Shown: piece after piece, positions 1 through 64,000 of the stretch
How positions within the stretch are numbered: position 1 is the stretch's first letter
How the letters are laid out: each line of letters starts with the position of its first letter
Assembly: GCA_017624855.1 (NCBI GenBank)
Contig: JAGAMF010000009.1
Span: forward strand, 179,423 to 243,422
Origin: Lachnospiraceae bacterium
Lineage (GTDB): Bacteria; Bacillota; Clostridia; Lachnospirales; Lachnospiraceae
DNA length: 64,000 nt
Reading direction: 5' to 3'
Program-made: the position numbers and the translations under genes
The notes under the pieces: model-generated
What the model was told of the DNA's origin: nothing
What the model saw: only the letters and a program-made list of their open reading frames with translations
The model's database searches: none

Positions 1-10
1 AGATGCATGG

Positions 11-1933
11 ATGAAAATCCAGAAAGCATGGTTACAGATCCTTATTTATGCTTTGGTATTTGTGTTTGCTTTTGTTTTACTTTTATGGTTTTTACCTTTA
101 AACGGGTTGGAAGCGGGACCGGAAGCATTGATTGCATATGTGCAGGCCTTGATTCCGAATTTGAATTTTAATTTGATGATTCTTACACCGCATAAAGGTC
201 AGTGGGATTCCATGGCACTGTTTATTATGGCTGGACTTTGGTTTGTTGGCTTTTTACGAACAAAAGAAGACAAAGCTTTCCCTTATGCTTTTATGATTGT
301 TGTGTTGACACTTACTTCCTTCTTTGGAATCGGTGCCTATGAATATAATGTTTTCTCAAGCTTTTTATGGGTTATGCTGGCTACTGTGGGAATATCTACT
401 TTAAGTGTTTTCCGTAAAACTCAAAGAGATGTGGAAAAAGCTGAGAAATTAAAAGAAGATACCAAAAACAGAAGAGAAGAAAGAGAACGCAAGCGTGCTG
501 CGGCTGCAGGTGAGAAGAGTATTCGTTTGGATGAAGTTCATAAAAAACCTGTGGAAGAGCCTGTTTTTGATCCTAAGCCGGCAAATGAAAGAAGATCGGC
601 AACGGCTTATGGGACAAATTCATACAATAACGCTTCTGCAACGGGCGCGAAAGATGTGCCTGCGACCGGTGCGGATTCTGCGAAAAAGAGCTATGGAATC
701 GGTCGCAAAGCGGATGATTCCGTTGAGCAACCGAAACCTGTTGAGATTATTTCGCATCCCACATTTAGCGGTGCTAGCAGCGTAAATGAAGTGAGAACAG
801 AAACAACAAATACAGTCAATATCGGTGTTGCAGCTTCTATGGAAGCGGCGTCTACGGTTATGGCAACCAGAACTGTGGTGCGTACCGTAGACAAGCCCCC
901 TGTGGCAACAACACCCACACCGATTCCTGTGGAATCCAAACCTTCTTATTCTCAGGGAAGTCGTTCCAGAAGAGCACTTCGTTCGCCTTCCAAGAGCACT
1001 TTTACACCGGAAGATTTGGAGAGAATCAGCAGATACACCGGTGTGAATTATACGGCACCGACATATCAGCCTCAAGCAGAGAGAACCGCAGAATCTGTTA
1101 ATACCGTGGCTTATGGCGTTGAAAACGCAACTGCTGATTCCATGGCTTATAGTGCTGAAACATCAACGGTAAATACTGTTGCGACAGAAACAAATGTTGC
1201 AAGCGAGAATGTTGTTATTCAGCATGATATACCTGATTTGCAGCCTGCTACTACATATATCGAGTTGGATGAAACAACAGCGGTTCCTTCGGTTGAAGCA
1301 GCCGGTGAGGCAACTTCGGCACATGAGACAGCGACCGATACAACAGAAGCAAATGGCGAGAATGCTTCCGAAACTGTTGAAAATGCAGCGGAAGAAACAG
1401 AAGCAAAGAAAGATGAACCCATGCCTTCGTTACCGGTGATGGAATTTAAAACTCCTGTAAGAAGACATTTCAGACAGCCGTCTAAGAGTACTTTTTCTGC
1501 GGAAGAACTTGAAAAAATCAGTCAGTATACCGGCGTAAATTATACGAAAAACAGTGAAACGAAATCGGAAGAAGCTCCTAGTGTTGAGAATGAATCTGCT
1601 ACACAGGAAACCGTACAGAAAGCAAAAGAACCCGTTGTTGAAAAGAAAGACAATGTTGCTGTTAATACAGAAAAACCTGCCGGCGGACCCGTTGGTTTGA
1701 CAAAGCCGGGAGTTGGTTCACAGGGCCGCGGTAGCGCTCCTGTTTCGAAAGCTACTGATTCGATGAACAATAATAAGACACAGCCGGAGCGTAAGCCTAA
1801 GATGATTCGAAATCCTTTGCCCGGACCTAAGCCTCATGTTGCGAAGGAATTGAATTATGATTACAATCCCAAAGAGTCTGAAATGAAATATGATATTGTT
1901 GATTTGAAAGGTAAAGATTTCTTCGATATCTAG
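11..1933 (+). CDS. Repeat-bearing multi-pass membrane protein, unknown function
   Basis: I do not recognise a named family. About 640 residues: the first 135 hold roughly four hydrophobic segments (about 8-30, 68-82, 92-110, 115-134), followed by a charged Lys/Glu/Arg helix (about 138-165) and a long low-complexity Ala/Thr/Glu/Val tail. The tail carries two copies of a ~30-residue unit, near residues 320-349 and 483-511, sharing the core SKSTF..E.LE.IS.YTGVNYT. The C-terminus is Pro/Lys-rich and ends in DLKGKDFFDI. The frame is open to the left edge and no ribosome site is visible before the ATG at 11, so the true start may lie outside the window. It precedes tepA and ftsK, and a terminator follows it. 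The layout suggests a membrane-anchored cytoplasmic scaffold; this is inference only. Confidence 0.75.
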   Translation: MKIQKAWLQILIYALVFVFAFVLLLWFLPLNGLEAGPEALIAYVQALIPNLNFNLMILTPHKGQWDSMALFIMAGLWFVGFLRTKEDKAFPYAFMIVVLTLTSFFGIGAYEYNVFSSFLWVMLATVGISTLSVFRKTQRDVEKAEKLKEDTKNRREERERKRAAAAGEKSIRLDEVHKKPVEEPVFDPKPANERRSATAYGTNSYNNASATGAKDVPATGADSAKKSYGIGRKADDSVEQPKPVEIISHPTFSGASSVNEVRTETTNTVNIGVAASMEAASTVMATRTVVRTVDKPPVATTPTPIPVESKPSYSQGSRSRRALRSPSKSTFTPEDLERISRYTGVNYTAPTYQPQAERTAESVNTVAYGVENATADSMAYSAETSTVNTVATETNVASENVVIQHDIPDLQPATTYIELDETTAVPSVEAAGEATSAHETATDTTEANGENASETVENAAEETEAKKDEPMPSLPVMEFKTPVRRHFRQPSKSTFSAEELEKISQYTGVNYTKNSETKSEEAPSVENESATQETVQKAKEPVVEKKDNVAVNTEKPAGGPVGLTKPGVGSQGRGSAPVSKATDSMNNNKTQPERKPKMIRNPLPGPKPHVAKELNYDYNPKESEMKYDIVDLKGKDFFDI

Positions 1934-1957
1934 TATAAAAAAGTGAATATTTTTCAT

Positions 1958-1991
1958 ACTAAAAAAGAATCCGAAAGGGTTCTTTTTTAGT
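1958..1991 (+). terminator. Intrinsic terminator after the membrane protein gene
   Basis: A stem of about 14-15 pairs (one G-U) closes on a GAAA tetraloop; the A-run on the left arm and T-run on the right arm make it likely to work in both directions. Confidence 0.8.
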
Positions 1992-2028
1992 TATTTCAGC
2001 ATTTTGGCATGTAAAAAGGGAGGCATAT

Positions 2029-2703
2029 ATGGCAGACAATAACGAAATGGATGATTTAAAAGAATACGGTAGCGGCCGTTTGGATCAAAATGAAAAGAAG
2101 TATCATATAGAACTTATAACCATTATAGGTGAAATTGAAGGACATGATAATTTAAGCGCAGGCTCCAAAACCACGAAATATGAGCATGTTTTACCGAAAT
2201 TGGCAATGATAGAAGATTCAAAAGATACGGACGGAGTTTTAATATTGATTCATACCATGGGTGGGGATGTGGAAGCCGGACTTGCCATTGCAGAAATGAT
2301 AGCTTCCATCAGCAAACCTACGGTTTCTTTGGTTCTGGGTGGCAGTCATTCCATTGGTGTGCCCATTGCGGTCAGCACGGAATATTCTTTTATAGTACCG
2401 ACGGGAACCATGGTAATTCACCCGGTAAGAATGAGCGGTACGGTAATTGGTTCCAGCCAGACTTACGCATATTTTAAACAAATGCAAAATCGAATTACGG
2501 GATTTGTATCTTCTCACAGCAATATTACCGAAGAACGATTGAATGAATTGATGGTGGAAACAGAGCAGCTTACCAAGGATGTGGGAAGCATACTTGTAGG
2601 GGAACAGGCGGTAAAAGAAGGCTTGATTAACGAGGTGGGAGGAATCTATAAAGCTACGAAGAAGTTATATGAGTTGATTGAAGAGGATAAAAACACAAGA
2701 TAA
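2029..2703 (+). CDS. tepA: TepA/YmfB-type ClpP-fold serine protease
   Basis: A 224-residue ClpP-superfamily protein. GGDVEAGLAIAEMI is the oxyanion region, GGSHSIGVPIAVS holds the nucleophile Ser, and MVIHPVRMSG holds the His of the catalytic pair. TepA proteins of Bacilli and Clostridia are cytoplasmic, ClpP-like, and have been linked to protein export and to degradation of small acid-soluble spore proteins at germination. The start has a GGGAGG ribosome site 7 bases upstream. The gene stands just before ftsK/spoIIIE, the same neighbourhood as ymfB in Bacillus subtilis, which supports the assignment. The exact substrate cannot be told from sequence. Confidence 0.88.
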   Translation: MADNNEMDDLKEYGSGRLDQNEKKYHIELITIIGEIEGHDNLSAGSKTTKYEHVLPKLAMIEDSKDTDGVLILIHTMGGDVEAGLAIAEMIASISKPTVSLVLGGSHSIGVPIAVSTEYSFIVPTGTMVIHPVRMSGTVIGSSQTYAYFKQMQNRITGFVSSHSNITEERLNELMVETEQLTKDVGSILVGEQAVKEGLINEVGGIYKATKKLYELIEEDKNTR

Positions 2704-2734
2704 TGTTTTTTTGAAAAAACTTACACACAATATA

Positions 2735-2763
2735 CTGACAAAAATCATAAAAAATGTTATACT
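2735..2763 (+). promoter_or_regulatory. Predicted sigma-A promoter for ftsK/spoIIIE
   Basis: CTGACA (2735-2740), a 17-base spacer, and TATACT (2758-2763), 75 bases before the ftsK start. Confidence 0.55.
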
Positions 2764-2837
2764 AACAAAGACTGGGAAGTTATGCAGTTTTTTTGATGTG
2801 CAAACTTTCCGATTATGGATTTGGAGGCAGTATATTT

Positions 2838-5663
2838 ATGGCATCATCTTCCGGACAGAACGGAACAAGAAATTCCAACAGTGGTCAGAGAAGAACAACT
2901 ACATCATCATCAAGCCGTTCGGGGAGCAGAACGACTTCTTCGCGTTCGACTTCATCCGGAAGCAGAAGGGCAACTTCAACAAGGACAAAGAACGGACAAA
3001 GCACAAGAAGTAGAAGCAATGTATCTTCATCTGCGTCTAAACAAAAAGTTGTTGAATCTGATAATACTGTTTTAAATGAGATAATTTTAATATTGGTATT
3101 TGCTGTTCTTATCTTTTTGTTCCTGTGTACTGTGGGCATTATCGGTACGAAGAAGGGCGCCGATCCCAATTTTGGTGATTATGTTCAGGCTTTTATGATG
3201 GGATTGTTTGGATATACGGCTTATATTGTGCCTGTTGTTGTATTTGTAAGTATGGCAATGGCGATTTTTAATCGTGATAACATGGGAATTTGGTTTAAAA
3301 TCGGTTCGGTTATTGCGTTGATAACGATAATCGGTATTTTGTTACACCTTATTTCCTACGGCGATTTAGAAGCTTTTTCGGAATCAAAAGACTGGGTAAA
3401 AACTTTTTATAAAGACGGTAAAGGCGGCGGTGTTGTTTTTGGCGCAATAGCATTATTACTGTGTTCTTTTATTGGGAAAGCGGGAACGGTATTTCTTTTA
3501 ATTGTTTTGACGATTATTGCTTTAGTTATATTGACCGGAAAATCATTGTTTAAAGGTATTAAGCAAACCGGTGAGCGGTTGTATGAATCACGACAGGATG
3601 AAGAGGGTATTGAACAAGAACATCATGAAATAAGACGAAATAGATATAATCAACATACAGAAGAGGAAGATGATGAGAGAACACAACGCGTTCACAGACG
3701 AAATCGCAGTGTCAGCGGCGTTACCATGAATACTGTTGTGGGGGGCGCATCTGCACGACCCGAACCGCAACCGCAGGAAGAACCGGTAGAAGAGGTAACA
3801 CCTGTTGTGACGAGAACGGAACAGCCGATTTTACCTTTGGCTGATATGGAACCTGTGGAGGAAGTTCCGGAACCTGTTGTAAAAAAAGAATCCAGCGATA
3901 TTCATCAGATTGAATATACGGATACCGGTGAGGATGACTGGATTCAGCCGGTTTCGGTACATACGGTAAATAATGCAAATAACGAAGATGATGATATTGT
4001 AAAACCGATTCGAGTAAAAGCGGTGGAAGAAATGAAACCGGTGGAAGCTCCGGTGGATATGGAACCCTTGCCTGTGGTTACAGAAGAAGATAGACCCGCT
4101 AAACCGGTTGCGCATCTTCGTTCCAGAGATAAAAGCGATATGTCGGAGGCGTTGGATCGCCCGGTAAAAGAAACCATGGCACCTCGCCCCAAGAAAGAAT
4201 ATAAATTTCCGCCTATCAATTTGCTTGCCAGAGGAGAAAACGGTAAAGCCGGAAACGATACGGAAGATATGGCGGCAACTGCAAGAAGACTGGAGGAAAC
4301 ACTGGAAACCTTCGGCGTTCGTGTAAAAGTTACGGATTACAGCAAGGGACCTGCGGTTACCCGTTATGAATTGCATCCGGAACAGGGTGTAAAGGTAAGC
4401 CGAATTCTGTCTTTGGCGGATGATATTAAATTAAATCTTGCGGCTTCGGATATTCGAATTGAAGCTCCCATACCCGGAAAAATGGCTGTGGGTATTGAAG
4501 TGCCCAACAAAAACAGCAGTGCGGTACATTTGCGTGAACTGCTTGATAACAATGATTTTAAGAATTTTCCCTCCAATCTGGCGTTTGCCGTGGGTAAGGA
4601 TATTGGCGGTCAGTTGGTAGTTACGGATATTGCCAAGATGCCTCATGTATTGATTGCGGGAGCCACCGGTTCCGGTAAATCCGTATGTATCAATACATTA
4701 ATCATGAGTATTTTATATAAGGCTCATCCCGATGATGTTAAAATGATCATGATTGACCCTAAGGTTGTAGAGTTGAATGTTTATAACGGCATTCCTCACT
4801 TGATGATTCCTGTCGTGACGGATCCCAAGAAGGCTTCTGCGGCTCTTGCCTGGGGTGTTGCGGAGATGACGGAGCGTTATAAGAAGTTTGCGGATGCAGG
4901 AGTCAGAGATTTAAAAGGATATAATCAGAAGGCAGAAAGCGGTAGCGTGGATGATGACGGTCAGCCCATTAAGAAAATGCCTCAGATCGTCATTATAGTT
5001 GACGAGCTTGCGGATTTGATGATGGTAGCGTCAAAGGAAGTGGAAGAATCCATTTGTCGTTTGGCACAGCTTGCCCGTGCGGCGGGAATTCATTTGATTA
5101 TTGCTACACAGCGTCCTTCCGTTGATGTCATTACAGGTTTGATTAAGGCCAATATGCCCAGCCGTATTGCATTTAGCGTGTCCAGCGGTATTGATTCAAG
5201 AACCATTTTGGATGCCAACGGTGCGGAGAAACTTTTAGGCAAGGGCGATATGCTTTTCTTCCCTCAGGGATATTCAAAACCTGCCCGTGTTCAGGGAGCT
5301 TTCGTATCGGATAAGGAAGTTTCCGATGTGGTTGATTTTATTAAAAATCAGTCCATTGCCAATGATTACGGTGAGCGTATCGAAGAGGCTATTTTAAATA
5401 CTTCATCTTCAGGAGCTTCCTCTGTAAGCGGCGGAGATAGCGAACTTGATACATATTTTGCCGAAGCGGGACGATTTGTAATTGAAAAAGAAAAAGGTTC
5501 CATCGGTATGCTTCAGCGCGTATTTAAAATAGGTTTCAACAGAGCTGCCCGTATTATGGATCAGCTGGAAGAAGCCGGCGTTGTGGGACCTGAAGAGGGT
5601 ACCAAACCCAGAAGAATTCTTATGTCTATGAATGAATTTGAGAATTACTTACAAAACAGATAA
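2838..5663 (+). CDS. ftsK: FtsK/SpoIIIE DNA translocase
   Basis: A septal DNA pump that moves chromosome through the closing division or sporulation septum. The ATG at 2838 (941 residues, starting MASSSGQN) has GGAGG upstream; an ATG 45 bases earlier lacks a ribosome site. The first ~70 residues are Ser/Thr/Arg-rich, then come about four transmembrane segments, then an acidic Pro/Glu/Val linker. The motor follows: Walker A GATGSGKS at about residues 608-615, Walker B IIVDELAD with Asp near 722, and the RPSVDVITG region. A C-terminal gamma winged-helix domain ends the protein (SIGMLQRVFKIGFNRAARI). Sequence alone does not decide between a vegetative FtsK and a sporulation-specific SpoIIIE; no second copy is in the window. 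Confidence 0.95.
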   Translation: MASSSGQNGTRNSNSGQRRTTTSSSSRSGSRTTSSRSTSSGSRRATSTRTKNGQSTRSRSNVSSSASKQKVVESDNTVLNEIILILVFAVLIFLFLCTVGIIGTKKGADPNFGDYVQAFMMGLFGYTAYIVPVVVFVSMAMAIFNRDNMGIWFKIGSVIALITIIGILLHLISYGDLEAFSESKDWVKTFYKDGKGGGVVFGAIALLLCSFIGKAGTVFLLIVLTIIALVILTGKSLFKGIKQTGERLYESRQDEEGIEQEHHEIRRNRYNQHTEEEDDERTQRVHRRNRSVSGVTMNTVVGGASARPEPQPQEEPVEEVTPVVTRTEQPILPLADMEPVEEVPEPVVKKESSDIHQIEYTDTGEDDWIQPVSVHTVNNANNEDDDIVKPIRVKAVEEMKPVEAPVDMEPLPVVTEEDRPAKPVAHLRSRDKSDMSEALDRPVKETMAPRPKKEYKFPPINLLARGENGKAGNDTEDMAATARRLEETLETFGVRVKVTDYSKGPAVTRYELHPEQGVKVSRILSLADDIKLNLAASDIRIEAPIPGKMAVGIEVPNKNSSAVHLRELLDNNDFKNFPSNLAFAVGKDIGGQLVVTDIAKMPHVLIAGATGSGKSVCINTLIMSILYKAHPDDVKMIMIDPKVVELNVYNGIPHLMIPVVTDPKKASAALAWGVAEMTERYKKFADAGVRDLKGYNQKAESGSVDDDGQPIKKMPQIVIIVDELADLMMVASKEVEESICRLAQLARAAGIHLIIATQRPSVDVITGLIKANMPSRIAFSVSSGIDSRTILDANGAEKLLGKGDMLFFPQGYSKPARVQGAFVSDKEVSDVVDFIKNQSIANDYGERIEEAILNTSSSGASSVSGGDSELDTYFAEAGRFVIEKEKGSIGMLQRVFKIGFNRAARIMDQLEEAGVVGPEEGTKPRRILMSMNEFENYLQNR

Positions 5664-5690
5664 TTTTATAAAAGAGAAATGAGGATTTTT

Positions 5691-7361
5691 ATGAAAACGG
5701 ACATTCAGATTGCCCAGGAGGCAAAACTCCTGCCCATTACTGAAGTGGCAGAACAATTAAACATTTCTTTTGATGATTTGGAATTGTACGGAAAATACAA
5801 AGCAAAAATTTCCGATGAATATCTGGAAAGTATCAAAGACAGAAAAGATGCAAAGTTGATTTTGGTAACTGCTATTAATCCCACACCGGCAGGTGAAGGA
5901 AAAACCACCACTACGGTTGGTTTGGGTCAGGCATTTGCCAAGTTGAATAAAAATGCGATTATTGCACTGCGTGAGCCTTCTTTGGGGCCTTGCTTCGGCG
6001 TAAAAGGCGGTGCTGCCGGCGGCGGTTATGCCCAGGTGGTTCCCATGGAGGATTTAAATCTTCATTTTACCGGAGATTTTCATGCAATTACATCCGCAAA
6101 TAATTTGCTTGCTGCAATGATTGACAATCATATTCATCAGGGAAATGAATTGAATATTGATACACGCCAGATTGTATGGAAGAGATGTCTGGATATGAAT
6201 GACAGAGCGTTACGTAATGTTGTGGTTGGACTTGGAAATAAGTCTGACGGCTTTGTCAGAGAAGATCATTTCGTAATATCCGTGGCTTCCGAAATAATGG
6301 CAATTTTCTGTCTTGCAGAAGATATGAAGGATTTAAAAGAGCGACTTTCCCGCATTGTTGTTGCATACAATTATGAAGGAAAACCTGTTACCGCAGGCGA
6401 TCTTGGTGCGGTAGGCTCCATGGCAGCACTTTTAAAAGATGCAATTAAGCCTAATCTTGTGCAGACATTGGAGCATACGCCTGCAATTATTCATGGTGGT
6501 CCTTTTGCCAACATTGCTCACGGCTGTAACAGTGTAAGAGCAACCAAGGCCGCAATGAAAATGGCTGACTATGTAATTACGGAAGCCGGTTTTGGTGCAG
6601 ATTTGGGTGCTGAGAAGTTTTTGGATATAAAATGTCGTATTGCAGGGCTTAAACCGGATGCTATTGTATTGGTTGCCACAATTCGTGCATTAAAGTATAA
6701 TGGTGGAGTGGCTAAGGCTGATTTGTCCGCGGAGAATTTGGATGCACTCGCAAAGGGCATTGTAAATCTTGAGAAACATATTGAGAATTTGCAGAAATAT
6801 AAGGTGCCGGTTGTTGTAACATTAAATTCTTTTGTGACGGATACCGATGCAGAAACAGAGTTTGTTCGTAAATTCTGCGAAGAGAGAAATTGTGAATTTG
6901 CACTTTCCGAAGTTTGGGAAAAAGGCGGAGAAGGCGGTATTGCCCTGGCCAATGCAGTTCTTAATACGCTTGAAACCAAAAAATCCGATTTTGAGCCGAT
7001 TTATAAGGATGAATTATCCTTAAAAGAAAAGATTGAAACCGTAGCCCGTGAAATATATGGTGCAGAAGGCGTGAATTATTCGGATGCAGCCAATAAGCAA
7101 TTAAAGAAACTGGAAGAATTGGGCTTTGGTAATTTGCCGATTTGTGTGGCAAAAACACAATATTCATTGTCGGATAATCCTGTGTTGCTGGGTCGTCCGG
7201 AGAATTTCCGAATGGATGTACGTGAAGTGTATGTATCGGCCGGCGCAGGCTTTGTGGTGGTTTTAACCGGTGCAATTATGACTATGCCCGGTTTACCTAA
7301 GAAACCCGCGGCTTTGGTTATTGATGTGGAAGATGACGGAAGAATAACCGGATTATTCTAA
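5691..7361 (+). CDS. fhs: Formate--tetrahydrofolate ligase
   Basis: Joins formate to tetrahydrofolate using ATP to give 10-formyl-THF, the entry of formate into C1 metabolism. The ATG at 5691 gives 556 residues, the usual length of the family, and has a GAGG site 6 bases upstream; the ATG at 5679 would place that site inside the gene. Visible motifs are the P-loop-like [15 protein letters not shown], the [23 protein letters not shown] block, and the C-terminal [21 protein letters not shown]. It lies 27 bases after ftsK and 51 before folD, which uses its product, so co-transcription of fhs and folD is likely. Confidence 0.96.
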
Positions 7362-7412
7362 TTTTGAATTGGTTATATATCATAATTTTATAATAACAAT
7401 GGAGGAGATACG

Positions 7413-8258
7413 ATGTATCAGATAATTGACGGTAAAGAGATTTCAACACAGATTAAAAATGAGTGCAGAGAGCGTGTCGCTGCATATAAGGAGCAGGGTG
7501 TAGAGATTTGTCTTGCGGTAATTCAGGTGGGGAATGATCCTGCATCTAGCGTATATGTAAACAATAAGAAAAAAGCATGTGAATATATAGGAATTAAGTC
7601 TTTGTCATATGAATTGCCGGAAGAAACTACCGAGGCAGAGCTTCTTGAAATTATCGATAAGTTAAATGCCGATGATTCCGTAAACGGTATTCTTGTACAG
7701 CTTCCCGTGCCGAAGCATATTGATGAAGATAAAATTATTCGCGCAATCAGTCCTTTAAAGGATGTTGATGGTTTTCACACTCAGAATGTAGGAGCTCTTT
7801 GCATCGGTCAGAAGGGATATGTATCATGTACTCCCGCCGGTGTTATTGAGTTGTTAAAAAGAAGTAATGTTTCTATTGAAGGAAAAGAATGTGTGGTAAT
7901 CGGAAGAAGTAACATTGTTGGCAAACCCATGTCAATTCTTATGTTAAGAGAAAATGCAACGGTAACCATTGCACATTCCAGAACCAAAGATTTAAAAGAA
8001 GTATGTAAGCGCGCAGACATTCTTATTGTAGCAATCGGAAAACCTGAAATGATTACTGCCGACTATGTAAAAGAAGGCGCTGTGGTTATTGATGTAGGTA
8101 TTCATCGCAAAGAAGGTAAGAAGTTATGCGGAGATGTTTTATTTGATGATGTGGCACCTCATTGCAGTGCAATAACTCCTGTACCCGGTGGCGTTGGGCC
8201 TATGACAATTGCAATGTTAATGAAGAATTGTGTGGATTCGGTAGAAATCAGAAAATAA
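7413..8258 (+). CDS. folD: Bifunctional methylene-THF dehydrogenase/methenyl-THF cyclohydrolase
   Basis: Interconverts 10-formyl-, methenyl- and methylene-THF, the step after fhs. At 281 residues it has family length. Diagnostic motifs: SSVYVNNKKKACEYIGI with the catalytic Lys, QLPVPKHIDEDKI, the substrate loop SPLKDVDGFH, the nucleotide-binding GRSNIVGKPMSILML, and the C-terminal PVPGGVGPMTIAML. A strong GGAGGAG ribosome site precedes the ATG. Together with fhs and the 5-formyl-THF cyclo-ligase at 26.3 kb it covers most of the one-carbon interconversions. Confidence 0.96.
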   Translation: MYQIIDGKEISTQIKNECRERVAAYKEQGVEICLAVIQVGNDPASSVYVNNKKKACEYIGIKSLSYELPEETTEAELLEIIDKLNADDSVNGILVQLPVPKHIDEDKIIRAISPLKDVDGFHTQNVGALCIGQKGYVSCTPAGVIELLKRSNVSIEGKECVVIGRSNIVGKPMSILMLRENATVTIAHSRTKDLKEVCKRADILIVAIGKPEMITADYVKEGAVVIDVGIHRKEGKKLCGDVLFDDVAPHCSAITPVPGGVGPMTIAMLMKNCVDSVEIRK

Positions 8259-8302
8259 TACATAAAATGTAGCGTGTATTTGTTTTTAGAACGGAGAAGT
8301 TT

Positions 8303-9955
8303 ATGAAATGTCCGAATTGTAATCGGGAACTAAAAGAAGGCCAGCTTTATTGTGAAGCATGTGGTGAAGAAATTAAATTTGTGCCTGATTTTGAACCTGA
8401 GATTGAAAATAGCATAGAGGAAACTTTGTTGAATGTGGCTGACCATATCAATGGGGTAAAAGAGGAAGAAAAGCCTTCGAAAAAAGCTGCTCCTTCTAAA
8501 AAGGGAAAAAACACTTTTAATGTGTTTACCAAGGAAGAGAAAAAATCAGAGGGTGGTCTTTTGATTGAGGATTTTCCGGAGGATGATGACTTTTATGGAG
8601 ACATAGATTCGGATGACTTGCCGGACGAGAATTTCTGGGATGAAGAAGAGGTTATTTCTTTTAAGGGAAACGGAGCTCTTACTGAGAAATTTATGTCTTT
8701 TTGGAGTAAAGGACCGATTTCTAAACTTATTGTTTTACTGTTGGTGGTAGTGGTTGTTGTTGGTCTTGTTTTTCTGATGGTTATTGTTTCGGATAATATT
8801 CAGAAGAACTCCTACGGTTATCAGGTAAATCAAGCATTAAAAGCGGCGGAAGACGAAGATTATGAAACCGCTATTGCATATATGGAGACTGCATTGACGA
8901 TAGATTCTTCCGATATTGAAATGAAATATCGTTTGGCAGGATATTATGATAAAATTGGTGAGACTGACAATGCACTTTTGGTTTTAAAAGGTTTGATTTG
9001 CGGCGACACGGAAACTGATATCAATACATATTCCAAAATGTTCGATATTTACTCCCGTCAGGGCAATATTGTAGAAATCAGTCATGTTTTAAGCGAATGT
9101 GAAGATCCACTGATTTTGGAAGAATTTAGACAATATGTGGCAAATGCTCCGGAATTCAGTGACCCCGGCGGCAGTTATAATGATGTAGTACATCTGAAAC
9201 TTACTGCCAACACAACGGGAACCATTTACTATACCGTAAATGGTGGAACTCCGGATACATCCAGTGATATTTACACTGCACCTATTTTTCTTGAATCGGG
9301 CTATTATACCGTAAAAGCAATTTTTGTAAATTCGTACGGATTGGTAAGCGAAACCGTATCACATCAGTATGAAATTAATGTAACGGTTCCTCCGAAACCT
9401 GTAATCAGTGTGGAATCGGGAACCTATGATGTACCTCAGGTCATTACGGTGGAAGTTCCGGATGGATGTACAACTTACTATACAACAGACGGAAGTATTC
9501 CTACTCGTGACAGCTTACAATACAAAGAACCTATTTGTATGCCTTTGGGAGATTCTAAGTTTACTTTTGTGTCATTCAGTGCAGAAAATGTTGCAGGTGA
9601 ACCTTCCATGGCTATGTATTCTTATAAGCTTCCGGAAGATAATACGGTTTCTGCCGCAGATGCAGCCAATCTTGTAACCATGCATCGTTTTGGTATGGGT
9701 GGTCTTATGGATACGCAGGGACATTTGTCTACGATTTCCGGCAGATTAATGTATATGTGTGAAGCGGCTGTCGCATTGGAAGATGACAACTATTTTGTTA
9801 TTTACGAATATTATGAAGATCCCAACAGTGGATTAAAAACCAAAACCGGACTTGTGTTTTGTGCTGCGATGCACGATCCGAATAAAGTGGGTGTTTTGGA
9901 AATTGATGAATTCGGTAATTATTATCGCGTTTTAGTTGAACCTATTCCGCAGTAA
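8303..9955 (+). CDS. Zinc-ribbon, TPR and chitobiase-C-like membrane protein
   Basis: A 550-residue protein of unknown function with readable modules. Residues 1-24 form a zinc ribbon with two CxxC pairs (CPNC, CEAC). An acidic linker leads to one transmembrane segment at about 141-162 (LIVLLLVVVVVVGLVFLMVI). Outside the membrane follow TPR-like helices (about 175-270) and two repeats of the chitobiase/beta-hexosaminidase C-terminal type, recognisable by YYTVNGGTPDTSS and YYTTDGSIPTRDS. The final ~100 residues (from MHRFGMGGLMDTQGH) resemble nothing I can name. It is probably a membrane-tethered surface protein with a cytoplasmic zinc ribbon. It sits between folD and nfnA without obvious functional connection. 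Confidence 0.8.
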   Translation: MKCPNCNRELKEGQLYCEACGEEIKFVPDFEPEIENSIEETLLNVADHINGVKEEEKPSKKAAPSKKGKNTFNVFTKEEKKSEGGLLIEDFPEDDDFYGDIDSDDLPDENFWDEEEVISFKGNGALTEKFMSFWSKGPISKLIVLLLVVVVVVGLVFLMVIVSDNIQKNSYGYQVNQALKAAEDEDYETAIAYMETALTIDSSDIEMKYRLAGYYDKIGETDNALLVLKGLICGDTETDINTYSKMFDIYSRQGNIVEISHVLSECEDPLILEEFRQYVANAPEFSDPGGSYNDVVHLKLTANTTGTIYYTVNGGTPDTSSDIYTAPIFLESGYYTVKAIFVNSYGLVSETVSHQYEINVTVPPKPVISVESGTYDVPQVITVEVPDGCTTYYTTDGSIPTRDSLQYKEPICMPLGDSKFTFVSFSAENVAGEPSMAMYSYKLPEDNTVSAADAANLVTMHRFGMGGLMDTQGHLSTISGRLMYMCEAAVALEDDNYFVIYEYYEDPNSGLKTKTGLVFCAAMHDPNKVGVLEIDEFGNYYRVLVEPIPQ

Positions 9956-9986
9956 GGCGGTTAAAGAAATATAAGGAGGATAAAAA

Positions 9987-10874
9987 ATGTATCAGATACT
10001 TGAAGCAAGAGAATTGGCGAGCAGCATATATCTGTTCGTTGTGGAAGCAAAGCGTTGTGCGGCTTCTTGTGAACCCGGTCAGTTCGTTATTGTTCGTACT
10101 ACCGAAGATGGTGAACGTATTCCTTTAACGATTTGTGACTATGACAGAGTTGCAGGTACTGTAACGATTGTTGTTCAGACTATTGGAGCGTCTACTTTAG
10201 CTATGAAAGGTTTAAAAGCAGGCGATGCATTCCATGATTTTGTTGGTCCTTTGGGTAAGGCATCCGAATTTATTATGGAGGATGCGGAAGAATTAAAAAA
10301 GAAGAAAATTCTTTTCGTTGCAGGCGGTTTGGGAACTGCACCTGTATATCCTCAGGTAAAATGGCTTCATGAAAAAGGCGTTGATGTAGATGTTATTGTG
10401 GGAGCCAAGACCAAAGATATGGTCATTATGGAAGAAGAGATGAAGGCTGTAGCCGGTAATCTCTATGTCACAACCGATGACGGTTCTTATGGAAGAAGCG
10501 GTATGGTTACCAAAGTAATCGAAGACTTATATGCCGAAGGTAAAAAGTATGATGTCTGCGTTGCTATCGGTCCTATGATTATGATGAAGTTTGTTTGTCT
10601 TTTAACAAAAAAACTTGATTTACATACCATCGTAAGTATGAATCCCATTATGGTAGACGGAACAGGAATGTGTGGCGCATGTCGTCTTACCGTGGGCGAT
10701 GAAGTAAAATTTGCTTGTGTTGACGGTCCTGAATTTGACGGACATCTTGTTAATTTTGATGAGGCAATGAAGCGTCAGCAGATGTACAAAACAGTTGAAG
10801 GAAGAGCTTACTTAAAAGAGAAGGAAGGCGATACACATCATGGCGGATGTGGCGTATGCGGAGGTGACGAATAA
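9987..10874 (+). CDS. nfnA: NADH-dependent ferredoxin:NADP+ oxidoreductase, small subunit
   Basis: Subunit of the electron-bifurcating transhydrogenase that couples NADH and reduced ferredoxin to NADP+ reduction in anaerobes. The 295 residues show a ferredoxin-reductase-type FAD domain (GQFVIVRTTEDGERIPLTICD), an NAD domain (FVAGGLGTAPVYP), and a C-terminal [2Fe-2S] cysteine cluster (MCGACRLTVG...FACVDGPEF). The cysteine-rich tail (HHGGCGVCGGDE) is unusual but compatible. The stop overlaps the nfnB start (TAATG), so the two are translationally coupled. PyrK-type subunits share the fold, but the partner gene settles the assignment. Confidence 0.9.
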   Translation: MYQILEARELASSIYLFVVEAKRCAASCEPGQFVIVRTTEDGERIPLTICDYDRVAGTVTIVVQTIGASTLAMKGLKAGDAFHDFVGPLGKASEFIMEDAEELKKKKILFVAGGLGTAPVYPQVKWLHEKGVDVDVIVGAKTKDMVIMEEEMKAVAGNLYVTTDDGSYGRSGMVTKVIEDLYAEGKKYDVCVAIGPMIMMKFVCLLTKKLDLHTIVSMNPIMVDGTGMCGACRLTVGDEVKFACVDGPEFDGHLVNFDEAMKRQQMYKTVEGRAYLKEKEGDTHHGGCGVCGGDE

Positions 10875-12259
10875 TGGGTGTATTGGAAAAAGTACCTGTA
10901 AGAGAACAGGATCCGGCAGTCAGAGCCACTAATTTTGAAGAAGTATGTTTGGGATATAACAAAGAAGAAGCTATGGAAGAGGCTTCCAGATGTATCGGTT
11001 GTAAAAATGCAGCTTGCGTTAAAGGTTGTCCCGTATCCATTGATATTCCCGGATTTATTGGTCAGGTAAAAGAAGGAAATATCGAAGAAGCATATAAAAT
11101 TATCAGTGAAGCAAGCTCACTTCCTGCGGTATGCGGTCGAGTATGTCCTCAGGAAAGTCAGTGTGAAGGCAAGTGTATTCGCGGATTAAAAGGCGATCCG
11201 ATTTCTATCGGTAAATTAGAGCGTTTTGTGGCGGATTGGGCATTTGAGAATGATGTTCATCCCGAACCTCCCAAGGAGAAAAACGGCAAAAAAGTTGCAG
11301 TAATCGGTTCCGGCCCTGCGGGTGTTACCTGCGCAGGTGACTTGGCGAAATTAGGCTATGATGTAACCGTATTTGAAGCATTACATGAATTGGGCGGCGT
11401 GCTTGTATATGGTATTCCTGAATTCCGTCTTCCTAAGGAAAGAGTAGTTCGTAAGGAAATTGAGAATGTTAAAAGACTTGGTGTTAAATTTGAAACCAAT
11501 GTTGTTATCGGTAAGTCAGTTACGATTGACCGCTTAATGGAAGATGAAGGTTTTGAAGCTGTATTTATCGGTTCCGGCGCAGGATTGCCTAAGTTTATGG
11601 GCATTCCCGGAGAAAATGCTAACGGTGTATTCTCAGCAAATGAATATTTGACCAGAAGTAACTTGATGAAGGCATTCCGTGAAGAGTCTAAAACACCTAT
11701 TATGCGTGGTAAGAAAGTTGCTGTTGTCGGTGGTGGTAATGTAGCAATGGATGCTGCAAGAACTGCATTGAGATTAGGTGCAGAAGTACATATTGTATAT
11801 CGTCGTAGTGAAGCAGAACTTCCTGCCAGAGTGGAAGAAGTACATCATGCAAAAGAAGAAGGTATTATTTTCGATCTTCTTACCAATCCCGTTGAAATTC
11901 TTGCGGATGAAAACGGCTGGGTTTGTGGCATTAAATGTATTAAGATGGAACTTGGCGAACCGGATGCATCAGGCAGAAGACGCCCTGTGGAAGTTGCAGG
12001 CAGTGAATTTGTGATCGATGTTGACGCTGTTATCATGTCCCTTGGTACATCTCCCAATCCTTTGATTTCTTCTACCACAGAAGGTCTTGAAGTTAATAAG
12101 TGGAAATGTATCGTTGCAGAAGAAGACAATGGTAAAACCACTAAGGAAGGCGTATATGCCGGCGGTGACGCAGTAACCGGTGCGGCAACCGTAATTTTAG
12201 CTATGGGTGCAGGTCGCGCAGGTGCAAAGGGTATTCATGAATATCTTTCCGATAAATAA
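10874..12259 (+). CDS. nfnB: NADH-dependent ferredoxin:NADP+ oxidoreductase, large subunit
   Basis: A 461-residue GltD-like flavoprotein, the bifurcating-FAD and NADPH subunit of Nfn. The N-terminus carries the two [4Fe-4S] cysteine sets (CIGCKNAACVKGCP and CGRVCPQESQCEGKC). FAD and NADPH Rossmann motifs follow: VIGSGPAGVTCAGDLAKLGY and VVGGGNVAMDAARTALRLG. The C-terminal flavin motif is YAGGDAVTGAATVILAMGAGR. It overlaps nfnA by one base and ends in a terminator. Stand-alone GltD-like proteins look similar; direct fusion to nfnA in the operon makes Nfn much the likelier role. Confidence 0.92.
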   Translation: MGVLEKVPVREQDPAVRATNFEEVCLGYNKEEAMEEASRCIGCKNAACVKGCPVSIDIPGFIGQVKEGNIEEAYKIISEASSLPAVCGRVCPQESQCEGKCIRGLKGDPISIGKLERFVADWAFENDVHPEPPKEKNGKKVAVIGSGPAGVTCAGDLAKLGYDVTVFEALHELGGVLVYGIPEFRLPKERVVRKEIENVKRLGVKFETNVVIGKSVTIDRLMEDEGFEAVFIGSGAGLPKFMGIPGENANGVFSANEYLTRSNLMKAFREESKTPIMRGKKVAVVGGGNVAMDAARTALRLGAEVHIVYRRSEAELPARVEEVHHAKEEGIIFDLLTNPVEILADENGWVCGIKCIKMELGEPDASGRRRPVEVAGSEFVIDVDAVIMSLGTSPNPLISSTTEGLEVNKWKCIVAEEDNGKTTKEGVYAGGDAVTGAATVILAMGAGRAGAKGIHEYLSDK

Positions 12260-12295
12260 GTTATTATAATTCTTTAAAAATAGTTAAGCTTTTAT

Positions 12296-12331
12296 AAGGA
12301 GATGTGCATATAGTGCATGTCTCCTTTTCTT
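12296..12331 (+). terminator. Intrinsic terminator after nfnAB
   Basis: A 13-pair stem (two G-U) with a short loop, followed by a T-rich run (TTTTCTTTTT). Confidence 0.75.
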
Positions 12332-12417
12332 TTTCACAAAAATATGTTATGATAAAACATAGTGAAAAAGTATGCTGTATAAAAAATACAGATACAATAA
12401 AAGAGAGGTAACAGACT

Positions 12418-13275
12418 ATGGCATGGTGTCCCAACTGTAAAACAGAATATAGAGACGGAATTGAGAAGTGCGCCGATTGCGGCAGCATTTTGGTAAAAAG
12501 TTTAAATGAAGAGGAGCGGACTGAGGAATCCTGCTCACTTTTATTTGGTGATGAAAAACATGTTCGTATGATTGAAGAACATTTAAAAGCAGAAGGTTTT
12601 ACTTCAGCATTTTCCGTTCGTAGAAAAAACAGCGAAAATGAAGGCGGTGAACAGGGTAAACATTTTGAACTGTTTATTGCGGCATCGGAAAGAGAAGCTG
12701 CTGTAAAATGTGCGGCTGAGTTTATGCGTAGTACCAATCCTCAAGCAGAGGAGGCGATTCAGAATCCTAATAGCCACCGCGTAATGACTGCGAAAGCAGA
12801 ACCTGTGCAGGAATTTGTTACTGCAAAAGAAAAGCAGAGTGATATGAAATCCAGCGGTATTATGCTTTTGATTTTTGGTGTTGCAGGCCTGGCATTTATG
12901 TTTTTGGTTATGTTCGGAGTGATTCCCCTTCGTTTTTCTGGATTTAATGCTGTAATTGCATATTCCGTAATGGGACTTTTCTTTGGCGTTTTATTTATTT
13001 CCGGTATTATGTCTCTTGTAAAAGCAAAGAAGATGACCGGTGTTGGTGAAGAAGAACAGAAGAAGTTGGATGATTTAAAAGAATGGTGTGACAAGAATCT
13101 TAGCAAGGAAAGTATTTTGGAAAGAATCCCCGGAGATGTTTCCGAAGACGAGCAGCTTTATTTTGCAAGATTTGATTATATGAAGGGAACCTTACAGGCG
13201 GCTTTTCCCGACTTAATGGATGATTTCCTTGAATATTATACCGAACAGCTTTACAGCGATTATTTTGAATCATAA
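12418..13275 (+). CDS. Zinc-ribbon two-TM membrane protein
   Basis: I do not recognise a precise family. The 285 residues begin with a zinc ribbon (WCPNC and CADC pairs). Residues about 40-105 resemble the DUF2007-type signal-transducing fold (LLFGDEKHVRMIEEHLKAEGF). Two transmembrane segments follow at about 143-163 and 178-198. The acidic C-terminal domain has DEQLYFARFDYMKGTLQAAFPDLMDDFLEYYTEQLYSDYF. AGAGAGG precedes the start. It is followed 13 bases later by rlmH. An extended -10 (TGTTATGAT at 12345-12353) may be its promoter, with no good -35. Confidence 0.75.
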   Translation: MAWCPNCKTEYRDGIEKCADCGSILVKSLNEEERTEESCSLLFGDEKHVRMIEEHLKAEGFTSAFSVRRKNSENEGGEQGKHFELFIAASEREAAVKCAAEFMRSTNPQAEEAIQNPNSHRVMTAKAEPVQEFVTAKEKQSDMKSSGIMLLIFGVAGLAFMFLVMFGVIPLRFSGFNAVIAYSVMGLFFGVLFISGIMSLVKAKKMTGVGEEEQKKLDDLKEWCDKNLSKESILERIPGDVSEDEQLYFARFDYMKGTLQAAFPDLMDDFLEYYTEQLYSDYFES

Positions 13276-13288
13276 AAGGAGTATTTCG

Positions 13289-13768
13289 TTGAATATCACA
13301 TTAGTAACCGTTGGCAAGATTAAAGAGAAATTTTATAGGGATGCGGTTGATGAGTTTGTGAAGCGTTTAAGTCGTTATTGTAAAATTCGCATTGTGGAGG
13401 TGGCTGACGAAAACACACCCAACAATGCGCCGGAGGCCATTGAAGAGCAGATTAAAAACAAAGAAGGGGAACGCATATTAAAGAATATTACGGATTCCAT
13501 GCATGTAATTGCCCTTGCAATTGAAGGAAAAGAGATGTCTTCGGTTAAATTTGCGGATAAAATTCAGCGCTTTGGTATTGAAGGCACTTCTGATATTTGT
13601 TTTGTAATCGGTGGTTCTTTAGGCTTGTCAAAGGCGGTATATGACAGGGCGGATGAACTTTTGAGTTTTTCGCCCATGACTTTTCCGCATCAGTTGATGC
13701 GTGTTGTTCTTTTGGAGCAGGTGTATCGGTGCTTCCGGATTATTCATAACGAGCCTTATCATAAATGA
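13289..13768 (+). CDS. rlmH: 23S rRNA pseudouridine-1915 N3-methyltransferase RlmH
   Basis: Methylates pseudouridine 1915 in helix 69 of 23S rRNA. I choose the TTG at 13289: it has AAAGGAG 7 bases upstream and gives 159 residues starting MNITLVTVGKIKEKF, the standard RlmH length and N-terminus; the longer frame upstream overlaps the previous gene. The SPOUT knot is clear in FVIGGSLGLSKAVYDRAD and the C-terminal signature MTFPHQLMRVVLLEQVYRCF...NEPYHK. The gene is normal in length and context. Confidence 0.95.
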   Translation: MNITLVTVGKIKEKFYRDAVDEFVKRLSRYCKIRIVEVADENTPNNAPEAIEEQIKNKEGERILKNITDSMHVIALAIEGKEMSSVKFADKIQRFGIEGTSDICFVIGGSLGLSKAVYDRADELLSFSPMTFPHQLMRVVLLEQVYRCFRIIHNEPYHK

Positions 13769-13851
13769 TTTATGACAGAGCTGTGTAAGATGATTTTATC
13801 AATCAATTAAATGGTGGCAAAATATTCATAATGACCTGGGGAGGTGTTTTT

Positions 13852-15156
13852 ATGAGAATGTATGATATTATCATGAAAAAAAGAAATAAAGGAGCCCTGA
13901 GTAAGGAAGAGATTGATTTTCTGATAGAAGGTTATACCAAGGGAGAGATTCCCGACTATCAGATGTCAGCCCTTACCATGGCTATTTTTTTTAATAAAAT
14001 GACTGCGGAGGAGACCCTTCATCTTACCATGGCAATGGCCAACAGCGGTGATATGCTTGATTTGTCTGCTATAAAAGGCGTAAAAGTTGATAAGCATTCT
14101 ACCGGCGGTGTAGGAGACAAAACATCTCTGGCTTTGATTCCCATGGTTGCTGCGGTAGGCGTACCTACGGCGAAAATGAGTGGTCGCGGTCTTGGACATA
14201 CCGGCGGCACCATTGACAAATTAGAGTCTTTTACCGGTTTTCATACAGATATATCTACGGAACATTTTGTCAATCAGGTAAATCGTATCGGTATTTCCAT
14301 TATGGGACAGACTGCGGATTTGGCACCTGCGGATAAAAAGCTGTATGCATTGCGCGATGTTACCGCTACTGTAGACAATATGTCTCTGATTGCCAGCTCT
14401 ATCATGAGCAAGAAACTGGCGGCGGGAGCGGATGCCATTGTGTTGGATGTAAAAACCGGTAGCGGAGCTTTTATGAAGAAAGAAGAGGATTCCTTTGCCC
14501 TTGCCCGTGAAATGGTAACGATCGGTAACGGTGCGGGACGCAGAACCATTGCGGTTATTTCTGATATGGATCAGCCTCTGGGCTATGCGGTGGGAAATGC
14601 CTTAGAGGTAAAAGAAGCCATTGATACTTTAAATGGAGCAGGACCGGCGGATTTTAGAGAATTATGCCTTACATTAGGTTCCTATATGGTGGTTGCAGCC
14701 GGAAAAGCAGCTAACAAAGAAGAAGCAAGAGAAAAGCTTATAGAAGTAATCGAAAACGGAAAAGCGTTGGCAAAATTGGCTGAATTTATCGAAGCGCAAG
14801 GCGGAACGAAAGAGGAAGTATATCATCCGGAGCTTTTACCCAAAGCGCAGTATGTGCAGGAAATCCTTTCGGAGGAAGAAGGTTATATTTCGGCTATTGT
14901 ATGTGATGAAATCGGTATTTGTTCCTTGATTTTAGGCGGCGGTCGAGAAACCAAGGAGAGCGAAATTGATTTGTCCGTAGGTTTGGTTCTTCATAAGAAG
15001 AAGGGCGATTATGTTAAGAAGAGCGAAAGCCTTGCTACAATACATGCCAATGATTTAGAGAAGCTGGAAGTTGCAAAGAAGCGTTTCCTTGCCGCTTATA
15101 CTTTTACAACAAAGGAATTTGAGGCTGAGCCTTTGATTCGCGGCATTGTAGAGTAA
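13852..15156 (+). CDS. pdp: Pyrimidine-nucleoside phosphorylase
   Basis: Reversible phosphorolysis of uridine and thymidine to base plus (deoxy)ribose-1-phosphate; pyrimidine salvage in the cytosol. The ATG at 13852 gives 434 residues, the family length, after a GGGGAGGTG site; the ATG at 13831 lies upstream of that site. Signature motifs are [31 protein letters not shown] (phosphate binding) and [10 protein letters not shown]. The C-terminal domain [13 protein letters not shown]...[16 protein letters not shown] is the lipoyl-like PYNP_C module. A strong terminator closes the gene. Confidence 0.95.
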
Positions 15157-15182
15157 AAGAGTTGATTATATAAAATAAAATG

Positions 15183-15225
15183 AAGCACCCGATTGTCTTT
15201 AAATAAAAGATAATCAGGTGCTTTT
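15183..15225. terminator. Terminator shared by convergent pdp and the TIR gene
   Basis: A long stem, arms starting AAGCACC and ending GGTGCTT with one mismatch and one G-U inside, then TTTTAT. It sits between convergent genes and may serve both. Confidence 0.8.
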
Positions 15226-15231
15226 ATATGC

Positions 15232-16569
15232 TTATTTATTGTTTGTATCGGGGAGTTTGGTTAAATCTACCACAATTGCAGGGCGTATGCCAAAACCTTC
15301 CGTGCCTACATTGGCTGTAATGCACTGATTCTGCGTATGGCCGTTATCTACAAGGTAGCACTGAGAGGAAGTTCCTTCTACCGGTTCTCTTAACCACCAG
15401 TAATAGTTGCTCACATTGTATTCATCAAGCTGAATGTCATACCAGTTACTTTCATCCTGTGCCAAGGAAACCGTTGTAGGCTCAGCATAAATGCTCATGC
15501 CGGCTTCTTGGAACCACTGCAATTCCTCTTTGGATAAAAGGAAAACATAGTCATTGGTTATAACGGTTTCATTCTCTGACAAGGCATTTCCTGTAGTTTT
15601 AATTTCCTGTTGAATTAAAGTCTCAAGTTCCTCTTCTGTAAAATGATACAAAAATCCGGGCTCGGTATGATAAGCGTTATATTTTTCGGACATGGCATCG
15701 GCAAGAGGCGGTTGATCCTGATAGGTAACAACCTCCAAAGAGGAGTTTAGCCAGGTTCGAATGTTTGAATTGCTCCAATCATTGTTGCCTCTTACTTGAA
15801 CCTGTAAATGCAAATCCGTATCCGCTGCGCTATTTCGTGACCAGTAATCCTGTGTGCCGTCATGATTAAAAGTGCCGCCTTCCGCTGCATCGTAGGCTTT
15901 CATGGTTAAAATATCCGAAGAAATCAAAACTGCCTCGGTACCATCGTCTGAAAGCTTTAATACACGCCATTCAATGGGCATATTGTTGTAGCTTCCCAAT
16001 GTAATGGTATCACCGGTTTGATAAGATATTCGGTTATTGAATCCTTTATTTATAAAAAGTACAAAAATCAAAACAATAAGTAAGGCCAATAATGTAATAA
16101 CGGATGGTATCAACAGCTTGCGCTTTGAAGTCTTTTCAATACTTCTTGTCACCGGTTCGGTATTGCCTGCGTGGTTTTCTGTATTGTTTTCGTATTTTTG
16201 TATAAAAGCAAGAATTTCGGAATAATCTCTTTTTTTCTCGCTTGTAATCCATTGGTGGGTCATAAGAAAATATTCCATGGATTTGGATAATTCCACATCT
16301 TCCAATTTATAAACCAAAATAGGAATGGAACGGCTGACAGCCCGTTCTACCTCACGAAGTACATGAGGGGATTTGTTGGCGTTTTCCGACATGATGAGAA
16401 TCATGGCATCCGCTCTTTGGATTCCGTGTATGATTTCTTCTGCATATTCCTTGCCGGGATGAATATCTCTCGGTGCAATGAAGCACTCTGCACCGTTATT
16501 TTCAATATAGGTGCACATTTCGTTTGCAACAGAAGCATCGGCAGAAGAGTGCGAAATAAATAAGTACAT
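15232..16569 (-). CDS. TIR-domain, single-TM, DUF6273-type sensor protein
   Basis: The only minus-strand host gene. The 445 residues hold a TIR_2-type domain at 1-115 (MYLFISHSSAD, FIAPRDIHPGKEY, MILIMSENANKSPHVLREVERAV), a Ser/Thr/Lys linker, one transmembrane helix at 151-174, and an extracellular domain at about 185-440 of the DUF6273 kind (ITLGSYNNMPIEWRVL, SNIRTWLNS, YWWLREP). Glu73 in LREVE is in the place where TIR NADases carry their catalytic Glu. AAGGAG stands 6 bases before the ATG. This architecture would let an outside signal control a cytoplasmic TIR. Whether it is a defence NADase, a scaffold or a signalling receptor cannot be decided here. Confidence 0.82.
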   Translation of the reverse strand: MYLFISHSSADASVANEMCTYIENNGAECFIAPRDIHPGKEYAEEIIHGIQRADAMILIMSENANKSPHVLREVERAVSRSIPILVYKLEDVELSKSMEYFLMTHQWITSEKKRDYSEILAFIQKYENNTENHAGNTEPVTRSIEKTSKRKLLIPSVITLLALLIVLIFVLFINKGFNNRISYQTGDTITLGSYNNMPIEWRVLKLSDDGTEAVLISSDILTMKAYDAAEGGTFNHDGTQDYWSRNSAADTDLHLQVQVRGNNDWSNSNIRTWLNSSLEVVTYQDQPPLADAMSEKYNAYHTEPGFLYHFTEEELETLIQQEIKTTGNALSENETVITNDYVFLLSKEELQWFQEAGMSIYAEPTTVSLAQDESNWYDIQLDEYNVSNYYWWLREPVEGTSSQCYLVDNGHTQNQCITANVGTEGFGIRPAIVVDLTKLPDTNNK

Positions 16570-16746
16570 GTTCTGCTCCTTAATATATATAGCATAGTAA
16601 AATGCTTATTTTATAATTTATGTCCGTGAAATATCTTACACTATTTTTATTAAAATGAAAAGTTATATCATTTTGAACATTTCGTGAAAAATGCTTTCGA
16701 AAAGTATTTTGTTCATAAGATATCGAAAAAAAGCATAGAATTAACT

Positions 16747-17037
16747 ATGAAAAAGTCAAATAATCCTTCAAAAACCGAGAAAAAAGAGCATTTGGCAGAT
16801 TTGTTTTGTCTGCCTCATGATGTTGTCTGCGGCGCAAGTAATGTGACTGTAGTGGGTTCCATGCGCGTTTTTATAGAAAATTATAAAGGAATCTTGGAAT
16901 ACAACAATGAAGAGATTCTTTTACAGGGTAAGCATAAAAAAATAAAAATTCTTGGACATTGTTTAAAAATAAGAACTTACAATGAAGAAGAAATGGTCAT
17001 CGACGGCGGAATTGAAGGCATACTTTTTATGGATTGA
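16747..17037 (+). CDS. yqfC: Sporulation protein YqfC
   Basis: A small (96-residue) YabP/YqfC-family protein made in the mother cell in spore formers. The core LPHDVVCGASNVTVVGSMRVFIENYKGILEY...KIKILGHCLKIRTYNEEEMVIDGGIEGI matches the family, and yqfD follows 12 bases later, as in Bacillus. The start is uncertain: ATG 16747 fits the family length but has no clear ribosome site; an in-frame GTG at 16684 would add 21 Lys-rich residues. Sigma-E control is expected for the family; I could not place a promoter with confidence. Confidence 0.85.
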   Translation: MKKSNNPSKTEKKEHLADLFCLPHDVVCGASNVTVVGSMRVFIENYKGILEYNNEEILLQGKHKKIKILGHCLKIRTYNEEEMVIDGGIEGILFMD

Positions 17038-17049
17038 CGGAGGTGTGAT

Positions 17050-18300
17050 TTGGGTTCATTTTTATTTTATATAAAAGGCTATGTCCGAATTCGTGTTACC
17101 GGATATGGAGTTCCCCGTTTTGTGAATATCTGCTCCAAAAGAGGGATTCGTCTTTGGGACATTGAGAAACAAAATGACTTATACCTTACCAATATTTTAA
17201 TATCAGACTTTTATAAAATAAGGGAAATTGTAAGAAAAACCAAGGTAAAGGCATCCATCGTCAGCAAACATGGACTGCCTTTTTTCTTTGCAAGAATGTC
17301 TGCCAGAAAGTGCTTTGTAGCAGGGGCTTTTTTATGTTTTTTTTGGCTGCTTTATATGAAAAATTTTATTTGGGCAATTGAAATAAATGGGAATGTAAGC
17401 ATAACAGATAACATGATTCTTGATTATTTGAACCAAAACAATATCGAAATGGGAACACGAATCGAACATATTGAAACAGAGGAGCTTGAAAAAGCATTCC
17501 GAAGAGATTTTAATGATATTACATGGATTTCCGTTGGGCAGGAAGGGACTGTGTTAACCATTGATATAAAAGAGCGTGATGTTGCGTTATATGAAGAAAA
17601 AGACATGTTTGCCAGCAGTTTATATGCTCCAAATGATGGTGTGGTTACATCCATTGTAGTTCGCAGAGGGATTGCCCGGGTAAAAGAAGGGGATGCGGTA
17701 ACGGAAGGCCAACTTTTGGTGGACGGCATTCTTCCGATTGAAAAGACAGACGGTACGATAGGTGGCTATCGGTTGGTAAATGCCGATGCAGACATAACCA
17801 TATCTTATTCGGATACTTATGCAGACAAACTATCCTTTTATGGAGAAGAAAAGGCATATACCGGTGAACAAACAGAAGAGTTTTATATGCGTCTTGGAAA
17901 TAAAGTCTATTATTTTCATTGGTTTATGCCAAAGTATGCTAACGCAGAAATACAACATGAATATAAGCAATTACAATTGTGGGAACATTTCTATTTGCCA
18001 CTATGGTACGGTACAAAAGAATATAAAGAATATGAAATAATTAAAGTAAAAAAGGATAAAAAAGAATTAGAGAGCAAATTATACGAAAATTTAGAAATTT
18101 TTCTTGAAAGTTTGGAAGAAAAAGGGGTTCAAAATATACAAAAAGATGTTAAAATAGGTACTAGTGGAAGTATGCTTACTTTGAGCGGTAATTTGATTTT
18201 AGAGAATTCCAATATGCTCAGGAGGGAAATCAATGCTTCCATAGGAACGGAGTTGGAGAATGGCCAATACAATTCAATTATCAATGGAGATGAGCGCTGA
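17050..18300 (+). CDS. yqfD: Sporulation protein YqfD
   Basis: A 416-residue mother-cell sporulation protein. It starts at a TTG with GGAGG 6 bases upstream (MGSFLFYIKGYVRIRVTGYG). A domain of about 90 residues precedes one transmembrane segment (about 95-113), then a long extracytoplasmic part containing IEINGNVSITDNMI, a POTRA-like region, and KERD. Length and partner gene (yqfC upstream, phoH downstream) agree with the family. The 3' end overlaps phoH by 41 bases. Confidence 0.92.
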   Translation: MGSFLFYIKGYVRIRVTGYGVPRFVNICSKRGIRLWDIEKQNDLYLTNILISDFYKIREIVRKTKVKASIVSKHGLPFFFARMSARKCFVAGAFLCFFWLLYMKNFIWAIEINGNVSITDNMILDYLNQNNIEMGTRIEHIETEELEKAFRRDFNDITWISVGQEGTVLTIDIKERDVALYEEKDMFASSLYAPNDGVVTSIVVRRGIARVKEGDAVTEGQLLVDGILPIEKTDGTIGGYRLVNADADITISYSDTYADKLSFYGEEKAYTGEQTEEFYMRLGNKVYYFHWFMPKYANAEIQHEYKQLQLWEHFYLPLWYGTKEYKEYEIIKVKKDKKELESKLYENLEIFLESLEEKGVQNIQKDVKIGTSGSMLTLSGNLILENSNMLRREINASIGTELENGQYNSIINGDER

Positions 18301-19294
18301 ACATATGCAGAATATTTTCGGCGAAAGAGATTCATACATCAGAAAAATAGAAAATGATTTGGATGTTACGATTATCAATCGTGATGGTGTGATCAAAATT
18401 ACAGGTGACGAGTATAACGCCAAAAAGGCAGTTCGGCTTTTATCGGAGCTTACGGAATTATCTAAAAGAGGCAATACCATTAAGGAACAGAATGTGGACT
18501 ATGGCATTGCCATGACAAAGGAAGATAAGTCGGATGTGTTATTGTCTGTGGATTCTGACTGTATCTGTCATACCATGAACGGTAAGGCGGTAAAGCCCAT
18601 GACTTTGGGGCAGAAGGAATATGTGGATGCCATCCGCAAAAACATGATTGTCTTTGGTTTGGGGCCTGCGGGTACCGGTAAAACCTATCTTGCAATGGCT
18701 ATGGCGATTACGGCTTTTAAGAATGAAGAAGTAAGCAGAATTATTCTTACAAGACCTGCTATTGAAGCCGGTGAGAAGCTGGGCTTTTTGCCCGGTGATT
18801 TGCAGAGTAAAATCGATCCATATTTAAGACCGCTGTATGATGCCTTGTATCAGATTATGGGTGCGGAATCGTTTCAGAAAAATATGGAAAAAGGCTTAAT
18901 CGAAGTGGCACCTTTGGCTTATATGCGAGGAAGAACTTTGGACAATGCCTATATCATTTTGGATGAGGCGCAGAATACCACACCGGCGCAGATGAAGATG
19001 TTCTTAACAAGAATCGGTTTTGGTTCCAAAGTGGTAATTACCGGTGACAGTTCTCAGAAAGATTTGCCGGTAGGAGCACAGTCAGGTTTGGATGTGGCAG
19101 TTCGTGTATTAAAAGACATTCCGGATATTGCATTTTGCAATTTGACCGGAAAGGATGTTGTGCGTCATCCTTTGGTTCAGAAGATTGTATGTGCATATGA
19201 CAAATATGAAAAAAAGGAACAGGCAAGAGCAGACCGTAAGGCTGCTAAAATAAGGGAAAACGGCCGTGAAAAGCGCAGACCCGGAGCAAATTAA
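18260..19294 (+). CDS. phoH: PhoH-like ATPase (PhoL/YbeZ)
   Basis: A P-loop NTPase that works with YbeY in ribosome and RNA quality control. The 344 residues have a KH-like N-terminal region (IRKIENDLDVTIINRDGVIKITGD), Walker A GPAGTGKT near residues 135-142, Walker B YIILDEAQN, and sensor ITGDSSQKDLP. The ATG at 18260 has GGAG 7 bases upstream and matches the usual N-terminus, so the 41-base overlap with yqfD is probably real and suggests coupled translation. ybeY follows after 9 bases. Confidence 0.93.
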   Translation: MANTIQLSMEMSAEHMQNIFGERDSYIRKIENDLDVTIINRDGVIKITGDEYNAKKAVRLLSELTELSKRGNTIKEQNVDYGIAMTKEDKSDVLLSVDSDCICHTMNGKAVKPMTLGQKEYVDAIRKNMIVFGLGPAGTGKTYLAMAMAITAFKNEEVSRIILTRPAIEAGEKLGFLPGDLQSKIDPYLRPLYDALYQIMGAESFQKNMEKGLIEVAPLAYMRGRTLDNAYIILDEAQNTTPAQMKMFLTRIGFGSKVVITGDSSQKDLPVGAQSGLDVAVRVLKDIPDIAFCNLTGKDVVRHPLVQKIVCAYDKYEKKEQARADRKAAKIRENGREKRRPGAN

Positions 19295-19303
19295 GGTGTA
19301 AGT

Positions 19304-19810
19304 ATGGTACAAATCAACTTTTATGATGAAATAACGGAAGAAATGAATGAGGAAGAGCTTGCTTTGGCACAAAAGGTAATTGAGCATATTCTTTTAAAAG
19401 AAGGCTGTCCTTTTGATGCGGAAGTGAATCTTACCATGACAAATGATGAAGGGATTTGGGAAGTGAATCGCGAGTTTCGCGAGATAGACAGACCTACGGA
19501 TGTCTTGTCTTTCCCCAATTGTGAGTTTGATATTCCGGGAGAGTTTTCGGCATTTCGAGACAAGGCGGTATATTTTGACTGTTTTAATCCGGAAAACGGG
19601 TATTTGTTTTTGGGTGACATTATGATTTCCAGAGATAAAATGTTGGCGCAGGCAGAGGAATACGGCCATGGCGTTACCCGTGAATTTGCTTTTCTAATTG
19701 CCCATAGTGTGTTACACTTAATAGGATATGACCATATGGAAGAAGAGGAAGCTAAGTGCATGGAGGAGAAGCAAAATATTTACCTGAATGAACTTGGCAT
19801 TACAAGATAA
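19304..19810 (+). CDS. ybeY: Endoribonuclease YbeY
   Basis: Zinc-dependent endoribonuclease required for 16S rRNA 3' maturation and 70S quality control. The metal motif HSVLHLIGYDH is intact, with the Arg-containing NREFREIDRPTDVLSFP motif upstream. At 168 residues it is of normal length. AAGGTG precedes the start. It is coupled to phoH, its usual partner. Its common downstream neighbours (dgkA, era) are absent; a flippase follows instead. Confidence 0.95.
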   Translation: MVQINFYDEITEEMNEEELALAQKVIEHILLKEGCPFDAEVNLTMTNDEGIWEVNREFREIDRPTDVLSFPNCEFDIPGEFSAFRDKAVYFDCFNPENGYLFLGDIMISRDKMLAQAEEYGHGVTREFAFLIAHSVLHLIGYDHMEEEEAKCMEEKQNIYLNELGITR

Positions 19811-19831
19811 TAAACGAATGGGGAATAATCA

Positions 19832-21484
19832 ATGAGTGAGCGTAGTAAGAAAGTCGGAAGAGGAATTGTTGTGCAGGGCGGAATTTTAGCTGCTGCCGGT
19901 TTGATTGCAAGAGCAATCGGAATTGTGCGAAGAATTCCTTTGACCAATATTATCGGTGATATGGGTAACGGATATTATGCGGCAGCCTATGAGCTATATG
20001 CAATTATCCTTTTATTATCATCATACAGCCTTCCTTTGGCTGTATCTAAAATGGTTTCTGCCAGAGTCAGCAGAGGTCAGTACAAAAATGCAGCTAAAAT
20101 ATTTAAGGCATCTTTGATGTTTGCGGTATTATCCGGCGGAATTGCCTGCCTTTTTGTTTTAATATTCGCTGATTTTCTTGCCGGAGTGGTAATGGGCGAG
20201 ATTATGAGTGCTACGGCGTTAAGAGTCCTTGCGCCTACCCTTTTGATTGTTGCAATAATGGGCGTGTTCAGAGGATATTTCCAAGGTTTGGGAACTATGA
20301 CACCTACTGCAATATCGCAGATTGTGGAACAGATTTTCCTTGTGATTTTCTCCCTTGTATTTGCAAATCTTGCGTTTGGCAGGGGTGAATTATACGGTAA
20401 TTTAATGATGAGCGATAAGTACGGTCCGGCACAGGGGGCGGCGGGAGCAACTCTTGGCTGCGGAATCGGTGCAATGGCAGGTTTATTGTTCCTGTTTGGA
20501 ATTTATTTCCTTTCCCGTGGAAACATGGTTCGGGCAGAGCGAAAGGATAGTACCAGAGTATCCGAAAGCTACGGCACGATTTTTAAAATCCTTTTACTTA
20601 CTGTTTTTCCCGTAATTTTAAGTTCTGTTATGTATAATTTGTGCGGCGTAATCGATCAGGGTATGTACAATGACTATATGACAGCCAACGGCATGGATGA
20701 TATTAAAAGTATCAACTGGGGTGTATACAGCGGTAAATACAAGGTATTGATTAATTTACCCATTGCTTTGGCAAGCGCCATGTGTTCGGCAATTGTGCCT
20801 TCCTTAACGGCCAGCTTTGCAAATAACGATATCATAAGTGCAAGAGGCAAGGTGGCAACAGCCATTCGTACCACTATGATGGTAACCATCCCTTCTGCGG
20901 TAGGACTTGCTGTACTTGGTAAACCCATTGTGGACATGCTTTTCAGCGGTGAAATTGATTTGGCAGGACAGATGTTGTTTATGGGTACGCTTTCCGTAAT
21001 CTTTTATGCCTTATCTACACTTGGTAACGGTATTTTACAGGGAATCGGTAAAATGTGGGTTCCCATTATCAACTCGGCGATTGCTTTGGTAATTCACATT
21101 CTCAGTTTTTGGGTCATGTTGCATTTTATGAAACTGGACATTATGGCGGTTGTATTTTCAAACATTATATTCTCTGCCATTATGTTTGTATTAAACCATC
21201 TTGCCATTCGTAAGTTCATCGGATATAAGCAGGAGCTGATTCAGACATTTATTAAGCCCTTGATTGTTTCCGCAGTTATGGGACTGTTGTCTTTCGGAGT
21301 ATATCATTTGTTCCGTTTGTTCCTCCCTGTAACACCCAGCTGTATTATCGCTATTGTGGTTGCAATCATTGTATATTTTGTGGGAATGATTATGCTTCGG
21401 GGCTTTTCGAAGAGTGAATTGTCACGAATTCCGGTGGTTGGAAAGCCGCTTGTGTCACTTTTACAGCGATTTGGCATTATGTAA
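19832..21484 (+). CDS. MurJ/SpoVB-family lipid flippase
   Basis: A 550-residue polytopic (about 14 helices) MOP-superfamily exporter. Features are RAIGIVRRIPLTNIIGD near the N-terminus, a Gly-rich GVFRGYFQGLGTMTPTAISQIVEQ segment typical of the SpoVB/MurJ group, and ILQGIGKMWVPI. The group moves undecaprenyl-linked precursors across the membrane; SpoVB acts in spore cortex synthesis, and related copies serve as vegetative MurJ. Which role this copy has cannot be told from sequence, though the nearby yqfCD and BofC-like genes favour sporulation. Confidence 0.88.
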   Translation: MSERSKKVGRGIVVQGGILAAAGLIARAIGIVRRIPLTNIIGDMGNGYYAAAYELYAIILLLSSYSLPLAVSKMVSARVSRGQYKNAAKIFKASLMFAVLSGGIACLFVLIFADFLAGVVMGEIMSATALRVLAPTLLIVAIMGVFRGYFQGLGTMTPTAISQIVEQIFLVIFSLVFANLAFGRGELYGNLMMSDKYGPAQGAAGATLGCGIGAMAGLLFLFGIYFLSRGNMVRAERKDSTRVSESYGTIFKILLLTVFPVILSSVMYNLCGVIDQGMYNDYMTANGMDDIKSINWGVYSGKYKVLINLPIALASAMCSAIVPSLTASFANNDIISARGKVATAIRTTMMVTIPSAVGLAVLGKPIVDMLFSGEIDLAGQMLFMGTLSVIFYALSTLGNGILQGIGKMWVPIINSAIALVIHILSFWVMLHFMKLDIMAVVFSNIIFSAIMFVLNHLAIRKFIGYKQELIQTFIKPLIVSAVMGLLSFGVYHLFRLFLPVTPSCIIAIVVAIIVYFVGMIMLRGFSKSELSRIPVVGKPLVSLLQRFGIM

Positions 21485-21545
21485 TTGAATATTTTTCCTA
21501 AAAGAGGCGGATACTATAATCGTAAAAATATGTAAGGAGTAACAT

Positions 21546-22178
21546 ATGAATCGATTTTTTAGAATCTGCTTTCTTTGCGTAGCGGGCGCAGTAATGTTTT
21601 TTCTTGGAATGTGGTGTTCAGCCTACTTGGAGATGAAAAATACGGTTGAAAAAGCCAATGAAATTCAAATAATTGATGAAATTGCCACACCGGAACCCGA
21701 GGAAGATATTCCGATGGTGGAAACTGCCGTAATTCCCACCGTGGATCTGAATACAGAGTATATCATTATAAAAGAAAACATTATAACCGGAGAAACGGAA
21801 GAACTTATGGAGGAATTGCCTTCCCGTTTTGTGGGTATGTCTCGAAGCGAACTGGAAGAATATTTTGTTGATTATGCCAAATGCCCGGTATTGAAGGACC
21901 GTGAGCAAGGATTTATCAGTGCAAGTGTGGAGAGTTATTCTCCGCAGAAACTTGTTGTAAAAAAGGTATATGAACCCCTTCATCTTGAAGAGAAATTTTA
22001 CCTGAAAGCAGAAGAAAACTATGTTGTAGTTTATTACGGTGACAACAGTACGGTTTATATGTATACCAATATTCGTATGGACAGTCTTCCCGAAGAAACC
22101 CGTAGGGAGATTGAGGCGTGTAAAGAAATTGATACTTACGAGAATCTGTATTCCTTTTTGGAGTCATATACAAGCTAA
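21546..22178 (+). CDS. Membrane-anchored protein with BofC-C-like domain
   Basis: A 210-residue protein with one N-terminal transmembrane anchor (about 5-27) and an outside part. The last ~75 residues (KFYLKAEENYVVVYYGDNSTVYMYTNI..DSLPEETRREIEACKEIDTYENLYSFLESY) look like the C-terminal domain of BofC, the forespore inhibitor of SpoIVB signalling in Bacillus. The N-terminal BofC domain is not evident; residues 28-90 are acidic and Pro/Glu-rich. TAAGGAG lies before the start. A role in sporulation checkpoint signalling is plausible but inferred. Confidence 0.7.
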   Translation: MNRFFRICFLCVAGAVMFFLGMWCSAYLEMKNTVEKANEIQIIDEIATPEPEEDIPMVETAVIPTVDLNTEYIIIKENIITGETEELMEELPSRFVGMSRSELEEYFVDYAKCPVLKDREQGFISASVESYSPQKLVVKKVYEPLHLEEKFYLKAEENYVVVYYGDNSTVYMYTNIRMDSLPEETRREIEACKEIDTYENLYSFLESYTS

Positions 22179-22196
22179 AAATAGGAGTTGTAGAGT

Positions 22197-23411
22197 ATGA
22201 TAAAAATTGCAGTAATCGGTGCCGGACCTGCCGGAATGATGGCGGCAATTACCGCAGCAAAAGCAGGCGCAAAGGTAACCGTTTTTGAGAGAAACGACAT
22301 TGCCGGTAAGAAATTATTGCTTACCGGTAATGGTAAATGTAATTTTACAAATGTAGATATACATGCAGACTATTATTCCTTTCAGGAAGACAGTTTTGCG
22401 GATGATATTTTGAATGAATTGACTTATCGTGATGTCTGCGATGTTTTTATGGAAATGGGAGTATTGTCTGTGGAGCGTAAAGGTGGTCTGTATCCTTTTA
22501 CGGGACAGGCTAAAACGGTGGTAAATGCCCTGGTTCGCGCTATGGAGCGTTTGGGAGTAACTTTATTGACCGGTTCTTGCGTGAATAGTATTACCAAGCA
22601 AAATAACTGTTTTATGGTACATACAGACAAAGAGAATACAGAGTTTGACAGAGTGATTCTTGCCTGTGGTGGGAAAGCTGCACCCAAGACCGGCAGTGAC
22701 GGATTCGGTTATCGCCTTGCCAGAGGCTTTGGGCATACGGTATCCAGAACTTACCCTGCATTGGTGCAATTGATTGCTGACAATCCTAATTTAAAAAATG
22801 TGGCAGGTGTACGGTGTTATGCCAATGCTTCGGCTTGGATAAACGGTGAAAAAGTCGTCTCCGATTATGGGGAGCTGCAGCTTACGGAATACGGTTTGTC
22901 CGGAATTCCTGTTTTTCATCTGAGTCGTTATCTGTCTAAGGCTGTAGAAGAAAAAGAGAATTGCATCGTAAAAGTGGATTTTGTTCCTCAGATTAGGTCG
23001 GATGCATTGGAAGGATATGTTTTAGAACAGCAAAAAGTGTTAAGTGGTTGCAGTTTTAAAGCCTTTCTGGAAGGAATGGTACATGATAAGCTGGCAGACT
23101 ATTTCTTGAAAATAAAAAAGCAGGAAAGTGCATTTTTATCTTCTGAGGAAGATGCCCGTAAGCTGATTTGTCTTTTAAAAGAAATGAAAGCCTGGGAATT
23201 TGTCATAACGGGACATAAAGGTTTTGAAAACGCACAGGTAACCAAAGGCGGTGTGCTTTTGGATGAAATTGATGAAAATATGCAGTCGAAATTGACACAA
23301 GGCTTGTATTTTGCCGGAGAAATGGTGGATGTAGACGCAGAGTGCGGCGGCTATAATCTGCATTGGGCATGGGCAAGCGGTAAAAAAGCAGGAGAAGAGG
23401 CGGCGAAATGA
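22197..23411 (+). CDS. BaiN/HI0933-family flavoprotein
   Basis: NAD(P)/FAD-dependent oxidoreductase of 404 residues. The dinucleotide fold is IAVIGAGPAGMMAAITAAKAGAKVTVFE; GKKLLLTGNGKCNFTN and the C-terminal GLYFAGEMVDVDAECGGYNLHWAWASG are the signatures of the HI0933/YhiN/BaiN family. The physiological substrate is unknown for most members, although BaiN acts on bile-acid intermediates. The next gene overlaps by 4 bases (ATGA), so the two flavoproteins are probably made together. Confidence 0.9.
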   Translation: MIKIAVIGAGPAGMMAAITAAKAGAKVTVFERNDIAGKKLLLTGNGKCNFTNVDIHADYYSFQEDSFADDILNELTYRDVCDVFMEMGVLSVERKGGLYPFTGQAKTVVNALVRAMERLGVTLLTGSCVNSITKQNNCFMVHTDKENTEFDRVILACGGKAAPKTGSDGFGYRLARGFGHTVSRTYPALVQLIADNPNLKNVAGVRCYANASAWINGEKVVSDYGELQLTEYGLSGIPVFHLSRYLSKAVEEKENCIVKVDFVPQIRSDALEGYVLEQQKVLSGCSFKAFLEGMVHDKLADYFLKIKKQESAFLSSEEDARKLICLLKEMKAWEFVITGHKGFENAQVTKGGVLLDEIDENMQSKLTQGLYFAGEMVDVDAECGGYNLHWAWASGKKAGEEAAK

Positions 23412-25033
23412 TACGCTTAAGTCAGTTAAAAGTAGTGCCGGGGCAGGAAAAAGATTTGCATTCTTATGTTGCAAAGGCTTTGTCTGTAAAACCGGAAGAT
23501 ATTCTGCAATTACATATTGTTAAAAAATCGCTTGATGCCCGTAAAAAACCGGAGCTTTTCTGGATTTTTACCGTGGATGCGGAGTTGAAGGCATCTGTTA
23601 ATTTTAAAAAGATATTTAAAAATAAAAATGTCAGTTCCGCACCGGAGCGAAAGAATTATGAAATACCAAAATGCGGCAAAACCGAATTAAAAAATCCGCC
23701 TGTTGTAATCGGTATGGGGCCGGCAGGATTGTTTTGTGCCTATTTGCTTGCAAAAAGAGGATTTAAGCCGATTGTTATTGAACGAGGCAATGATGTGGAT
23801 ACAAGAATCCGGGATGTAGAAGATTTTTGGCAGGGAAAACCGTTAAAGCCCGATTCAAACGTGCAGTTTGGCGAAGGTGGTGCCGGTACTTTTTCGGACG
23901 GTAAATTAAATACCGGAGTAAAAGATAAAGACGGAAGAAATCACGCGGTACTGGAAATTTTTCATAAGCATGGTGCGCCGGAAGCGATATTGTATGACGG
24001 AAAACCTCATATCGGGACAGATATTCTTGTCCATGTGGTAAAAAGCATGCGTGAAGAAATCATTGCTTTGGGCGGATCCGTTCTGTTCGGTCACAAATTT
24101 GTGGGCTATGAAACAACTGCAGACGGTGTTTTGCGTGAGATTAAAGTTCAACGCTTATCGGACGGAGCTATTCTTTCAATGGAAACCAATATTGCGGTGC
24201 TTGCCTTAGGACACAGTGCAAGAGATACCTACGAAATGCTCTGTGATAAGGCTTTACCCATGGAACCCAAACCTTTTGCGGTGGGGGTTCGTGTGGAGCA
24301 TGGTCAGGATTATATTAACCGTACGCAATATGGGGATGAATATGAAATGCGTTATGGTAAAAATCTGCCGGCTTCTCCCTATAAGCTTACGGCAAGGGCT
24401 AAAAATGGGCGAGGCGTATATTCCTTCTGTATGTGTCCCGGCGGTTATGTGGTAAATGCTTCTTCCGAGGAAGGAAGACTTGCGGTAAACGGTATGAGTT
24501 ACAGCAAAAGATGTGGTGAGCATGCCAACAGCGCCATAGTGGTTGCGGTGGATGAGAAGGATTTTGGCAGTGACCATGTTTTAGCCGGAATGTATTTCCA
24601 AAGAGAATTAGAGCGGAAAGCATTTGAACTTTGTGAGGGGAAAATTCCCGTACAGTTTTATGAGGATTTTAAGAAGAGTATGCTTGAATCCTGCGTATCC
24701 GAAGAGTGTAAAAAGACACATTCCGTAAAAGGGCTTTATGAAAGCGGAGATGTAAGCAGTATTTTTCCTAAGACGGTTTCAACAGCCATTGTGGACGGTA
24801 TGGAGCAGTTTGATTCCATGATTCCCGGCTTTGCTAAGGAAAATCCCTTGCTTTGTGGTGTTGAAAGCAGGACTTCTGCACCGGTAAGGATTCTTCGAAA
24901 TGAAGATTTTCAGGCTTCTGTGGCCGGAATCTATCCTTGTGGGGAAGGCGCAGGCTATGCCGGAGGCATTACTTCTGCGGCTATGGACGGAATGAAAGTT
25001 GCAGAGCATATTATTGTTCAATATCGACCGTAA
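23408..25033 (+). CDS. COG2509-type FAD-dependent dehydrogenase
   Basis: A 541-residue flavoprotein. After an ~85-residue N-terminal ferredoxin-like region comes VVIGMGPAGLFCAYLLAKRGFKPIVIERG, then the family signature VQFGEGGAGTFSDGKLNTGVKD, and near the end GIYPCGEGAGYAGGITSAAMDGMKVAE. Members are widespread and uncharacterised. Overlap with the upstream BaiN-like gene by ATGA indicates translational coupling. Confidence 0.88.
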   Translation: MIRLSQLKVVPGQEKDLHSYVAKALSVKPEDILQLHIVKKSLDARKKPELFWIFTVDAELKASVNFKKIFKNKNVSSAPERKNYEIPKCGKTELKNPPVVIGMGPAGLFCAYLLAKRGFKPIVIERGNDVDTRIRDVEDFWQGKPLKPDSNVQFGEGGAGTFSDGKLNTGVKDKDGRNHAVLEIFHKHGAPEAILYDGKPHIGTDILVHVVKSMREEIIALGGSVLFGHKFVGYETTADGVLREIKVQRLSDGAILSMETNIAVLALGHSARDTYEMLCDKALPMEPKPFAVGVRVEHGQDYINRTQYGDEYEMRYGKNLPASPYKLTARAKNGRGVYSFCMCPGGYVVNASSEEGRLAVNGMSYSKRCGEHANSAIVVAVDEKDFGSDHVLAGMYFQRELERKAFELCEGKIPVQFYEDFKKSMLESCVSEECKKTHSVKGLYESGDVSSIFPKTVSTAIVDGMEQFDSMIPGFAKENPLLCGVESRTSAPVRILRNEDFQASVAGIYPCGEGAGYAGGITSAAMDGMKVAEHIIVQYRP

Positions 25034-25151
25034 AGCTGGACAGTTTAAGGATTTTGGAGTAAAATATATTATTTGGAAAATGCTTTTATAACAGAAATTA
25101 AAATATATTTTAAAACAAAATAAAATGATATAAAAACGACGGAGATCAAAG

Positions 25152-26012
25152 ATGGAAACATTAAGAGAAGCAATAAAAGATAAAAAGCGTGTTGTTGTAA
25201 AAATCGGTTCATCGTCTTTACAGCATCCTGAAACAGGAGACTTGGATTACAACAAAATGGAAGTGCTTGTCAGAGAGCTTTGCAATATCCGAAACAGCGG
25301 CAAAGATGTGGTTCTGGTAAGTTCCGGTGCCATTTCCGTAGGACGCAAATCCGTACATTTGGAGAACGACAAATCCGGTAAAGTTTCCGTAAAACAGGCT
25401 TGCGCAGCTATCGGTCAGGCAAAGCTTATGATGATATATCAGAAGTTTTTTGCGGAATATAATCAGGTGACTGCTCAGGTTTTAATGACAAAAGATACCA
25501 TTACCAATACGGTAAATCGTGTAAATGCCCACAACACCTTTTCTGAGCTTTTGGATTTGGGCGTAATTCCGGTTGTAAATGAAAATGATACCATTTCAAC
25601 TTATGAAATTAAATTTGGTGATAACGATACCTTATCTGCCATTGTAGCAGCTTTGATCGACGCAGATTTGTTGATTTTGTTATCGGATATAGATGGTTTG
25701 TATACGGATAATCCCCGAAACAATCCGGATGCCAAGTTCATCGAAGTGGTAGAAACATTAACCGACGACATTATGCACATGGGTAAAAAAGAAACCGGAA
25801 GCAATGTGGGAACAGGCGGTATGAATACAAAGTTGCAGGCTGCCAAAATTGCCACAAGTGCAGGTTGTGATATGATTATTGCCAACAGTTCCGATATTCA
25901 CATTCTTCACAGAATTATGGATGGCAGAAACTTCGGTACTTTATTCAAGGCGAACCGTGATGCGGACTTTTATCTTGCGGATTATATCATGGGAATGAAG
26001 GAAGAATCGTAA
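25152..26012 (+). CDS. proB: Glutamate 5-kinase
   Basis: First step of proline synthesis, phosphorylating glutamate. The 286 residues comprise only the amino-acid-kinase domain: VVVKIGSSSL, LVSSGAISVG, VVNENDTIST, LLSDIDGLYTDNP and GTGGMNTKLQAAKIA. The C-terminal PUA domain found in longer ProB (about 365 residues) is absent, which is common in Clostridia. proA lies 3.4 kb downstream, separated by three other genes. Feedback inhibition by proline is known for the family. Confidence 0.94.
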   Translation: METLREAIKDKKRVVVKIGSSSLQHPETGDLDYNKMEVLVRELCNIRNSGKDVVLVSSGAISVGRKSVHLENDKSGKVSVKQACAAIGQAKLMMIYQKFFAEYNQVTAQVLMTKDTITNTVNRVNAHNTFSELLDLGVIPVVNENDTISTYEIKFGDNDTLSAIVAALIDADLLILLSDIDGLYTDNPRNNPDAKFIEVVETLTDDIMHMGKKETGSNVGTGGMNTKLQAAKIATSAGCDMIIANSSDIHILHRIMDGRNFGTLFKANRDADFYLADYIMGMKEES

Positions 26013-26048
26013 AATATTTACGACACAGTAAATTGCAGAGGTGTTTTT

Positions 26049-26282
26049 ATGGCAACATTAGAAGAAAAAATTGCTCGTATTAATGAGTTGTATCATAAAT
26101 CAAAGACGGAAGAAGGATTGACGCCTGAAGAACTGGAAGAACAGCAGAGTCTTCGTGCGGATTATATCGCAAGTTTTCGTGCCAGCCTTCGCGGTCAGTT
26201 GGACAATATCGATATTTTGGAAAAAGACGGAAGTGTTACCAATTTGGGCGAGAAGTTTGGAAAAAATAAGAATCTGAATTAA
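26049..26282 (+). CDS. DUF896 (YnzC-family) protein
   Basis: A 77-residue helical protein. LEEKIARINELYHKSKTEEGLTPEELEEQQ followed by LRADYIASFRASLRGQLDNI is the DUF896 signature. Members are small cytoplasmic proteins of Bacilli and Clostridia, with an SOS link for the B. subtilis YneB/YnzC neighbourhood but no settled function. An AGAGGTG site precedes the ATG. Confidence 0.93.
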   Translation: MATLEEKIARINELYHKSKTEEGLTPEELEEQQSLRADYIASFRASLRGQLDNIDILEKDGSVTNLGEKFGKNKNLN

Positions 26283-26348
26283 TATTACACCGCAAATTCG
26301 AATTTTTATACAATATTGTGATAAAAGTTGGATTTTACAGGAGATTTT

Positions 26349-26942
26349 ATGGATATTCTTTTACAGAAAAAAGAACTACGAAAAGAGGCAAAAGCATATC
26401 GTAATATTATGTCTGAAAAAGACCGTCTTGCATTGTCTGCCGACATAGGGAATAACCTAAAACATATAAATGAATTCCGTGAAGCGGATGAGATTTTGAT
26501 TTATGTTTCTTTGAAGGGCGAAGTTGAGACTTTAAAGCTGATACAAGAACTTTTGGTGGAAGGAAAAAAAGCGGTATACTGCCCGCTTACATATAAAAAT
26601 GAGATGGAATTTTACCGGATTTTTTCTTTGGATGATTTAAAAGAAGGTAATTTTCATGTATTGGAACCTACTCCGATTGCAGAAAGAAAGTTGAAATTTC
26701 TTTCGGAACGCTGTTATTGTATGATTTTGCCCGGGCTTATGTTTGATATGAAAGGAAATCGTTTGGGGTACGGTAAAGGATATTATGATAAATATCTTGC
26801 GAAAATTTCACATGAAATAAAGATAACAACGATTGGCTTAACCTATGAAGGAACACTTATAAAAGAAATACCGATTGAAAATACAGATCAAAATATTGAT
26901 TATGTTGTAACGGAGTCTAAAATTATTTTAACGAAAGCATAA
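26349..26942 (+). CDS. 5-formyltetrahydrofolate cyclo-ligase
   Basis: ATP-dependent conversion of 5-formyl-THF to methenyl-THF, returning the stored form to the folate cycle served by fhs and folD. The ATG at 26349 has AGGAG 5 bases upstream and gives 197 residues; a TTG 21 bases earlier is in frame but lies before that site. Motifs: KKELRKEAKAYR at the N-terminus, the loop LPGLMFDMKGNRLGYGKGYYDKYLA, and a C-terminal TIGLTYE strand. Confidence 0.92.
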   Translation: MDILLQKKELRKEAKAYRNIMSEKDRLALSADIGNNLKHINEFREADEILIYVSLKGEVETLKLIQELLVEGKKAVYCPLTYKNEMEFYRIFSLDDLKEGNFHVLEPTPIAERKLKFLSERCYCMILPGLMFDMKGNRLGYGKGYYDKYLAKISHEIKITTIGLTYEGTLIKEIPIENTDQNIDYVVTESKIILTKA

Positions 26943-27003
26943 TGTTAATTGACCTTAAATCATTGTTTTGCAAAAAAAGAAAGTTTAAAAACGGGGGATT
27001 TGT

Positions 27004-29358
27004 ATGGAGATTCTAAAATATATAAAAATATTTTTTAATATTTCGATGATTGCCATGATAGCTTTTTTTATTTATGGTCAATTGTTTTTGCCTTGCGAAA
27101 AAGAAGTTTTTGCATTTCAATGTGAAGAATATGAGGCAGAGTGGGAATATATTTTAGATACAGGAGAAAGAGTTTCGGCGGAAGTGCCCGGCAAAGTAGA
27201 TGCAGAAGCCGGAGAAGAAGTTCGTTTGGTTACGGTTTTGCCTGATGATGTTGAAGATGGTAAAGTAATTGCGTTTCGAACCGTTTGGCAAGATGCTAAA
27301 ATATATGTTGATAATGAACTTAGAACTGAATATTCAACACAAGATAGCAGACCATTTAGTAGAAACAGCTGTTTTCGCTATGTTTTCCTTGAGTTAAAAA
27401 GTGAAGATGCCGGTAAGGAATTGACTTACTGTCTTACAACGGATTCAAAGTATTCAGGAACAATTCGAAAGATATATATCGGTGAAAAAATCGGTGTTTT
27501 TTTTCGGTTATTTAAAGAGTCCGGCGCAAAAAATATCTTGGCAGCTTTTTTGTTGATGTTGGGTCTTTTTTGTTTGATAATAACATTGTTTTTAAAAGTG
27601 GTTTATAAGAAACACTTGACCATAAGCTATTTGATTATGGCGATGATATTGTGTTCTGTTTGGATGCTGTCGGAAATGGAATTCAGACAAATTATATTTC
27701 ATAATATATCTTCCTTGGCATCTTTAACCTATGTCAGCATTATGTTAATTTCTGTTCCTTTTGTACTGTACATTAATGAAATTCAGAAGGAAAGATATAA
27801 TAAATTTTTCTTAGTTTCACTTGTTTATGCCATGGCGGTATTTTTAATCGGAGTGGTTTTACAGGTATTGAATGTGAAAGATTTTTTACAGATGTTGCCT
27901 CTTGCTCATGTTGGAATCGGAATTGCCAGTTTATGTATTGTTTTAACCGTACTCAATGATGTCAGAATAGGAAAAATAAAAGAATATACAGCTATCGGTA
28001 TCGGTATTTTAGGTTTGGTTGCCGCATCTTTTGTTGAAATTCTTTTGTATTATATGAATGTTACGACTACCATTGGTGTGGCACTTGTAATGGGACTTAT
28101 ATTTTTGCTTATAATGGCAATCATAAAAACGGGACAGGATTTAATGGAAAATGAGCGCAAAAAGCAGGAAGCGATTATGGCCCGAAATGCCCAGACAAAG
28201 TTCTTGGCGAATATGTCGCATGAAATAAGAACACCCATCAATGCGGTCATCGGAATGAATGAAATGATTTTGCGGGAAAGCAAAAATGACGAAATTCTTC
28301 AATATGCAACAAATATAAAAAGTGCAAGTAATATGCTGCTTGGACTAATCAGTGATATTCTTGATTTTTCAAAAATTGAATCGGGAAATATCGAAATTGT
28401 GAATAATGAATACGATGTGTTTGATTTAATTTGTGATGAGAAACTGATTTTAAATACCAGAGCTTCGGATAAAGGTATTGCTGTGCATACGGAGATTGAG
28501 TCTACCCTTCCTTCAAAGCTTTATGGCGATGAATTACATATAAAGCAGGTTGTTACAAATCTCATTTCGAATGCCGTAAAATATACGGAAAAAGGTAGTG
28601 TCACTTTTAAAGTGTCTCATAAAAAACTTGATGAAGCTTATGTTGATTTGTATTTTTCGGTTATTGATACGGGAATCGGAATCAAACAGGAAGATATGCA
28701 GCAGTTATTTGACAGTTTTAAGAGATTGGAAATCGAAAAGAACCGTACAATACAGGGGACGGGCTTGGGATTAAGTATTGCAAAGCAACTGACGGAGTTG
28801 ATGGGCGGAGAACTTTTGGTAGAAAGTGAATATGGTAAAGGTTCTTCGTTTACCATGAAAATAAAACAACGGGTAGCTGACAGTAATCCTATTCATTTAT
28901 CCGGTGAAGATGTTAAAAAAGTCCGAAAGAATGATAAATCCGATAAAAAGCATTTTATTGCAAAAGAAGCAAAAGTATTGGTGGTTGATGACAATAAGAT
29001 GAATATTACCGTAATCACTACTTTGTTGAAAAGAACTTCAATACAGACGGATACGGCATTGTCCGGCAAAGAATGTATAGAAAAAACAAAGAATAACCAA
29101 TATGACCTTATTTTGCTGGATCATATGATGCCGGAACTTGACGGAATAGATACGCTTAAATTGATTCGAAACGATGATAAAAATCCGAATAAAAACGGTA
29201 AAATTATAGTTTTGACTGCGAATGCGGTTTTAGGTTGCAAAGAGCAATATTTAAGCGAAGGTTTTGATGATTATTTCTCAAAACCCATTCAGGCAGATAA
29301 GTTGGATGAGTTACTTTTGAAATATCTTCCGAAGGAATATATTGAATGGAATGACTGA
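27004..29358 (+). CDS. Hybrid sensor histidine kinase (7TM-type) with receiver
   Basis: A 784-residue two-component sensor. A signal anchor (about 10-27) is followed by an outside domain of ~130 residues, a block of about seven transmembrane helices (about 180-370; 7TMR-DISM-like layout), HisKA with MSHEIRTPINAVIGM (His near 406), an HATPase domain (ending GTGLGLSIAKQLTELMGG and YGKGSSF), and a C-terminal receiver from about residue 659 with phospho-acceptor Asp near 706 (LILLDHMMPELDG). There is no DNA-binding output and no response regulator gene beside it, so phosphotransfer to an unlinked partner is expected. The coding sequence is more AT-rich than its neighbours. Confidence 0.93.
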   Translation: MEILKYIKIFFNISMIAMIAFFIYGQLFLPCEKEVFAFQCEEYEAEWEYILDTGERVSAEVPGKVDAEAGEEVRLVTVLPDDVEDGKVIAFRTVWQDAKIYVDNELRTEYSTQDSRPFSRNSCFRYVFLELKSEDAGKELTYCLTTDSKYSGTIRKIYIGEKIGVFFRLFKESGAKNILAAFLLMLGLFCLIITLFLKVVYKKHLTISYLIMAMILCSVWMLSEMEFRQIIFHNISSLASLTYVSIMLISVPFVLYINEIQKERYNKFFLVSLVYAMAVFLIGVVLQVLNVKDFLQMLPLAHVGIGIASLCIVLTVLNDVRIGKIKEYTAIGIGILGLVAASFVEILLYYMNVTTTIGVALVMGLIFLLIMAIIKTGQDLMENERKKQEAIMARNAQTKFLANMSHEIRTPINAVIGMNEMILRESKNDEILQYATNIKSASNMLLGLISDILDFSKIESGNIEIVNNEYDVFDLICDEKLILNTRASDKGIAVHTEIESTLPSKLYGDELHIKQVVTNLISNAVKYTEKGSVTFKVSHKKLDEAYVDLYFSVIDTGIGIKQEDMQQLFDSFKRLEIEKNRTIQGTGLGLSIAKQLTELMGGELLVESEYGKGSSFTMKIKQRVADSNPIHLSGEDVKKVRKNDKSDKKHFIAKEAKVLVVDDNKMNITVITTLLKRTSIQTDTALSGKECIEKTKNNQYDLILLDHMMPELDGIDTLKLIRNDDKNPNKNGKIIVLTANAVLGCKEQYLSEGFDDYFSKPIQADKLDELLLKYLPKEYIEWND

Positions 29359-29440
29359 TGTTACGACGGCTAAAAAATGTTTTAAATGATGTAAATAATT
29401 ATTTTTTGGAATATTATGCATAACAGGAGGTTTAACGGAA

Positions 29441-30682
29441 ATGTACCTTGAAGAATTAGGAAAAAAAGCATCTGCTGCCAAATATGAAGTGCAGCTTTTA
29501 TCCACAGAAGATAAAAATAACGCATTGAAGGCTGTGGCTGATGCATTAATAACAAATACTGATATGATTATAAAAGAAAATGCCATTGATCTGCAAAACG
29601 GAGAAGCAAACGGCATGCATCCCGGTCTTATTGACAGATTGCGCCTTACTCCGGAGCGAATTAAGGCAATGGCGGAAGGAATCATGCAGATTATTGACTT
29701 GGAAGATCCCATCGGTGAAGTGTTGGAGACAACAACCCGTCCCAATGGTATGGAAATCAGTAAGGTTCGCGTTCCTATGGGCGTAATCGGTATTATTTAT
29801 GAATCCAGACCCAATGTGACGGCAGATGCCTTTGCTCTTTGTTTTAAAACCGGTAATGCGGTAATTTTAAAAGGTGGTAAAGATGCCATTCATTCCAATA
29901 AAGCCATCACGGATACCATTCGCGGTGCCTTAAAAGCGGCAGGTGTTACGGAGGATGCCATTCTTTTGATTGAGAAAACCGACCGTGAAACAACAACTGC
30001 TTTTATGAAGTTAAATGATTATGTGGATGTATTGATTCCCAGAGGCGGTGCGGGACTGATTCGTGCGGTGGTGGAGAACAGTACCATTCCCGTAATTGAA
30101 ACCGGTACCGGAAACTGCCATGTGTATGTAGATGAATATGCTGATTTTAATAAAGCTTTGGATATTATTTATAATGCCAAGACTCAGAGAATCGGCGTTT
30201 GCAATGCTTGTGAGTCTTTGGTCATTCATGACAAGGTAAAACTTGCGTTTTTACCTCTTTTGGCTGAAAAGCTTGCTCCCGCCAATGTGGAAATACGAAG
30301 CGATGCGGCGGCAAAAGAAGTGTTAAAAGACAGCGTGGATGCAACGGAAGAGGACTTTTATAAGGAATATCTGGATTATATTATTTCAATTAAGACGGTT
30401 AACAGCGTGGAAGAAGCAATTGCTCATATCAATGAGCATAATACAGGACATTCCGATTGTATTGTTTCGGAAAATGCTGAGAATATTGCCAAGTTCCAGA
30501 AGGGTGTGGATGCAGCCTGCGTATATGCCAATGTATCTACCCGTTTTACCGACGGTTTTGAGTTCGGTTTCGGTGCGGAAATCGGCATCAGTACCCAGAA
30601 GCTTCATGCCAGAGGTCCTATGGGCTTAAAAGAGCTGACCTCTTACAAATATTTAATTAACGGTAACGGACAAATTCGCTAG
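29441..30682 (+). CDS. proA: Glutamate-5-semialdehyde dehydrogenase
   Basis: Reduces glutamyl-5-phosphate to glutamate semialdehyde with NADPH, the second proline step. The 413 residues carry [40 protein letters not shown], and the active-site Cys region [22 protein letters not shown] precedes the start. It is separated from proB by DUF896, the cyclo-ligase and the sensor kinase. Confidence 0.95.
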
Positions 30683-30708
30683 AATGGCGATTTTATAAGG
30701 AAAATAAT

Positions 30709-32151
30709 ATGTACTCAAATTTAGACAAAACGAAAATTGCCGCAGGTTTATCCGATTTGGATGAACTTGTAAGGCAGAAAGCTTTTATCGAAGAAGCCAA
30801 AGGGCTTGTGGCGAAGCTTTCCGAAGAAAAGGGAAGTCCTTTAACCTGTCATGTGGCTACCTTCGGTTGCCAGATGAATGCTCGCGACAGTGAGAAATTG
30901 CTGGGAATTCTTATAGAAGCCGGATATGAGCCCATTGACAACGAAGATGCGGATTTAGTGGTGTATAACACCTGTACCGTTCGCGATAATGCAAACCAGA
31001 AGGTTTACGGTCGTTTGGGCGTTCTTAACGGTAAGAAAAAGAAGAATCCTTTTATGAAGATTGCGTTGTGCGGCTGTATGACACAGGAACCTTCCGCAGT
31101 GGAGAAAATCAAAACCAGTTATCCTTTTGTGGATTTGATTTTTGGTACCCATAACATTTTTACTTTCGCAGAACTTTTATGCAGAATGTTAAAATCCGAT
31201 AAGCGGATTGAATGTATCTGGGAAAATACCACACAGATTGTGGAAGATTTGCCGATTCAGCGTAAATTCAAGTATAAAACCGGTGTAAACATTATGTTTG
31301 GTTGTAATAATTTCTGTTCCTATTGCATCGTGCCTTATGTACGAGGGCGGGAGCGAAGCCGTGCGCCGGAAGAAATTATCGAGGAAATTAAGAAACAAGT
31401 GGCGGACGGAGTAATTGAAGTAATGCTTCTTGGTCAGAATGTAAATTCCTACGGTAAAAACTTAGACAATCCCATCTCTTTTGCGGAACTTTTACGCAGG
31501 GTGGAAGAAATCGAAGGATTGCAGCGAATTCGTTTTATGACTTCTCATCCCAAGGATTTATCCGATGATCTGATTGATGTGATGAAACATTCCAAGAAGA
31601 TTTGCAGGCATTTGCATTTGCCCCTGCAGTCCGGAAGTACAAGGATTTTAAAAGCAATGAACCGAAAATACACTAAGGAACAGTATTTGGAGCTTGCTTT
31701 AAAAATACGCCGCGAAATACCCGATATTGCCATTACGACGGACATTATTGTGGGATTTCCCGGTGAAACAAAGGAAGACATTGATGAAACTCTGGATGTC
31801 ATCCGCAAGGTAAAATACGACAATGCGTTTACATTTCAGTATTCCAAGCGTACCGGTACGCCGGCCGCAGCTATGGAGAACCAGTGTAGCGCAGAGTTTG
31901 TAAAAGAGCAGTTTGACAGGGTTTTAAGTGAGGTACAGCTTAACGCAAGAAACCAAGTGGCATTGTGGGAGGGGAAAATCATGGATGCCTTGGTGGAAGA
32001 GGTAAACGAGCACGACAGTACTTTGGTAACGGGGCGCTTGTCCAACAATACCATCGTACATTTTCCGGGAGATGCAAGTCTCATTGGACAGATTGTGCCT
32101 GTGCGCCTTGATGCCTGCAAGGGATTCTACTACATAGGAGAGCTTGTATAA
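30709..32151 (+). CDS. miaB: tRNA-2-methylthio-N6-dimethylallyladenosine synthase
   Basis: Radical-SAM methylthiotransferase that adds the 2-methylthio group to i6A37 in tRNA, following MiaA (at 39.2 kb). The 480 residues show the N-terminal cluster cysteines (TFGCQMNARDSE, NTCTVRDNA, CGCMTQ), the radical-SAM motif CNNFCSYC (Cys 199, 203, 206), and a C-terminal TRAM domain. The MiaB-type HDSTLVTGRLSNNTIVHF ending fits. An N-terminal extension of about 45 residues before the UPF0004 domain is usual in Firmicutes. Confidence 0.95.
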   Translation: MYSNLDKTKIAAGLSDLDELVRQKAFIEEAKGLVAKLSEEKGSPLTCHVATFGCQMNARDSEKLLGILIEAGYEPIDNEDADLVVYNTCTVRDNANQKVYGRLGVLNGKKKKNPFMKIALCGCMTQEPSAVEKIKTSYPFVDLIFGTHNIFTFAELLCRMLKSDKRIECIWENTTQIVEDLPIQRKFKYKTGVNIMFGCNNFCSYCIVPYVRGRERSRAPEEIIEEIKKQVADGVIEVMLLGQNVNSYGKNLDNPISFAELLRRVEEIEGLQRIRFMTSHPKDLSDDLIDVMKHSKKICRHLHLPLQSGSTRILKAMNRKYTKEQYLELALKIRREIPDIAITTDIIVGFPGETKEDIDETLDVIRKVKYDNAFTFQYSKRTGTPAAAMENQCSAEFVKEQFDRVLSEVQLNARNQVALWEGKIMDALVEEVNEHDSTLVTGRLSNNTIVHFPGDASLIGQIVPVRLDACKGFYYIGELV

Positions 32152-32152
32152 T

Positions 32153-33865
32153 ATGGAAAAGTTAAAACCGAAGTTGTTTTCAGTGATGAAAACCTACACA
32201 AAAGAACAGTTTATTAAAGATGTGATTTCAGGTATTGTGGTTGCTATTGTAGCCTTGCCTTTATCCATCGCCCTTGCCATTGCTTCGGGAGTTGGTCCTG
32301 AGCAGGGTATTTATACTGCAATTATCGCAGGATTCTTAATTTCCTTCTTTGGAGGAAGCCGCGTACAGATTGCCGGCCCTACGGCTGCTTTTGCAACCAT
32401 TGTTGCAGGAATCGCATTGCAGGAAAACGGTATGTCCAAGCTGTTTTGGGCAACCATTATTGCCGGTGTTTTGTTGATATTAATGGGACTTTTAAAATTT
32501 GGAAGTCTGATTAAATACATACCATACACCATTACCACCGGTTTTACCGCCGGTATTGCGGTAACCATTGCAGTAGGCCAGTTAAAAGATTTCTTTGGCC
32601 TTACTTATCCGGAAGGATTGGTTTTAATCGAAACCGTAGAAAAAGCGGAAGCTGTTGTGGTAAACATCAATACTTTTAATTGGCAGGCATTTTTGGTTGG
32701 TATGATTTGTCTTGCGATTTTGATTGTATGGCCTTTTGCTTGGAATAAGATTGCCAAAGCAACCGAAAAGTCCAATAAGGCGGTGAAAGCCATTGTAAAA
32801 GTATTCGTCAGCATTCCCGGTTCCTTGATTGCCGTTGTAGTTGGCGTGCTTATGGTAAAATTGGGCGGCATGAATGTCAAAACCATCGGCGATTTATATA
32901 CCATTTCCAATGATTTGCCTAAGTTTGTTATGCCGGAAGTTGATTTGCAGTTGATTAAGGGAATTATTCCCGATGCATTTACCATCGCGATTCTTGCGGC
33001 AATTGAATCGCTTTTATCCTGTGTTGTAGCGGACAGTATGGTAAATTCAAAGCATCGTTCCAATATGGAACTTGTGGCTCAGGGTATCGGTAATATCGGT
33101 TCGGCTATGTTTGGCGGTATCCCTGCAACAGGAGCCATTGCAAGAACTGCTGCCAATGTAAAGAGCGGCGGTAGAACCCCTATTGCAGGTATGGTTCATG
33201 CGATTGTATTGCTTTTAATCCTTGTGGTATTAATGCCTTACGCAAGCTGGATTCCCATGCCTACCATCGCAGCAATCCTTCTTCAGGTAGCTTACAATAT
33301 GTCAGGTTGGAGGGAAATCGTAACCTTATTAAAATCTGCGCCAAAGAGCGATATTTTGGTTCTTTTGGTTACCTTCTTCTTGACCGTAATCTTTGACCTT
33401 GTTGTGGCAATTGAAGTTGGTATGGTACTTGCTGCAATTCTTTTCATGAAGAGAATGAGCGATGTAACCGATGTGCAGTCGTGGAAATACATTGACGATG
33501 AAAATGACGCCGATCACATTGATTTGAAAGTGGTGCCCGCAAACACCCGTGTATACGAATTGAGCGGTCCTTTGTTCTTCGGTGTTGCGGACAAGATTAT
33601 GAACATTTCATTGGACGGAGATCATAACTGCCTTGTACTTCGTATGAGAAGCGTAAACGCCATCGATGCTACCGCTATGCGTAATTTGGATAAAATCCGC
33701 CACGCATGTAAGAAAAAAGGTATGACATTGATTTTATCTCATGTAAATGAGCAGCCTATGAATGTCATGAAGAAATCAGGCTTTTATGATAAGGTCGGTG
33801 CAGAAAACTTCTGTGCTCACATTGATGACGCCTTAAAGAGAGCAGAAAGCTTGGCTGAGAAGTAA
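32153..33865 (+). CDS. SulP-family anion transporter with STAS domain
   Basis: A 570-residue membrane transporter. About 11-12 helices include PLSIALAIASGVGPEQGIYTAIIAGF, QIAGPTAAFATIVAGI and the conserved GGIPATGAIARTAANVKSGGRTPIAG. A STAS domain fills the last ~130 residues (YELSGPLFFGVADKI, VNAIDATAMRNLDKI). SulP proteins move sulfate, bicarbonate or dicarboxylates; the substrate here is unknown. The ATG at 32153 directly follows the miaB stop; the upstream in-frame TTG at 32144 is too near the GGAG site. Confidence 0.92.
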   Translation: MEKLKPKLFSVMKTYTKEQFIKDVISGIVVAIVALPLSIALAIASGVGPEQGIYTAIIAGFLISFFGGSRVQIAGPTAAFATIVAGIALQENGMSKLFWATIIAGVLLILMGLLKFGSLIKYIPYTITTGFTAGIAVTIAVGQLKDFFGLTYPEGLVLIETVEKAEAVVVNINTFNWQAFLVGMICLAILIVWPFAWNKIAKATEKSNKAVKAIVKVFVSIPGSLIAVVVGVLMVKLGGMNVKTIGDLYTISNDLPKFVMPEVDLQLIKGIIPDAFTIAILAAIESLLSCVVADSMVNSKHRSNMELVAQGIGNIGSAMFGGIPATGAIARTAANVKSGGRTPIAGMVHAIVLLLILVVLMPYASWIPMPTIAAILLQVAYNMSGWREIVTLLKSAPKSDILVLLVTFFLTVIFDLVVAIEVGMVLAAILFMKRMSDVTDVQSWKYIDDENDADHIDLKVVPANTRVYELSGPLFFGVADKIMNISLDGDHNCLVLRMRSVNAIDATAMRNLDKIRHACKKKGMTLILSHVNEQPMNVMKKSGFYDKVGAENFCAHIDDALKRAESLAEK

Positions 33866-34391
33866 TAATTAATATAAAAATTAAATGAATATTCTGTGTA
33901 AAATATAATTTTATAACAAGACAAATATGTCGAGTTTCGAAAATACGGCTTTTTCTCGTTTTATGTCGTGTTGAAAACCGGCAAAAATTCTATTATTTAT
34001 TATTGAATTTATTGTTGTGTTTGTGCTTGCATTGTTATTTAAATCAATTCTTACGATGATTGGTGTATAAGATATTTATAAAATCAAATTCTCGGAAGTA
34101 TCCAGCTGGATGTGCATACTATCCGTGCTGATTTTTAGAAGAAGAAAATTCCGATTTTTTGGTGTGACTTAGTAATTTTGATAACTCAACATAAGATTTA
34201 GCATTTCAATTAAGGACCGTTTTTGCCCGTCGGTGCTTAATGAGTGTTGAATGTAAATGAAACACGAATTTAGCATCCGTTACGTGGCAGAATCGAGCGA
34301 GAGCGTGTCCGTATTGATTGCTAAATCTTTATGTGGTATACAAACACCCCACCGAAAAATCGGTCAAATTCATAAACAGGAGAGAAAACAC
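33866..34391 (+). other. Long non-coding stretch before mutS
   Basis: 526 bases without a supported gene. It is AT-rich at first, then less so. Visible are a 12-base perfect palindrome ATCCAGCTGGAT (34100-34111) and a short hairpin ACCGA/TCGGT near 34351-34364 just before the mutS ribosome site. An open frame runs from 34257 into mutS, but its N-terminal 45 residues do not resemble MutS. I see no T-box core, no known riboswitch motif and no clear promoter. Confidence 0.5.
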
Positions 34392-37043
34392 ATGGCTGAA
34401 ATGACACCCATGATGCAAAAATATATGGAAACCAAGCAGGAATACCCGGATTGTATTCTTTTTTATCGTTTGGGCGACTTTTATGAGATGTTCTTTGAAG
34501 ATGCGGTTGTGGCATCCAGAGAGCTTGAGATTGCCTTAACCGGTAAAAGCTGTGGTTTGGAAGAGCGTGCGCCCATGTGCGGCGTTCCTTTTCATGCGGT
34601 GGACACTTATTTAAACAGACTGGTGTCAAAAGGCTATAAGGTTGCCATTTGTGAGCAGGTAGAGGATCCCAAAACCGCTAAAGGGCTTGTGAAGCGTGAG
34701 GTTACCCGTGTGGTTACGCCGGGTACCAATATTAACCTTCAGGCCTTGGAGGAAAGTAAAAACAACTTCCTGATGTGTATTGCGTATTTTACCAATTCCA
34801 TCGGTATTTCCGTGGCGGATGTTACCACAGGTGATTATTTTCTTGCGGAAGTGGATGATTTGAAGCGTTTGTTTGATGAAATTTCCAAATACAATCCTTC
34901 GGAGATTATCTGCAATGAAGCGTTTATGGTAAGCGGTTTTGATATTGAGGACTTAAAAGGAAGAATGAATACCTCGGTATACACTTTGGACAACCGCTAT
35001 TTTGACGAGGCAGCATGCAAAAAATGTTTACAAAAGCATTTTAAAGTGAGTTCCCTGATTGGAATGGGGCTTGAAGATTTTCCTACCGGAATCATTGCTT
35101 CCGGAGCGTTGATGCTTTATTTACAGGATACTCAGAAGATTTCATTGTCGCATTTTACCCATCTTTATCCTTATGCGACAGGGAAATATATGCTTCTTGA
35201 CAGTTCAACCAGAAGGAATTTGGAATTGACGGAAACATTGCGTGAAAAGCAGAAACGCGGTTCCCTTCTTTGGGTATTGGACAAAACAAAAACCGCCATG
35301 GGAGCAAGAACACTGCGTCATTTTATTGAGCAGCCTCTGATTTACAAAGAAGATATTGAATACAGACAAAGCGGCGTGGAAGCTCTGTTTAAAGACAGTA
35401 TTTCCAGAGACGAGTTACGGGAATATTTAAACCCCATTTATGATATGGAGCGTCTGTTAAGTAAGGTAAGTTACCAGTCCATTAACCCCAGAGATATGAT
35501 TGCATTCCGTAATTCCGTGGAGATGCTTCCTCATATCAAGTCGGTATTGGAGAGTTTTGAGACACCTCAACTGGCAGAACTTCGTAATGAAATAGATGAT
35601 TTAAAAGATGTATTTAAGCTGATTGATGATGCTATTGTAGAAGAAGCCCCCATGCAGTCGAAAGAAGGCGGCATTATAAAAGCCGGATATAACACAGACA
35701 TCGATTATCTTCGTAATGCCAAAACGGAAGGGAAAACCTGGCTTGCGGAATTGGAAAGTGTGGAGCGTGAGCGTACCGGAATCAAAAATCTTCGCGTAAA
35801 ATTCAATAAAGTATTCGGTTATTATATTGAGGTAACCAATTCTTACTTGAATTTGGTGCCCGAGGAATATATCCGTAAGCAGACATTAACCAACGCGGAG
35901 CGTTTTACCACAAATCGTTTAAAAGAGTTGGAAGACATTGTTCTGAATGCGGAAGATAAATTAAACAATCTGGAATATGAAGAATTCTGTAAAATTCGTG
36001 ACTATATTGCGGCGCAGCTTGAACGAATCCAGCGTACAGCCAAAGCAGTGGCTAATTTGGATGCCTTATGTTCCTTAGCATATGTGGCGGAGCAGAACCA
36101 TTATGTAAAACCTACTTTAAACGAAAAAGGTATTATCGATATCAAGGACGGAAGACATCCCGTGGTGGAAAAAATGATTCAGCACGATATGTTTATTCCA
36201 AACGATACCTTTTTAGACAATAACAATCATTGTATTTCCGTAATTACCGGTCCCAACATGGCAGGTAAGTCCACTTATATGCGTCAAGCGGCTTTGATTG
36301 TACTTATGGCGCAGATTGGTTCTTTTGTACCTGCTAAAAGTGCCAAAATCGGTGTGGTTGACCGCATTTTTACCCGTGTGGGAGCATCGGATGACCTCGC
36401 CAGCGGACAGAGTACTTTTATGATTGAAATGAATGAAGTTTCCAATATTTTGCGCAATGCTACAAGTAAGAGTCTTTTGATTTTGGATGAAATCGGCCGC
36501 GGAACTTCAACTTTTGACGGTTTGAGCATTGCCTGGGCGGTGATTGAACATATCAGTAATCGTAAGTTATTGGGCGCAAAGACTTTATTTGCCACCCATT
36601 ATCATGAATTAACGGAATTGGAAGGCAAAATGAGCAATGTCAACAATTATTGTATCGCCGTAAAAGAAAAAGGCGACGATATTGTCTTCCTTCGTAAAAT
36701 CATCAAAGGCGGTGCAGACAAGAGTTATGGTATTCAGGTTGCCAAACTTGCCGGTGTGCCGGACATGGTAATCGATCGTGCCAAAGAGATTGTGGAGCAG
36801 CTTACGGATAACGATATTATCGAGAAAATCCAGAGTATCACCACATCCACAAATAAAAATGACAAGAAAGCTTCCGTGCCCAAATACGATGAAGTGGATT
36901 TGGCACAGTTTTCATTGTTTGATACGGTAACGGATGAGGATGTTATTGCGGAATTAAAAGAAATTGATATTACCACATTAACGCCGTTAGACGCTATGAA
37001 TACGCTGTATCGCTTGCAGAACAAGTTGAAAAACCGTTGGTAA
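34392..37043 (+). CDS. mutS: DNA mismatch repair protein MutS
   Basis: Mismatch sensor ATPase. The ATG at 34392 has AGGAG upstream and gives 883 residues beginning MAEMTPMMQKYMETKQEYPDCILFYRLGDFYEMF, the canonical N-terminus including the mismatch-reading Phe (GDFYEMF). Walker A GPNMAGKST at about 620-627, Walker B LLILDEIGRGTST, and ATHYHELTELE follow. The C-terminal PLDAMNTLYRLQNKLK is the MutS tetramerisation tail. mutL follows after 33 bases. Confidence 0.97.
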   Translation: MAEMTPMMQKYMETKQEYPDCILFYRLGDFYEMFFEDAVVASRELEIALTGKSCGLEERAPMCGVPFHAVDTYLNRLVSKGYKVAICEQVEDPKTAKGLVKREVTRVVTPGTNINLQALEESKNNFLMCIAYFTNSIGISVADVTTGDYFLAEVDDLKRLFDEISKYNPSEIICNEAFMVSGFDIEDLKGRMNTSVYTLDNRYFDEAACKKCLQKHFKVSSLIGMGLEDFPTGIIASGALMLYLQDTQKISLSHFTHLYPYATGKYMLLDSSTRRNLELTETLREKQKRGSLLWVLDKTKTAMGARTLRHFIEQPLIYKEDIEYRQSGVEALFKDSISRDELREYLNPIYDMERLLSKVSYQSINPRDMIAFRNSVEMLPHIKSVLESFETPQLAELRNEIDDLKDVFKLIDDAIVEEAPMQSKEGGIIKAGYNTDIDYLRNAKTEGKTWLAELESVERERTGIKNLRVKFNKVFGYYIEVTNSYLNLVPEEYIRKQTLTNAERFTTNRLKELEDIVLNAEDKLNNLEYEEFCKIRDYIAAQLERIQRTAKAVANLDALCSLAYVAEQNHYVKPTLNEKGIIDIKDGRHPVVEKMIQHDMFIPNDTFLDNNNHCISVITGPNMAGKSTYMRQAALIVLMAQIGSFVPAKSAKIGVVDRIFTRVGASDDLASGQSTFMIEMNEVSNILRNATSKSLLILDEIGRGTSTFDGLSIAWAVIEHISNRKLLGAKTLFATHYHELTELEGKMSNVNNYCIAVKEKGDDIVFLRKIIKGGADKSYGIQVAKLAGVPDMVIDRAKEIVEQLTDNDIIEKIQSITTSTNKNDKKASVPKYDEVDLAQFSLFDTVTDEDVIAELKEIDITTLTPLDAMNTLYRLQNKLKNRW

Positions 37044-37076
37044 GTATATAAAAAAACGAAAGGATACATCGGATAA

Positions 37077-39176
37077 ATGCCTGAAATTAAATTACTGGAT
37101 AGTCAGACAATTGATAAAATTGCTGCCGGTGAAGTGGTTGAAAAGCCTGCAAGTGTGGTAAAAGAGCTGGTGGAAAATGCAATGGATGCCCATGCAAAGG
37201 CGATTACCGTGGAAATCAAAGGCGGCGGTATTGATTTGATTCGTATTACCGATGACGGCTGGGGAATTCCCGCAGAAGAGTTACCCAAGGCGTTTCTTCG
37301 CCATGCCACAAGCAAAATCGAGTCCGATGCAGACCTTTTTTACTTACAGACACTGGGATTTCGCGGTGAGGCATTGGCCAGTATTTCCGCGGTAGCTCAG
37401 GTAGAAATGATTACCAAAACAGAAGATTCCTTAACCGGAACACGAATTGTAATTGAGGGTGGTGTGCAGAAAGAGTTTGAAGAAATCGGTGCACCGAACG
37501 GTACTACGATTTTGGTTCGTAACCTCTTTTATAATACGCCTGCAAGAAAGAAATTTCTGAAATCTGCCATGACGGAAGGGGCTCATATTGTAGAATTGAT
37601 GCAACATATGGCTTTAAGCATGCCTTCCATGTCTTTTAAGCTTGTGGTAAACAATGCGGTGAAGTTTCATACTTCCGGAAACGGTGATTTAAAAGAAGTG
37701 ATTTATCGTATCTACGGTCGTGATACCACCAAAGCATTGATTCCCGTAAGCGTGGAGCAGGATGGAATCGCAATTGAAGGCTATTTGGGCAAACCGGAGC
37801 TTTCCAGAGCTAATCGAGCCTTTGAAAATTATTTTGTAAACAGACGCTATGTGCGCAGTAATTTTATTTCAAAAGGCATTGAAGACGGTTATAAGGGATT
37901 TATGATGCAACATCAGTTCCCTTTCTGCGTACTGCATATCAATGTGGACACTACGGCGCTGGATGTGAATGTGCATCCTACCAAAATGCAGGTGCGTATG
38001 TCCAATCAGGAACAATTGGTGCGCTGCCTTGTGGATAATATTCGTAACAGCTTAACCGGTAGGGAAATGATTCCCGAGGCGAAATTGGTACAGGATGAGG
38101 TGGCTGAGGAACGAATTACCACGCCGGAACCTTTTGAGAAAGAGCGTTTAAAAGAGTGGAAGGAAAACGAAGCCGCGCGAATTCATAAAGAACAGGCCGG
38201 GGCGAGAGACTATTCTGCTGTCACAAAGGCGGAAGAGAGTGTTGAGAAGAAAGAAATTGACCTCAATAGCATAAAACGACCGTTTTCCGATCCTGAAATT
38301 ATTTTAAAATCTGCCGAAGATGAGTTTTCGTCAATAAGTTCTAAGCCTATCGTATTAGGGGAAACCGGCAAAAAGCGTTTTGAAAGCGAATTGTTCTTTT
38401 CGGAAGATGAAGAAAAAACATCATGTGTTGAAAAAGAAGACAATACGCAGACCGTTGAGTCTCAAACTGTCTTAGAGGATGCGGAAATTTCAAATGTTAA
38501 TACCGATACTTCACAGTCCCCTTTTAACAGTGAAATCATCATTGAGAAACCGGAACAGCTGGATTTGTTTGAAGAAAAGATTTTAACTGCGGACAGACGA
38601 CAAAACTTTGTGGTTTTAGGACAGATTTTTAAGACATATTGGTTGATTGAGTATGACGGAAAGCTGTTTTTCCTGGATCAGCATGCTGCGCATGAGAAGG
38701 TAAAGTTTGAGGAATTTATGAAAAAGTACCGGGAGAAAGAGATTTTATCTCAGAATTTATCCCCGGCCATTGTGGTAAGTTTGTCTCAAACAGATGCTTT
38801 GGTTTATGAAGAACATAAGCAGGTTTTCGAGAATTTTGGCTTTGAAATCGAGTCTTTCGGTGGAGATGAACTGATGCTTCGTGCCATTCCTTTGGACTTA
38901 TACGGAGCCAATCCCAAAGAAATGTTTCTTGCCATTTTAGAAGAATTGGCACAGGTGCATTCGGCGGCAAAAATTGATATTATTGAGGATCGAATCGCAA
39001 CCATGGCTTGTAAAGCTGCTGTAAAAGGGAACAGTACCATGTCGTTTGAACAGATTTCGGTACTTTTGGATCAGTTGTTGACTTTGGAGAATCCTTATCA
39101 GTGTCCTCACGGCAGACCTACCATGTTTTCCATGACCAAGTACGAGATTGAGAAGAAATTTAAGAGAATTGTGTAG
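37077..39176 (+). CDS. mutL: DNA mismatch repair protein MutL
   Basis: GHKL ATPase and nicking endonuclease that acts after MutS. The 699 residues have KIAAGEVVEKPASVVKELVENAMDA, DDGWGI, TLGFRGEALASIS and an acidic variable linker (about 330-490). The C-terminal endonuclease domain contains DQHAAHEKVKFEEF (Asp near 534), matching the DQHAxxExxxxE metal motif of nicking MutL proteins, plus CPHGRPT. This implies strand discrimination without MutH. miaA follows, a common Firmicutes arrangement. Confidence 0.97.
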   Translation: MPEIKLLDSQTIDKIAAGEVVEKPASVVKELVENAMDAHAKAITVEIKGGGIDLIRITDDGWGIPAEELPKAFLRHATSKIESDADLFYLQTLGFRGEALASISAVAQVEMITKTEDSLTGTRIVIEGGVQKEFEEIGAPNGTTILVRNLFYNTPARKKFLKSAMTEGAHIVELMQHMALSMPSMSFKLVVNNAVKFHTSGNGDLKEVIYRIYGRDTTKALIPVSVEQDGIAIEGYLGKPELSRANRAFENYFVNRRYVRSNFISKGIEDGYKGFMMQHQFPFCVLHINVDTTALDVNVHPTKMQVRMSNQEQLVRCLVDNIRNSLTGREMIPEAKLVQDEVAEERITTPEPFEKERLKEWKENEAARIHKEQAGARDYSAVTKAEESVEKKEIDLNSIKRPFSDPEIILKSAEDEFSSISSKPIVLGETGKKRFESELFFSEDEEKTSCVEKEDNTQTVESQTVLEDAEISNVNTDTSQSPFNSEIIIEKPEQLDLFEEKILTADRRQNFVVLGQIFKTYWLIEYDGKLFFLDQHAAHEKVKFEEFMKKYREKEILSQNLSPAIVVSLSQTDALVYEEHKQVFENFGFEIESFGGDELMLRAIPLDLYGANPKEMFLAILEELAQVHSAAKIDIIEDRIATMACKAAVKGNSTMSFEQISVLLDQLLTLENPYQCPHGRPTMFSMTKYEIEKKFKRIV

Positions 39177-39208
39177 TTTTTAAGCATATTTATGAAACAG
39201 GAGTAATC

Positions 39209-40159
39209 ATGCAGAAACCCAAATTAATTATCCTTGCCGGACCTACGGCGGTGGGCAAAACAGACAATTCCATACGACTGGCAAAAGTGGTAAACGGCGA
39301 GATTATTTCTGCGGATTCCATGCAGGTATATAAGCGCATGGATATCGGTTCTGCAAAGATTACGCCGGAAGAGATGCAGGGTGTTAAGCATTACTTAATT
39401 GATGTATTGGAACCTACGGATGAATTTAATATTGTGCGTTTTCAACAGATGGCCAAAGCTGCCATGGCTGAAATCTATGCCAAGGGCAAAATTCCCATTC
39501 TGGTGGGCGGCACAGGCTTTTATATCCAGTCTCTTTTATATGATATTGAATTTAAAGAAGAGGAAGAGGCGAATATTGCTTTGCGTGAAGAATTGCAGCG
39601 TTTTGCCGATGAAAACGGAAAGGAAGCCTTGCATGAGCGGTTAAAAGCCGTAGATCCTGAGTCTGCGGAAGCAATTCCTGCGGGCAATGTAAAAAGGGTT
39701 ATTCGCGCCTTGGAGTTTTATGAAACGCACCATGAAAAGATTTCTGCACATAATGCAGAGCAAGCAGAAAAGGAGTCGCCTTACAATTATGCATTCTTTG
39801 TACTGACCGACGACAGAAAGCTTCTTTATGAGCGTATTGAAAAGCGAATCGACATTATGCTGGAGAAAGGTTTAATCAATGAGGTAAAAGCCTTACAGGC
39901 GGAAGGCTTGAATCGTAATTATATCTCCATGCAAGGATTGGGATATAAGGAGATTCTGGCTTATTTAGAGGGGGAGATTTCCTTAGAGGAAGCGATTTAT
40001 ATTTTAAAGCGCGATACGAGACATTTTGCCAAGCGCCAGATTACCTGGTTTAAGCGGGAAAAAGATGTAAAATGGCTTGATAAAAGTAGGTTTGGGCATA
40101 ATGATGATGCGATGTTTGAAGAGATGATGGTTTATCTGAGATATAAAGATATTGTGTAG
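39209..40159 (+). CDS. miaA: tRNA dimethylallyltransferase
   Basis: Adds the isopentenyl group to A37 of UNN-reading tRNAs, making the substrate of MiaB. The 316 residues show the P-loop LAGPTAVGKT, SADSMQVYKRMDIGSAK, VGGTGFYIQSLLYD and the late ALEFYETHHEKIS and GYKEI...L..DTRHFAKRQITWFK motifs. Length is normal. It is the third gene of mutS-mutL-miaA. Confidence 0.96.
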   Translation: MQKPKLIILAGPTAVGKTDNSIRLAKVVNGEIISADSMQVYKRMDIGSAKITPEEMQGVKHYLIDVLEPTDEFNIVRFQQMAKAAMAEIYAKGKIPILVGGTGFYIQSLLYDIEFKEEEEANIALREELQRFADENGKEALHERLKAVDPESAEAIPAGNVKRVIRALEFYETHHEKISAHNAEQAEKESPYNYAFFVLTDDRKLLYERIEKRIDIMLEKGLINEVKALQAEGLNRNYISMQGLGYKEILAYLEGEISLEEAIYILKRDTRHFAKRQITWFKREKDVKWLDKSRFGHNDDAMFEEMMVYLRYKDIV

Positions 40160-40174
40160 GAAAAAGGTATACAT

Positions 40175-40309
40175 ATGATAGATTTAAGCAAATGGAATGA
40201 ATATACACCGGAACAGAAAAAGAGAAAAATACCTTGGATTATTTTTTTGGTTTTAGTTTGGTGTGTGATTATTGGTTATTTTATTTATGCGATTATTACA
40301 AATCAATAG
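40175..40309 (+). CDS. 44-residue single-TM peptide
   Basis: A short frame, MIDLSKWNEYTPEQKKRKIP followed by a 24-residue hydrophobic helix (WIIFLVLVWCVIIGYFIYAI) and ITNQ. AAAGG lies 8 bases before the ATG. It fits tightly between miaA and the DUF436 gene (15 bases after miaA). A cytoplasmic Lys/Arg-rich N-terminus followed by one helix suggests an inner-membrane micropeptide. Function unknown; not homologous to anything I recognise. Confidence 0.6.
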   Translation: MIDLSKWNEYTPEQKKRKIPWIIFLVLVWCVIIGYFIYAIITNQ

Positions 40310-40320
40310 GAAAGGAGTAC

Positions 40321-40371
40321 ATGAATTTGTTTTCAACAAATTCAATTATTCGATATGGCAATAAATTTTGA
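40321..40371 (+). CDS. Possible 16-residue leader peptide overlapping DUF436 start
   Basis: ATG at 40321 after AAAGGAG, then 15 codons and TGA at 40369-40371, in a different frame from the DUF436 gene whose start it spans. It could load ribosomes for coupled translation. The ribosome site is only 3 bases from the ATG, so this is tentative. Confidence 0.3.
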   Translation: MNLFSTNSIIRYGNKF

Positions 40372-40915
40372 AAAAATCAGACAAGAAGGCTACAATTTAA
40401 TGAAAGAACTTATAGAAGTATCGAAAATTAAAGAAGGACAAATTATTGTTATCGGCTGTTCCACCAGTGAAGTGGCAGGACGGGGAATCGGTTCCTTTTC
40501 AAGTCCTGAGCTTGCGGAGAGTCTATTTGAAGGCATTTATGCAGCAACGAAGGAAGCCAAGGTTTATCTTGCGGCTCAGTGTTGTGAACACTTAAACCGT
40601 GCCCTGATTCTTGAAGCAGAGGCGGCAGAAAAGTACGGTTATGAAGAAGTAAATGTAATGCCGCAACCCAAGGCCGGAGGTTCATTTGCTACTGCGGCTT
40701 ATAAGGCTTTTACAAGTCCCGTAGCGGTCGAACACATAAAAGCTCATGCAGGTATGGATATCGGCGATACCTTAATCGGAATGCATCTGAAAGATGTTGC
40801 GGTGCCGGTACGTTTATCCTCCGATAAAATCGGTGAGGCCCATGTGGTTTGTGCAAGAACCAGAGCAAAGTTTATCGGCGGTGTGCGGGCAATCTACGAC
40901 GAAGAGAAGTTGTAA
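40355..40915 (+). CDS. DUF436/TIGR01440-family protein (YwlG-like)
   Basis: A 186-residue cytoplasmic protein of unknown function. IIVIGCSTSEVAGRGIGSFSS, AQCCEHLNRALILE, and the C-terminal DIGDTLIGMHLKDVAVPVRLS are family signatures. The ATG at 40355 has no ribosome site of its own; a strong AAAGGAG is 34 bases upstream before a 16-codon frame that overlaps this start. An in-frame ATG at 40400 is an alternative, but the longer N-terminus fits the family. Confidence 0.9.
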   Translation: MAINFEKIRQEGYNLMKELIEVSKIKEGQIIVIGCSTSEVAGRGIGSFSSPELAESLFEGIYAATKEAKVYLAAQCCEHLNRALILEAEAAEKYGYEEVNVMPQPKAGGSFATAAYKAFTSPVAVEHIKAHAGMDIGDTLIGMHLKDVAVPVRLSSDKIGEAHVVCARTRAKFIGGVRAIYDEEKL

Positions 40916-41004
40916 GTATAAAGTTATATAGCATATTTGTTAATTTTTTATAGCGAATACAGAAAGAAATTTAATCATAAATCACAAAGGTTTGGTATAC
41001 AATA

Positions 41005-42315
41005 ATGACTGAAAACATTTACAGAAACATGGGCATATCCGATGCTCTTTACAATTATGCATCCGAGGTGTTGAAGGAACTGGAACCCCGATTTGCCGAG
41101 ATTGATAAAATTGCAGAAATAAACCAGATGAAAGTGCTTGCTGCCATGCAGAAGAATCAGGTCAGCGAAGCCTGTATGCTGGGCACCAGCGGTTACGGTT
41201 ACAGCGATATCGGTCGTGATACCTTAGAAAGAGTATATGCGGATGTATTTCATACGGAAGATGCCCTGGTGCGTCCTCAGATTACCTGCGGAACCCATGC
41301 CCTTGCCCTTGCTTTAATGAGCAATTTACGCCCGGGAGATGAACTTTTAAGCCCGGTAGGTAAGCCTTACGATACTTTAGAAGAAGTAATCGGCATCCGT
41401 GACTCTAAAGGTTCCTTAAAAGAATACGGAATCAGCTATCGTCAGGTGGATTTGCTTGAGGACGGTATCTTTGATTATGACAATATTGCCAAAGCAATCA
41501 ATGAAAAAACGAAGCTCGTTACCATTCAGCGTTCCAAAGGATACCAGACAAGACCTTCTTTTGGAGTAAAAGAAATCGGTGAATTGATTAAATTCGTCAA
41601 GAATATCAAACCAGATGTCATCTGTATGGTGGATAACTGCTACGGTGAGTTCGTGGAAACCTTAGAGCCCAGTGATGTTGGAGCCGATATGGTGGTTGGT
41701 TCCCTGATTAAAAATCCCGGCGGCGGTTTGGCGCCTATTGGCGGTTATATCGCAGGAAAACAGTCTTGCGTGGAAAATGCCGCGTATCGTTTGACTTCTC
41801 CGGGACTTGGTAAGGAAGTAGGTGCTTCTTTAGGCGTGTTAAAAGACTTTTATCAGGGATTTTTCCTTGCGCCTACCGTAGTTGCCAACGCAGAAAAGGG
41901 AGCAATTTTTGCAGCGAGTCTTTATGAAAGATTAGGCTATCCCGTAATTCCTACAGGGGCGGAAGAACGCCATGACATTATTCAGGCCATTACCTTAGGT
42001 TCTCCGGAAGCGGTAATTGCCTTCTGTCAGGGAATTCAGAAGTCTTCCCCCGTAGACAGTCATGTATTTGCAGAACCTTGGGCAATGCCCGGCTATGACA
42101 GTGATGTCATTATGGCGGCGGGAGCTTTTGTGTCCGGTTCTTCCATTGAATTAAGTGCGGATGCCCCCATAAAAGAGCCTTATGCCGTGTATTTTCAGGG
42201 CGGACTTACATGGCCTCATGCAAAATACGGCATTATGATGTCTATGCAGTCCTTACTAAATGCCGGTATCCTTGTTGTGGATGAGACGAGTGGTAAAATT
42301 ATGCGAAAAATGTAG
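41005..42315 (+). CDS. Methionine gamma-lyase-like PLP enzyme (aluminium-resistance family)
   Basis: A 436-residue fold-type-I PLP enzyme of the family first annotated as aluminium-resistance protein. Visible: GTSGYGYSDIGRDTLERVYADVF, RPQITCGTHALALALMSNLRPGDELL, MVDNCYGEFVE (PLP-contacting Asp), and VGSLIKNPGGGLAPIGGYIAG with the Schiff-base Lys. Substrate is not established for most members; a C-S lyase activity is the usual suggestion. The ribosome site is weak (AAAGG about 15 bases upstream). Confidence 0.88.
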   Translation: MTENIYRNMGISDALYNYASEVLKELEPRFAEIDKIAEINQMKVLAAMQKNQVSEACMLGTSGYGYSDIGRDTLERVYADVFHTEDALVRPQITCGTHALALALMSNLRPGDELLSPVGKPYDTLEEVIGIRDSKGSLKEYGISYRQVDLLEDGIFDYDNIAKAINEKTKLVTIQRSKGYQTRPSFGVKEIGELIKFVKNIKPDVICMVDNCYGEFVETLEPSDVGADMVVGSLIKNPGGGLAPIGGYIAGKQSCVENAAYRLTSPGLGKEVGASLGVLKDFYQGFFLAPTVVANAEKGAIFAASLYERLGYPVIPTGAEERHDIIQAITLGSPEAVIAFCQGIQKSSPVDSHVFAEPWAMPGYDSDVIMAAGAFVSGSSIELSADAPIKEPYAVYFQGGLTWPHAKYGIMMSMQSLLNAGILVVDETSGKIMRKM

Positions 42316-42355
42316 TTTTTGAACATAGAATGAAGTCGAAAATTTTTCATCATAT

Positions 42356-42383
42356 TTGGTGTACATGATATTTTTTCTATGCT
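42356..42383 (+). promoter_or_regulatory. Predicted promoter of the cell-shape operon
   Basis: TTGGTG (42356-42361), a 16-base spacer and TATGCT (42378-42383), 113 bases before the mreB-like start in a 180-base gap. TAAAAT at 42383-42388 is an alternative -10. Confidence 0.4.
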
Positions 42384-42495
42384 AAAATAACTATGTTCAT
42401 ACAAAAAGAAATGACTTTTTTATAAAATAAGTTTGTTTGCAATCTATATGCTTGAATTGTCAGGCAGATAAATTACAAAAGAAAGGTATATCTTT

Positions 42496-43491
42496 ATGGT
42501 TAACAGTGTTTACGGTATCGATTTGGGTACAAGCAATATCAGAATTTTTAATGGGCGTACTTCCAATACTATGTTGGAGAAGAATATGATTGCCATTGAA
42601 AATAAAAATAATGTGTTCGCATACGGAGATTCTGCGTTTGATATGTATGAAAAAGCACCGGACAATATTCAGGTTACATTTCCCCTGACCAGCGGTGTTA
42701 TTGCGGATATTAAGAATATGCAGATTCTTTTGAGATATTTTATCAATGACGTATCTAAGGGAAATTATAAAAACTCCGAATTTTACATTGCCGTTCCTAC
42801 CGATGTGACGGAAGTGGAAAAGCGTGCTTTTTATGATTTGATTAAGGATGCCAACTTGAAGCCCAAGAAGATTTATATGGTTGAAAAGGCTGTGGCAAAC
42901 GGAATCGGACTTGGCGTTGACGTAAAAAATTCCCAGGGAGTTATGGTTGTTGATGTTGGATATAATACAACTGAAATTTCCATTTTGTCATTGGGCGGTA
43001 TTGTTTTAAGCAAGTTGATTAAGACCGGCGGTTATAAATTTGATGATGCGATTCGTGCAGCTGTAAGAAGAGAATTTAATCTTTTAATCGGGTATAAATC
43101 AGCTGAAAAGTTAAAAATGAGCCTTCATGAATTAAAAAAGAAGAATGAAAAAGCCGTTGTATATGGCCGTGACATCGTTTCAGGTCTTCCCATGGAGCGT
43201 GAAATTCCTACGGAATTGATTGATGAGTGCTTAAAAGAACATTTTAAAACCATTATCGACAATGTAAAGATTATTTTGGAAAGAACTCCGCCTGAGTTGT
43301 CTGCGGATATTTACAGACATGGCTTGTATTTAACCGGAGGTGGTTCGTTGGTTAGCGATTTCGGAACAATTTTGGCCAACGGAACCGGTTTGAAGGTAAA
43401 TGTTGCAGACCAGGCATTGGAAAGTGTTATTGACGGTATTGCCGAAATTATTAAAAACGATAAGTTTAAGTCGGTAGCCTACATTCGTTAA
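42496..43491 (+). CDS. MreB/Mbl-like actin, divergent
   Basis: Actin-fold protein of 331 residues opening the mreCD-PBP2 operon; MreB filaments steer the elongation machinery. Phosphate-1 IDLGTSNIRIFNG is close to the family, but phosphate-2, normally DIGGGTTE, reads DVGYNTTE (residues 153-160). The region LLIGYKSAEKLKMSLHEL matches the usual LLIGE.TAE.IK..., and LTGGGSLVSDFGTIL is the adenosine loop. The sequence is more divergent than a typical MreB, so a second, specialised paralogue may be elsewhere in the genome. The synteny supports a role in cell shape. Confidence 0.85.
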   Translation: MVNSVYGIDLGTSNIRIFNGRTSNTMLEKNMIAIENKNNVFAYGDSAFDMYEKAPDNIQVTFPLTSGVIADIKNMQILLRYFINDVSKGNYKNSEFYIAVPTDVTEVEKRAFYDLIKDANLKPKKIYMVEKAVANGIGLGVDVKNSQGVMVVDVGYNTTEISILSLGGIVLSKLIKTGGYKFDDAIRAAVRREFNLLIGYKSAEKLKMSLHELKKKNEKAVVYGRDIVSGLPMEREIPTELIDECLKEHFKTIIDNVKIILERTPPELSADIYRHGLYLTGGGSLVSDFGTILANGTGLKVNVADQALESVIDGIAEIIKNDKFKSVAYIR

Positions 43492-43505
43492 AAGGAAAGA
43501 ATTCA

Positions 43506-44372
43506 ATGAGCCCTCTTGTTAAAAGAAAAAAAGAAAGGTTTAAGCTCCCAATCAAATACTGGCTTTTGATTTTATCGGCCCTCAGTGTTTTGTTGATGTT
43601 TTTTACCTTTATGACTGATTTTAAATTTAATACGGCTAATTTTATTGTGGGTTACACGCTTGTGCCTTTCCAGGACGGTTTAAGCAAAGTGGGAGGTTAT
43701 CTTACGGATAAAGCTGAATTGATGGGGCAGATTAAGGATTTGATTGCCGAAAATGAAGCACTTCAACAGCAGGTAGATGAGCTTACCATTGAAAATACGG
43801 CTTTGATGCAGGATAAGTACGAGCTAAACACATTAAGAGAACTTTATGATTTGGACCAGCAGTATTCCGATTATGATAAAGTCGGTGCCAGAATTATTAT
43901 GGGCGGATCCAATAATTGGTTTGATACCTTTGTAATTAACAAAGGTGCCAATGATGGTATTGAGCCCAATATGAATATTATGGCCGGTAGTGGTCTGGTT
44001 GGAAGAGTGGTGGAAACCGGTCCCAATTGGGCGCAGGTGGTCTCCATTATAGACGATACATCCAATGTAAGTGCCACTGTTTTGTCCACATCCGATAACT
44101 TGATTGTAAGCGGCGATTTAAAAGCTATGGAAAACGGCTATATTCGTTTTAGTCAGTTAACAGATTCGGATGATAAGGTAGTGGTAGGCGATAAGGTGGT
44201 TACTTCGGATATCAGTGACCGTTATCAGCCCGGAATTCTGATCGGATATATCAGTTACATAGAAGAGGATTCCAACAACCTGACAAAGTCGGGTTACATT
44301 ACACCGGCAGTGGATTTTGAACATCTCAGTGAAGTGCTGGTTATTACAGAACAAAAGCAAACCATTGATTAA
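43506..44372 (+). CDS. mreC: Rod-shape-determining protein MreC
   Basis: Bitopic elongasome protein of 288 residues linking MreB to PBP2 outside the cell. Transmembrane helix at about 17-37, a coiled coil (about 72-115; AENEALQQQVDELTIENTALMQDKYELNTL), then the beta-rich MreC core (VINKGANDGIEPNMNIMAGSGLVGRVVETG). It follows the mreB-like gene by 14 bases and precedes mreD by 9. Confidence 0.95.
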   Translation: MSPLVKRKKERFKLPIKYWLLILSALSVLLMFFTFMTDFKFNTANFIVGYTLVPFQDGLSKVGGYLTDKAELMGQIKDLIAENEALQQQVDELTIENTALMQDKYELNTLRELYDLDQQYSDYDKVGARIIMGGSNNWFDTFVINKGANDGIEPNMNIMAGSGLVGRVVETGPNWAQVVSIIDDTSNVSATVLSTSDNLIVSGDLKAMENGYIRFSQLTDSDDKVVVGDKVVTSDISDRYQPGILIGYISYIEEDSNNLTKSGYITPAVDFEHLSEVLVITEQKQTID

Positions 44373-44381
44373 GGCAGGATT

Positions 44382-44888
44382 ATGAAAAAAGTCATTACCG
44401 CAGTATTATTGATTTTAATATCGTTTGTATTACAGTGTACGGTTTTTCGTGCCCTGGCTGTTCAAGGTATTGTGCCGAACGTTTTGATTATTCTTACGGC
44501 CTGCAGCGGTTTTATGCAGGGGGACAGATATGGGGTTTTTGTAGGCTTTTTCTGCGGTTTGCTCATGGACTTATTTTTCTTTGAAATCATCGGTTTTTAT
44601 TCGCTTTTATACATGTATATTGGCTACATGAACGGATTGTTTCATAATATCTTTTATCCGGATGACATTAAGCTTCCTTTGATTATGATTACATTAAGCG
44701 ATTTATTGTATTCTATGGTTGTTTATGTTTTATTATTCCTTTTAAGGAGCAGATTTGATTTCGGATATTATTTGTTAAATATTATTTTGCCGGAATTGGT
44801 ATATACAATTTTGGTTGCGGTAATTGTTTATCCGCTATTGTTGTTGATTATGGATTTGTTTAGGCGTGCAGAGAAGAAAGAGGAGTAA
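44382..44888 (+). CDS. mreD: Rod-shape-determining protein MreD
   Basis: A 168-residue polytopic membrane protein with five to six helices. NVLIILTACSGFMQGDRYGVFVGFFCGLLMDLFF is the MreD signature region. It bridges MreC and the PBP2/RodA complex. Its position between mreC and the PBP2 gene is canonical. Confidence 0.93.
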   Translation: MKKVITAVLLILISFVLQCTVFRALAVQGIVPNVLIILTACSGFMQGDRYGVFVGFFCGLLMDLFFFEIIGFYSLLYMYIGYMNGLFHNIFYPDDIKLPLIMITLSDLLYSMVVYVLLFLLRSRFDFGYYLLNIILPELVYTILVAVIVYPLLLLIMDLFRRAEKKEE

Positions 44889-44894
44889 ATACCT

Positions 44895-47762
44895 TTGTTT
44901 AATAAGTGGAAAGAATCAATTTTAACAGTAATTACATCCAGACTTTTTGTTATTCTGCTTGCCTTTATCATTCTTTGTTCTACACTTGTATATAGAATTT
45001 TTGATTTACAGATTGTTAACGGTGAGAATTATTTAAATAACTTTCGTCTGAAAATTGTCAGAGAGCGTTCGCTACCAAGCACCCGAGGAAATATTTATGA
45101 CTGCAACGGTAATTTGCTTGCTTACAATGAGTTGGCTTACAACATTACTTTGGAAGATGTTTTTGAATCCGGCAGTGATAAAAATGCACAATTAAATGAT
45201 ACGATTTATCGTTTGATTAAATTGATTGAGAAAAACGGTGATGATATCATCAGTGATTTTAATATTCGCGTCAATGAAGACGGTGAGTATGTTTTTACTG
45301 TGGACGGAACCAAATTACAGCGATTTCTTGCAGATGTTTACGGTAAGGTATATATATCGGATTTGGAGTATGATGAAAAGACCTCAACACCTGAGGATGT
45401 GATCGAATTTTTATGCAGTCGTAAAAAATACGGCATCGGCTACTATGCGGAGCCCGGTGTAAATTCCTCTTTTGTGCCCGGCGGTGGATATACAAAAGAA
45501 GAGATTGTACAGATTATTACGGTTCGCTATGCCTTGTCCTTAAACAGCTATCAGAAATATATTGCAACTACCGTAGCATCCGATGTATCAGAAGAAACTC
45601 TTGCGGTTGTAATTGAAAACAGTGATGTTTTACCCGGTGTAAGTGTTGCTCAGGATACCATTCGCAGATACAACGATCCGGTATATTTTTCTCAGATTAT
45701 CGGATATACCGGTAAAATTTCCACGGATGAATATGCTGTATTGTCGGAAGAGAATGAGAATTATTCCTTAAACGATTATGTAGGTAAAACCGGCATTGAA
45801 CAGTCCATGGAGAGTCATTTACAGGGTATTAAGGGATCCGAAACCATTTATGTAGATAATATGGGTAAAATCATTGAAACCGCGGATTATGTGGAACCCA
45901 TTGCGGGAAATGACATTTATTTAACCATTGACAGGGACTTGCAGATTGCTGTTTATAACATATTAGAGCAGAAAATTGCAGGTATTCTTGTAAATAAGAT
46001 TCGAAATACCAAGGTCAGCCCTGAGGATGAAGATTCCAAAGATATGTATATTCCCATCGATGATGTGTATTTTGCCCTTTTTAACAATAATGTCATTAAT
46101 ACATCACGATTCTCGCAAAGTTATGCCAGTGAAACGGAAAAAGCCGTATATGAGGCATTTTTAACAAAAAAAGAGAATGTATCTCTTGAATTGCAGGATG
46201 AATTACTGGTATCGGCGACGCCCTATAACAAATTATCGAAAGAATATCGGAATTATGAAAGTTATATTGTGTCTATGTTAATGTCGGAAAACCACGGTAT
46301 TTTAATTCGTGATGAAATCGATACATCCGATGCGACATATATTGCATGGACGAAGGACGAGACCATTAGTTTAAAAGAATACTTAAACTATGCAATTTCC
46401 ATGAATTGGATTGATACTACCAAATTGGATTTAGAAGTACAGTACTCCGATTCGGATGAAATCTATGCGGGCTTGGTTGAGTATATTATTGATGCCTTAC
46501 AAAACAATACGGAATTTAACAAAAGGCTTTATAAATATATGATTGCCAACAATAATATTTCCGGTAAGCAGATTTGTATTATTTTATGGGATCAGGATAT
46601 TATCAATGTAGAAGAGTCTCAGATTAAAAACTTAAAGAGCGGAAGAACATCTGCCTATGAGTTTATTGTTCAGTGCATTTCAGACCTTGAAATAACACCG
46701 GCACAGCTGGCACTTGACCCTTGTTCCGGCTCCTGCGTTATTACGGATGTAAATACCGGAGATGTAAAAGCCTTGGTTTCTTATCCGGGGTATGATAATA
46801 ACCGCTTGGCAAATTCGGCGGATGCGGCATATTTAGCCCGATTAAACAGTGATTTATCCAGACCTTTATGGAATTATGCCACTCAGAACCGAAGTGCGCC
46901 AGGTTCAACATTAAAAATGCTTGTTTCGGTAGCTGCCTTGGAAGAAGAAGTGGTTACTTTGAAAGAAGATATAAAATGTGAGGGTAGTTTTACCAAATTG
47001 ACCGGAACCATACATAATTGTTGGATTGCACCCGGTGCTCACGGCAGATTGGACATTACGGAAGCCATTGCCAATTCATGTAACTGTTTCTTTTATGAGG
47101 TAGGTTATCGTATGTCTCAGGATGAAGACGGTTATAACGCCAATGTAGGAACGGATACCCTTGCGAAATATGTGGATCTATTTGGTTTAAGTGAAACTTC
47201 CGGTGTAGAAATTTCCGAGACAAGTCCTTATGTTTCAGATGTATTCCCGGTACCGTCCGCTATCGGACAGGGAACACATGCCTATACTACGGTTGGTTTG
47301 GCCAGATATGTAACTGCGGTTGCCAACAGCGGTACCGTTTATAATTTAACTTTAATTGATAAAATAACGGATACCAACGGCAATTTGAAGTTAGATAACA
47401 GCGCAGAAGTTCGAAATACCATTGAACTTTCCGATGATGTATGGGATGCCATTCATAGCGGAATGCGTCAGGTGGTTTTGAAAAAGTCATATTTCTCAAC
47501 TGTGGCAATTAATGTTGCGGGTAAGACCGGTACGGCGCAGGAAACAAGTTCCAGAGCTGACCACGCTCTTTTTGTGGGATATGCGCCCTATGAAAATCCC
47601 GAAATTTCCATAGCAATTCGTGTTTTAAACGGATATACTTCGGATTATGCTGCGCAGATTACAAAAGATGTTGTAATGTATTACTACGGACTTGCGGAAG
47701 AAGATGAAATTATTACCGGTACGGCAGAACAGCCTTTGACGGCAACGACTGCCGGAGACTAA
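44895..47762 (+). CDS. mrdA: Penicillin-binding protein 2 (elongation transpeptidase)
   Basis: Class-B PBP of 955 residues, the transpeptidase of cell-wall elongation. It starts at a TTG with GAGGAG 9 bases upstream. A membrane anchor (about 13-34) is followed by the pedestal domain (RGNIYDCNGNLLAYNE), then a long region of some 260 residues (about 360-610) before the catalytic domain. Active-site motifs are STLK (Ser near 671), SCN, and KTGT (Lys near 877). It is much longer than the ~630-700 residues of typical PBP2, because of that insertion, as seen in several clostridial PBP2 proteins. Upstream mreCD and downstream rodA make the assignment firm. Confidence 0.94.
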   Translation: MFNKWKESILTVITSRLFVILLAFIILCSTLVYRIFDLQIVNGENYLNNFRLKIVRERSLPSTRGNIYDCNGNLLAYNELAYNITLEDVFESGSDKNAQLNDTIYRLIKLIEKNGDDIISDFNIRVNEDGEYVFTVDGTKLQRFLADVYGKVYISDLEYDEKTSTPEDVIEFLCSRKKYGIGYYAEPGVNSSFVPGGGYTKEEIVQIITVRYALSLNSYQKYIATTVASDVSEETLAVVIENSDVLPGVSVAQDTIRRYNDPVYFSQIIGYTGKISTDEYAVLSEENENYSLNDYVGKTGIEQSMESHLQGIKGSETIYVDNMGKIIETADYVEPIAGNDIYLTIDRDLQIAVYNILEQKIAGILVNKIRNTKVSPEDEDSKDMYIPIDDVYFALFNNNVINTSRFSQSYASETEKAVYEAFLTKKENVSLELQDELLVSATPYNKLSKEYRNYESYIVSMLMSENHGILIRDEIDTSDATYIAWTKDETISLKEYLNYAISMNWIDTTKLDLEVQYSDSDEIYAGLVEYIIDALQNNTEFNKRLYKYMIANNNISGKQICIILWDQDIINVEESQIKNLKSGRTSAYEFIVQCISDLEITPAQLALDPCSGSCVITDVNTGDVKALVSYPGYDNNRLANSADAAYLARLNSDLSRPLWNYATQNRSAPGSTLKMLVSVAALEEEVVTLKEDIKCEGSFTKLTGTIHNCWIAPGAHGRLDITEAIANSCNCFFYEVGYRMSQDEDGYNANVGTDTLAKYVDLFGLSETSGVEISETSPYVSDVFPVPSAIGQGTHAYTTVGLARYVTAVANSGTVYNLTLIDKITDTNGNLKLDNSAEVRNTIELSDDVWDAIHSGMRQVVLKKSYFSTVAINVAGKTGTAQETSSRADHALFVGYAPYENPEISIAIRVLNGYTSDYAAQITKDVVMYYYGLAEEDEIITGTAEQPLTATTAGD

Positions 47763-47779
47763 AAACGGAGGTGGCCGAG

Positions 47780-48460
47780 ATGAAACATGCAGTCAGAATA
47801 AAAAATACATCCGGCGGGATGACTGTTTATCTGAATAATGAGCTTGAATTTGAAGTTCTTTTATCTGAAATTGCTAAGAAGTTCGGCGAAGCTGCTAAGT
47901 TTTTCGGTAATGCCAAGACTGTACTTTCATTAGAGGGAAGAGAACTGACAGATGAGGAGGAAGCACGAATCGTTGAAGTGATTACGGAATCTACCCAATT
48001 GGAGATTCTGTACTTAATCGGCAAAGAGCAGGAACCGGAGCCGGAAGTAATCGAAGAAGTACCGGAAGAAATTCCCGTGCAGGAAGAAACACCGAAGGAA
48101 GAAAGAGTAGTCTTTTATAAAAGATGCATTGAGCCGGGGGAAGTGATTAAGGCGGACCGTGATGTTGTGATTTTTGGTAATGTATCACCTTGTGCAACCA
48201 TTATATCCACCAACAGTATTTATGTATTGGGCGGTTTATACGGGGAGGCGTATGCCGGCGTGGATAACGGTAAAGATTATGTGGTTGCGGCCATGGATTT
48301 TACACCTCAGAAAATCGGAATCGGCAGTTATGAATACATAGGTAAAAAGGCTTCAAAGTGGAAAAAGAAAAACTCCTATGAGCCGCAGATTGCGTATGTA
48401 AAAGATAAAAAGATTATAACGGAGCAAATCACCAAAGAATTACTGAATAGTCTTGTTTAG
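47780..48460 (+). CDS. minC: Septum-site-determining protein MinC
   Basis: FtsZ-assembly inhibitor directed to the poles by MinD. I use ATG 47780 (226 residues) because GGAGG lies 8 bases upstream; a GTG at 47771 falls within that site. The N-terminal domain (VRIKNTSGGMTVYL) is followed by a Glu/Pro linker and the right-handed beta-helix C-domain (EPGEVIKADRDVVIFGNVSPCATIIS...SIYVLGGLYGEAYAG). minD and minE follow. Confidence 0.93.
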   Translation: MKHAVRIKNTSGGMTVYLNNELEFEVLLSEIAKKFGEAAKFFGNAKTVLSLEGRELTDEEEARIVEVITESTQLEILYLIGKEQEPEPEVIEEVPEEIPVQEETPKEERVVFYKRCIEPGEVIKADRDVVIFGNVSPCATIISTNSIYVLGGLYGEAYAGVDNGKDYVVAAMDFTPQKIGIGSYEYIGKKASKWKKKNSYEPQIAYVKDKKIITEQITKELLNSLV

Positions 48461-48532
48461 GCATATCAGATGACAAATATTTCAATAATACGTTCGCTTT
48501 TCCCTTAAGGGAAGCAGAATAGGGAGGATTGT

Positions 48533-49333
48533 ATGAGTGAAGTAATTGTCGTTACATCAGGAAAAGGTGGGGTTGGTAAGACCACAACCTCAGCAAATGT
48601 TGGAACAGGTCTTGCTTCTTTGGGGAAAAAAGTTGTATTGATTGATACGGATATCGGTTTGAGAAACCTTGATGTTGTAATGGGGTTGGAAAACCGTATC
48701 GTATATAATCTGGTGGATGTTGTAGAAGGTAATTGTCGTATCAAACAGGCGTTGATTAAGGATAAAAGGTATCCGACTTTATATTTAATGCCTTCTGCGC
48801 AGACCCGAGATAAAACTTCGGTTAATCCGGGACAGATGATTAAAATGATCGGTACACTGAAAGAACAGTTCGATTATATTATTCTGGATTGTCCGGCGGG
48901 GATTGAGCAGGGATTTCAGAATGCAATTGCCGCTGCGGACCGTGCAATTGTGGTAACAACACCGGAAGTGTCTGCAATTCGTGATGCAGACCGCATTATA
49001 GGGCTTTTGGAGGCCAATGATTTTAATAAAATTGATTTGGTGGTAAACCGAGTTCGCAATGATTTGATTAAACGGGGAGATATGATGTCCATAGATGATG
49101 TGGTGGATATATTATCAATTCCTCTGTTGGGTTTTGTGCCGGATGATGAAAATGTGGTAATTGCCACCAATCAGGGCGAGCCTTTGGTAGGTTCCAATAC
49201 TTATGCAGGTGTTGCTTACATGAATATTACAAAGCGTGTTACCGGCCAGGAAGTTCCTCCTATGGAATTTCCCAAAACAGTTACCTTTTGGGCTCGGTTT
49301 TCCGACATATTCAAAAAGAAACAGGAGGTGTAA
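48533..49333 (+). CDS. minD: Septum-site-determining ATPase MinD
   Basis: Deviant-Walker ATPase of 266 residues that positions MinC. SGKGGVGKTTTSANVG (signature Lys 11, catalytic Lys 16), DTDIGLRNLDVVMGLENRIVYNLVDVVEG and DCPAGIEQGFQNAI are diagnostic. The C-terminus FWARFSDIFKKKQ forms the amphipathic membrane-targeting helix. GGGAGG precedes the start; the minE ribosome site overlaps the minD end. Confidence 0.97.
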   Translation: MSEVIVVTSGKGGVGKTTTSANVGTGLASLGKKVVLIDTDIGLRNLDVVMGLENRIVYNLVDVVEGNCRIKQALIKDKRYPTLYLMPSAQTRDKTSVNPGQMIKMIGTLKEQFDYIILDCPAGIEQGFQNAIAAADRAIVVTTPEVSAIRDADRIIGLLEANDFNKIDLVVNRVRNDLIKRGDMMSIDDVVDILSIPLLGFVPDDENVVIATNQGEPLVGSNTYAGVAYMNITKRVTGQEVPPMEFPKTVTFWARFSDIFKKKQEV

Positions 49334-49335
49334 TC

Positions 49336-49611
49336 GTGAAGAATATATTTTCTGTTTTTAAAAGAAAAAAATCAAGTGAAGTGGCAAAGGATCGCTTAAA
49401 GATTCTTTTGATTTCGGATCGTGTCAATTGTTCCCCCGAGGTAATGGAACGAATTAAAAAAGATATTGCGGATGTTATATCCAAATATATGAAAATTGAT
49501 GTAAATTCAATGGAAATACAGATTTCCAAAACCGGAATGAAGAGTATGAATGCATCGAAAACACCAACGCTGTATGCGAATATTCCGATTTTGGATTTAA
49601 GAAACAAATAA
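49336..49611 (+). CDS. minE: Cell-division topological specificity factor MinE
   Basis: Stimulates MinD ATPase to drive Min oscillation. The GTG at 49336 has AGGAGGTG 5 bases upstream and gives 91 residues, the family length; longer in-frame starts sit inside minD. The N-terminal amphipathic helix (KNIFSVFKRKKSSEVAKDRLKILLISDR) and the beta-sheet half (MKIDVNSMEIQISKT) are both recognisable. Presence of MinE, rather than DivIVA-only control, is typical of many Clostridia. Confidence 0.93.
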   Translation: MKNIFSVFKRKKSSEVAKDRLKILLISDRVNCSPEVMERIKKDIADVISKYMKIDVNSMEIQISKTGMKSMNASKTPTLYANIPILDLRNK

Positions 49612-49628
49612 GCTGACGGAGAAGAGGA

Positions 49629-50741
49629 ATGCTTAAAAAATACCGTATAAAAGATTATGATTTTAAATTGGTATTTATGCTGATTGCTTTAAGTGTTATT
49701 GGAATTTTAGCGGTCGGCAGCGCCGAAAAAGAACTTCAGCAAAAACAACTTATGGGGTTTTTGCTGGGGCTTTTTCTGATGGTTGTGATTTCTCTTTTTG
49801 ATTATGGAGTATTTTTACGATATTGGTGGATTATTTATGCCGTTAACGCCATATTGCTGGTTTTGGTGCTTTTTATAGGTGTAGAAGTAAACAATGCCCG
49901 CAGATGGTTAGACTTCGGTATTCAGTTTCAACCATCCGAATTGGCAAAAATTCTATTGATTCTATTCTATGCAAAGTTTATAATGAAGTATGAGGAAAAG
50001 ATAAACGATATTAAGGTTTTGTTCTTTGCTGTTGTATTGGTGGCGCCGATTTTGTATCTTATATTGGATCAGCCGGATTTGTCCACAACCATTATGGTTT
50101 TTATCGTTTTTTGTGTTATGTTTTTTGTGGGTGGAATATCCTACAAGTATGTTTTTGGAATTCTTGGAGTGGCAATTCCGGTATTTGTAATTCTTTTTAT
50201 GCAGATTTTACAGCCGGATCAGCAAATTATCGAGAATTATCAGCGTAATCGTATTATGGCATGGCTTCATCCCGAGGATTATGCTACGACGGAAGCATAT
50301 CAGCAGTTAAATTCCATTATGGCAATCGGTTCCGGCCAGTTAACCGGAAAAGGATTAAACAATAATGTAGTAAATTCCGTTAAAAACAGTAATTTTATTT
50401 CTGAGCCGCAAACTGACTTTATTTTTACGATTATTGGTGAAGAATTGGGATTTATAGGCGGATGTCTTGTTATATTATTGGTGATTGGTATTGCGTTTGA
50501 GTGTGTTGTTATAGCATATAAAGCCAAGGATATGGCTGGCAAGGTAATAGCGGCCGGTATGGGTGCGTTAATCGGCTTTCAGGGCATTTTGAATATCAGT
50601 GTTGCAACGGGATTAATGCCTAACACAGGTATTCCGCTTCCGTTTGTAAGTGCGGGTTTGACATCAATGGTTGCATTGTATATTGGTATGGGGTTTGTAT
50701 TAAATGTACGTTTGCAGGCTGTACGAAAATATAATAATTAA
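49629..50741 (+). CDS. rodA: RodA-type SEDS glycan polymerase
   Basis: Peptidoglycan glycosyltransferase of the elongasome, partner of the PBP2 encoded 2 kb upstream. The 370 residues give about ten helices. SEDS motifs: NNARRWLDFGIQFQPSELAKI, DQPDLSTTIM (catalytic Asp), and FIFTIIGEELGFIGG...TGLMPNTGIPLPFVSAGLTSM. RodA rather than FtsW is chosen because of the mre/PBP2/min context and sequence RRWLDFG.IQFQPSE. Confidence 0.93.
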   Translation: MLKKYRIKDYDFKLVFMLIALSVIGILAVGSAEKELQQKQLMGFLLGLFLMVVISLFDYGVFLRYWWIIYAVNAILLVLVLFIGVEVNNARRWLDFGIQFQPSELAKILLILFYAKFIMKYEEKINDIKVLFFAVVLVAPILYLILDQPDLSTTIMVFIVFCVMFFVGGISYKYVFGILGVAIPVFVILFMQILQPDQQIIENYQRNRIMAWLHPEDYATTEAYQQLNSIMAIGSGQLTGKGLNNNVVNSVKNSNFISEPQTDFIFTIIGEELGFIGGCLVILLVIGIAFECVVIAYKAKDMAGKVIAAGMGALIGFQGILNISVATGLMPNTGIPLPFVSAGLTSMVALYIGMGFVLNVRLQAVRKYNN

Positions 50742-50770
50742 TGGGGTATGTATAGAGAAGGGAGAAAAAT

Positions 50771-51166
50771 ATGAATATTGCTTTAATTGCGCATGATGCG
50801 AAAAAGAAATTAATGCAAAATTTTTGTATTGCATATAGAGGCATTTTATGCAAACATGAATTATTTGCTACCGGAACCACCGGAAGACTGGTGGAAGAGG
50901 TAACCAATTTAACAATTCATAAGTTTCTTGCGGGACATCTCGGTGGGGAGAAACAGATTGGTGCTCAGATTGAACATAATCAGATTGACTTGGTTATTTT
51001 CTTGCGTGACCCTTTGAATCCCAAGTCTCATGAGCCGGATGTTAACAATGTTGTAAAATTGTGCGATATGCATAATATTCCTTTGGCAACCAATCTTGCA
51101 ACAGCAGAACTACTGATAAAGTCTTTGGATAGAGGAGATTTAGAGTGGCGTGAAATGTATAAATAA
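50771..51166 (+). CDS. mgsA: Methylglyoxal synthase
   Basis: Converts dihydroxyacetone phosphate to methylglyoxal and phosphate, a glycolytic bypass. At 131 residues the family length and motifs are present: IALIAHDAKK, TGTTGRL, FLRDPLNPKSHEPDVNNV and IPLATNLATAELLIKSL. The GGD motif, whose Asp (E. coli Asp71) is a catalytic residue, reads GGEKQIGA here, so Glu60 replaces Asp. Activity may be retained or altered. The gene sits between rodA and a carboxypeptidase and overlaps the latter by 17 bases. Confidence 0.9.
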   Translation: MNIALIAHDAKKKLMQNFCIAYRGILCKHELFATGTTGRLVEEVTNLTIHKFLAGHLGGEKQIGAQIEHNQIDLVIFLRDPLNPKSHEPDVNNVVKLCDMHNIPLATNLATAELLIKSLDRGDLEWREMYK

Positions 51167-52142
51167 GATTAGAAAGTATGTTGCGGTTCTTTTGATTATA
51201 GGTTGCTTAATGCCTATAGTTGGGTGTGGTTCGGAAAGCTACGATATGGCTTATTCGCGACAAATGCCTTCTTCGGCTTATATGGTAACCAACAGTTCTT
51301 TTGAAACCGATACGCTTCCTGCTTTTTCTGCCGATTTGTGTGTGGACAGTCGCGAACAGATTGCTATGCAGGGCGTAAAATTGGAATATTCCTATGCTTC
51401 GGGACTCTTTGATTTGAATAACAAGGAAATTCTATATGCAGAGAATATTTATGAACAATTGTCACCTGCAAGCATTACGAAAATTATGACTGCGTTGGTG
51501 GCACTCAAATACGGCAATCTTCAGGATGAAATTGTTGTAACCGAGAATTGCAAAATTACGGAACCCGGAGCTACTATGTTTGGTTTTAAGCCGGGAGATG
51601 TTATTACATTGGATCAGGCATTAAATGTGCTTTTGATTAATTCCGCAAATGATGCTGGTTTGATTATTGCAGAGCATATCGGAGGAACCGTTGAGAACTT
51701 CTGTGCAATGATGAATGCGGAAGCGCAGGCGTTGGGTGCCACAAATACAAATTTCTGCAATCCCCATGGATTGACGGAAGAGGAGCATTATTCTACCGTT
51801 TATGATTTGTATTTGATATTTAACGAAGTAATTCAGTATGAGCGTTTTCGTGAAATTATACAGTTGACTTCTTATACTTCTGTATATAGGGATGCTAACG
51901 GCAACCAGAAAACAATCGAAGTAAAAAGTACCAATCAGTATTTTCAGGGTAATGCGGAAGTGCCTGAAAACATTACGGTTTTAGGCGGAAAAACCGGAAC
52001 AACCAATGCGGCCGGAAATTGCCTGATTTTGTATGTAAAAGACAGCGCGGGGAACCCTTTTATCTCGGTAATTCTTCGTGCCGATCAGCGACAAAATCTA
52101 TATATAGATATGAGTCGTTTGCTGGAAGCTGCCGGAAAATAA
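51150..52142 (+). CDS. D-alanyl-D-alanine carboxypeptidase (S11 family)
   Basis: Trims the terminal D-Ala of peptidoglycan pentapeptides. The 330 residues start at a GTG that overlaps mgsA. A hydrophobic segment and lipobox (LMPIVGC) suggest a lipoprotein. Catalytic motifs: SITK (Ser108, Lys111), SAN (INSANDAG) and KTGTT. Length is a little short of typical DacF (about 380), lacking most of the C-terminal beta domain. A promoter-bearing gap of 150 bases follows. Confidence 0.9.
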   Translation: MKCINKIRKYVAVLLIIGCLMPIVGCGSESYDMAYSRQMPSSAYMVTNSSFETDTLPAFSADLCVDSREQIAMQGVKLEYSYASGLFDLNNKEILYAENIYEQLSPASITKIMTALVALKYGNLQDEIVVTENCKITEPGATMFGFKPGDVITLDQALNVLLINSANDAGLIIAEHIGGTVENFCAMMNAEAQALGATNTNFCNPHGLTEEEHYSTVYDLYLIFNEVIQYERFREIIQLTSYTSVYRDANGNQKTIEVKSTNQYFQGNAEVPENITVLGGKTGTTNAAGNCLILYVKDSAGNPFISVILRADQRQNLYIDMSRLLEAAGK

Positions 52143-52179
52143 ATATACAATATTTTCACTAATATTAGAGATAAAAAGG

Positions 52180-52208
52180 TTGTCTTTTTTGGGCATATCG
52201 ACTATAAT
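52180..52208 (+). promoter_or_regulatory. Predicted sigma-A promoter for the P-loop gene
   Basis: TTGTCT (52180-52185), 17-base spacer, perfect TATAAT (52203-52208), 91 bases before the gene start. The gene thus forms its own transcription unit, closed by the terminator at 52761. Confidence 0.65.
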
Positions 52209-52298
52209 TAAGAGGAGCGGAAAAGTATCATAATTTTTTCGTAAAATCGTTTTATACATAATAAAATGAAAAATAATACTATGGGGGTGTATGTCATT

Positions 52299-52718
52299 AT
52301 GGTTCGTATGATTATTGGCGATAATGGTAAGGGAAAGTCTAAGGTTTTACTTGAGAAGGTAAACACTGACGTGAAGGAGATTTTAGGTAATGTAGTGTTC
52401 CTTGATTCTTCCACAAAACACATGTATGAATTGAATAATAAGATTCGTCTGATTAATGTATCAGAGTATCTTGTGTCTAACAGCGATGTTTTTGTAGGTT
52501 TCCTGTTAGGTATTATTTCACAGGATCATGATTTACAGCAGATGTATTTTGATAATTTCCTGGAGTTGGCTAATATTACAGTTGATGATTTGGAAAAGGT
52601 TGTTTCCGGCCTTGAAGTAATCAGTGATAAGTTCAATGTTGATATGTTCCTTTCTGTTTCAACATCCAAGGGTGCTATTCCTGAGGCTTTAAAAGACAGA
52701 GTTATGGTTGAATTATAA
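52299..52718 (+). CDS. Small P-loop protein, unknown function
   Basis: A 139-residue protein. The ATG at 52299 follows GGGGGTG and gives MVRMIIGDNGKGKSKVLLEK, where GDNGKGKS is a Walker A-like loop right at the N-terminus. No convincing Walker B follows, though GNVVFLDSSTK is a candidate beta strand. The rest is helical (LQQMYFDNFLELANITVDDLEKVVSGLEVISDKF). It has its own good promoter and terminator, so it is probably well expressed. I cannot name a function; sometimes such proteins are annotated PilT-like, which the sequence does not support. Confidence 0.8.
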   Translation: MVRMIIGDNGKGKSKVLLEKVNTDVKEILGNVVFLDSSTKHMYELNNKIRLINVSEYLVSNSDVFVGFLLGIISQDHDLQQMYFDNFLELANITVDDLEKVVSGLEVISDKFNVDMFLSVSTSKGAIPEALKDRVMVEL

Positions 52719-52760
52719 ATCGAGTTTGATTAGCAATTCTTTATTGAACATGTAACAATG

Positions 52761-52788
52761 AAAGCCTCGGGGCTCCGGGGCTTTTTAT
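52761..52788 (+). terminator. Strong intrinsic terminator
   Basis: AAAGCCTCGG/CCGGGGCTTT stem (one G-U) with GGCT loop and TTTTTATTT tail. Confidence 0.9.
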
Positions 52789-52823
52789 TTTATGAATTGA
52801 CATTAGTTTGAAAGGCAGAAATT

Positions 52824-54224
52824 ATGGCTTCAAGAACGAATAATAACAAAATTGTAAGGTATCGCAGGCCTTTTAATTTGAATATAGGTATGGTCATTTT
52901 TGCAGTAATGGCGATCTATATTCTTATTTGCGTTGTCATATATATTCGTTCCAATCCTATTGTGGGATATGAAGTAAAAGTTGGTTCCCTTTCCGTAAAT
53001 AATATATATACGGGTATTGCGCTTCGGTCAGAAGAAATTGTAAAAACCCAAGAAGCGGGATATGTTAATTATTATGCAAGAGAGAGTGAAAAAGTTGCCT
53101 GTGGGGACTTGGTATATACGGTTGACGGCAGCGGTAAACTGGCTGAATTAATGCAATCGGATACTATGGGAGAGAATAGTTTATCGGATGCGGATTTAAA
53201 CGAAGTAAAAGCAGATGTTGTAAGCTTTGTAAAAGACTTCTCTCCGGAGCGTTTTTCGGATGTTTACAGTTTTAAATATGATTTGCAGGGTACAACCCTT
53301 AAATTGTCAAATTTGAACATTTTAAACAGTCTGGATGAGCTTCAAAGCGGTGCAAACGGCTACGGTGTTAAATTATGTAATGCCCATAAAAGCGGATATA
53401 TCGTATACAGTACCGATGGATATGAAGAATTGGAACCTCACGAAGTAACTAAAGATATTTTAGAAAAAGAAGATTATGAGAAAGTCCAGTTGGTGAACAA
53501 TGAATTGGTTGCTCCCGGGGATTCGGTATATAAATTTGTTACTTCCGAAAAATGGTCTATTGTAATCGGCGTTACTCCTGAGCGTGCAAAAGAATTGGAA
53601 GAGGCAGAGTATGTTCAAGTGAAATTTTTGAAGACACAGAATGTATCCTGGGCATCCACAGAAATTTATTCGATGGGAGAAGATTATTTCTGTATTTTAG
53701 GTTTTAATAATTCCATGGTAAATCATTGTACCGAGCGTTTTATTGATATAGAAGTAATTACTAAAGAAGAAATAGGATTAAAAATTCCCAATTCCGCAAT
53801 TGCTGAACAGGAATTTTTCTTGATTCCCAAGGATTTTATGGCTGAAGAATCTGCAAACGATGGCGTATATTGTTTCCTTCGTGAAACTTATTCTGAGGAT
53901 GGTGCCATAACCACACAGAAGATTGATCTTACAATCTACAGTGAGAACGAAGAATATTATTATGTAAGTGATGATATGCTTAGAATCGGCGATAATCTTA
54001 TAGATGAAGATTCCGGCGAGAAGTTTGAAATCAGCAAAAAGGCTACTTTGGTTGGCGTTTATAATATGAATAAGGGATATGCCGATTTTAGACAGATTAC
54101 TATTCTGTATCAGAACGAAGAATATGCCATTGTAAAATCCAATACGGATTATGGTTTAAGTGCATACGATTATATCGTTTTGGATGCAAAAAGTGTCGAA
54201 GAAGACAGTCTTGTCTACGAATAA
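52824..54224 (+). CDS. HlyD-like membrane-anchored protein
   Basis: A 466-residue protein with one N-terminal transmembrane helix (about 23-43) and a beta-rich extracytoplasmic part. The start of that part (GSLSVNNIYTGIALRSEEIVKTQEAGYVNYYARESEKVACGDLVYTVDGSG) is the barrel-sandwich layout of membrane-fusion/HlyD proteins; the long coiled-coil hairpin is missing. Members of this group lie before yggS and sepF in many Clostridia, which hints at a cell-envelope or division role rather than drug export. No transporter genes accompany it. Confidence 0.8.
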   Translation: MASRTNNNKIVRYRRPFNLNIGMVIFAVMAIYILICVVIYIRSNPIVGYEVKVGSLSVNNIYTGIALRSEEIVKTQEAGYVNYYARESEKVACGDLVYTVDGSGKLAELMQSDTMGENSLSDADLNEVKADVVSFVKDFSPERFSDVYSFKYDLQGTTLKLSNLNILNSLDELQSGANGYGVKLCNAHKSGYIVYSTDGYEELEPHEVTKDILEKEDYEKVQLVNNELVAPGDSVYKFVTSEKWSIVIGVTPERAKELEEAEYVQVKFLKTQNVSWASTEIYSMGEDYFCILGFNNSMVNHCTERFIDIEVITKEEIGLKIPNSAIAEQEFFLIPKDFMAEESANDGVYCFLRETYSEDGAITTQKIDLTIYSENEEYYYVSDDMLRIGDNLIDEDSGEKFEISKKATLVGVYNMNKGYADFRQITILYQNEEYAIVKSNTDYGLSAYDYIVLDAKSVEEDSLVYE

Positions 54225-54249
54225 ATGGAAGGGAGCATGTTTTTGTAAA

Positions 54250-54954
54250 ATGTGTGAGTCGACGATAAAAAATAATTATGAAAATGTGTTACAGAGGGTA
54301 AAAGACGCATGTGTGCGTTCAAACAGAGAAGTTAATGATGTAACATTGATTGCCGTAAGTAAAACAAAGCCGGTTGAAATGCTACAGGAAGTGTATGATT
54401 GCGGATGCCGTGACTTCGGTGAAAATAAAGTTCAGGAAATCATGGATAAGTATGAACAGCTTCCTTCAGATATCCGATGGCATATGATCGGTCATTTGCA
54501 GACCAACAAAGTCAAATATATTGTTGATAAAGTATACATGATACATAGTGTAGACAGTGTAAAGCTTGCTAAGGAAATCAGCAAAGAAGCCCGTAAAAAG
54601 GGCGTTGTTGTTAAGATACTCTTAGAGGTAAATGTTGCGAAAGAGGAATCAAAATTCGGAATAATGTCTGAAACAGTCAATGACTTCTATAAAGAGGTAG
54701 TTGACTTGCCCGGTCTGGAAGTGTGTGGTTTGATGACAATAGCACCATATGTTGAAGATGCCGAATTAAATCGTCAACATTTTGTGAAATTAAATCAATT
54801 AATGATTGACATAGCACAAGAAAAAACTGATAATATAAGTGTCGGTGAATTGTCTATGGGTATGACCGGAGATTATGAAGTTGCCATAGAGGAGGGCGCA
54901 ACCTTTGTAAGAGTCGGCACCGGCATTTTTGGCGAACGAAATTATAATGTTTAA
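54250..54954 (+). CDS. yggS: YggS/PLPBP pyridoxal-phosphate homeostasis protein
   Basis: A 234-residue PLP-binding barrel protein (alanine-racemase-like domain without racemase activity) that balances B6 vitamers. LIAVSKTKPVEML holds the PLP Lys (Lys38); DFGENKVQEI, WHMIGHLQTNKVK, and LSMGMTGDYEVAIEEGATFVRVGTGIFG are diagnostic. The ATG at 54250 gives the family length. The ribosome site (GGAAGGGAG) is 14 bases away, rather far. It lies upstream of sepF as in most Firmicutes. Confidence 0.93.
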   Translation: MCESTIKNNYENVLQRVKDACVRSNREVNDVTLIAVSKTKPVEMLQEVYDCGCRDFGENKVQEIMDKYEQLPSDIRWHMIGHLQTNKVKYIVDKVYMIHSVDSVKLAKEISKEARKKGVVVKILLEVNVAKEESKFGIMSETVNDFYKEVVDLPGLEVCGLMTIAPYVEDAELNRQHFVKLNQLMIDIAQEKTDNISVGELSMGMTGDYEVAIEEGATFVRVGTGIFGERNYNV

Positions 54955-54975
54955 TTTAAAATGGAGGTATTTTAC

Positions 54976-55470
54976 ATGGAAAACAATAACGGCGGAGAAT
55001 CAAAACAGAATACCAGTTGGGCAGCTAAAATTCCTGAGCTTATTTTCGGCGATCCCGATAAAAGAGGATATGAAATAATCGAAGAAAATGATGATTATGA
55101 TGAGCTTTCATACAGAGATGAGAAGCCTCGTAAGGTATTTGGTGGCAGACCGACAAGAAAGAACAATGCGAATTACAATTCAGGTGGAATGGATGTATGT
55201 GTATTCAGACCTGTTTCGGTAGAGGATACAAGAGAAATTACCGATATTTTATTAGATAAGCGTGCAGTTGTCTTGAACATGGAAGGCCTTGACTATAGTA
55301 TTGCGCAGCGTATTATTGACTTTGTATCCGGTTCATGCTATGCAATTCGCGGAAATATGCAGAAGATTTCTAATTTTATCTTTTTAATTACCCCTTCAAC
55401 TGTAACGATTTCAGGAGATTTACCTGAAATTCTCGGTGGCGGTTCCGTTGATGTGCCTGATGTGCAGTAA
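54976..55470 (+). CDS. sepF: Cell division protein SepF
   Basis: FtsZ-bundling membrane anchor of the divisome. The ATG at 54976 has GGAGG 8 bases upstream and gives 164 residues. A charged linker with many Asp/Glu precedes the SepF core (VFRPVSVEDTREITDILLDKRAVVLNMEGLDYSIAQRIIDFVSGSCYAI). A terminator follows. The N-terminal part is longer than the usual amphipathic membrane helix region. Confidence 0.94.
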   Translation: MENNNGGESKQNTSWAAKIPELIFGDPDKRGYEIIEENDDYDELSYRDEKPRKVFGGRPTRKNNANYNSGGMDVCVFRPVSVEDTREITDILLDKRAVVLNMEGLDYSIAQRIIDFVSGSCYAIRGNMQKISNFIFLITPSTVTISGDLPEILGGGSVDVPDVQ

Positions 55471-55503
55471 TTGAACGGTTATCAATATCAGAATGATTAA
55501 ATT

Positions 55504-55532
55504 ACTTCCCGCCTAAAAACGGGAAGTTTTTA
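55504..55532 (+). terminator. Intrinsic terminator after sepF
   Basis: ACTTCCCG/CGGGAAGT stem with an A-rich 8-base loop and T-run. Confidence 0.8.
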
Positions 55533-55576
55533 TCTTAAAAGATAAAATATAGTAAAAAAAGAAATGGAAATAAACC

Positions 55577-56626
55577 ATGTGTGAAACAATTTATATCGAA
55601 AAAAATAAAACAAATCGTTATGGCGTACATTTTTATAATGATTCATCGGATTGGAAGCTTTTCCTTGATATATGTGGAGTAAAAGATGACAAGCTTGCGG
55701 TTATCTATTCTTCCGAAATTGCCAATGAAGCATGGAAAGCATATGTACATAATTTTACGGCAGAGGATTCTTTGTGCTTAAACAATAAAAATGAAAATAA
55801 TGATTTGGAAGCATTCATTAAAGATAAAATTGCAGAATATACTTTTGTCGTTCTGGCGGAGCCTTTTATAATGGATCTGCTTTATGAGGTTATGACGCAG
55901 GAGTATGCTAAAATGTCATTTGTATGCGTTCCGGTTACTCCCGCAGCTCATTTTAGCGGTGTATCTGTTCGTCCTAAGTTTGATAAAACCGGCGAAATGA
56001 TTTGCAAAGAAGTATTTCCCAAAGCCGTATATGTAGATATGTCTGTGCTTAAAGATGCCACACCACTTGCATTTCAAGAGGGGGTTGCTGCGGCATTTCG
56101 TCTTGCAATAGCCAATAAGGCATCTATGTTTGAATGGATGATTTCCAATATGTACGAATTGACGGACGCCGAACCTGAGGCTATAGAGGAATTTTTACAG
56201 CGAGGATATCTTGTTCAAAAAGAAAGAATTGAAAAAGATACGGCAAAAGAGCGGGCATTACCGGTATTTGGTGCGGAATTTTTAAATGTATATAAAAATG
56301 CAATCGATGGTATTACGGAATCGGATGCGCTTGCGCTTTCGATTGTTTCACAAGCTTGTTTATCTTGGAAAAAAGACCTTCTTTCTATGGATGAATTCTA
56401 TGAAATTCGAGATATGCTTGTATTCTTTGGACTACCTATTACGGAAACAGAATTTGCTACGGAAGATTTTATGGCATATATTGATACAAAGAATCCATGG
56501 AGCGAAACGGACGAATTTGTATATATTCGTAAAGTAGGAAAAATCGTAGTGGGTGAAAAGCCTTCTGCAGAGATTTTAAAAGAAGCCTTTTCACAGATTT
56601 ATTATGATGAAGAAGCAAATGAATAA
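55577..56626 (+). CDS. Dehydroquinate-synthase-like pseudoenzyme
   Basis: A 349-residue protein with the outline of the AroB/iron-alcohol-dehydrogenase fold. VCVPVTPAAHFSGVSVRPKFDKTGEM...VFPKAVYVDMSVLKDATPLAFQEGVAAAFRLAIANKASMFEWM aligns with the AroB stretch from PTTLLAQVD to the FxWLE helix, and SQACLSWKKDLLSMDEFYEIRDMLVFFGLP with its C-terminal helices. Key residues are changed: the metal Glu of GLAEVIK is Ala (GVAAAF, 169-174), HTFGHAIE is replaced by PVFGAEFL (about 229-236), and the GGG nucleotide loop is absent. It is therefore unlikely to make dehydroquinate. Ordinary aroB is expected elsewhere. The gene lies between sepF and rluD. Confidence 0.65.
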   Translation: MCETIYIEKNKTNRYGVHFYNDSSDWKLFLDICGVKDDKLAVIYSSEIANEAWKAYVHNFTAEDSLCLNNKNENNDLEAFIKDKIAEYTFVVLAEPFIMDLLYEVMTQEYAKMSFVCVPVTPAAHFSGVSVRPKFDKTGEMICKEVFPKAVYVDMSVLKDATPLAFQEGVAAAFRLAIANKASMFEWMISNMYELTDAEPEAIEEFLQRGYLVQKERIEKDTAKERALPVFGAEFLNVYKNAIDGITESDALALSIVSQACLSWKKDLLSMDEFYEIRDMLVFFGLPITETEFATEDFMAYIDTKNPWSETDEFVYIRKVGKIVVGEKPSAEILKEAFSQIYYDEEANE

Positions 56627-56665
56627 GGTAAAATGTATTTTTAGCATTGCATTATGGAGTTGAGC

Positions 56666-57577
56666 ATGGAAAAAATGTTCTTTCAGGTTCCCCAGGAGAT
56701 GGAGGGAGAACGACTGGATGTCTTTATCAATGAGTGGATTGATACCGTATCCAGAAGTTATCTTCAAAAATTAATAAAAGATGGTCAGGTCACCATTAAC
56801 GGTAAGGTTGTGAAACCCAGTTTTGATGTAAAGACGGATGATGAAGTTGTAGTATGCCTTCCTGAGGCCGTAGAGCCTGAAATTAAGGCCGAAAACATTC
56901 CGCTTGACATTTTATACGAAGATAAGGATGTTTTGGTTGTAAATAAGCCTAAGGGAATGGTGGTTCATCCCGCAGCGGGACATTATGAGGGAACGCTTGT
57001 AAATGCATTGATGTATCATTGTAAAGATGATTTATCCGGCATTAACGGAGTAATGCGTCCGGGCATTGTGCATCGAATCGATCGTGACACTACCGGTTCC
57101 TTGATTATTTGTAAAAATGACTTTGCTCATCACTCTATTGCAGAACAGTTAAAAGAGCATTCTATTAAAAGAGTTTATAAAGCTATTATTACCGGCAATT
57201 TTCCGGAATCGGAAGGAACGATTAACGCACCCATCGGTCGTCATCCGGTGGAGCGAAAGAAAATGGCTGTTGTTCCCAACGGAAGAGAGGCAATTACACA
57301 TTATAAAATTTTACAACCTTTAAAAGGTTATGCATATGCTCAGTTTCAGCTTGAAACCGGAAGAACACATCAAATTCGTGTTCATATGGCAAGTAAGGGA
57401 CATCCTCTTTTGGGTGATACGGTTTATGGTAGCGGCAAAGATCCTTATCATACCAACGGGCAGGTTTTGCATGCTCAGACCCTGGGATTCATACATCCCA
57501 GAACAGGAGAATATATTGAAGTAAACGCTCCTTTGCCGGAATATTTTGAAAAACTATTAGTAAAGTTAGAGGTATAA
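56666..57577 (+). CDS. rluD: RluD-family 23S rRNA pseudouridine synthase
   Basis: Makes pseudouridines in the 1911/1915/1917 helix of 23S rRNA (the substrate region of RlmH). The ATG at 56666 has GGAG 6 bases upstream; 303 residues. An N-terminal S4 domain (RLDVFINEWIDTVSRSYLQKLIKDGQVTINGK) is followed by the catalytic HRIDRDTTGSLIICKN with Asp139, and by LETGRTHQIRVHMASKGHPLLGD. RluA-group specificity between RluC and RluD is not fully certain; the S4 domain and length favour RluD. Confidence 0.9.
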   Translation: MEKMFFQVPQEMEGERLDVFINEWIDTVSRSYLQKLIKDGQVTINGKVVKPSFDVKTDDEVVVCLPEAVEPEIKAENIPLDILYEDKDVLVVNKPKGMVVHPAAGHYEGTLVNALMYHCKDDLSGINGVMRPGIVHRIDRDTTGSLIICKNDFAHHSIAEQLKEHSIKRVYKAIITGNFPESEGTINAPIGRHPVERKKMAVVPNGREAITHYKILQPLKGYAYAQFQLETGRTHQIRVHMASKGHPLLGDTVYGSGKDPYHTNGQVLHAQTLGFIHPRTGEYIEVNAPLPEYFEKLLVKLEV

Positions 57578-57593
57578 AAATGGGTTTTCTTGA

Positions 57594-57872
57594 GTAAGAT
57601 GTCCCAATTATCTTGGCGAAGTTCTTTTTTGGACCGGAGTTTTTGTTTCGGGAATTAGTATTTATGCAAGTGTGTGGCAGTGGATTTCGGCTGCATTTGG
57701 CTATATTTGTATTGTTTATATTATGTTTGGCGGCGCCAGACGCTTGGAATTACGGCAAAATCGAAATTATGGAGACGATCCTGAGTATCAGGCATATGTT
57801 AAGAAGACTCCGATATTAATTCCATTAATTCCGTTGTACAGTGTTGCAAAGCATAAATGGCTTGTTGGATAA
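57594..57872 (+). pseudogene. DUF1295/isoprenylcysteine-methyltransferase-like gene remnant
   Basis: An open frame of 92 codons with no start codon: it begins after TGA (57591-57593) with VRCPNYLGEVLFWTGVFVSG and continues to YQAYVKKTPILIPLIPL and a stop at 57870-57872. CPNYLGE...W.G and the Arg/Tyr-rich ending are the C-terminal part of DUF1295/steroid-reductase-like membrane proteins. The N-terminal two thirds are missing; rluD lies 16 bases upstream. AGAGG followed by ATG at 57580 opens only a 5-codon frame. The remnant is unbroken, so loss may be recent. Confidence 0.65.
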
Positions 57873-57876
57873 TAAT

Positions 57877-57924
57877 AAAAAGTAATTTAAGTTTTCTGAT
57901 TCGATACTTTAATTACTTTTTTCT
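57877..57924. terminator. Terminator after the remnant gene
   Basis: AAAAAGTAATTTAAG pairs with CTTTAATTACTTTTTT (one mismatch) across a 15-base loop; T-run follows. It reads as terminator on either strand. Confidence 0.7.
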
Positions 57925-57946
57925 TTTATATATCTATAAAAAACAG

Positions 57947-57975
57947 TCGAAATCATAGTACTTTTATGGTATAAT
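57947..57975 (+). promoter_or_regulatory. Predicted promoter of the cytidylate-kinase-like gene
   Basis: TCGAAA (57947-57952), 17-base spacer, TATAAT (57970-57975) with TGG immediately before (extended -10), 39 bases before the start codon. Confidence 0.65.
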
Positions 57976-58013
57976 TTTAGTAGGGTTACAAAATAATAGG
58001 GGGAGATTATAAT

Positions 58014-58637
58014 ATGAAAAATAATCTGATTATTACAATTGGAAGACAATATGGTTCCGGTGGTCATGAAATAGGAGAGAAGCTTGCAAAAGCATATGAT
58101 ATTCCCTGCTATGACAAAGAATTGCTGGCAAGAGCAGCCAAGGAAAGTGGTTTTTGCGAGGAAATGATTAAAAATCATGATGAAAGACCTACAAATTCTT
58201 TTCTTTATAATCTGGTTATGGATACATATTCTATGGGTTATTCAACAGGTGCCTATGTTGATATGCCTATTGGACAGCGTGTTTTTCTTGCTCAGTTTGA
58301 TACAATTAAGGAAGTGGCAAAAGAGGGCTCGTGTGTAATCGTTGGTCGATGCGCCGATTATGCGTTAAGTGAATGTGCAAATTGCATTAATATCTTCATT
58401 TATGCAGATATGGATGTCCGTATTAAGCGTATTATGGAAAAATATAATCTTTCCGAGAAAGAGGCCAAGGATTCTATTGTAAAGAAGGATAAACAGCGTG
58501 CAAGCTATTATAACTATTATTCCAATAAAAAGTGGGGCCAGGCATCTTCTTATAATTTATCTGTTGATAGTGGTGTTCTTGGAATTGACGGTACGGTTGA
58601 ATTGATTAAAACTTTTATTGATTTAATCGGAAAATAA
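58014..58637 (+). CDS. Cytidylate-kinase-like P-loop protein
   Basis: A 207-residue protein of the cytidylate-kinase-like family (AAA_26). ITIGRQYGSGGHEIGEKLAKAYDIPCYDKELL is the P-loop and CMP-kinase-like start; VIVGRCADYAL, a YADMDVRIKRIMEKYNLSEKEAKDSIVKKDKQRASYYNYYSNKKWG lid region follow. The family is widespread in Clostridia with no proven substrate, and true CMP kinase (cmk) is usually encoded separately. A GGGGGAG ribosome site and a good promoter suggest independent expression. It is the last host gene before the prophage. Confidence 0.88.
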   Translation: MKNNLIITIGRQYGSGGHEIGEKLAKAYDIPCYDKELLARAAKESGFCEEMIKNHDERPTNSFLYNLVMDTYSMGYSTGAYVDMPIGQRVFLAQFDTIKEVAKEGSCVIVGRCADYALSECANCINIFIYADMDVRIKRIMEKYNLSEKEAKDSIVKKDKQRASYYNYYSNKKWGQASSYNLSVDSGVLGIDGTVELIKTFIDLIGK

Positions 58638-58666
58638 ATTTATGGATTAAATTTTAGATTAAAAAG

Positions 58667-58700
58667 GGGACCGGAATATAAAAACGGTCCCTTAATTGTT
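58667..58700. terminator. Bidirectional terminator between host gene and prophage
   Basis: GGGACCG/CGGTCCC stem, with TTAATTGTTT to the right on the plus strand and CCTTTTT on the minus strand. It could stop transcripts leaving the prophage leftward. Confidence 0.75.
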
Positions 58701-58789
58701 TGTGCAGGTATAAAAACATATAAATTTTCTATTTAAATATAAATTAAGCAGAGGAAAAAACGAGTTAAGAGAGTGATTTTATAGAGACG

Positions 58790-58816
58790 CAACTCTTCGC
58801 AAAACACAACTTTAAC
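58790..58816. repeat. Left 27-base direct repeat (attL-like)
   Basis: Starts CAACTCTTCGC and ends ACAACTTTAAC; 26 of 27 bases equal the copy at 63974-64000 (A/T difference at position 12). Homology stops sharply on the left. On the minus strand it contains a TAAAGT -10 element. Confidence 0.85.
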
Positions 58817-58838
58817 ACACATCATATATACTTGTCAA
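58809..58838 (-). promoter_or_regulatory. Predicted phage promoter spanning the left repeat
   Basis: On the minus strand TTGACA (58838-58833), 18-base spacer ending in TGT, and TAAAGT (58814-58809) as an extended -10 inside the repeat. It points out of the prophage; in the circular form it would run through the repeat into rep. Confidence 0.5.
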
Positions 58839-58866
58839 TACTTATTTTGAAAAAAGAGTAGAAGTA

Positions 58867-58942
58867 CCGCATTTTATATTCTATTTTCGCTTGAAAAAAG
58901 TTTGCAGCACTCCGTTTTCACTTAATAGTCTATAAAATGCGG
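58867..58942. repeat. 12-base inverted repeat, phage non-coding region
   Basis: CCGCATTTTATA (58867-58878) and TATAAAATGCGG (58931-58942), perfect, 52 bases apart. Confidence 0.7.
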
Positions 58943-58974
58943 AAAATATCAGAACAAAAAGCCATACACAATAC

Positions 58975-59009
58975 ACACACTCCGCTAAGTCGTAGTAAGC
59001 GGAGTGTGT
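58975..59009 (-). other. Predicted double-strand origin (Rep nick hairpin)
   Basis: A perfect 12-bp stem, ACACACTCCGCT (58975-58986) with AGCGGAGTGTGT (58998-59009), and an 11-base loop. The loop on the minus strand reads TACTACGACTT, containing TACTACGAC, the nick sequence of pMV158-family Rep proteins (cut between G and A, here 58991/58990). The rep gene of this element is of that family. Confidence 0.75.
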
Positions 59010-59021
59010 ACAAGGGGTAAA

Positions 59022-59060
59022 TAAGAGGTTAAGTAAATCGTTGTTTTACTTAACCTCTTA
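59022..59060. repeat. 16-bp perfect hairpin, phage non-coding region
   Basis: TAAGAGGTTAAGTAAA (59022-59037), 7-base loop, exact complement 59045-59060. It may be a packaging signal, minus-strand origin or terminator. Confidence 0.7.
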
Positions 59061-59081
59061 ATATATGGTTTTTATTATTGA

Positions 59082-59144
59082 TTATGTCAATGGTTGCCCT
59101 ACGGCGTATCGAGTGGCAGATGCCACTCTTGCCCATTGACATAA
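59082..59144. repeat. Nested hairpin, phage non-coding region
   Basis: Outer 12-bp stem TTATGTCAATGG (59082-59093) with 59133-59144; inside it GAGTGGC/GCCACTC (59111-59117, 59122-59128). It ends 3 bases from the stop of the last phage gene and, read leftward, could also terminate it. Confidence 0.7.
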
Positions 59145-59146
59145 GC

Positions 59147-59464
59147 CTAGTTTTTTTTATATATGAAGCCTTTTATAACTGTATTGTTTAAAGTAGAGTA
59201 TATTGGAATAAATACACCATAGGGAGTAATATATGTGTTTGTTTCTTCGTCATAATATTTTTTATAAATAAAAACACATCCATTACAAGCAAAATGTTCT
59301 TTACCCTCAAAGCTAACTTTCAGTTCTTGCGGATACTTAAAAAATCGGGCAATTTTCCACAAAGTAGAACATAAAATAAAAGTGGGTAACAAATAAATAA
59401 TAATAGCAACAATAATACAAATAATAGTAGTAGTACCACCATACAATAATAAATCGTTAAACAT
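59147..59464 (-). CDS. Small phage membrane protein (105 residues)
   Basis: Unknown. The ATG at 59464 has AAAGGAG 6 bases upstream (a host-type site, unlike other phage genes); the frame extends 17 codons further without a site. A long hydrophobic segment (about 10-37) is followed by a Lys/Tyr-rich domain with CNGCVFIYKKYYDEETNTYITPYGVFIP. It is the last gene, separated from zot by a terminator, and may have its own expression. Candidates are a superinfection-exclusion or minor virion protein; no evidence decides. Confidence 0.75.
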   Translation of the reverse strand: MFNDLLLYGGTTTIICIIVAIIIYLLPTFILCSTLWKIARFFKYPQELKVSFEGKEHFACNGCVFIYKKYYDEETNTYITPYGVFIPIYSTLNNTVIKGFIYKKN

Positions 59465-59496
59465 AAAGAACTCCTTTCTTTTTTTCAGTATAAAAT

Positions 59497-59533
59497 AAAA
59501 AGCACTTCTGGGCAAGCCATGAAGTGCTTTTTT
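59497..59533 (-). terminator. Terminator after zot
   Basis: AAAAAGCACTTC (59497-59508) pairs with GAAGTGCTTTTT (59521-59532); 12-base loop; T-run on both strands. It closes the zot transcript. Confidence 0.8.
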
Positions 59534-59536
59534 CTT

Positions 59537-60439
59537 TTATGCTGATTTTTTAATTTTTGAAAACCTTTTTTTCTTCTTCTTTTCTTCCGGTACTTCAATA
59601 TTAAGAGAAGAGTTACACTGCAAATCAAGAATTTCTTTATCACTGAGCATATCGCCAGTTTCCCAAGATTTTACAAGCTGACCGACCACCGCAAGAGTGT
59701 TATAGTTGGCATAATCTTTATTGTGAACAAAGAAACCAGTTCTATATAACGGTCTGATTTTAGTAATATCATTTGTATTTTCAAGTTCATATGCATCATA
59801 TACATACTGCCTTTGTAAGCGCCAAACTTTGTTACACTCAATAACTTCTTGTGTCACTTGACGAATCAATGCATCAACATGGCCGAACCGCTGAGCAGTA
59901 CCAACGATAGACATATGATAATGACGGCAACAAAGAATCGTATTCAATAACTGACCGTTAATATTCTTCTTAAATTCCCTTGAATTAAGCTGCACAGACA
60001 TCTCATCAATTAAGGCAATAGTAATAGTGAGAGTATCATTAAGCTTGTCAACTTCGGCATTATTTTCAGCACATTTAACAAGCTGTTCCAAAGAAACAAG
60101 CTTTTCATAAGGGATACCTGTCAAATCAACATTAGATAGCACTTTAACCTTTTGGGTAACAAATTTCTTTCTATCTTCGCACCATACTTTTTTATTATTA
60201 TACCGCTTATAATAACTAACTACTTCATGTACCGCTGAGAGTGTTTTGCCTTTTCCGAATAAGCCAGTAAAGATTTTTAACTTACCCGTAGGGGCTTTGT
60301 TTTTTTCGGAATATTTAAAATAATGATATATATCAATAACACCATTTCATACAACAAAGGGAAAGTTATTGATTACCAAACGCGCATTAAGGCTAAAAAT
60401 ATAAATCAATACAAATGCAAGGACAAATAACCATATCAT
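59537..60439 (-). CDS. Zot/pI morphogenesis ATPase with in-frame TGA
   Basis: Assembly motor that extrudes filamentous virions. Read through one stop it gives about 300 codons: an N-terminal helix (MIWLFVLAFVLIYIFSLNAR), TGA at codon 31 (60349-60347), Walker A GLFGKGKT (59-66), Walker B IALIDE (Asp145), the Zot-like CRHYHMSIVGTAQRF and TQEVIECNKVW, and a Lys-rich tail. AAGGGGG lies 8 bases before the ATG. After the TGA there is no ATG, GTG or TTG before Walker A. A TGG (Trp) to TGA change is the simplest history; readthrough or a sequencing error are alternatives. If real, assembly is probably lost. Confidence 0.75.
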
Positions 60440-60451
60440 ATTAATACCCCC

Positions 60452-60592
60452 TTATCTCTTAGCAACATACATCAGAATGGCACCAAGAGAAAATACACCT
60501 TCCAATACTGCAAAGACAAAAAGAAGTCTTATAAAAACTTCGGGTGTCCAAGTAGTAGCACCATTCATAATAAATTCAACAATATTATCCAT
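60452..60592 (-). CDS. 46-residue phage membrane peptide
   Basis: MDNIVEFIMNGATTWTPEVF followed by a hydrophobic helix (IRLLFVFAVLEGVFSLGAILMYV) and AKR. AGGTGG stands 6 bases before the ATG; it begins 7 bases after the previous gene and ends 12 before zot. The size and one-helix form recall pVII/pIX minor coat proteins, but no sequence match is claimed. Confidence 0.7.
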   Translation of the reverse strand: MDNIVEFIMNGATTWTPEVFIRLLFVFAVLEGVFSLGAILMYVAKR

Positions 60593-60599
60593 ATTCCAC

Positions 60600-60923
60600 C
60601 TACTTTCCCATAGATCTAATAGAATCCAAAAAATGAACTATGTATGTTTTAAATAAAATAAACAACAGTACAATAAAAATAAAAGTGAGCATATCATAAT
60701 TAGACTGCAATAAACTATTCTGTGTCTGAATTTCTGCAAGTAATTCATCAGATACAACTTCGGAATAAATAACAACCTCTTCCGTGATTTCTTCGGAAGT
60801 AGTAGTACTTTCTTCTTCCGTGATTTCTTCGGAAGTAGTAGTACTTTCTTCTTCCGTGGTTTCTTCGGAAGTAGTAGTACCACCACTTAAATATTCTAAA
60901 TCTTTATTTAACGATTCACTCAT
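60600..60923 (-). CDS. 107-residue phage protein with acidic repeats and TM
   Basis: Residues about 15-50 are three 12-residue repeats of the form TTTSEE.TEEES, encoded by 36-base tandem repeats. A helical region and one transmembrane segment (about 81-98) follow, ending HFLDSIRSMGK. AGGGGGTG precedes the ATG. Layout (outside acidic stalk, anchored C-terminus) suggests a minor virion or membrane-assembly protein. Unknown family. Confidence 0.75.
   Translation of the reverse strand: MSESLNKDLEYLSGGTTTSEETTEEESTTTSEEITEEESTTTSEEITEEVVIYSEVVSDELLAEIQTQNSLLQSNYDMLTFIFIVLLFILFKTYIVHFLDSIRSMGK
60781..60880. repeat. 36-base tandem repeat (about 2.8 copies)
   Basis: Units begin at 60781, 60817 and 60853 (TCCGTGATTTCTTCGG...), nearly identical; in frame, so they can expand or contract by 12 residues without breaking the gene. 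Confidence 0.85.
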
Positions 60924-60934
60924 GCAAGCACCCC

Positions 60935-61147
60935 CTATTTACGAATCACAATAGAATAATCATTAACTAAATCATGTAAAACATTCATATAAGGGCATTC
61001 AACTTCAGCAATGCTTAAAGCTTCCCAAACGCCTACAATACCGGCTATTTCTTTAAAACTCTTAAATCCACTAGGGGCTACAAGAACCGCATGAGGACAA
61101 AAACAACAATTAACTTTACTCTGACATTCTTCTTTTGTCATTATCAT
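60935..61147 (-). CDS. 70-residue Cys-rich phage protein
   Basis: MIMTKEECQSKVNCCFCPHAVLVAPSG... has four Cys near the N-terminus (8, 14, 15, 17) and one at about 51, with no clear transmembrane segment. A run of seven G is the ribosome site. It could bind metal, but the spacing matches no zinc motif I know. Function unknown. Confidence 0.7.
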   Translation of the reverse strand: MIMTKEECQSKVNCCFCPHAVLVAPSGFKSFKEIAGIVGVWEALSIAEVECPYMNVLHDLVNDYSIVIRK

Positions 61148-61159
61148 ATAAAACCCCCC

Positions 61160-61339
61160 CTAATCATCAGTATACCAAGCAAAAAGAGCATTAATAAATC
61201 CCCATAATATAGAGCCAAGAAGAACAAATAACATAACTTCCCACATAGTGAAAGAAACTCCATAAATATTAAAAGATATATTCATTGCATTGTAAGCAAA
61301 ATCTATACAAACCTTAAAAAAATTAAGAATTTCATACAT
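61160..61339 (-). CDS. 59-residue phage membrane peptide
   Basis: MYEILNFFKVCIDFAYNAMN, then a membrane helix (about 32-55; TMWEVMLFVLLGSILWGFIN) and an acidic end YTDD. The ATG at 61339 follows GGGGGTG by 7 bases and starts 13 bases after the adsorption gene. It is a possible minor coat or pVI-like protein. Confidence 0.7.
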   Translation of the reverse strand: MYEILNFFKVCIDFAYNAMNISFNIYGVSFTMWEVMLFVLLGSILWGFINALFAWYTDD

Positions 61340-61352
61340 ACAAGAACACCCC

Positions 61353-62795
61353 CTAGCCCTTAATAACTTTTATTACTCCAACAATTACCATAACGGCAAT
61401 ACCAAGCCACAACATAGATTGAATTTCAACCGGAATAAAGCCGAATACAGTAGCAAATAATGTAGCAAAGTTCCCCATAGACAAATCAATATTATTAATT
61501 GTTGCTCGAATATAAGAAAAAAGCTCATTTGGATTATTAAGGTTGATATATTCAGCATTGTTAGAATATGAAATATTACCGCTAGTATCTTGTTTACCAT
61601 TTTCGGTAGGGGTTTCTATGATATCGCCGTTGTTATTCTGAAAAATGCCACTTTTAACAACATTTCCGTCAGAAAAATATGTATAACTTGCCCAAGGCCC
61701 ATAGTGCCAACCGCTAGAATCATCAAAGTAAAAAAATCTTACCTTATACTGCGTATAGGCATTTGGTATATCATAGGGAGTAATTTTTGCTAATTCAGAA
61801 GCGGAAACTTTTGTATTATGATTAAAAAATACAGCTTGTTTACCAAAAGGTAACCCCCAAATATTATATAACTCTGAAGCTTTCCAAACTCTATCAACCC
61901 CTTTTGTATAATCATAACATGACGGATAAGTTGTATAGAAAGAGTTGATAGAAGATAGAAGAGCAGTATTATTATCAACAGAATACATCATATTTAAGTC
62001 AACAACGGAATTATGATAATATGCTTCGCTATTTTCATTAATCAAACCAAAATTATTGACAAATAACGCATCTGATATATTATGTGTTCCGTCAACATAA
62101 TTTGCAGGAGTTTCTATACCGCTTTGCATATAGATTTCAAGTAAGAATCTAGCGTCAGTATCAATATTATCTACTGTGAATCCCTCATGCGTAATATTAG
62201 AAAGCACAGGAAGAACAATATCAGAATCATTAATTTCCAAATCCTCAAAAGGACTAACCCAATTTCCATTATTCCATACTTTGTTATAGTTTACTGCATT
62301 TTCAATACCTAAATCGCCGTTACGATATGAAATAGCATCTTCATAACTTGAAAAAATTGGAAGATTAGTTAAAAAATAAACATCTGAACAACTTTCATAA
62401 ATAGAAGTATCCATGTACTTAATCGGTTGAACATTAACACAACTTTGATTAGTATACTCTGTACCATCAGATTTTAAATCTTTATAAAGAATCTCAGTTC
62501 CAGCGGGAGTACCAATTTCACAAAGTTTTTGTCCGGTAGAAGATAAAGAGTAGGGCTCATAATATAAACACATCATTTTATTAGATTCAGTAATAGTAGT
62601 GCGCATATCCATAGCCCAATGATACTCCGTACCGCGATAAATATATGTAATTTCGCAAGTATAATAAACATCATCACCAACTTCAAAAACACTATCTAAA
62701 TAGTTTTTTTCTTCTTCCGAAGTTTCAGCATTAGCAAAAATCGAAAAAGAAAGAGTAAAAATAAGAATAAAGCACAATAATATATATTTTTTCAA
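61353..62795 (-). CDS. Putative adsorption protein (pIII-like)
   Basis: A 480-residue secreted, C-terminally anchored protein. The TTG at 62795 has AAAGGAG 7 bases upstream and begins a signal peptide (MKKYILLCFILIFTLSFSIF, then ANA-ET as likely cleavage); the frame further upstream overlaps a terminator. The mature part is rich in Asn, Tyr, Ser and Asp. Near the end come NNIDLSMGNFATLFATVFGF and a hydrophobic helix (about 452-478) with Lys tail, the pIII arrangement that ends virion assembly. Position after coat and before zot fits the receptor-binding tip protein. No homology is claimed. Confidence 0.72.
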   Translation of the reverse strand: MKKYILLCFILIFTLSFSIFANAETSEEEKNYLDSVFEVGDDVYYTCEITYIYRGTEYHWAMDMRTTITESNKMMCLYYEPYSLSSTGQKLCEIGTPAGTEILYKDLKSDGTEYTNQSCVNVQPIKYMDTSIYESCSDVYFLTNLPIFSSYEDAISYRNGDLGIENAVNYNKVWNNGNWVSPFEDLEINDSDIVLPVLSNITHEGFTVDNIDTDARFLLEIYMQSGIETPANYVDGTHNISDALFVNNFGLINENSEAYYHNSVVDLNMMYSVDNNTALLSSINSFYTTYPSCYDYTKGVDRVWKASELYNIWGLPFGKQAVFFNHNTKVSASELAKITPYDIPNAYTQYKVRFFYFDDSSGWHYGPWASYTYFSDGNVVKSGIFQNNNGDIIETPTENGKQDTSGNISYSNNAEYINLNNPNELFSYIRATINNIDLSMGNFATLFATVFGFIPVEIQSMLWLGIAVMVIVGVIKVIKG

Positions 62796-62820
62796 ATCAA
62801 CATCTCCTTTCAAAAGTAAA

Positions 62821-62845
62821 AGGGGAGTGAACGAGCCACTCCCCA
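62821..62845 (-). terminator. Terminator between coat and adsorption genes
   Basis: GGGGAGTG/CACTCCCC stem (62822-62829, 62837-62844), 7-base loop; read leftward it is followed by TTTTACTTTT. It lies where M13 has its central terminator, after the major coat gene. Confidence 0.75.
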
Positions 62846-62852
62846 AAAACTA

Positions 62853-63059
62853 CTATCTGCGTGCGGAGCGCTTTGCCATACGGAAGATACCGAAGCCAAT
62901 ACCGACCAGTGAAGCAACAAGGAATACATTTAAAGGAAACTCAGTAAATAATCCCATAGTTGTTTTACACAAGTCAATTAACTCAGTAACGATAGCTTTA
63001 TCAATCTGTGTTGTACCCGAAGTTGCCACAAGGCTAAGTAAATATGTATAATTCATCAT
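62853..63059 (-). CDS. Putative major coat protein (pVIII-like)
   Basis: A 68-residue protein: an amphipathic N-terminal part (residues about 18-40), one transmembrane helix at about 42-61 (FPLNVFLVASLVGIGFGIF) and a basic tail MAKRSARR that could contact the phage DNA. AAAGGGGG lies 9 bases upstream. There is no obvious cleavable signal peptide, though residues 1-15 are hydrophobic. It is immediately followed by a terminator, which would raise its transcript level over downstream genes. Confidence 0.75.
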   Translation of the reverse strand: MMNYTYLLSLVATSGTTQIDKAIVTELIDLCKTTMGLFTEFPLNVFLVASLVGIGFGIFRMAKRSARR

Positions 63060-63062
63060 ATT

Positions 63063-63305
63063 TTATTTTCCCCCTTTCGTAATAGTAATATGTTCAATGC
63101 GGAACTTATTACCATAGCCAGTAGGCTCGTAGCATACATCCGCAAAAGAACCAAGAGCAAGATTTTCGATACCGATAATGCGGTCTTTTGTGGCTGCGAC
63201 TTCTTTAACTGCATTACCATTAATACCGTATTTTGCATATGTACCATGGATTTCAATCCATTCACTTTTATCTGAAACTTTAAAACCTAAAACATTAATT
63301 TTCAT
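63063..63305 (-). CDS. Putative ssDNA-binding protein (pV position)
   Basis: 80 residues, predicted mostly beta strand (MKINVLGFKVSDKSEWIEIHGTYAKYG... FRIEHITITKGGK). GGAGAG precedes the ATG; it overlaps the end of rep by 11 bases. Location between rep and coat, size and strand-rich character fit the ssDNA-binding protein of filamentous phages, but no motif proves it. Confidence 0.55.
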   Translation of the reverse strand: MKINVLGFKVSDKSEWIEIHGTYAKYGINGNAVKEVAATKDRIIGIENLALGSFADVCYEPTGYGNKFRIEHITITKGGK

Positions 63306-63918
63306 TTTTTAATCTCTCCTTATAATTGATATAATCGTTATGTTCACCTAACATCATATTAAAAATAGCACCGGCACGACGATATACATCCCAATAACCA
63401 TTAGATGCACAATATGTCGCAAAATTAGTCACTGAAAGAGTAATAGAAGAAGTAGTTATATAACTAATCAAATCACATACTTTTTCGTTTTCGTCTTTAT
63501 CGCGAGAATTTATAATTTTTTTTAAAGAAACACAAAGACTTCCAAAAACTTCCGAAATATCATATTGATATTTGTCCTCATGGTCAAAATGAACAAGATA
63601 TGCCAAAGCACCATTTAAGTTACAACCGCGAACAAATCTTTCTTCAATTCCAAGTTCATCCGCTACATTATCCCAAAAGCGAGAATTTTTAAATTGAACA
63701 ACCGCGTGATAGTGAGGCTTCTTAAAATCCATATCTTCATCATCAATATAAATATCTTTACTATGTGTATCTTTATCATGTAAAATATAAGCAACAGACG
63801 AATAAGATTTAAGAATATCTAATGCTTTCATATGTTCCGCATTATCAGCCCAAAACAAAATCATAAAATTACGATTAAATTGTAGCTTATTATTGCGGTT
63901 ACGCGCGTCACTCATCAT
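63295..63918 (-). CDS. rep: pMV158-type HUH replication initiator
   Basis: A 207-residue Rep of the Rep_2/pMV158 group. All key residues of that active site are seen: His47 and Asp50 in LHDKD, His69 and His71 in KPHYHAVVQF, and Tyr107 in GALAYLVH, with the KYQYD that follows in this family. It nicks the plus origin and starts rolling-circle replication. The ATG at 63918 has no good ribosome site; a 14-codon leader frame with a strong site overlaps it. The C-terminal part (about 130-207) has no oligomerisation domain I can name. Confidence 0.85.
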   Translation of the reverse strand: MMSDARNRNNKLQFNRNFMILFWADNAEHMKALDILKSYSSVAYILHDKDTHSKDIYIDDEDMDFKKPHYHAVVQFKNSRFWDNVADELGIEERFVRGCNLNGALAYLVHFDHEDKYQYDISEVFGSLCVSLKKIINSRDKDENEKVCDLISYITTSSITLSVTNFATYCASNGYWDVYRRAGAIFNMMLGEHNDYINYKERLKNEN

Positions 63919-63952
63919 AACGCATGAATAATATTCTAAAAGAGTAGTACAT
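63908..63952 (-). CDS. 14-residue leader peptide upstream of rep
   Basis: ATG at 63952 after a seven-G ribosome site, reading MYYSFRILFMRYDE, stop TGA at 63910-63908, overlapping the rep start by 11 bases in another frame. It probably feeds ribosomes to rep. Confidence 0.45.
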   Translation of the reverse strand: MYYSFRILFMRYDE

Positions 63953-63973
63953 GCTTACACCCCCCCTTCTCTT

Positions 63974-64000
63974 CAACTCTTCGCTAAACACAACTTTAAC
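63974..64000. repeat. Right 27-base direct repeat (attR-like), at window edge
   Basis: One mismatch to 58790-58816. Because the window ends at 64,000 the repeat may be longer. rep starts 55 bases to its left. Confidence 0.8.

What the first reader, a model, noticed from the sequence alone, without database searches (positions are those of the whole stretch)
58790..64000. Complete inovirus-like prophage of a Gram-positive host
Seen: ten or so leftward genes in filamentous-phage order (HUH rep, small protein, one-TM coat with basic tail, terminator, signal-peptide/C-anchor protein, small membrane proteins, Zot ATPase), flanked by near-identical direct repeats 5,184 bases apart. Known: filamentous phages have this order and a pI/Zot ATPase; secretin pIV serves the outer membrane. 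Inferred: this is a small filamentous prophage of a Clostridia host that exports virions without a secretin. Such elements are easily missed because the genes are tiny.
Basis: partly seen in the sequence, partly recalled or inferred. Interest (0 to 1): 0.9.

Follow-up and report, generated by a model that had tools for sequence, protein, structure and literature searches.

The report
Filamentous prophage parked at dif site
A small filamentous-phage-like prophage of a probably Gram-positive bacterium sits at the place where the host normally untangles its chromosome, apparently borrowing the host's recombination enzyme to get in, and its export gene carries a stop codon.

Summary
Window 58790-64000 carries ten small leftward genes in inovirus order, bounded by 27-nt repeats (26/27 identical) 5,184 bases apart; the contig ends inside the right repeat. 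The initiator matches Pfam Rep_OBD (2.8e-13); the Zot/pI-type ATPase is 49-58% identical to its closer relatives in viral contigs, a human-faecal phage record and a second element of the same genome.

Two corrections. First, "complete" is doubtful: an in-frame TGA (60347-60349) separates the Zot membrane segment from its ATPase domain. Second, the repeats are the host's dif-like site. Fourteen of 30 congeners carry one clear copy; in one, the cumulative GC-skew peak lies 41 bases past it, and a XerS-like recombinase gene lies near.

Of eleven elements compared (grouped after the fact), the five without their own integrase sit at this site, four of them with a XerS-like gene seen nearby (the window's assembly lacks that stretch). 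Of the other six, five have an integrase beside a tRNA and one a transposase. So this looks like an integrative element exploiting Xer of a XerS-like kind. Nine library searches listed no such report for inoviruses; Gram-positive inoviruses themselves are known. Verdict: new variant of a known kind.

The parts
58790..58816 (.). attL: left direct repeat, dif-like site; left flank is chromosome
   Evidence: 58772-58819 matches the empty site of congener G306, 81% over 48 bases, E 1.8e-6; shown side by side
63974..64000 (.). attR (part): right direct repeat, cut by contig end
63295..63918 (-). replication initiator, rolling-circle type
   Evidence: Pfam Rep_OBD PF01719 2.8e-13, over cut-off; 39.8% to rep of circular bajarodino virus 66
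63063..63305 (-). 80-aa protein in the place of a ssDNA-binding protein (role inferred from position only)
   Evidence: no family match of note
62853..63059 (-). probable major coat protein, one hydrophobic segment, basic C end
   Evidence: 67% to L012 and 55% to L005 homologues; hydropathy
62822..62844 (-). terminator-like stem-loop after coat gene
   Evidence: consensus match only
61353..62795 (-). 480-aa protein with hydrophobic N end (signal-peptide-like) and C end, pIII-like position
   Evidence: 54% to L012 homologue; hydropathy; no Pfam match
61160..61339 (-). 59-aa membrane protein
   Evidence: 57% to L012 homologue
60935..61147 (-). 70-aa protein, unassigned; no homologue found in L012
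60600..60923 (-). 107-aa membrane protein with 36-base tandem repeats
   Evidence: 32% to L012 homologue; repeats
60452..60592 (-). 46-aa membrane protein
   Evidence: 71% to L012 homologue
60347..60439 (-). Zot/pI N-terminal membrane segment, ends at in-frame TGA 60347-60349
59537..60346 (-). Zot/pI ATPase domain, same frame after the TGA; first ATG/GTG/TTG in this frame (60142) lies past the Walker A motif
   Evidence: PHROG 1675 2.8e-4; Pfam Zot 0.002, below cut-off; 58% to L012 and L005; start codons
59147..59464 (-). 105-aa membrane protein
   Evidence: 35% to L012 homologue
59083..59143 (-). long hairpin after last gene; candidate packaging signal (inferred from position)
58975..59009 (-). 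hairpin with TACTACGAC in its loop; candidate rolling-circle nick site (pMV158 motif recalled)
58809..58838 (-). promoter-like TTGACA-18-TAAAGT whose -10 lies in att; in the circle it would read into rep
   Evidence: consensus match only, not above shuffle count

Best explanation
An inovirus-like prophage that replicates by rolling circle (PF01719-type initiator), would be exported by a Zot/pI ATPase without a secretin, and entered the chromosome at the host's dif-like site by recombination between a dif-like site on the phage and the chromosomal one, using a host Xer recombinase, most likely the XerS-like enzyme encoded near this site in relatives. Shown: gene content, repeats, likeness of the repeat and its left flank to the empty, terminus-linked site of congeners, absence of a phage integrase. 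Inferred: the recombinase used, excision, export. As read, the Zot frame is broken by a TGA, so this copy is probably impaired in export unless the function is supplied from elsewhere (the second element of the same genome has an open Zot frame) or the stop is an error or is read through.
For: Families. Relatives with the same genes. Empty sites: congeners G303 and G306 have the same kinase gene (Cytidylate_kin2), one copy of the motif, then AI-2E-like transporter, ttcA, XerS-like gene, LysM and lexA genes (the names ttcA, LysM and lexA are by eye). Motif with at most 1 mismatch once in 14 of 30 congeners (backward-read control 2 hits in 31 genomes); 12 of these 14 have kinase before and transporter after it within 1.5 kb. 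In G325 the cumulative GC-skew maximum (473865) lies 41 bases past the motif (473799-473824) within 350,989 bases examined. Integrase-less elements in G013, G054, G362, G368 also lie at a dif-like site near a XerS-like gene; elements with their own integrase (PF00589 over cut-off) lie by tRNAs. 5 of 5 against 0 of 6, Fisher 0.002 (grouping made after seeing the data). XerS is the best NCBIfam model for 6 of 6 recombinases tested, all below its cut-off.
Against: The window's own assembly (74.5% complete) lacks the xerS and transporter stretch (best matches 29% and 31%) and the right junction is cut. XerD over the family cut-off is present in G000 and four congeners, and just below it in G013 and G368, so a two-recombinase reaction is not excluded; only in G054 was the XerS-like gene the sole match at 1e-15 (8 genomes searched). 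16 of 30 congeners, including the complete G120, show no clear motif. In G362 and G368 only one element end was seen; in G013 the element is split over two contigs and interrupted by a stretch with a large serine recombinase (PF00239), which I take for a later insertion. Pfam Zot is below its cut-off for this protein, and Pox_A32 scores about as well; of 12 aligned members 5 match Zot and 5 match Pox_A32 at 0.01. The phage right arm makes attL less symmetric (6 of 14) than nine congener sites (7-12 of 14).
Confidence: 0.8

Rival explanations
1. Same phage, but integration is done by XerD with another Xer partner, the XerS-like gene being only a neighbour or one of two partners.
For: XerD over the family cut-off in G000 and four congeners.
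Against: In G054 (96% complete) the XerS-like gene was the only match at 1e-15, and its element ends about 70 bp from it; known single-recombinase systems of the XerS and XerH kind have dif beside the gene (PMC5357621, PMC9765430, passages).
Confidence: 0.25
2. Degenerate remnant: the prophage no longer makes particles and the repeats only record one old insertion.
For: In-frame TGA in Zot.
Against: The other nine frames are open; purine-rich stretches precede nine of the ten genes by eye, rep being the exception; the two repeats are still 26/27 identical.
Confidence: 0.35
3. Integrated plasmid or mobilisable element, not a phage.
For: The initiator family is shared with small Gram-positive plasmids (107 plasmid records match, rows with most coverage at about 29% or less).
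Against: Zot/pI-type ATPase, coat-like and pIII-like genes shared with viral contigs; no relaxase among the ten proteins scanned.
Confidence: 0.03

Closest known systems
Enterocloster inoviruses (PMC10061712)
   Same: Gram-positive gut hosts, pI gene with 10-16 other genes, flanking direct repeats, secreted particles
   Different: 6.5-8.5 kb (one 16 kb); the main text does not hold the word Xer and the passages shown do not identify the repeats as dif (supplements not seen)
XerCD-dependent filamentous phages (CTXphi and others, PMC5357621 passages; XacF1, PMC5666396 abstract in a listing)
   Same: integrate at dif through host Xer
   Different: Gram-negative hosts, XerC/XerD; here a XerS-like gene lies by the site, which reads as 14-6-14
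LME-1 of Legionella (PMC9765430, passages)
   Same: integrative element exploiting a single-recombinase Xer system
   Different: XerL system in another phylum; not described as filamentous in the passages seen
Streptococcal XerS/difSL (PMC5357621, passages)
   Same: single Xer gene near its site
   Different: here XerS is best match only, below the model's cut-off; difSL is a 31-bp site with an 11-bp centre
Bajarodino virus 66 (PQ006102)
   Same: circular inovirus genome, rep 39.8% identical, TACTACGAC between inverted arms
   Different: Zot only 25% identical; of the window's eleven protein pieces only rep and Zot found matches there

Membership tests
Inoviridae-like phage | pI/Zot morphogenesis ATPase | tested here: met
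   PHROG 1675 2.8e-4; Pfam Zot 0.002, below cut-off; 49-58% to Zot frames of closer relatives; gene interrupted by TGA
Inoviridae-like phage | rolling-circle initiator | tested here: met
   PF01719 2.8e-13
Inoviridae-like phage | short one-helix coat protein | tested here: inconclusive
   68 aa, one hydrophobic segment, basic end, homologues in the same place; no family match, no structure prediction obtained
Inoviridae-like phage | filamentous virion with circular ssDNA | not testable with these tools
   needs culture
Integrative element exploiting Xer | insertion at chromosomal dif | tested here: met
   empty sites in congeners and GC-skew peak in one congener; right junction not seen
Integrative element exploiting Xer | no integrase of its own | tested here: met
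   no such frame or family match in 58790-64000
Integrative element exploiting Xer | recombination needs host Xer | not testable with these tools
   needs knockout
XerS/difSL system | recombinase scores over the XerS model cut-off | tested here: not met
   186-208 bits against 267 in 6 of 6 proteins; still the best family
XerS/difSL system | site beside the recombinase gene | tested here: inconclusive
   about 70 bp in G054, about 0.7 kb in G013 and G368, 2.6 kb in G303, 3.2 kb in G362, 7 kb in G325; not seen in G000

The most novel reading that the evidence does not exclude
A group of Gram-positive inoviruses in this family exploit a XerS-like, perhaps single-recombinase, dif system, a kind of Xer hijack I found no report of; and in the window's phage the att site splits the rep promoter, so that integration itself switches replication off and excision switches it on.
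Probability: 0.3. Interest if true: 0.75.

Novelty: new variant of a known kind. Interest (0 to 1): 0.58.

Why it matters
If true, it extends Xer hijacking by filamentous phages from Gram-negative XerCD systems to a XerS-like system, gives a sequence definition of the dif site in this host genus, and gives a simple rule (no integrase: look at dif) for finding tiny inoviruses that are easily missed.

Tried and rejected
Viral-contig scan with the single Zot sequence gave nothing; a 4-row alignment gave 18 loci. A 22-base core of the repeat has no exact match in viral contigs. D protein has no tblastn match among phage records. Rfam: nothing at the gathering score in 57500-64000. Solved structures: no match for the Zot profile or the rep. 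A CTXphi-like hairpin att was tested: a significant inverted partner of the site lies inside the element at 4 of 9 element ends (L016 right, L014, L108, L109), not at either end of the window's element (p 0.75 and 0.15), and the same test is significant (p 0.007 or less) beside 5 of 9 empty sites of congeners, so I do not claim it. Promoter-like sites are no more frequent than in shuffles (32 against a mean of 28.4), so the att-straddling promoter is only an idea; its -35 hexamer matches 6 of 6 on the phage side and at most 3 of 6 on the chromosomal side in two congeners. Structure prediction was asked for six times and not accepted because the machine was busy, so no fold evidence is offered. 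G155 (weak Zot match) was not examined. The viral-contig loci and phage records were left out of the 5-against-6 count because their host sites were not mapped; 8 of the 18 viral contigs carry a transposase like that of L017 and one (L039) a tyrosine recombinase. The second G368 copy (L109) was not counted apart.
Full report
What was checked. The window is contig C2, 179423-243422, of a 1.95-Mb, 74.5% complete assembly in 14 contigs, and the contig ends at window position 64000. The 27-nt repeat differs at one base between its two copies; a 22-base core of it occurs nowhere else in the assembly at up to 3 mismatches.

Genes. The initiator matches Pfam Rep_OBD at 2.8e-13, over its cut-off; its best phage record is the rep of bajarodino virus 66, a circular inovirus genome from rodent faeces (39.8%), and plasmids match at about 29% or less identity in the rows with most coverage. 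The ATPase piece matches PHROG families described as head morphogenesis (1.4e-5), M13 protein I (2.8e-4) and Zot-like (0.0014), and Pfam Zot at 0.002 (18.1 bits against a cut-off of 20.3) with Pox_A32 at 0.004. Of 12 aligned members 5 match Zot and 5 match Pox_A32 at 0.01. It is 58% identical to a Zot frame in contig C12 of the same genome, 58% to one in a Haloplasmataceae MAG (L005), 54% to one in a human-faecal phage record (L017), and 49-56% to fifteen aligned frames, fourteen of them from viral contigs; 18 viral contigs hold relatives. Two more distant ones in the family (L015, L016) are at 27-35%. No secretin, integrase or relaxase appeared among the ten proteins scanned. Coat, D, E, G, H, Zot and J have homologues in the same order in the C12 element; rep, B and F found none there.

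The stop. The frame from ATG 60439 meets TGA at 60347-60349, between the membrane segment and the Walker A motif; the profile search also counted one TGA inside the match. Of six relatives aligned, five cover this place and are open there; the sixth (L013) begins after it. TGA ends 3 of 42 long, non-overlapping window frames, so it is used as a stop in this genome. The prophage is therefore not demonstrably complete. Whether the stop is real or an error needs reads.

What the repeats are. In congeners G303 and G306 the kinase gene that precedes the left repeat is followed by one copy of the motif and then by an AI-2E-like transporter, ttcA, a XerS-like tyrosine recombinase, a LysM protein and lexA. 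Window 58772-58819 matches the G306 site at 81% over 48 bases (E 1.8e-6); the sequences part right after the repeat. In G303 the site has 5 mismatches to the window's 26-base core. The pattern AACTNTTCGCNAAANNNNANTTTAAC is found once in 14 of 30 congeners with at most one mismatch; one more (G308) has a two-mismatch hit on another contig that I take for chance; 15 have none, G120 (100% complete) among them; the backward-read control gave 2 hits in 31 genomes. Twelve of the 14 show kinase before and transporter after it in the 1.5-kb flanks; G300 and G325 do not, and in G325 the transporter, ttcA and XerS-like gene follow about 5-8 kb downstream. In G325 the cumulative GC skew over 350,989 bases peaks at 473865, 41 bases past the end of the motif; only this congener was tested so. 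In the window the skew is positive in all 12 five-kilobase steps up to 60000, as expected if the contig ends at the terminus. The site reads as two 14-base arms with a 6-base centre; arm symmetry is 7-12 of 14 in nine congener sites listed, where random window stretches reach 9 or more in 0.42% of cases; the window's attL, with a phage right arm, has 6.

Other elements. A profile search of 397 genomes of the family found matches in 10. I examined nine (G155 was left out), which hold ten counted elements, plus L005 from another collection: eleven. Without an integrase of their own: this one; G013 (split over two contigs, XerS-like gene and lexA on one side, a LysM gene on the other, Zot interrupted by a stretch with a large serine recombinase that I take for a later insertion); G054 (both ends seen, the right one about 70 bp before the XerS-like gene); G362 (one end, then a dtd-like gene by eye, transporter, ttcA and XerS-like gene); G368 (one end beside ttcA and the XerS-like gene; a second copy, 86-89% identical over its two longest matched stretches, lies on another contig with a dif-like site, and was not counted apart). 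With a tyrosine integrase (PF00589 over cut-off) beside a tRNA: G094, G373, G196 and L005, each with a direct copy of the tRNA's end at the far side, and the C12 element of this genome, where the tRNA-Gly end recurs only as an inverted 27-base copy and a direct 17-base one, so its att is not shown. G415 has a transposase with HTH_38 and rve domains, rve just below its cut-off (the name IS30 is recalled). Integrase-less at dif 5 of 5, others 0 of 6; Fisher 0.002, with groups made after seeing the data.

Which recombinase. For 6 of 6 recombinases tested XerS is the best NCBIfam model, at 186-208 bits against a cut-off of 267. So they are XerS-like, not certified XerS. XerD over its cut-off is present in G000 and four congeners and just under it in G013 and G368; in G054 the XerS-like gene was the only match at 1e-15. 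G000 itself lacks the xerS locus and the transporter in its incomplete assembly.

Non-coding end. The 330 bases 58817-59146 fold on the gene strand with z = -9.67, 0 of 100 shuffles as stable. One hairpin holds TACTACGAC in its loop; bajarodino virus 66 has the same motif between inverted arms. That this is the pMV158-type nick sequence is recalled. A longer hairpin after the last gene is a candidate packaging signal by position only.

Literature. PMC10061712 (abstract and passages) reports Enterocloster inoviruses with flanking direct repeats and secretion. The main text held of the large survey PMC6813254 (passages) does not contain a word beginning with Xer. PMC5357621 and PMC9765430 (passages) describe XerS, XerH and XerL single-recombinase systems and integrative elements exploiting Xer. 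PMC5666396 (abstract in the listing) puts phage XacF1 at dif through XerC/D. Nine searches (listings, several of them cut) showed me no report of an inovirus at a XerS-type dif in the library held, which lacks most subscription papers and preprints. That the host family is Lachnospiraceae is my guess; no call names it.

Noticed in passing
L012 (G000:C12:606000-625900), 3496-14638: Second inovirus-like element in the same genome, with open Zot frame and a tyrosine integrase (PF00589) beside tRNA-Gly; its 396-aa gene next to the integrase has no Pfam match at 0.01. The tRNA end recurs inverted at 14567-14593.
   Followed up: partly
L106 (G373), 14246-15301: Likely initiator of an inovirus-like element matches Viral_Rep (PF02407) and RNA_helicase (PF00910) over both cut-offs, a CRESS-type combination; two other relatives match PF23343 and one PF02486 weakly, so initiators seem to be exchanged among these phages.
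   Followed up: partly
L109 (G368:C5), 3436-3554 and 7626-7744: 119-nt stretch after Zot repeated without a difference at the contig end, with a Cro/C1-type gene and no second Zot match between: possible satellite or tandem array at dif.
   Followed up: partly
L014 8725-10924 and L013 5241-5960 (G013): Zot gene interrupted by a stretch with a large serine recombinase; the other half lies on another contig.
   Followed up: partly
L057, L059, L068, L070, L072 downstream of the motif: 5 of 9 empty dif sites tested have an inverted partial copy of the site within about 130 bases; meaning unknown.
   Followed up: partly
L012 14086-14502: Two copies of a roughly 226-base unit in tandem, beside a type I restriction-modification methylase gene at 15088-16686.
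   Followed up: no
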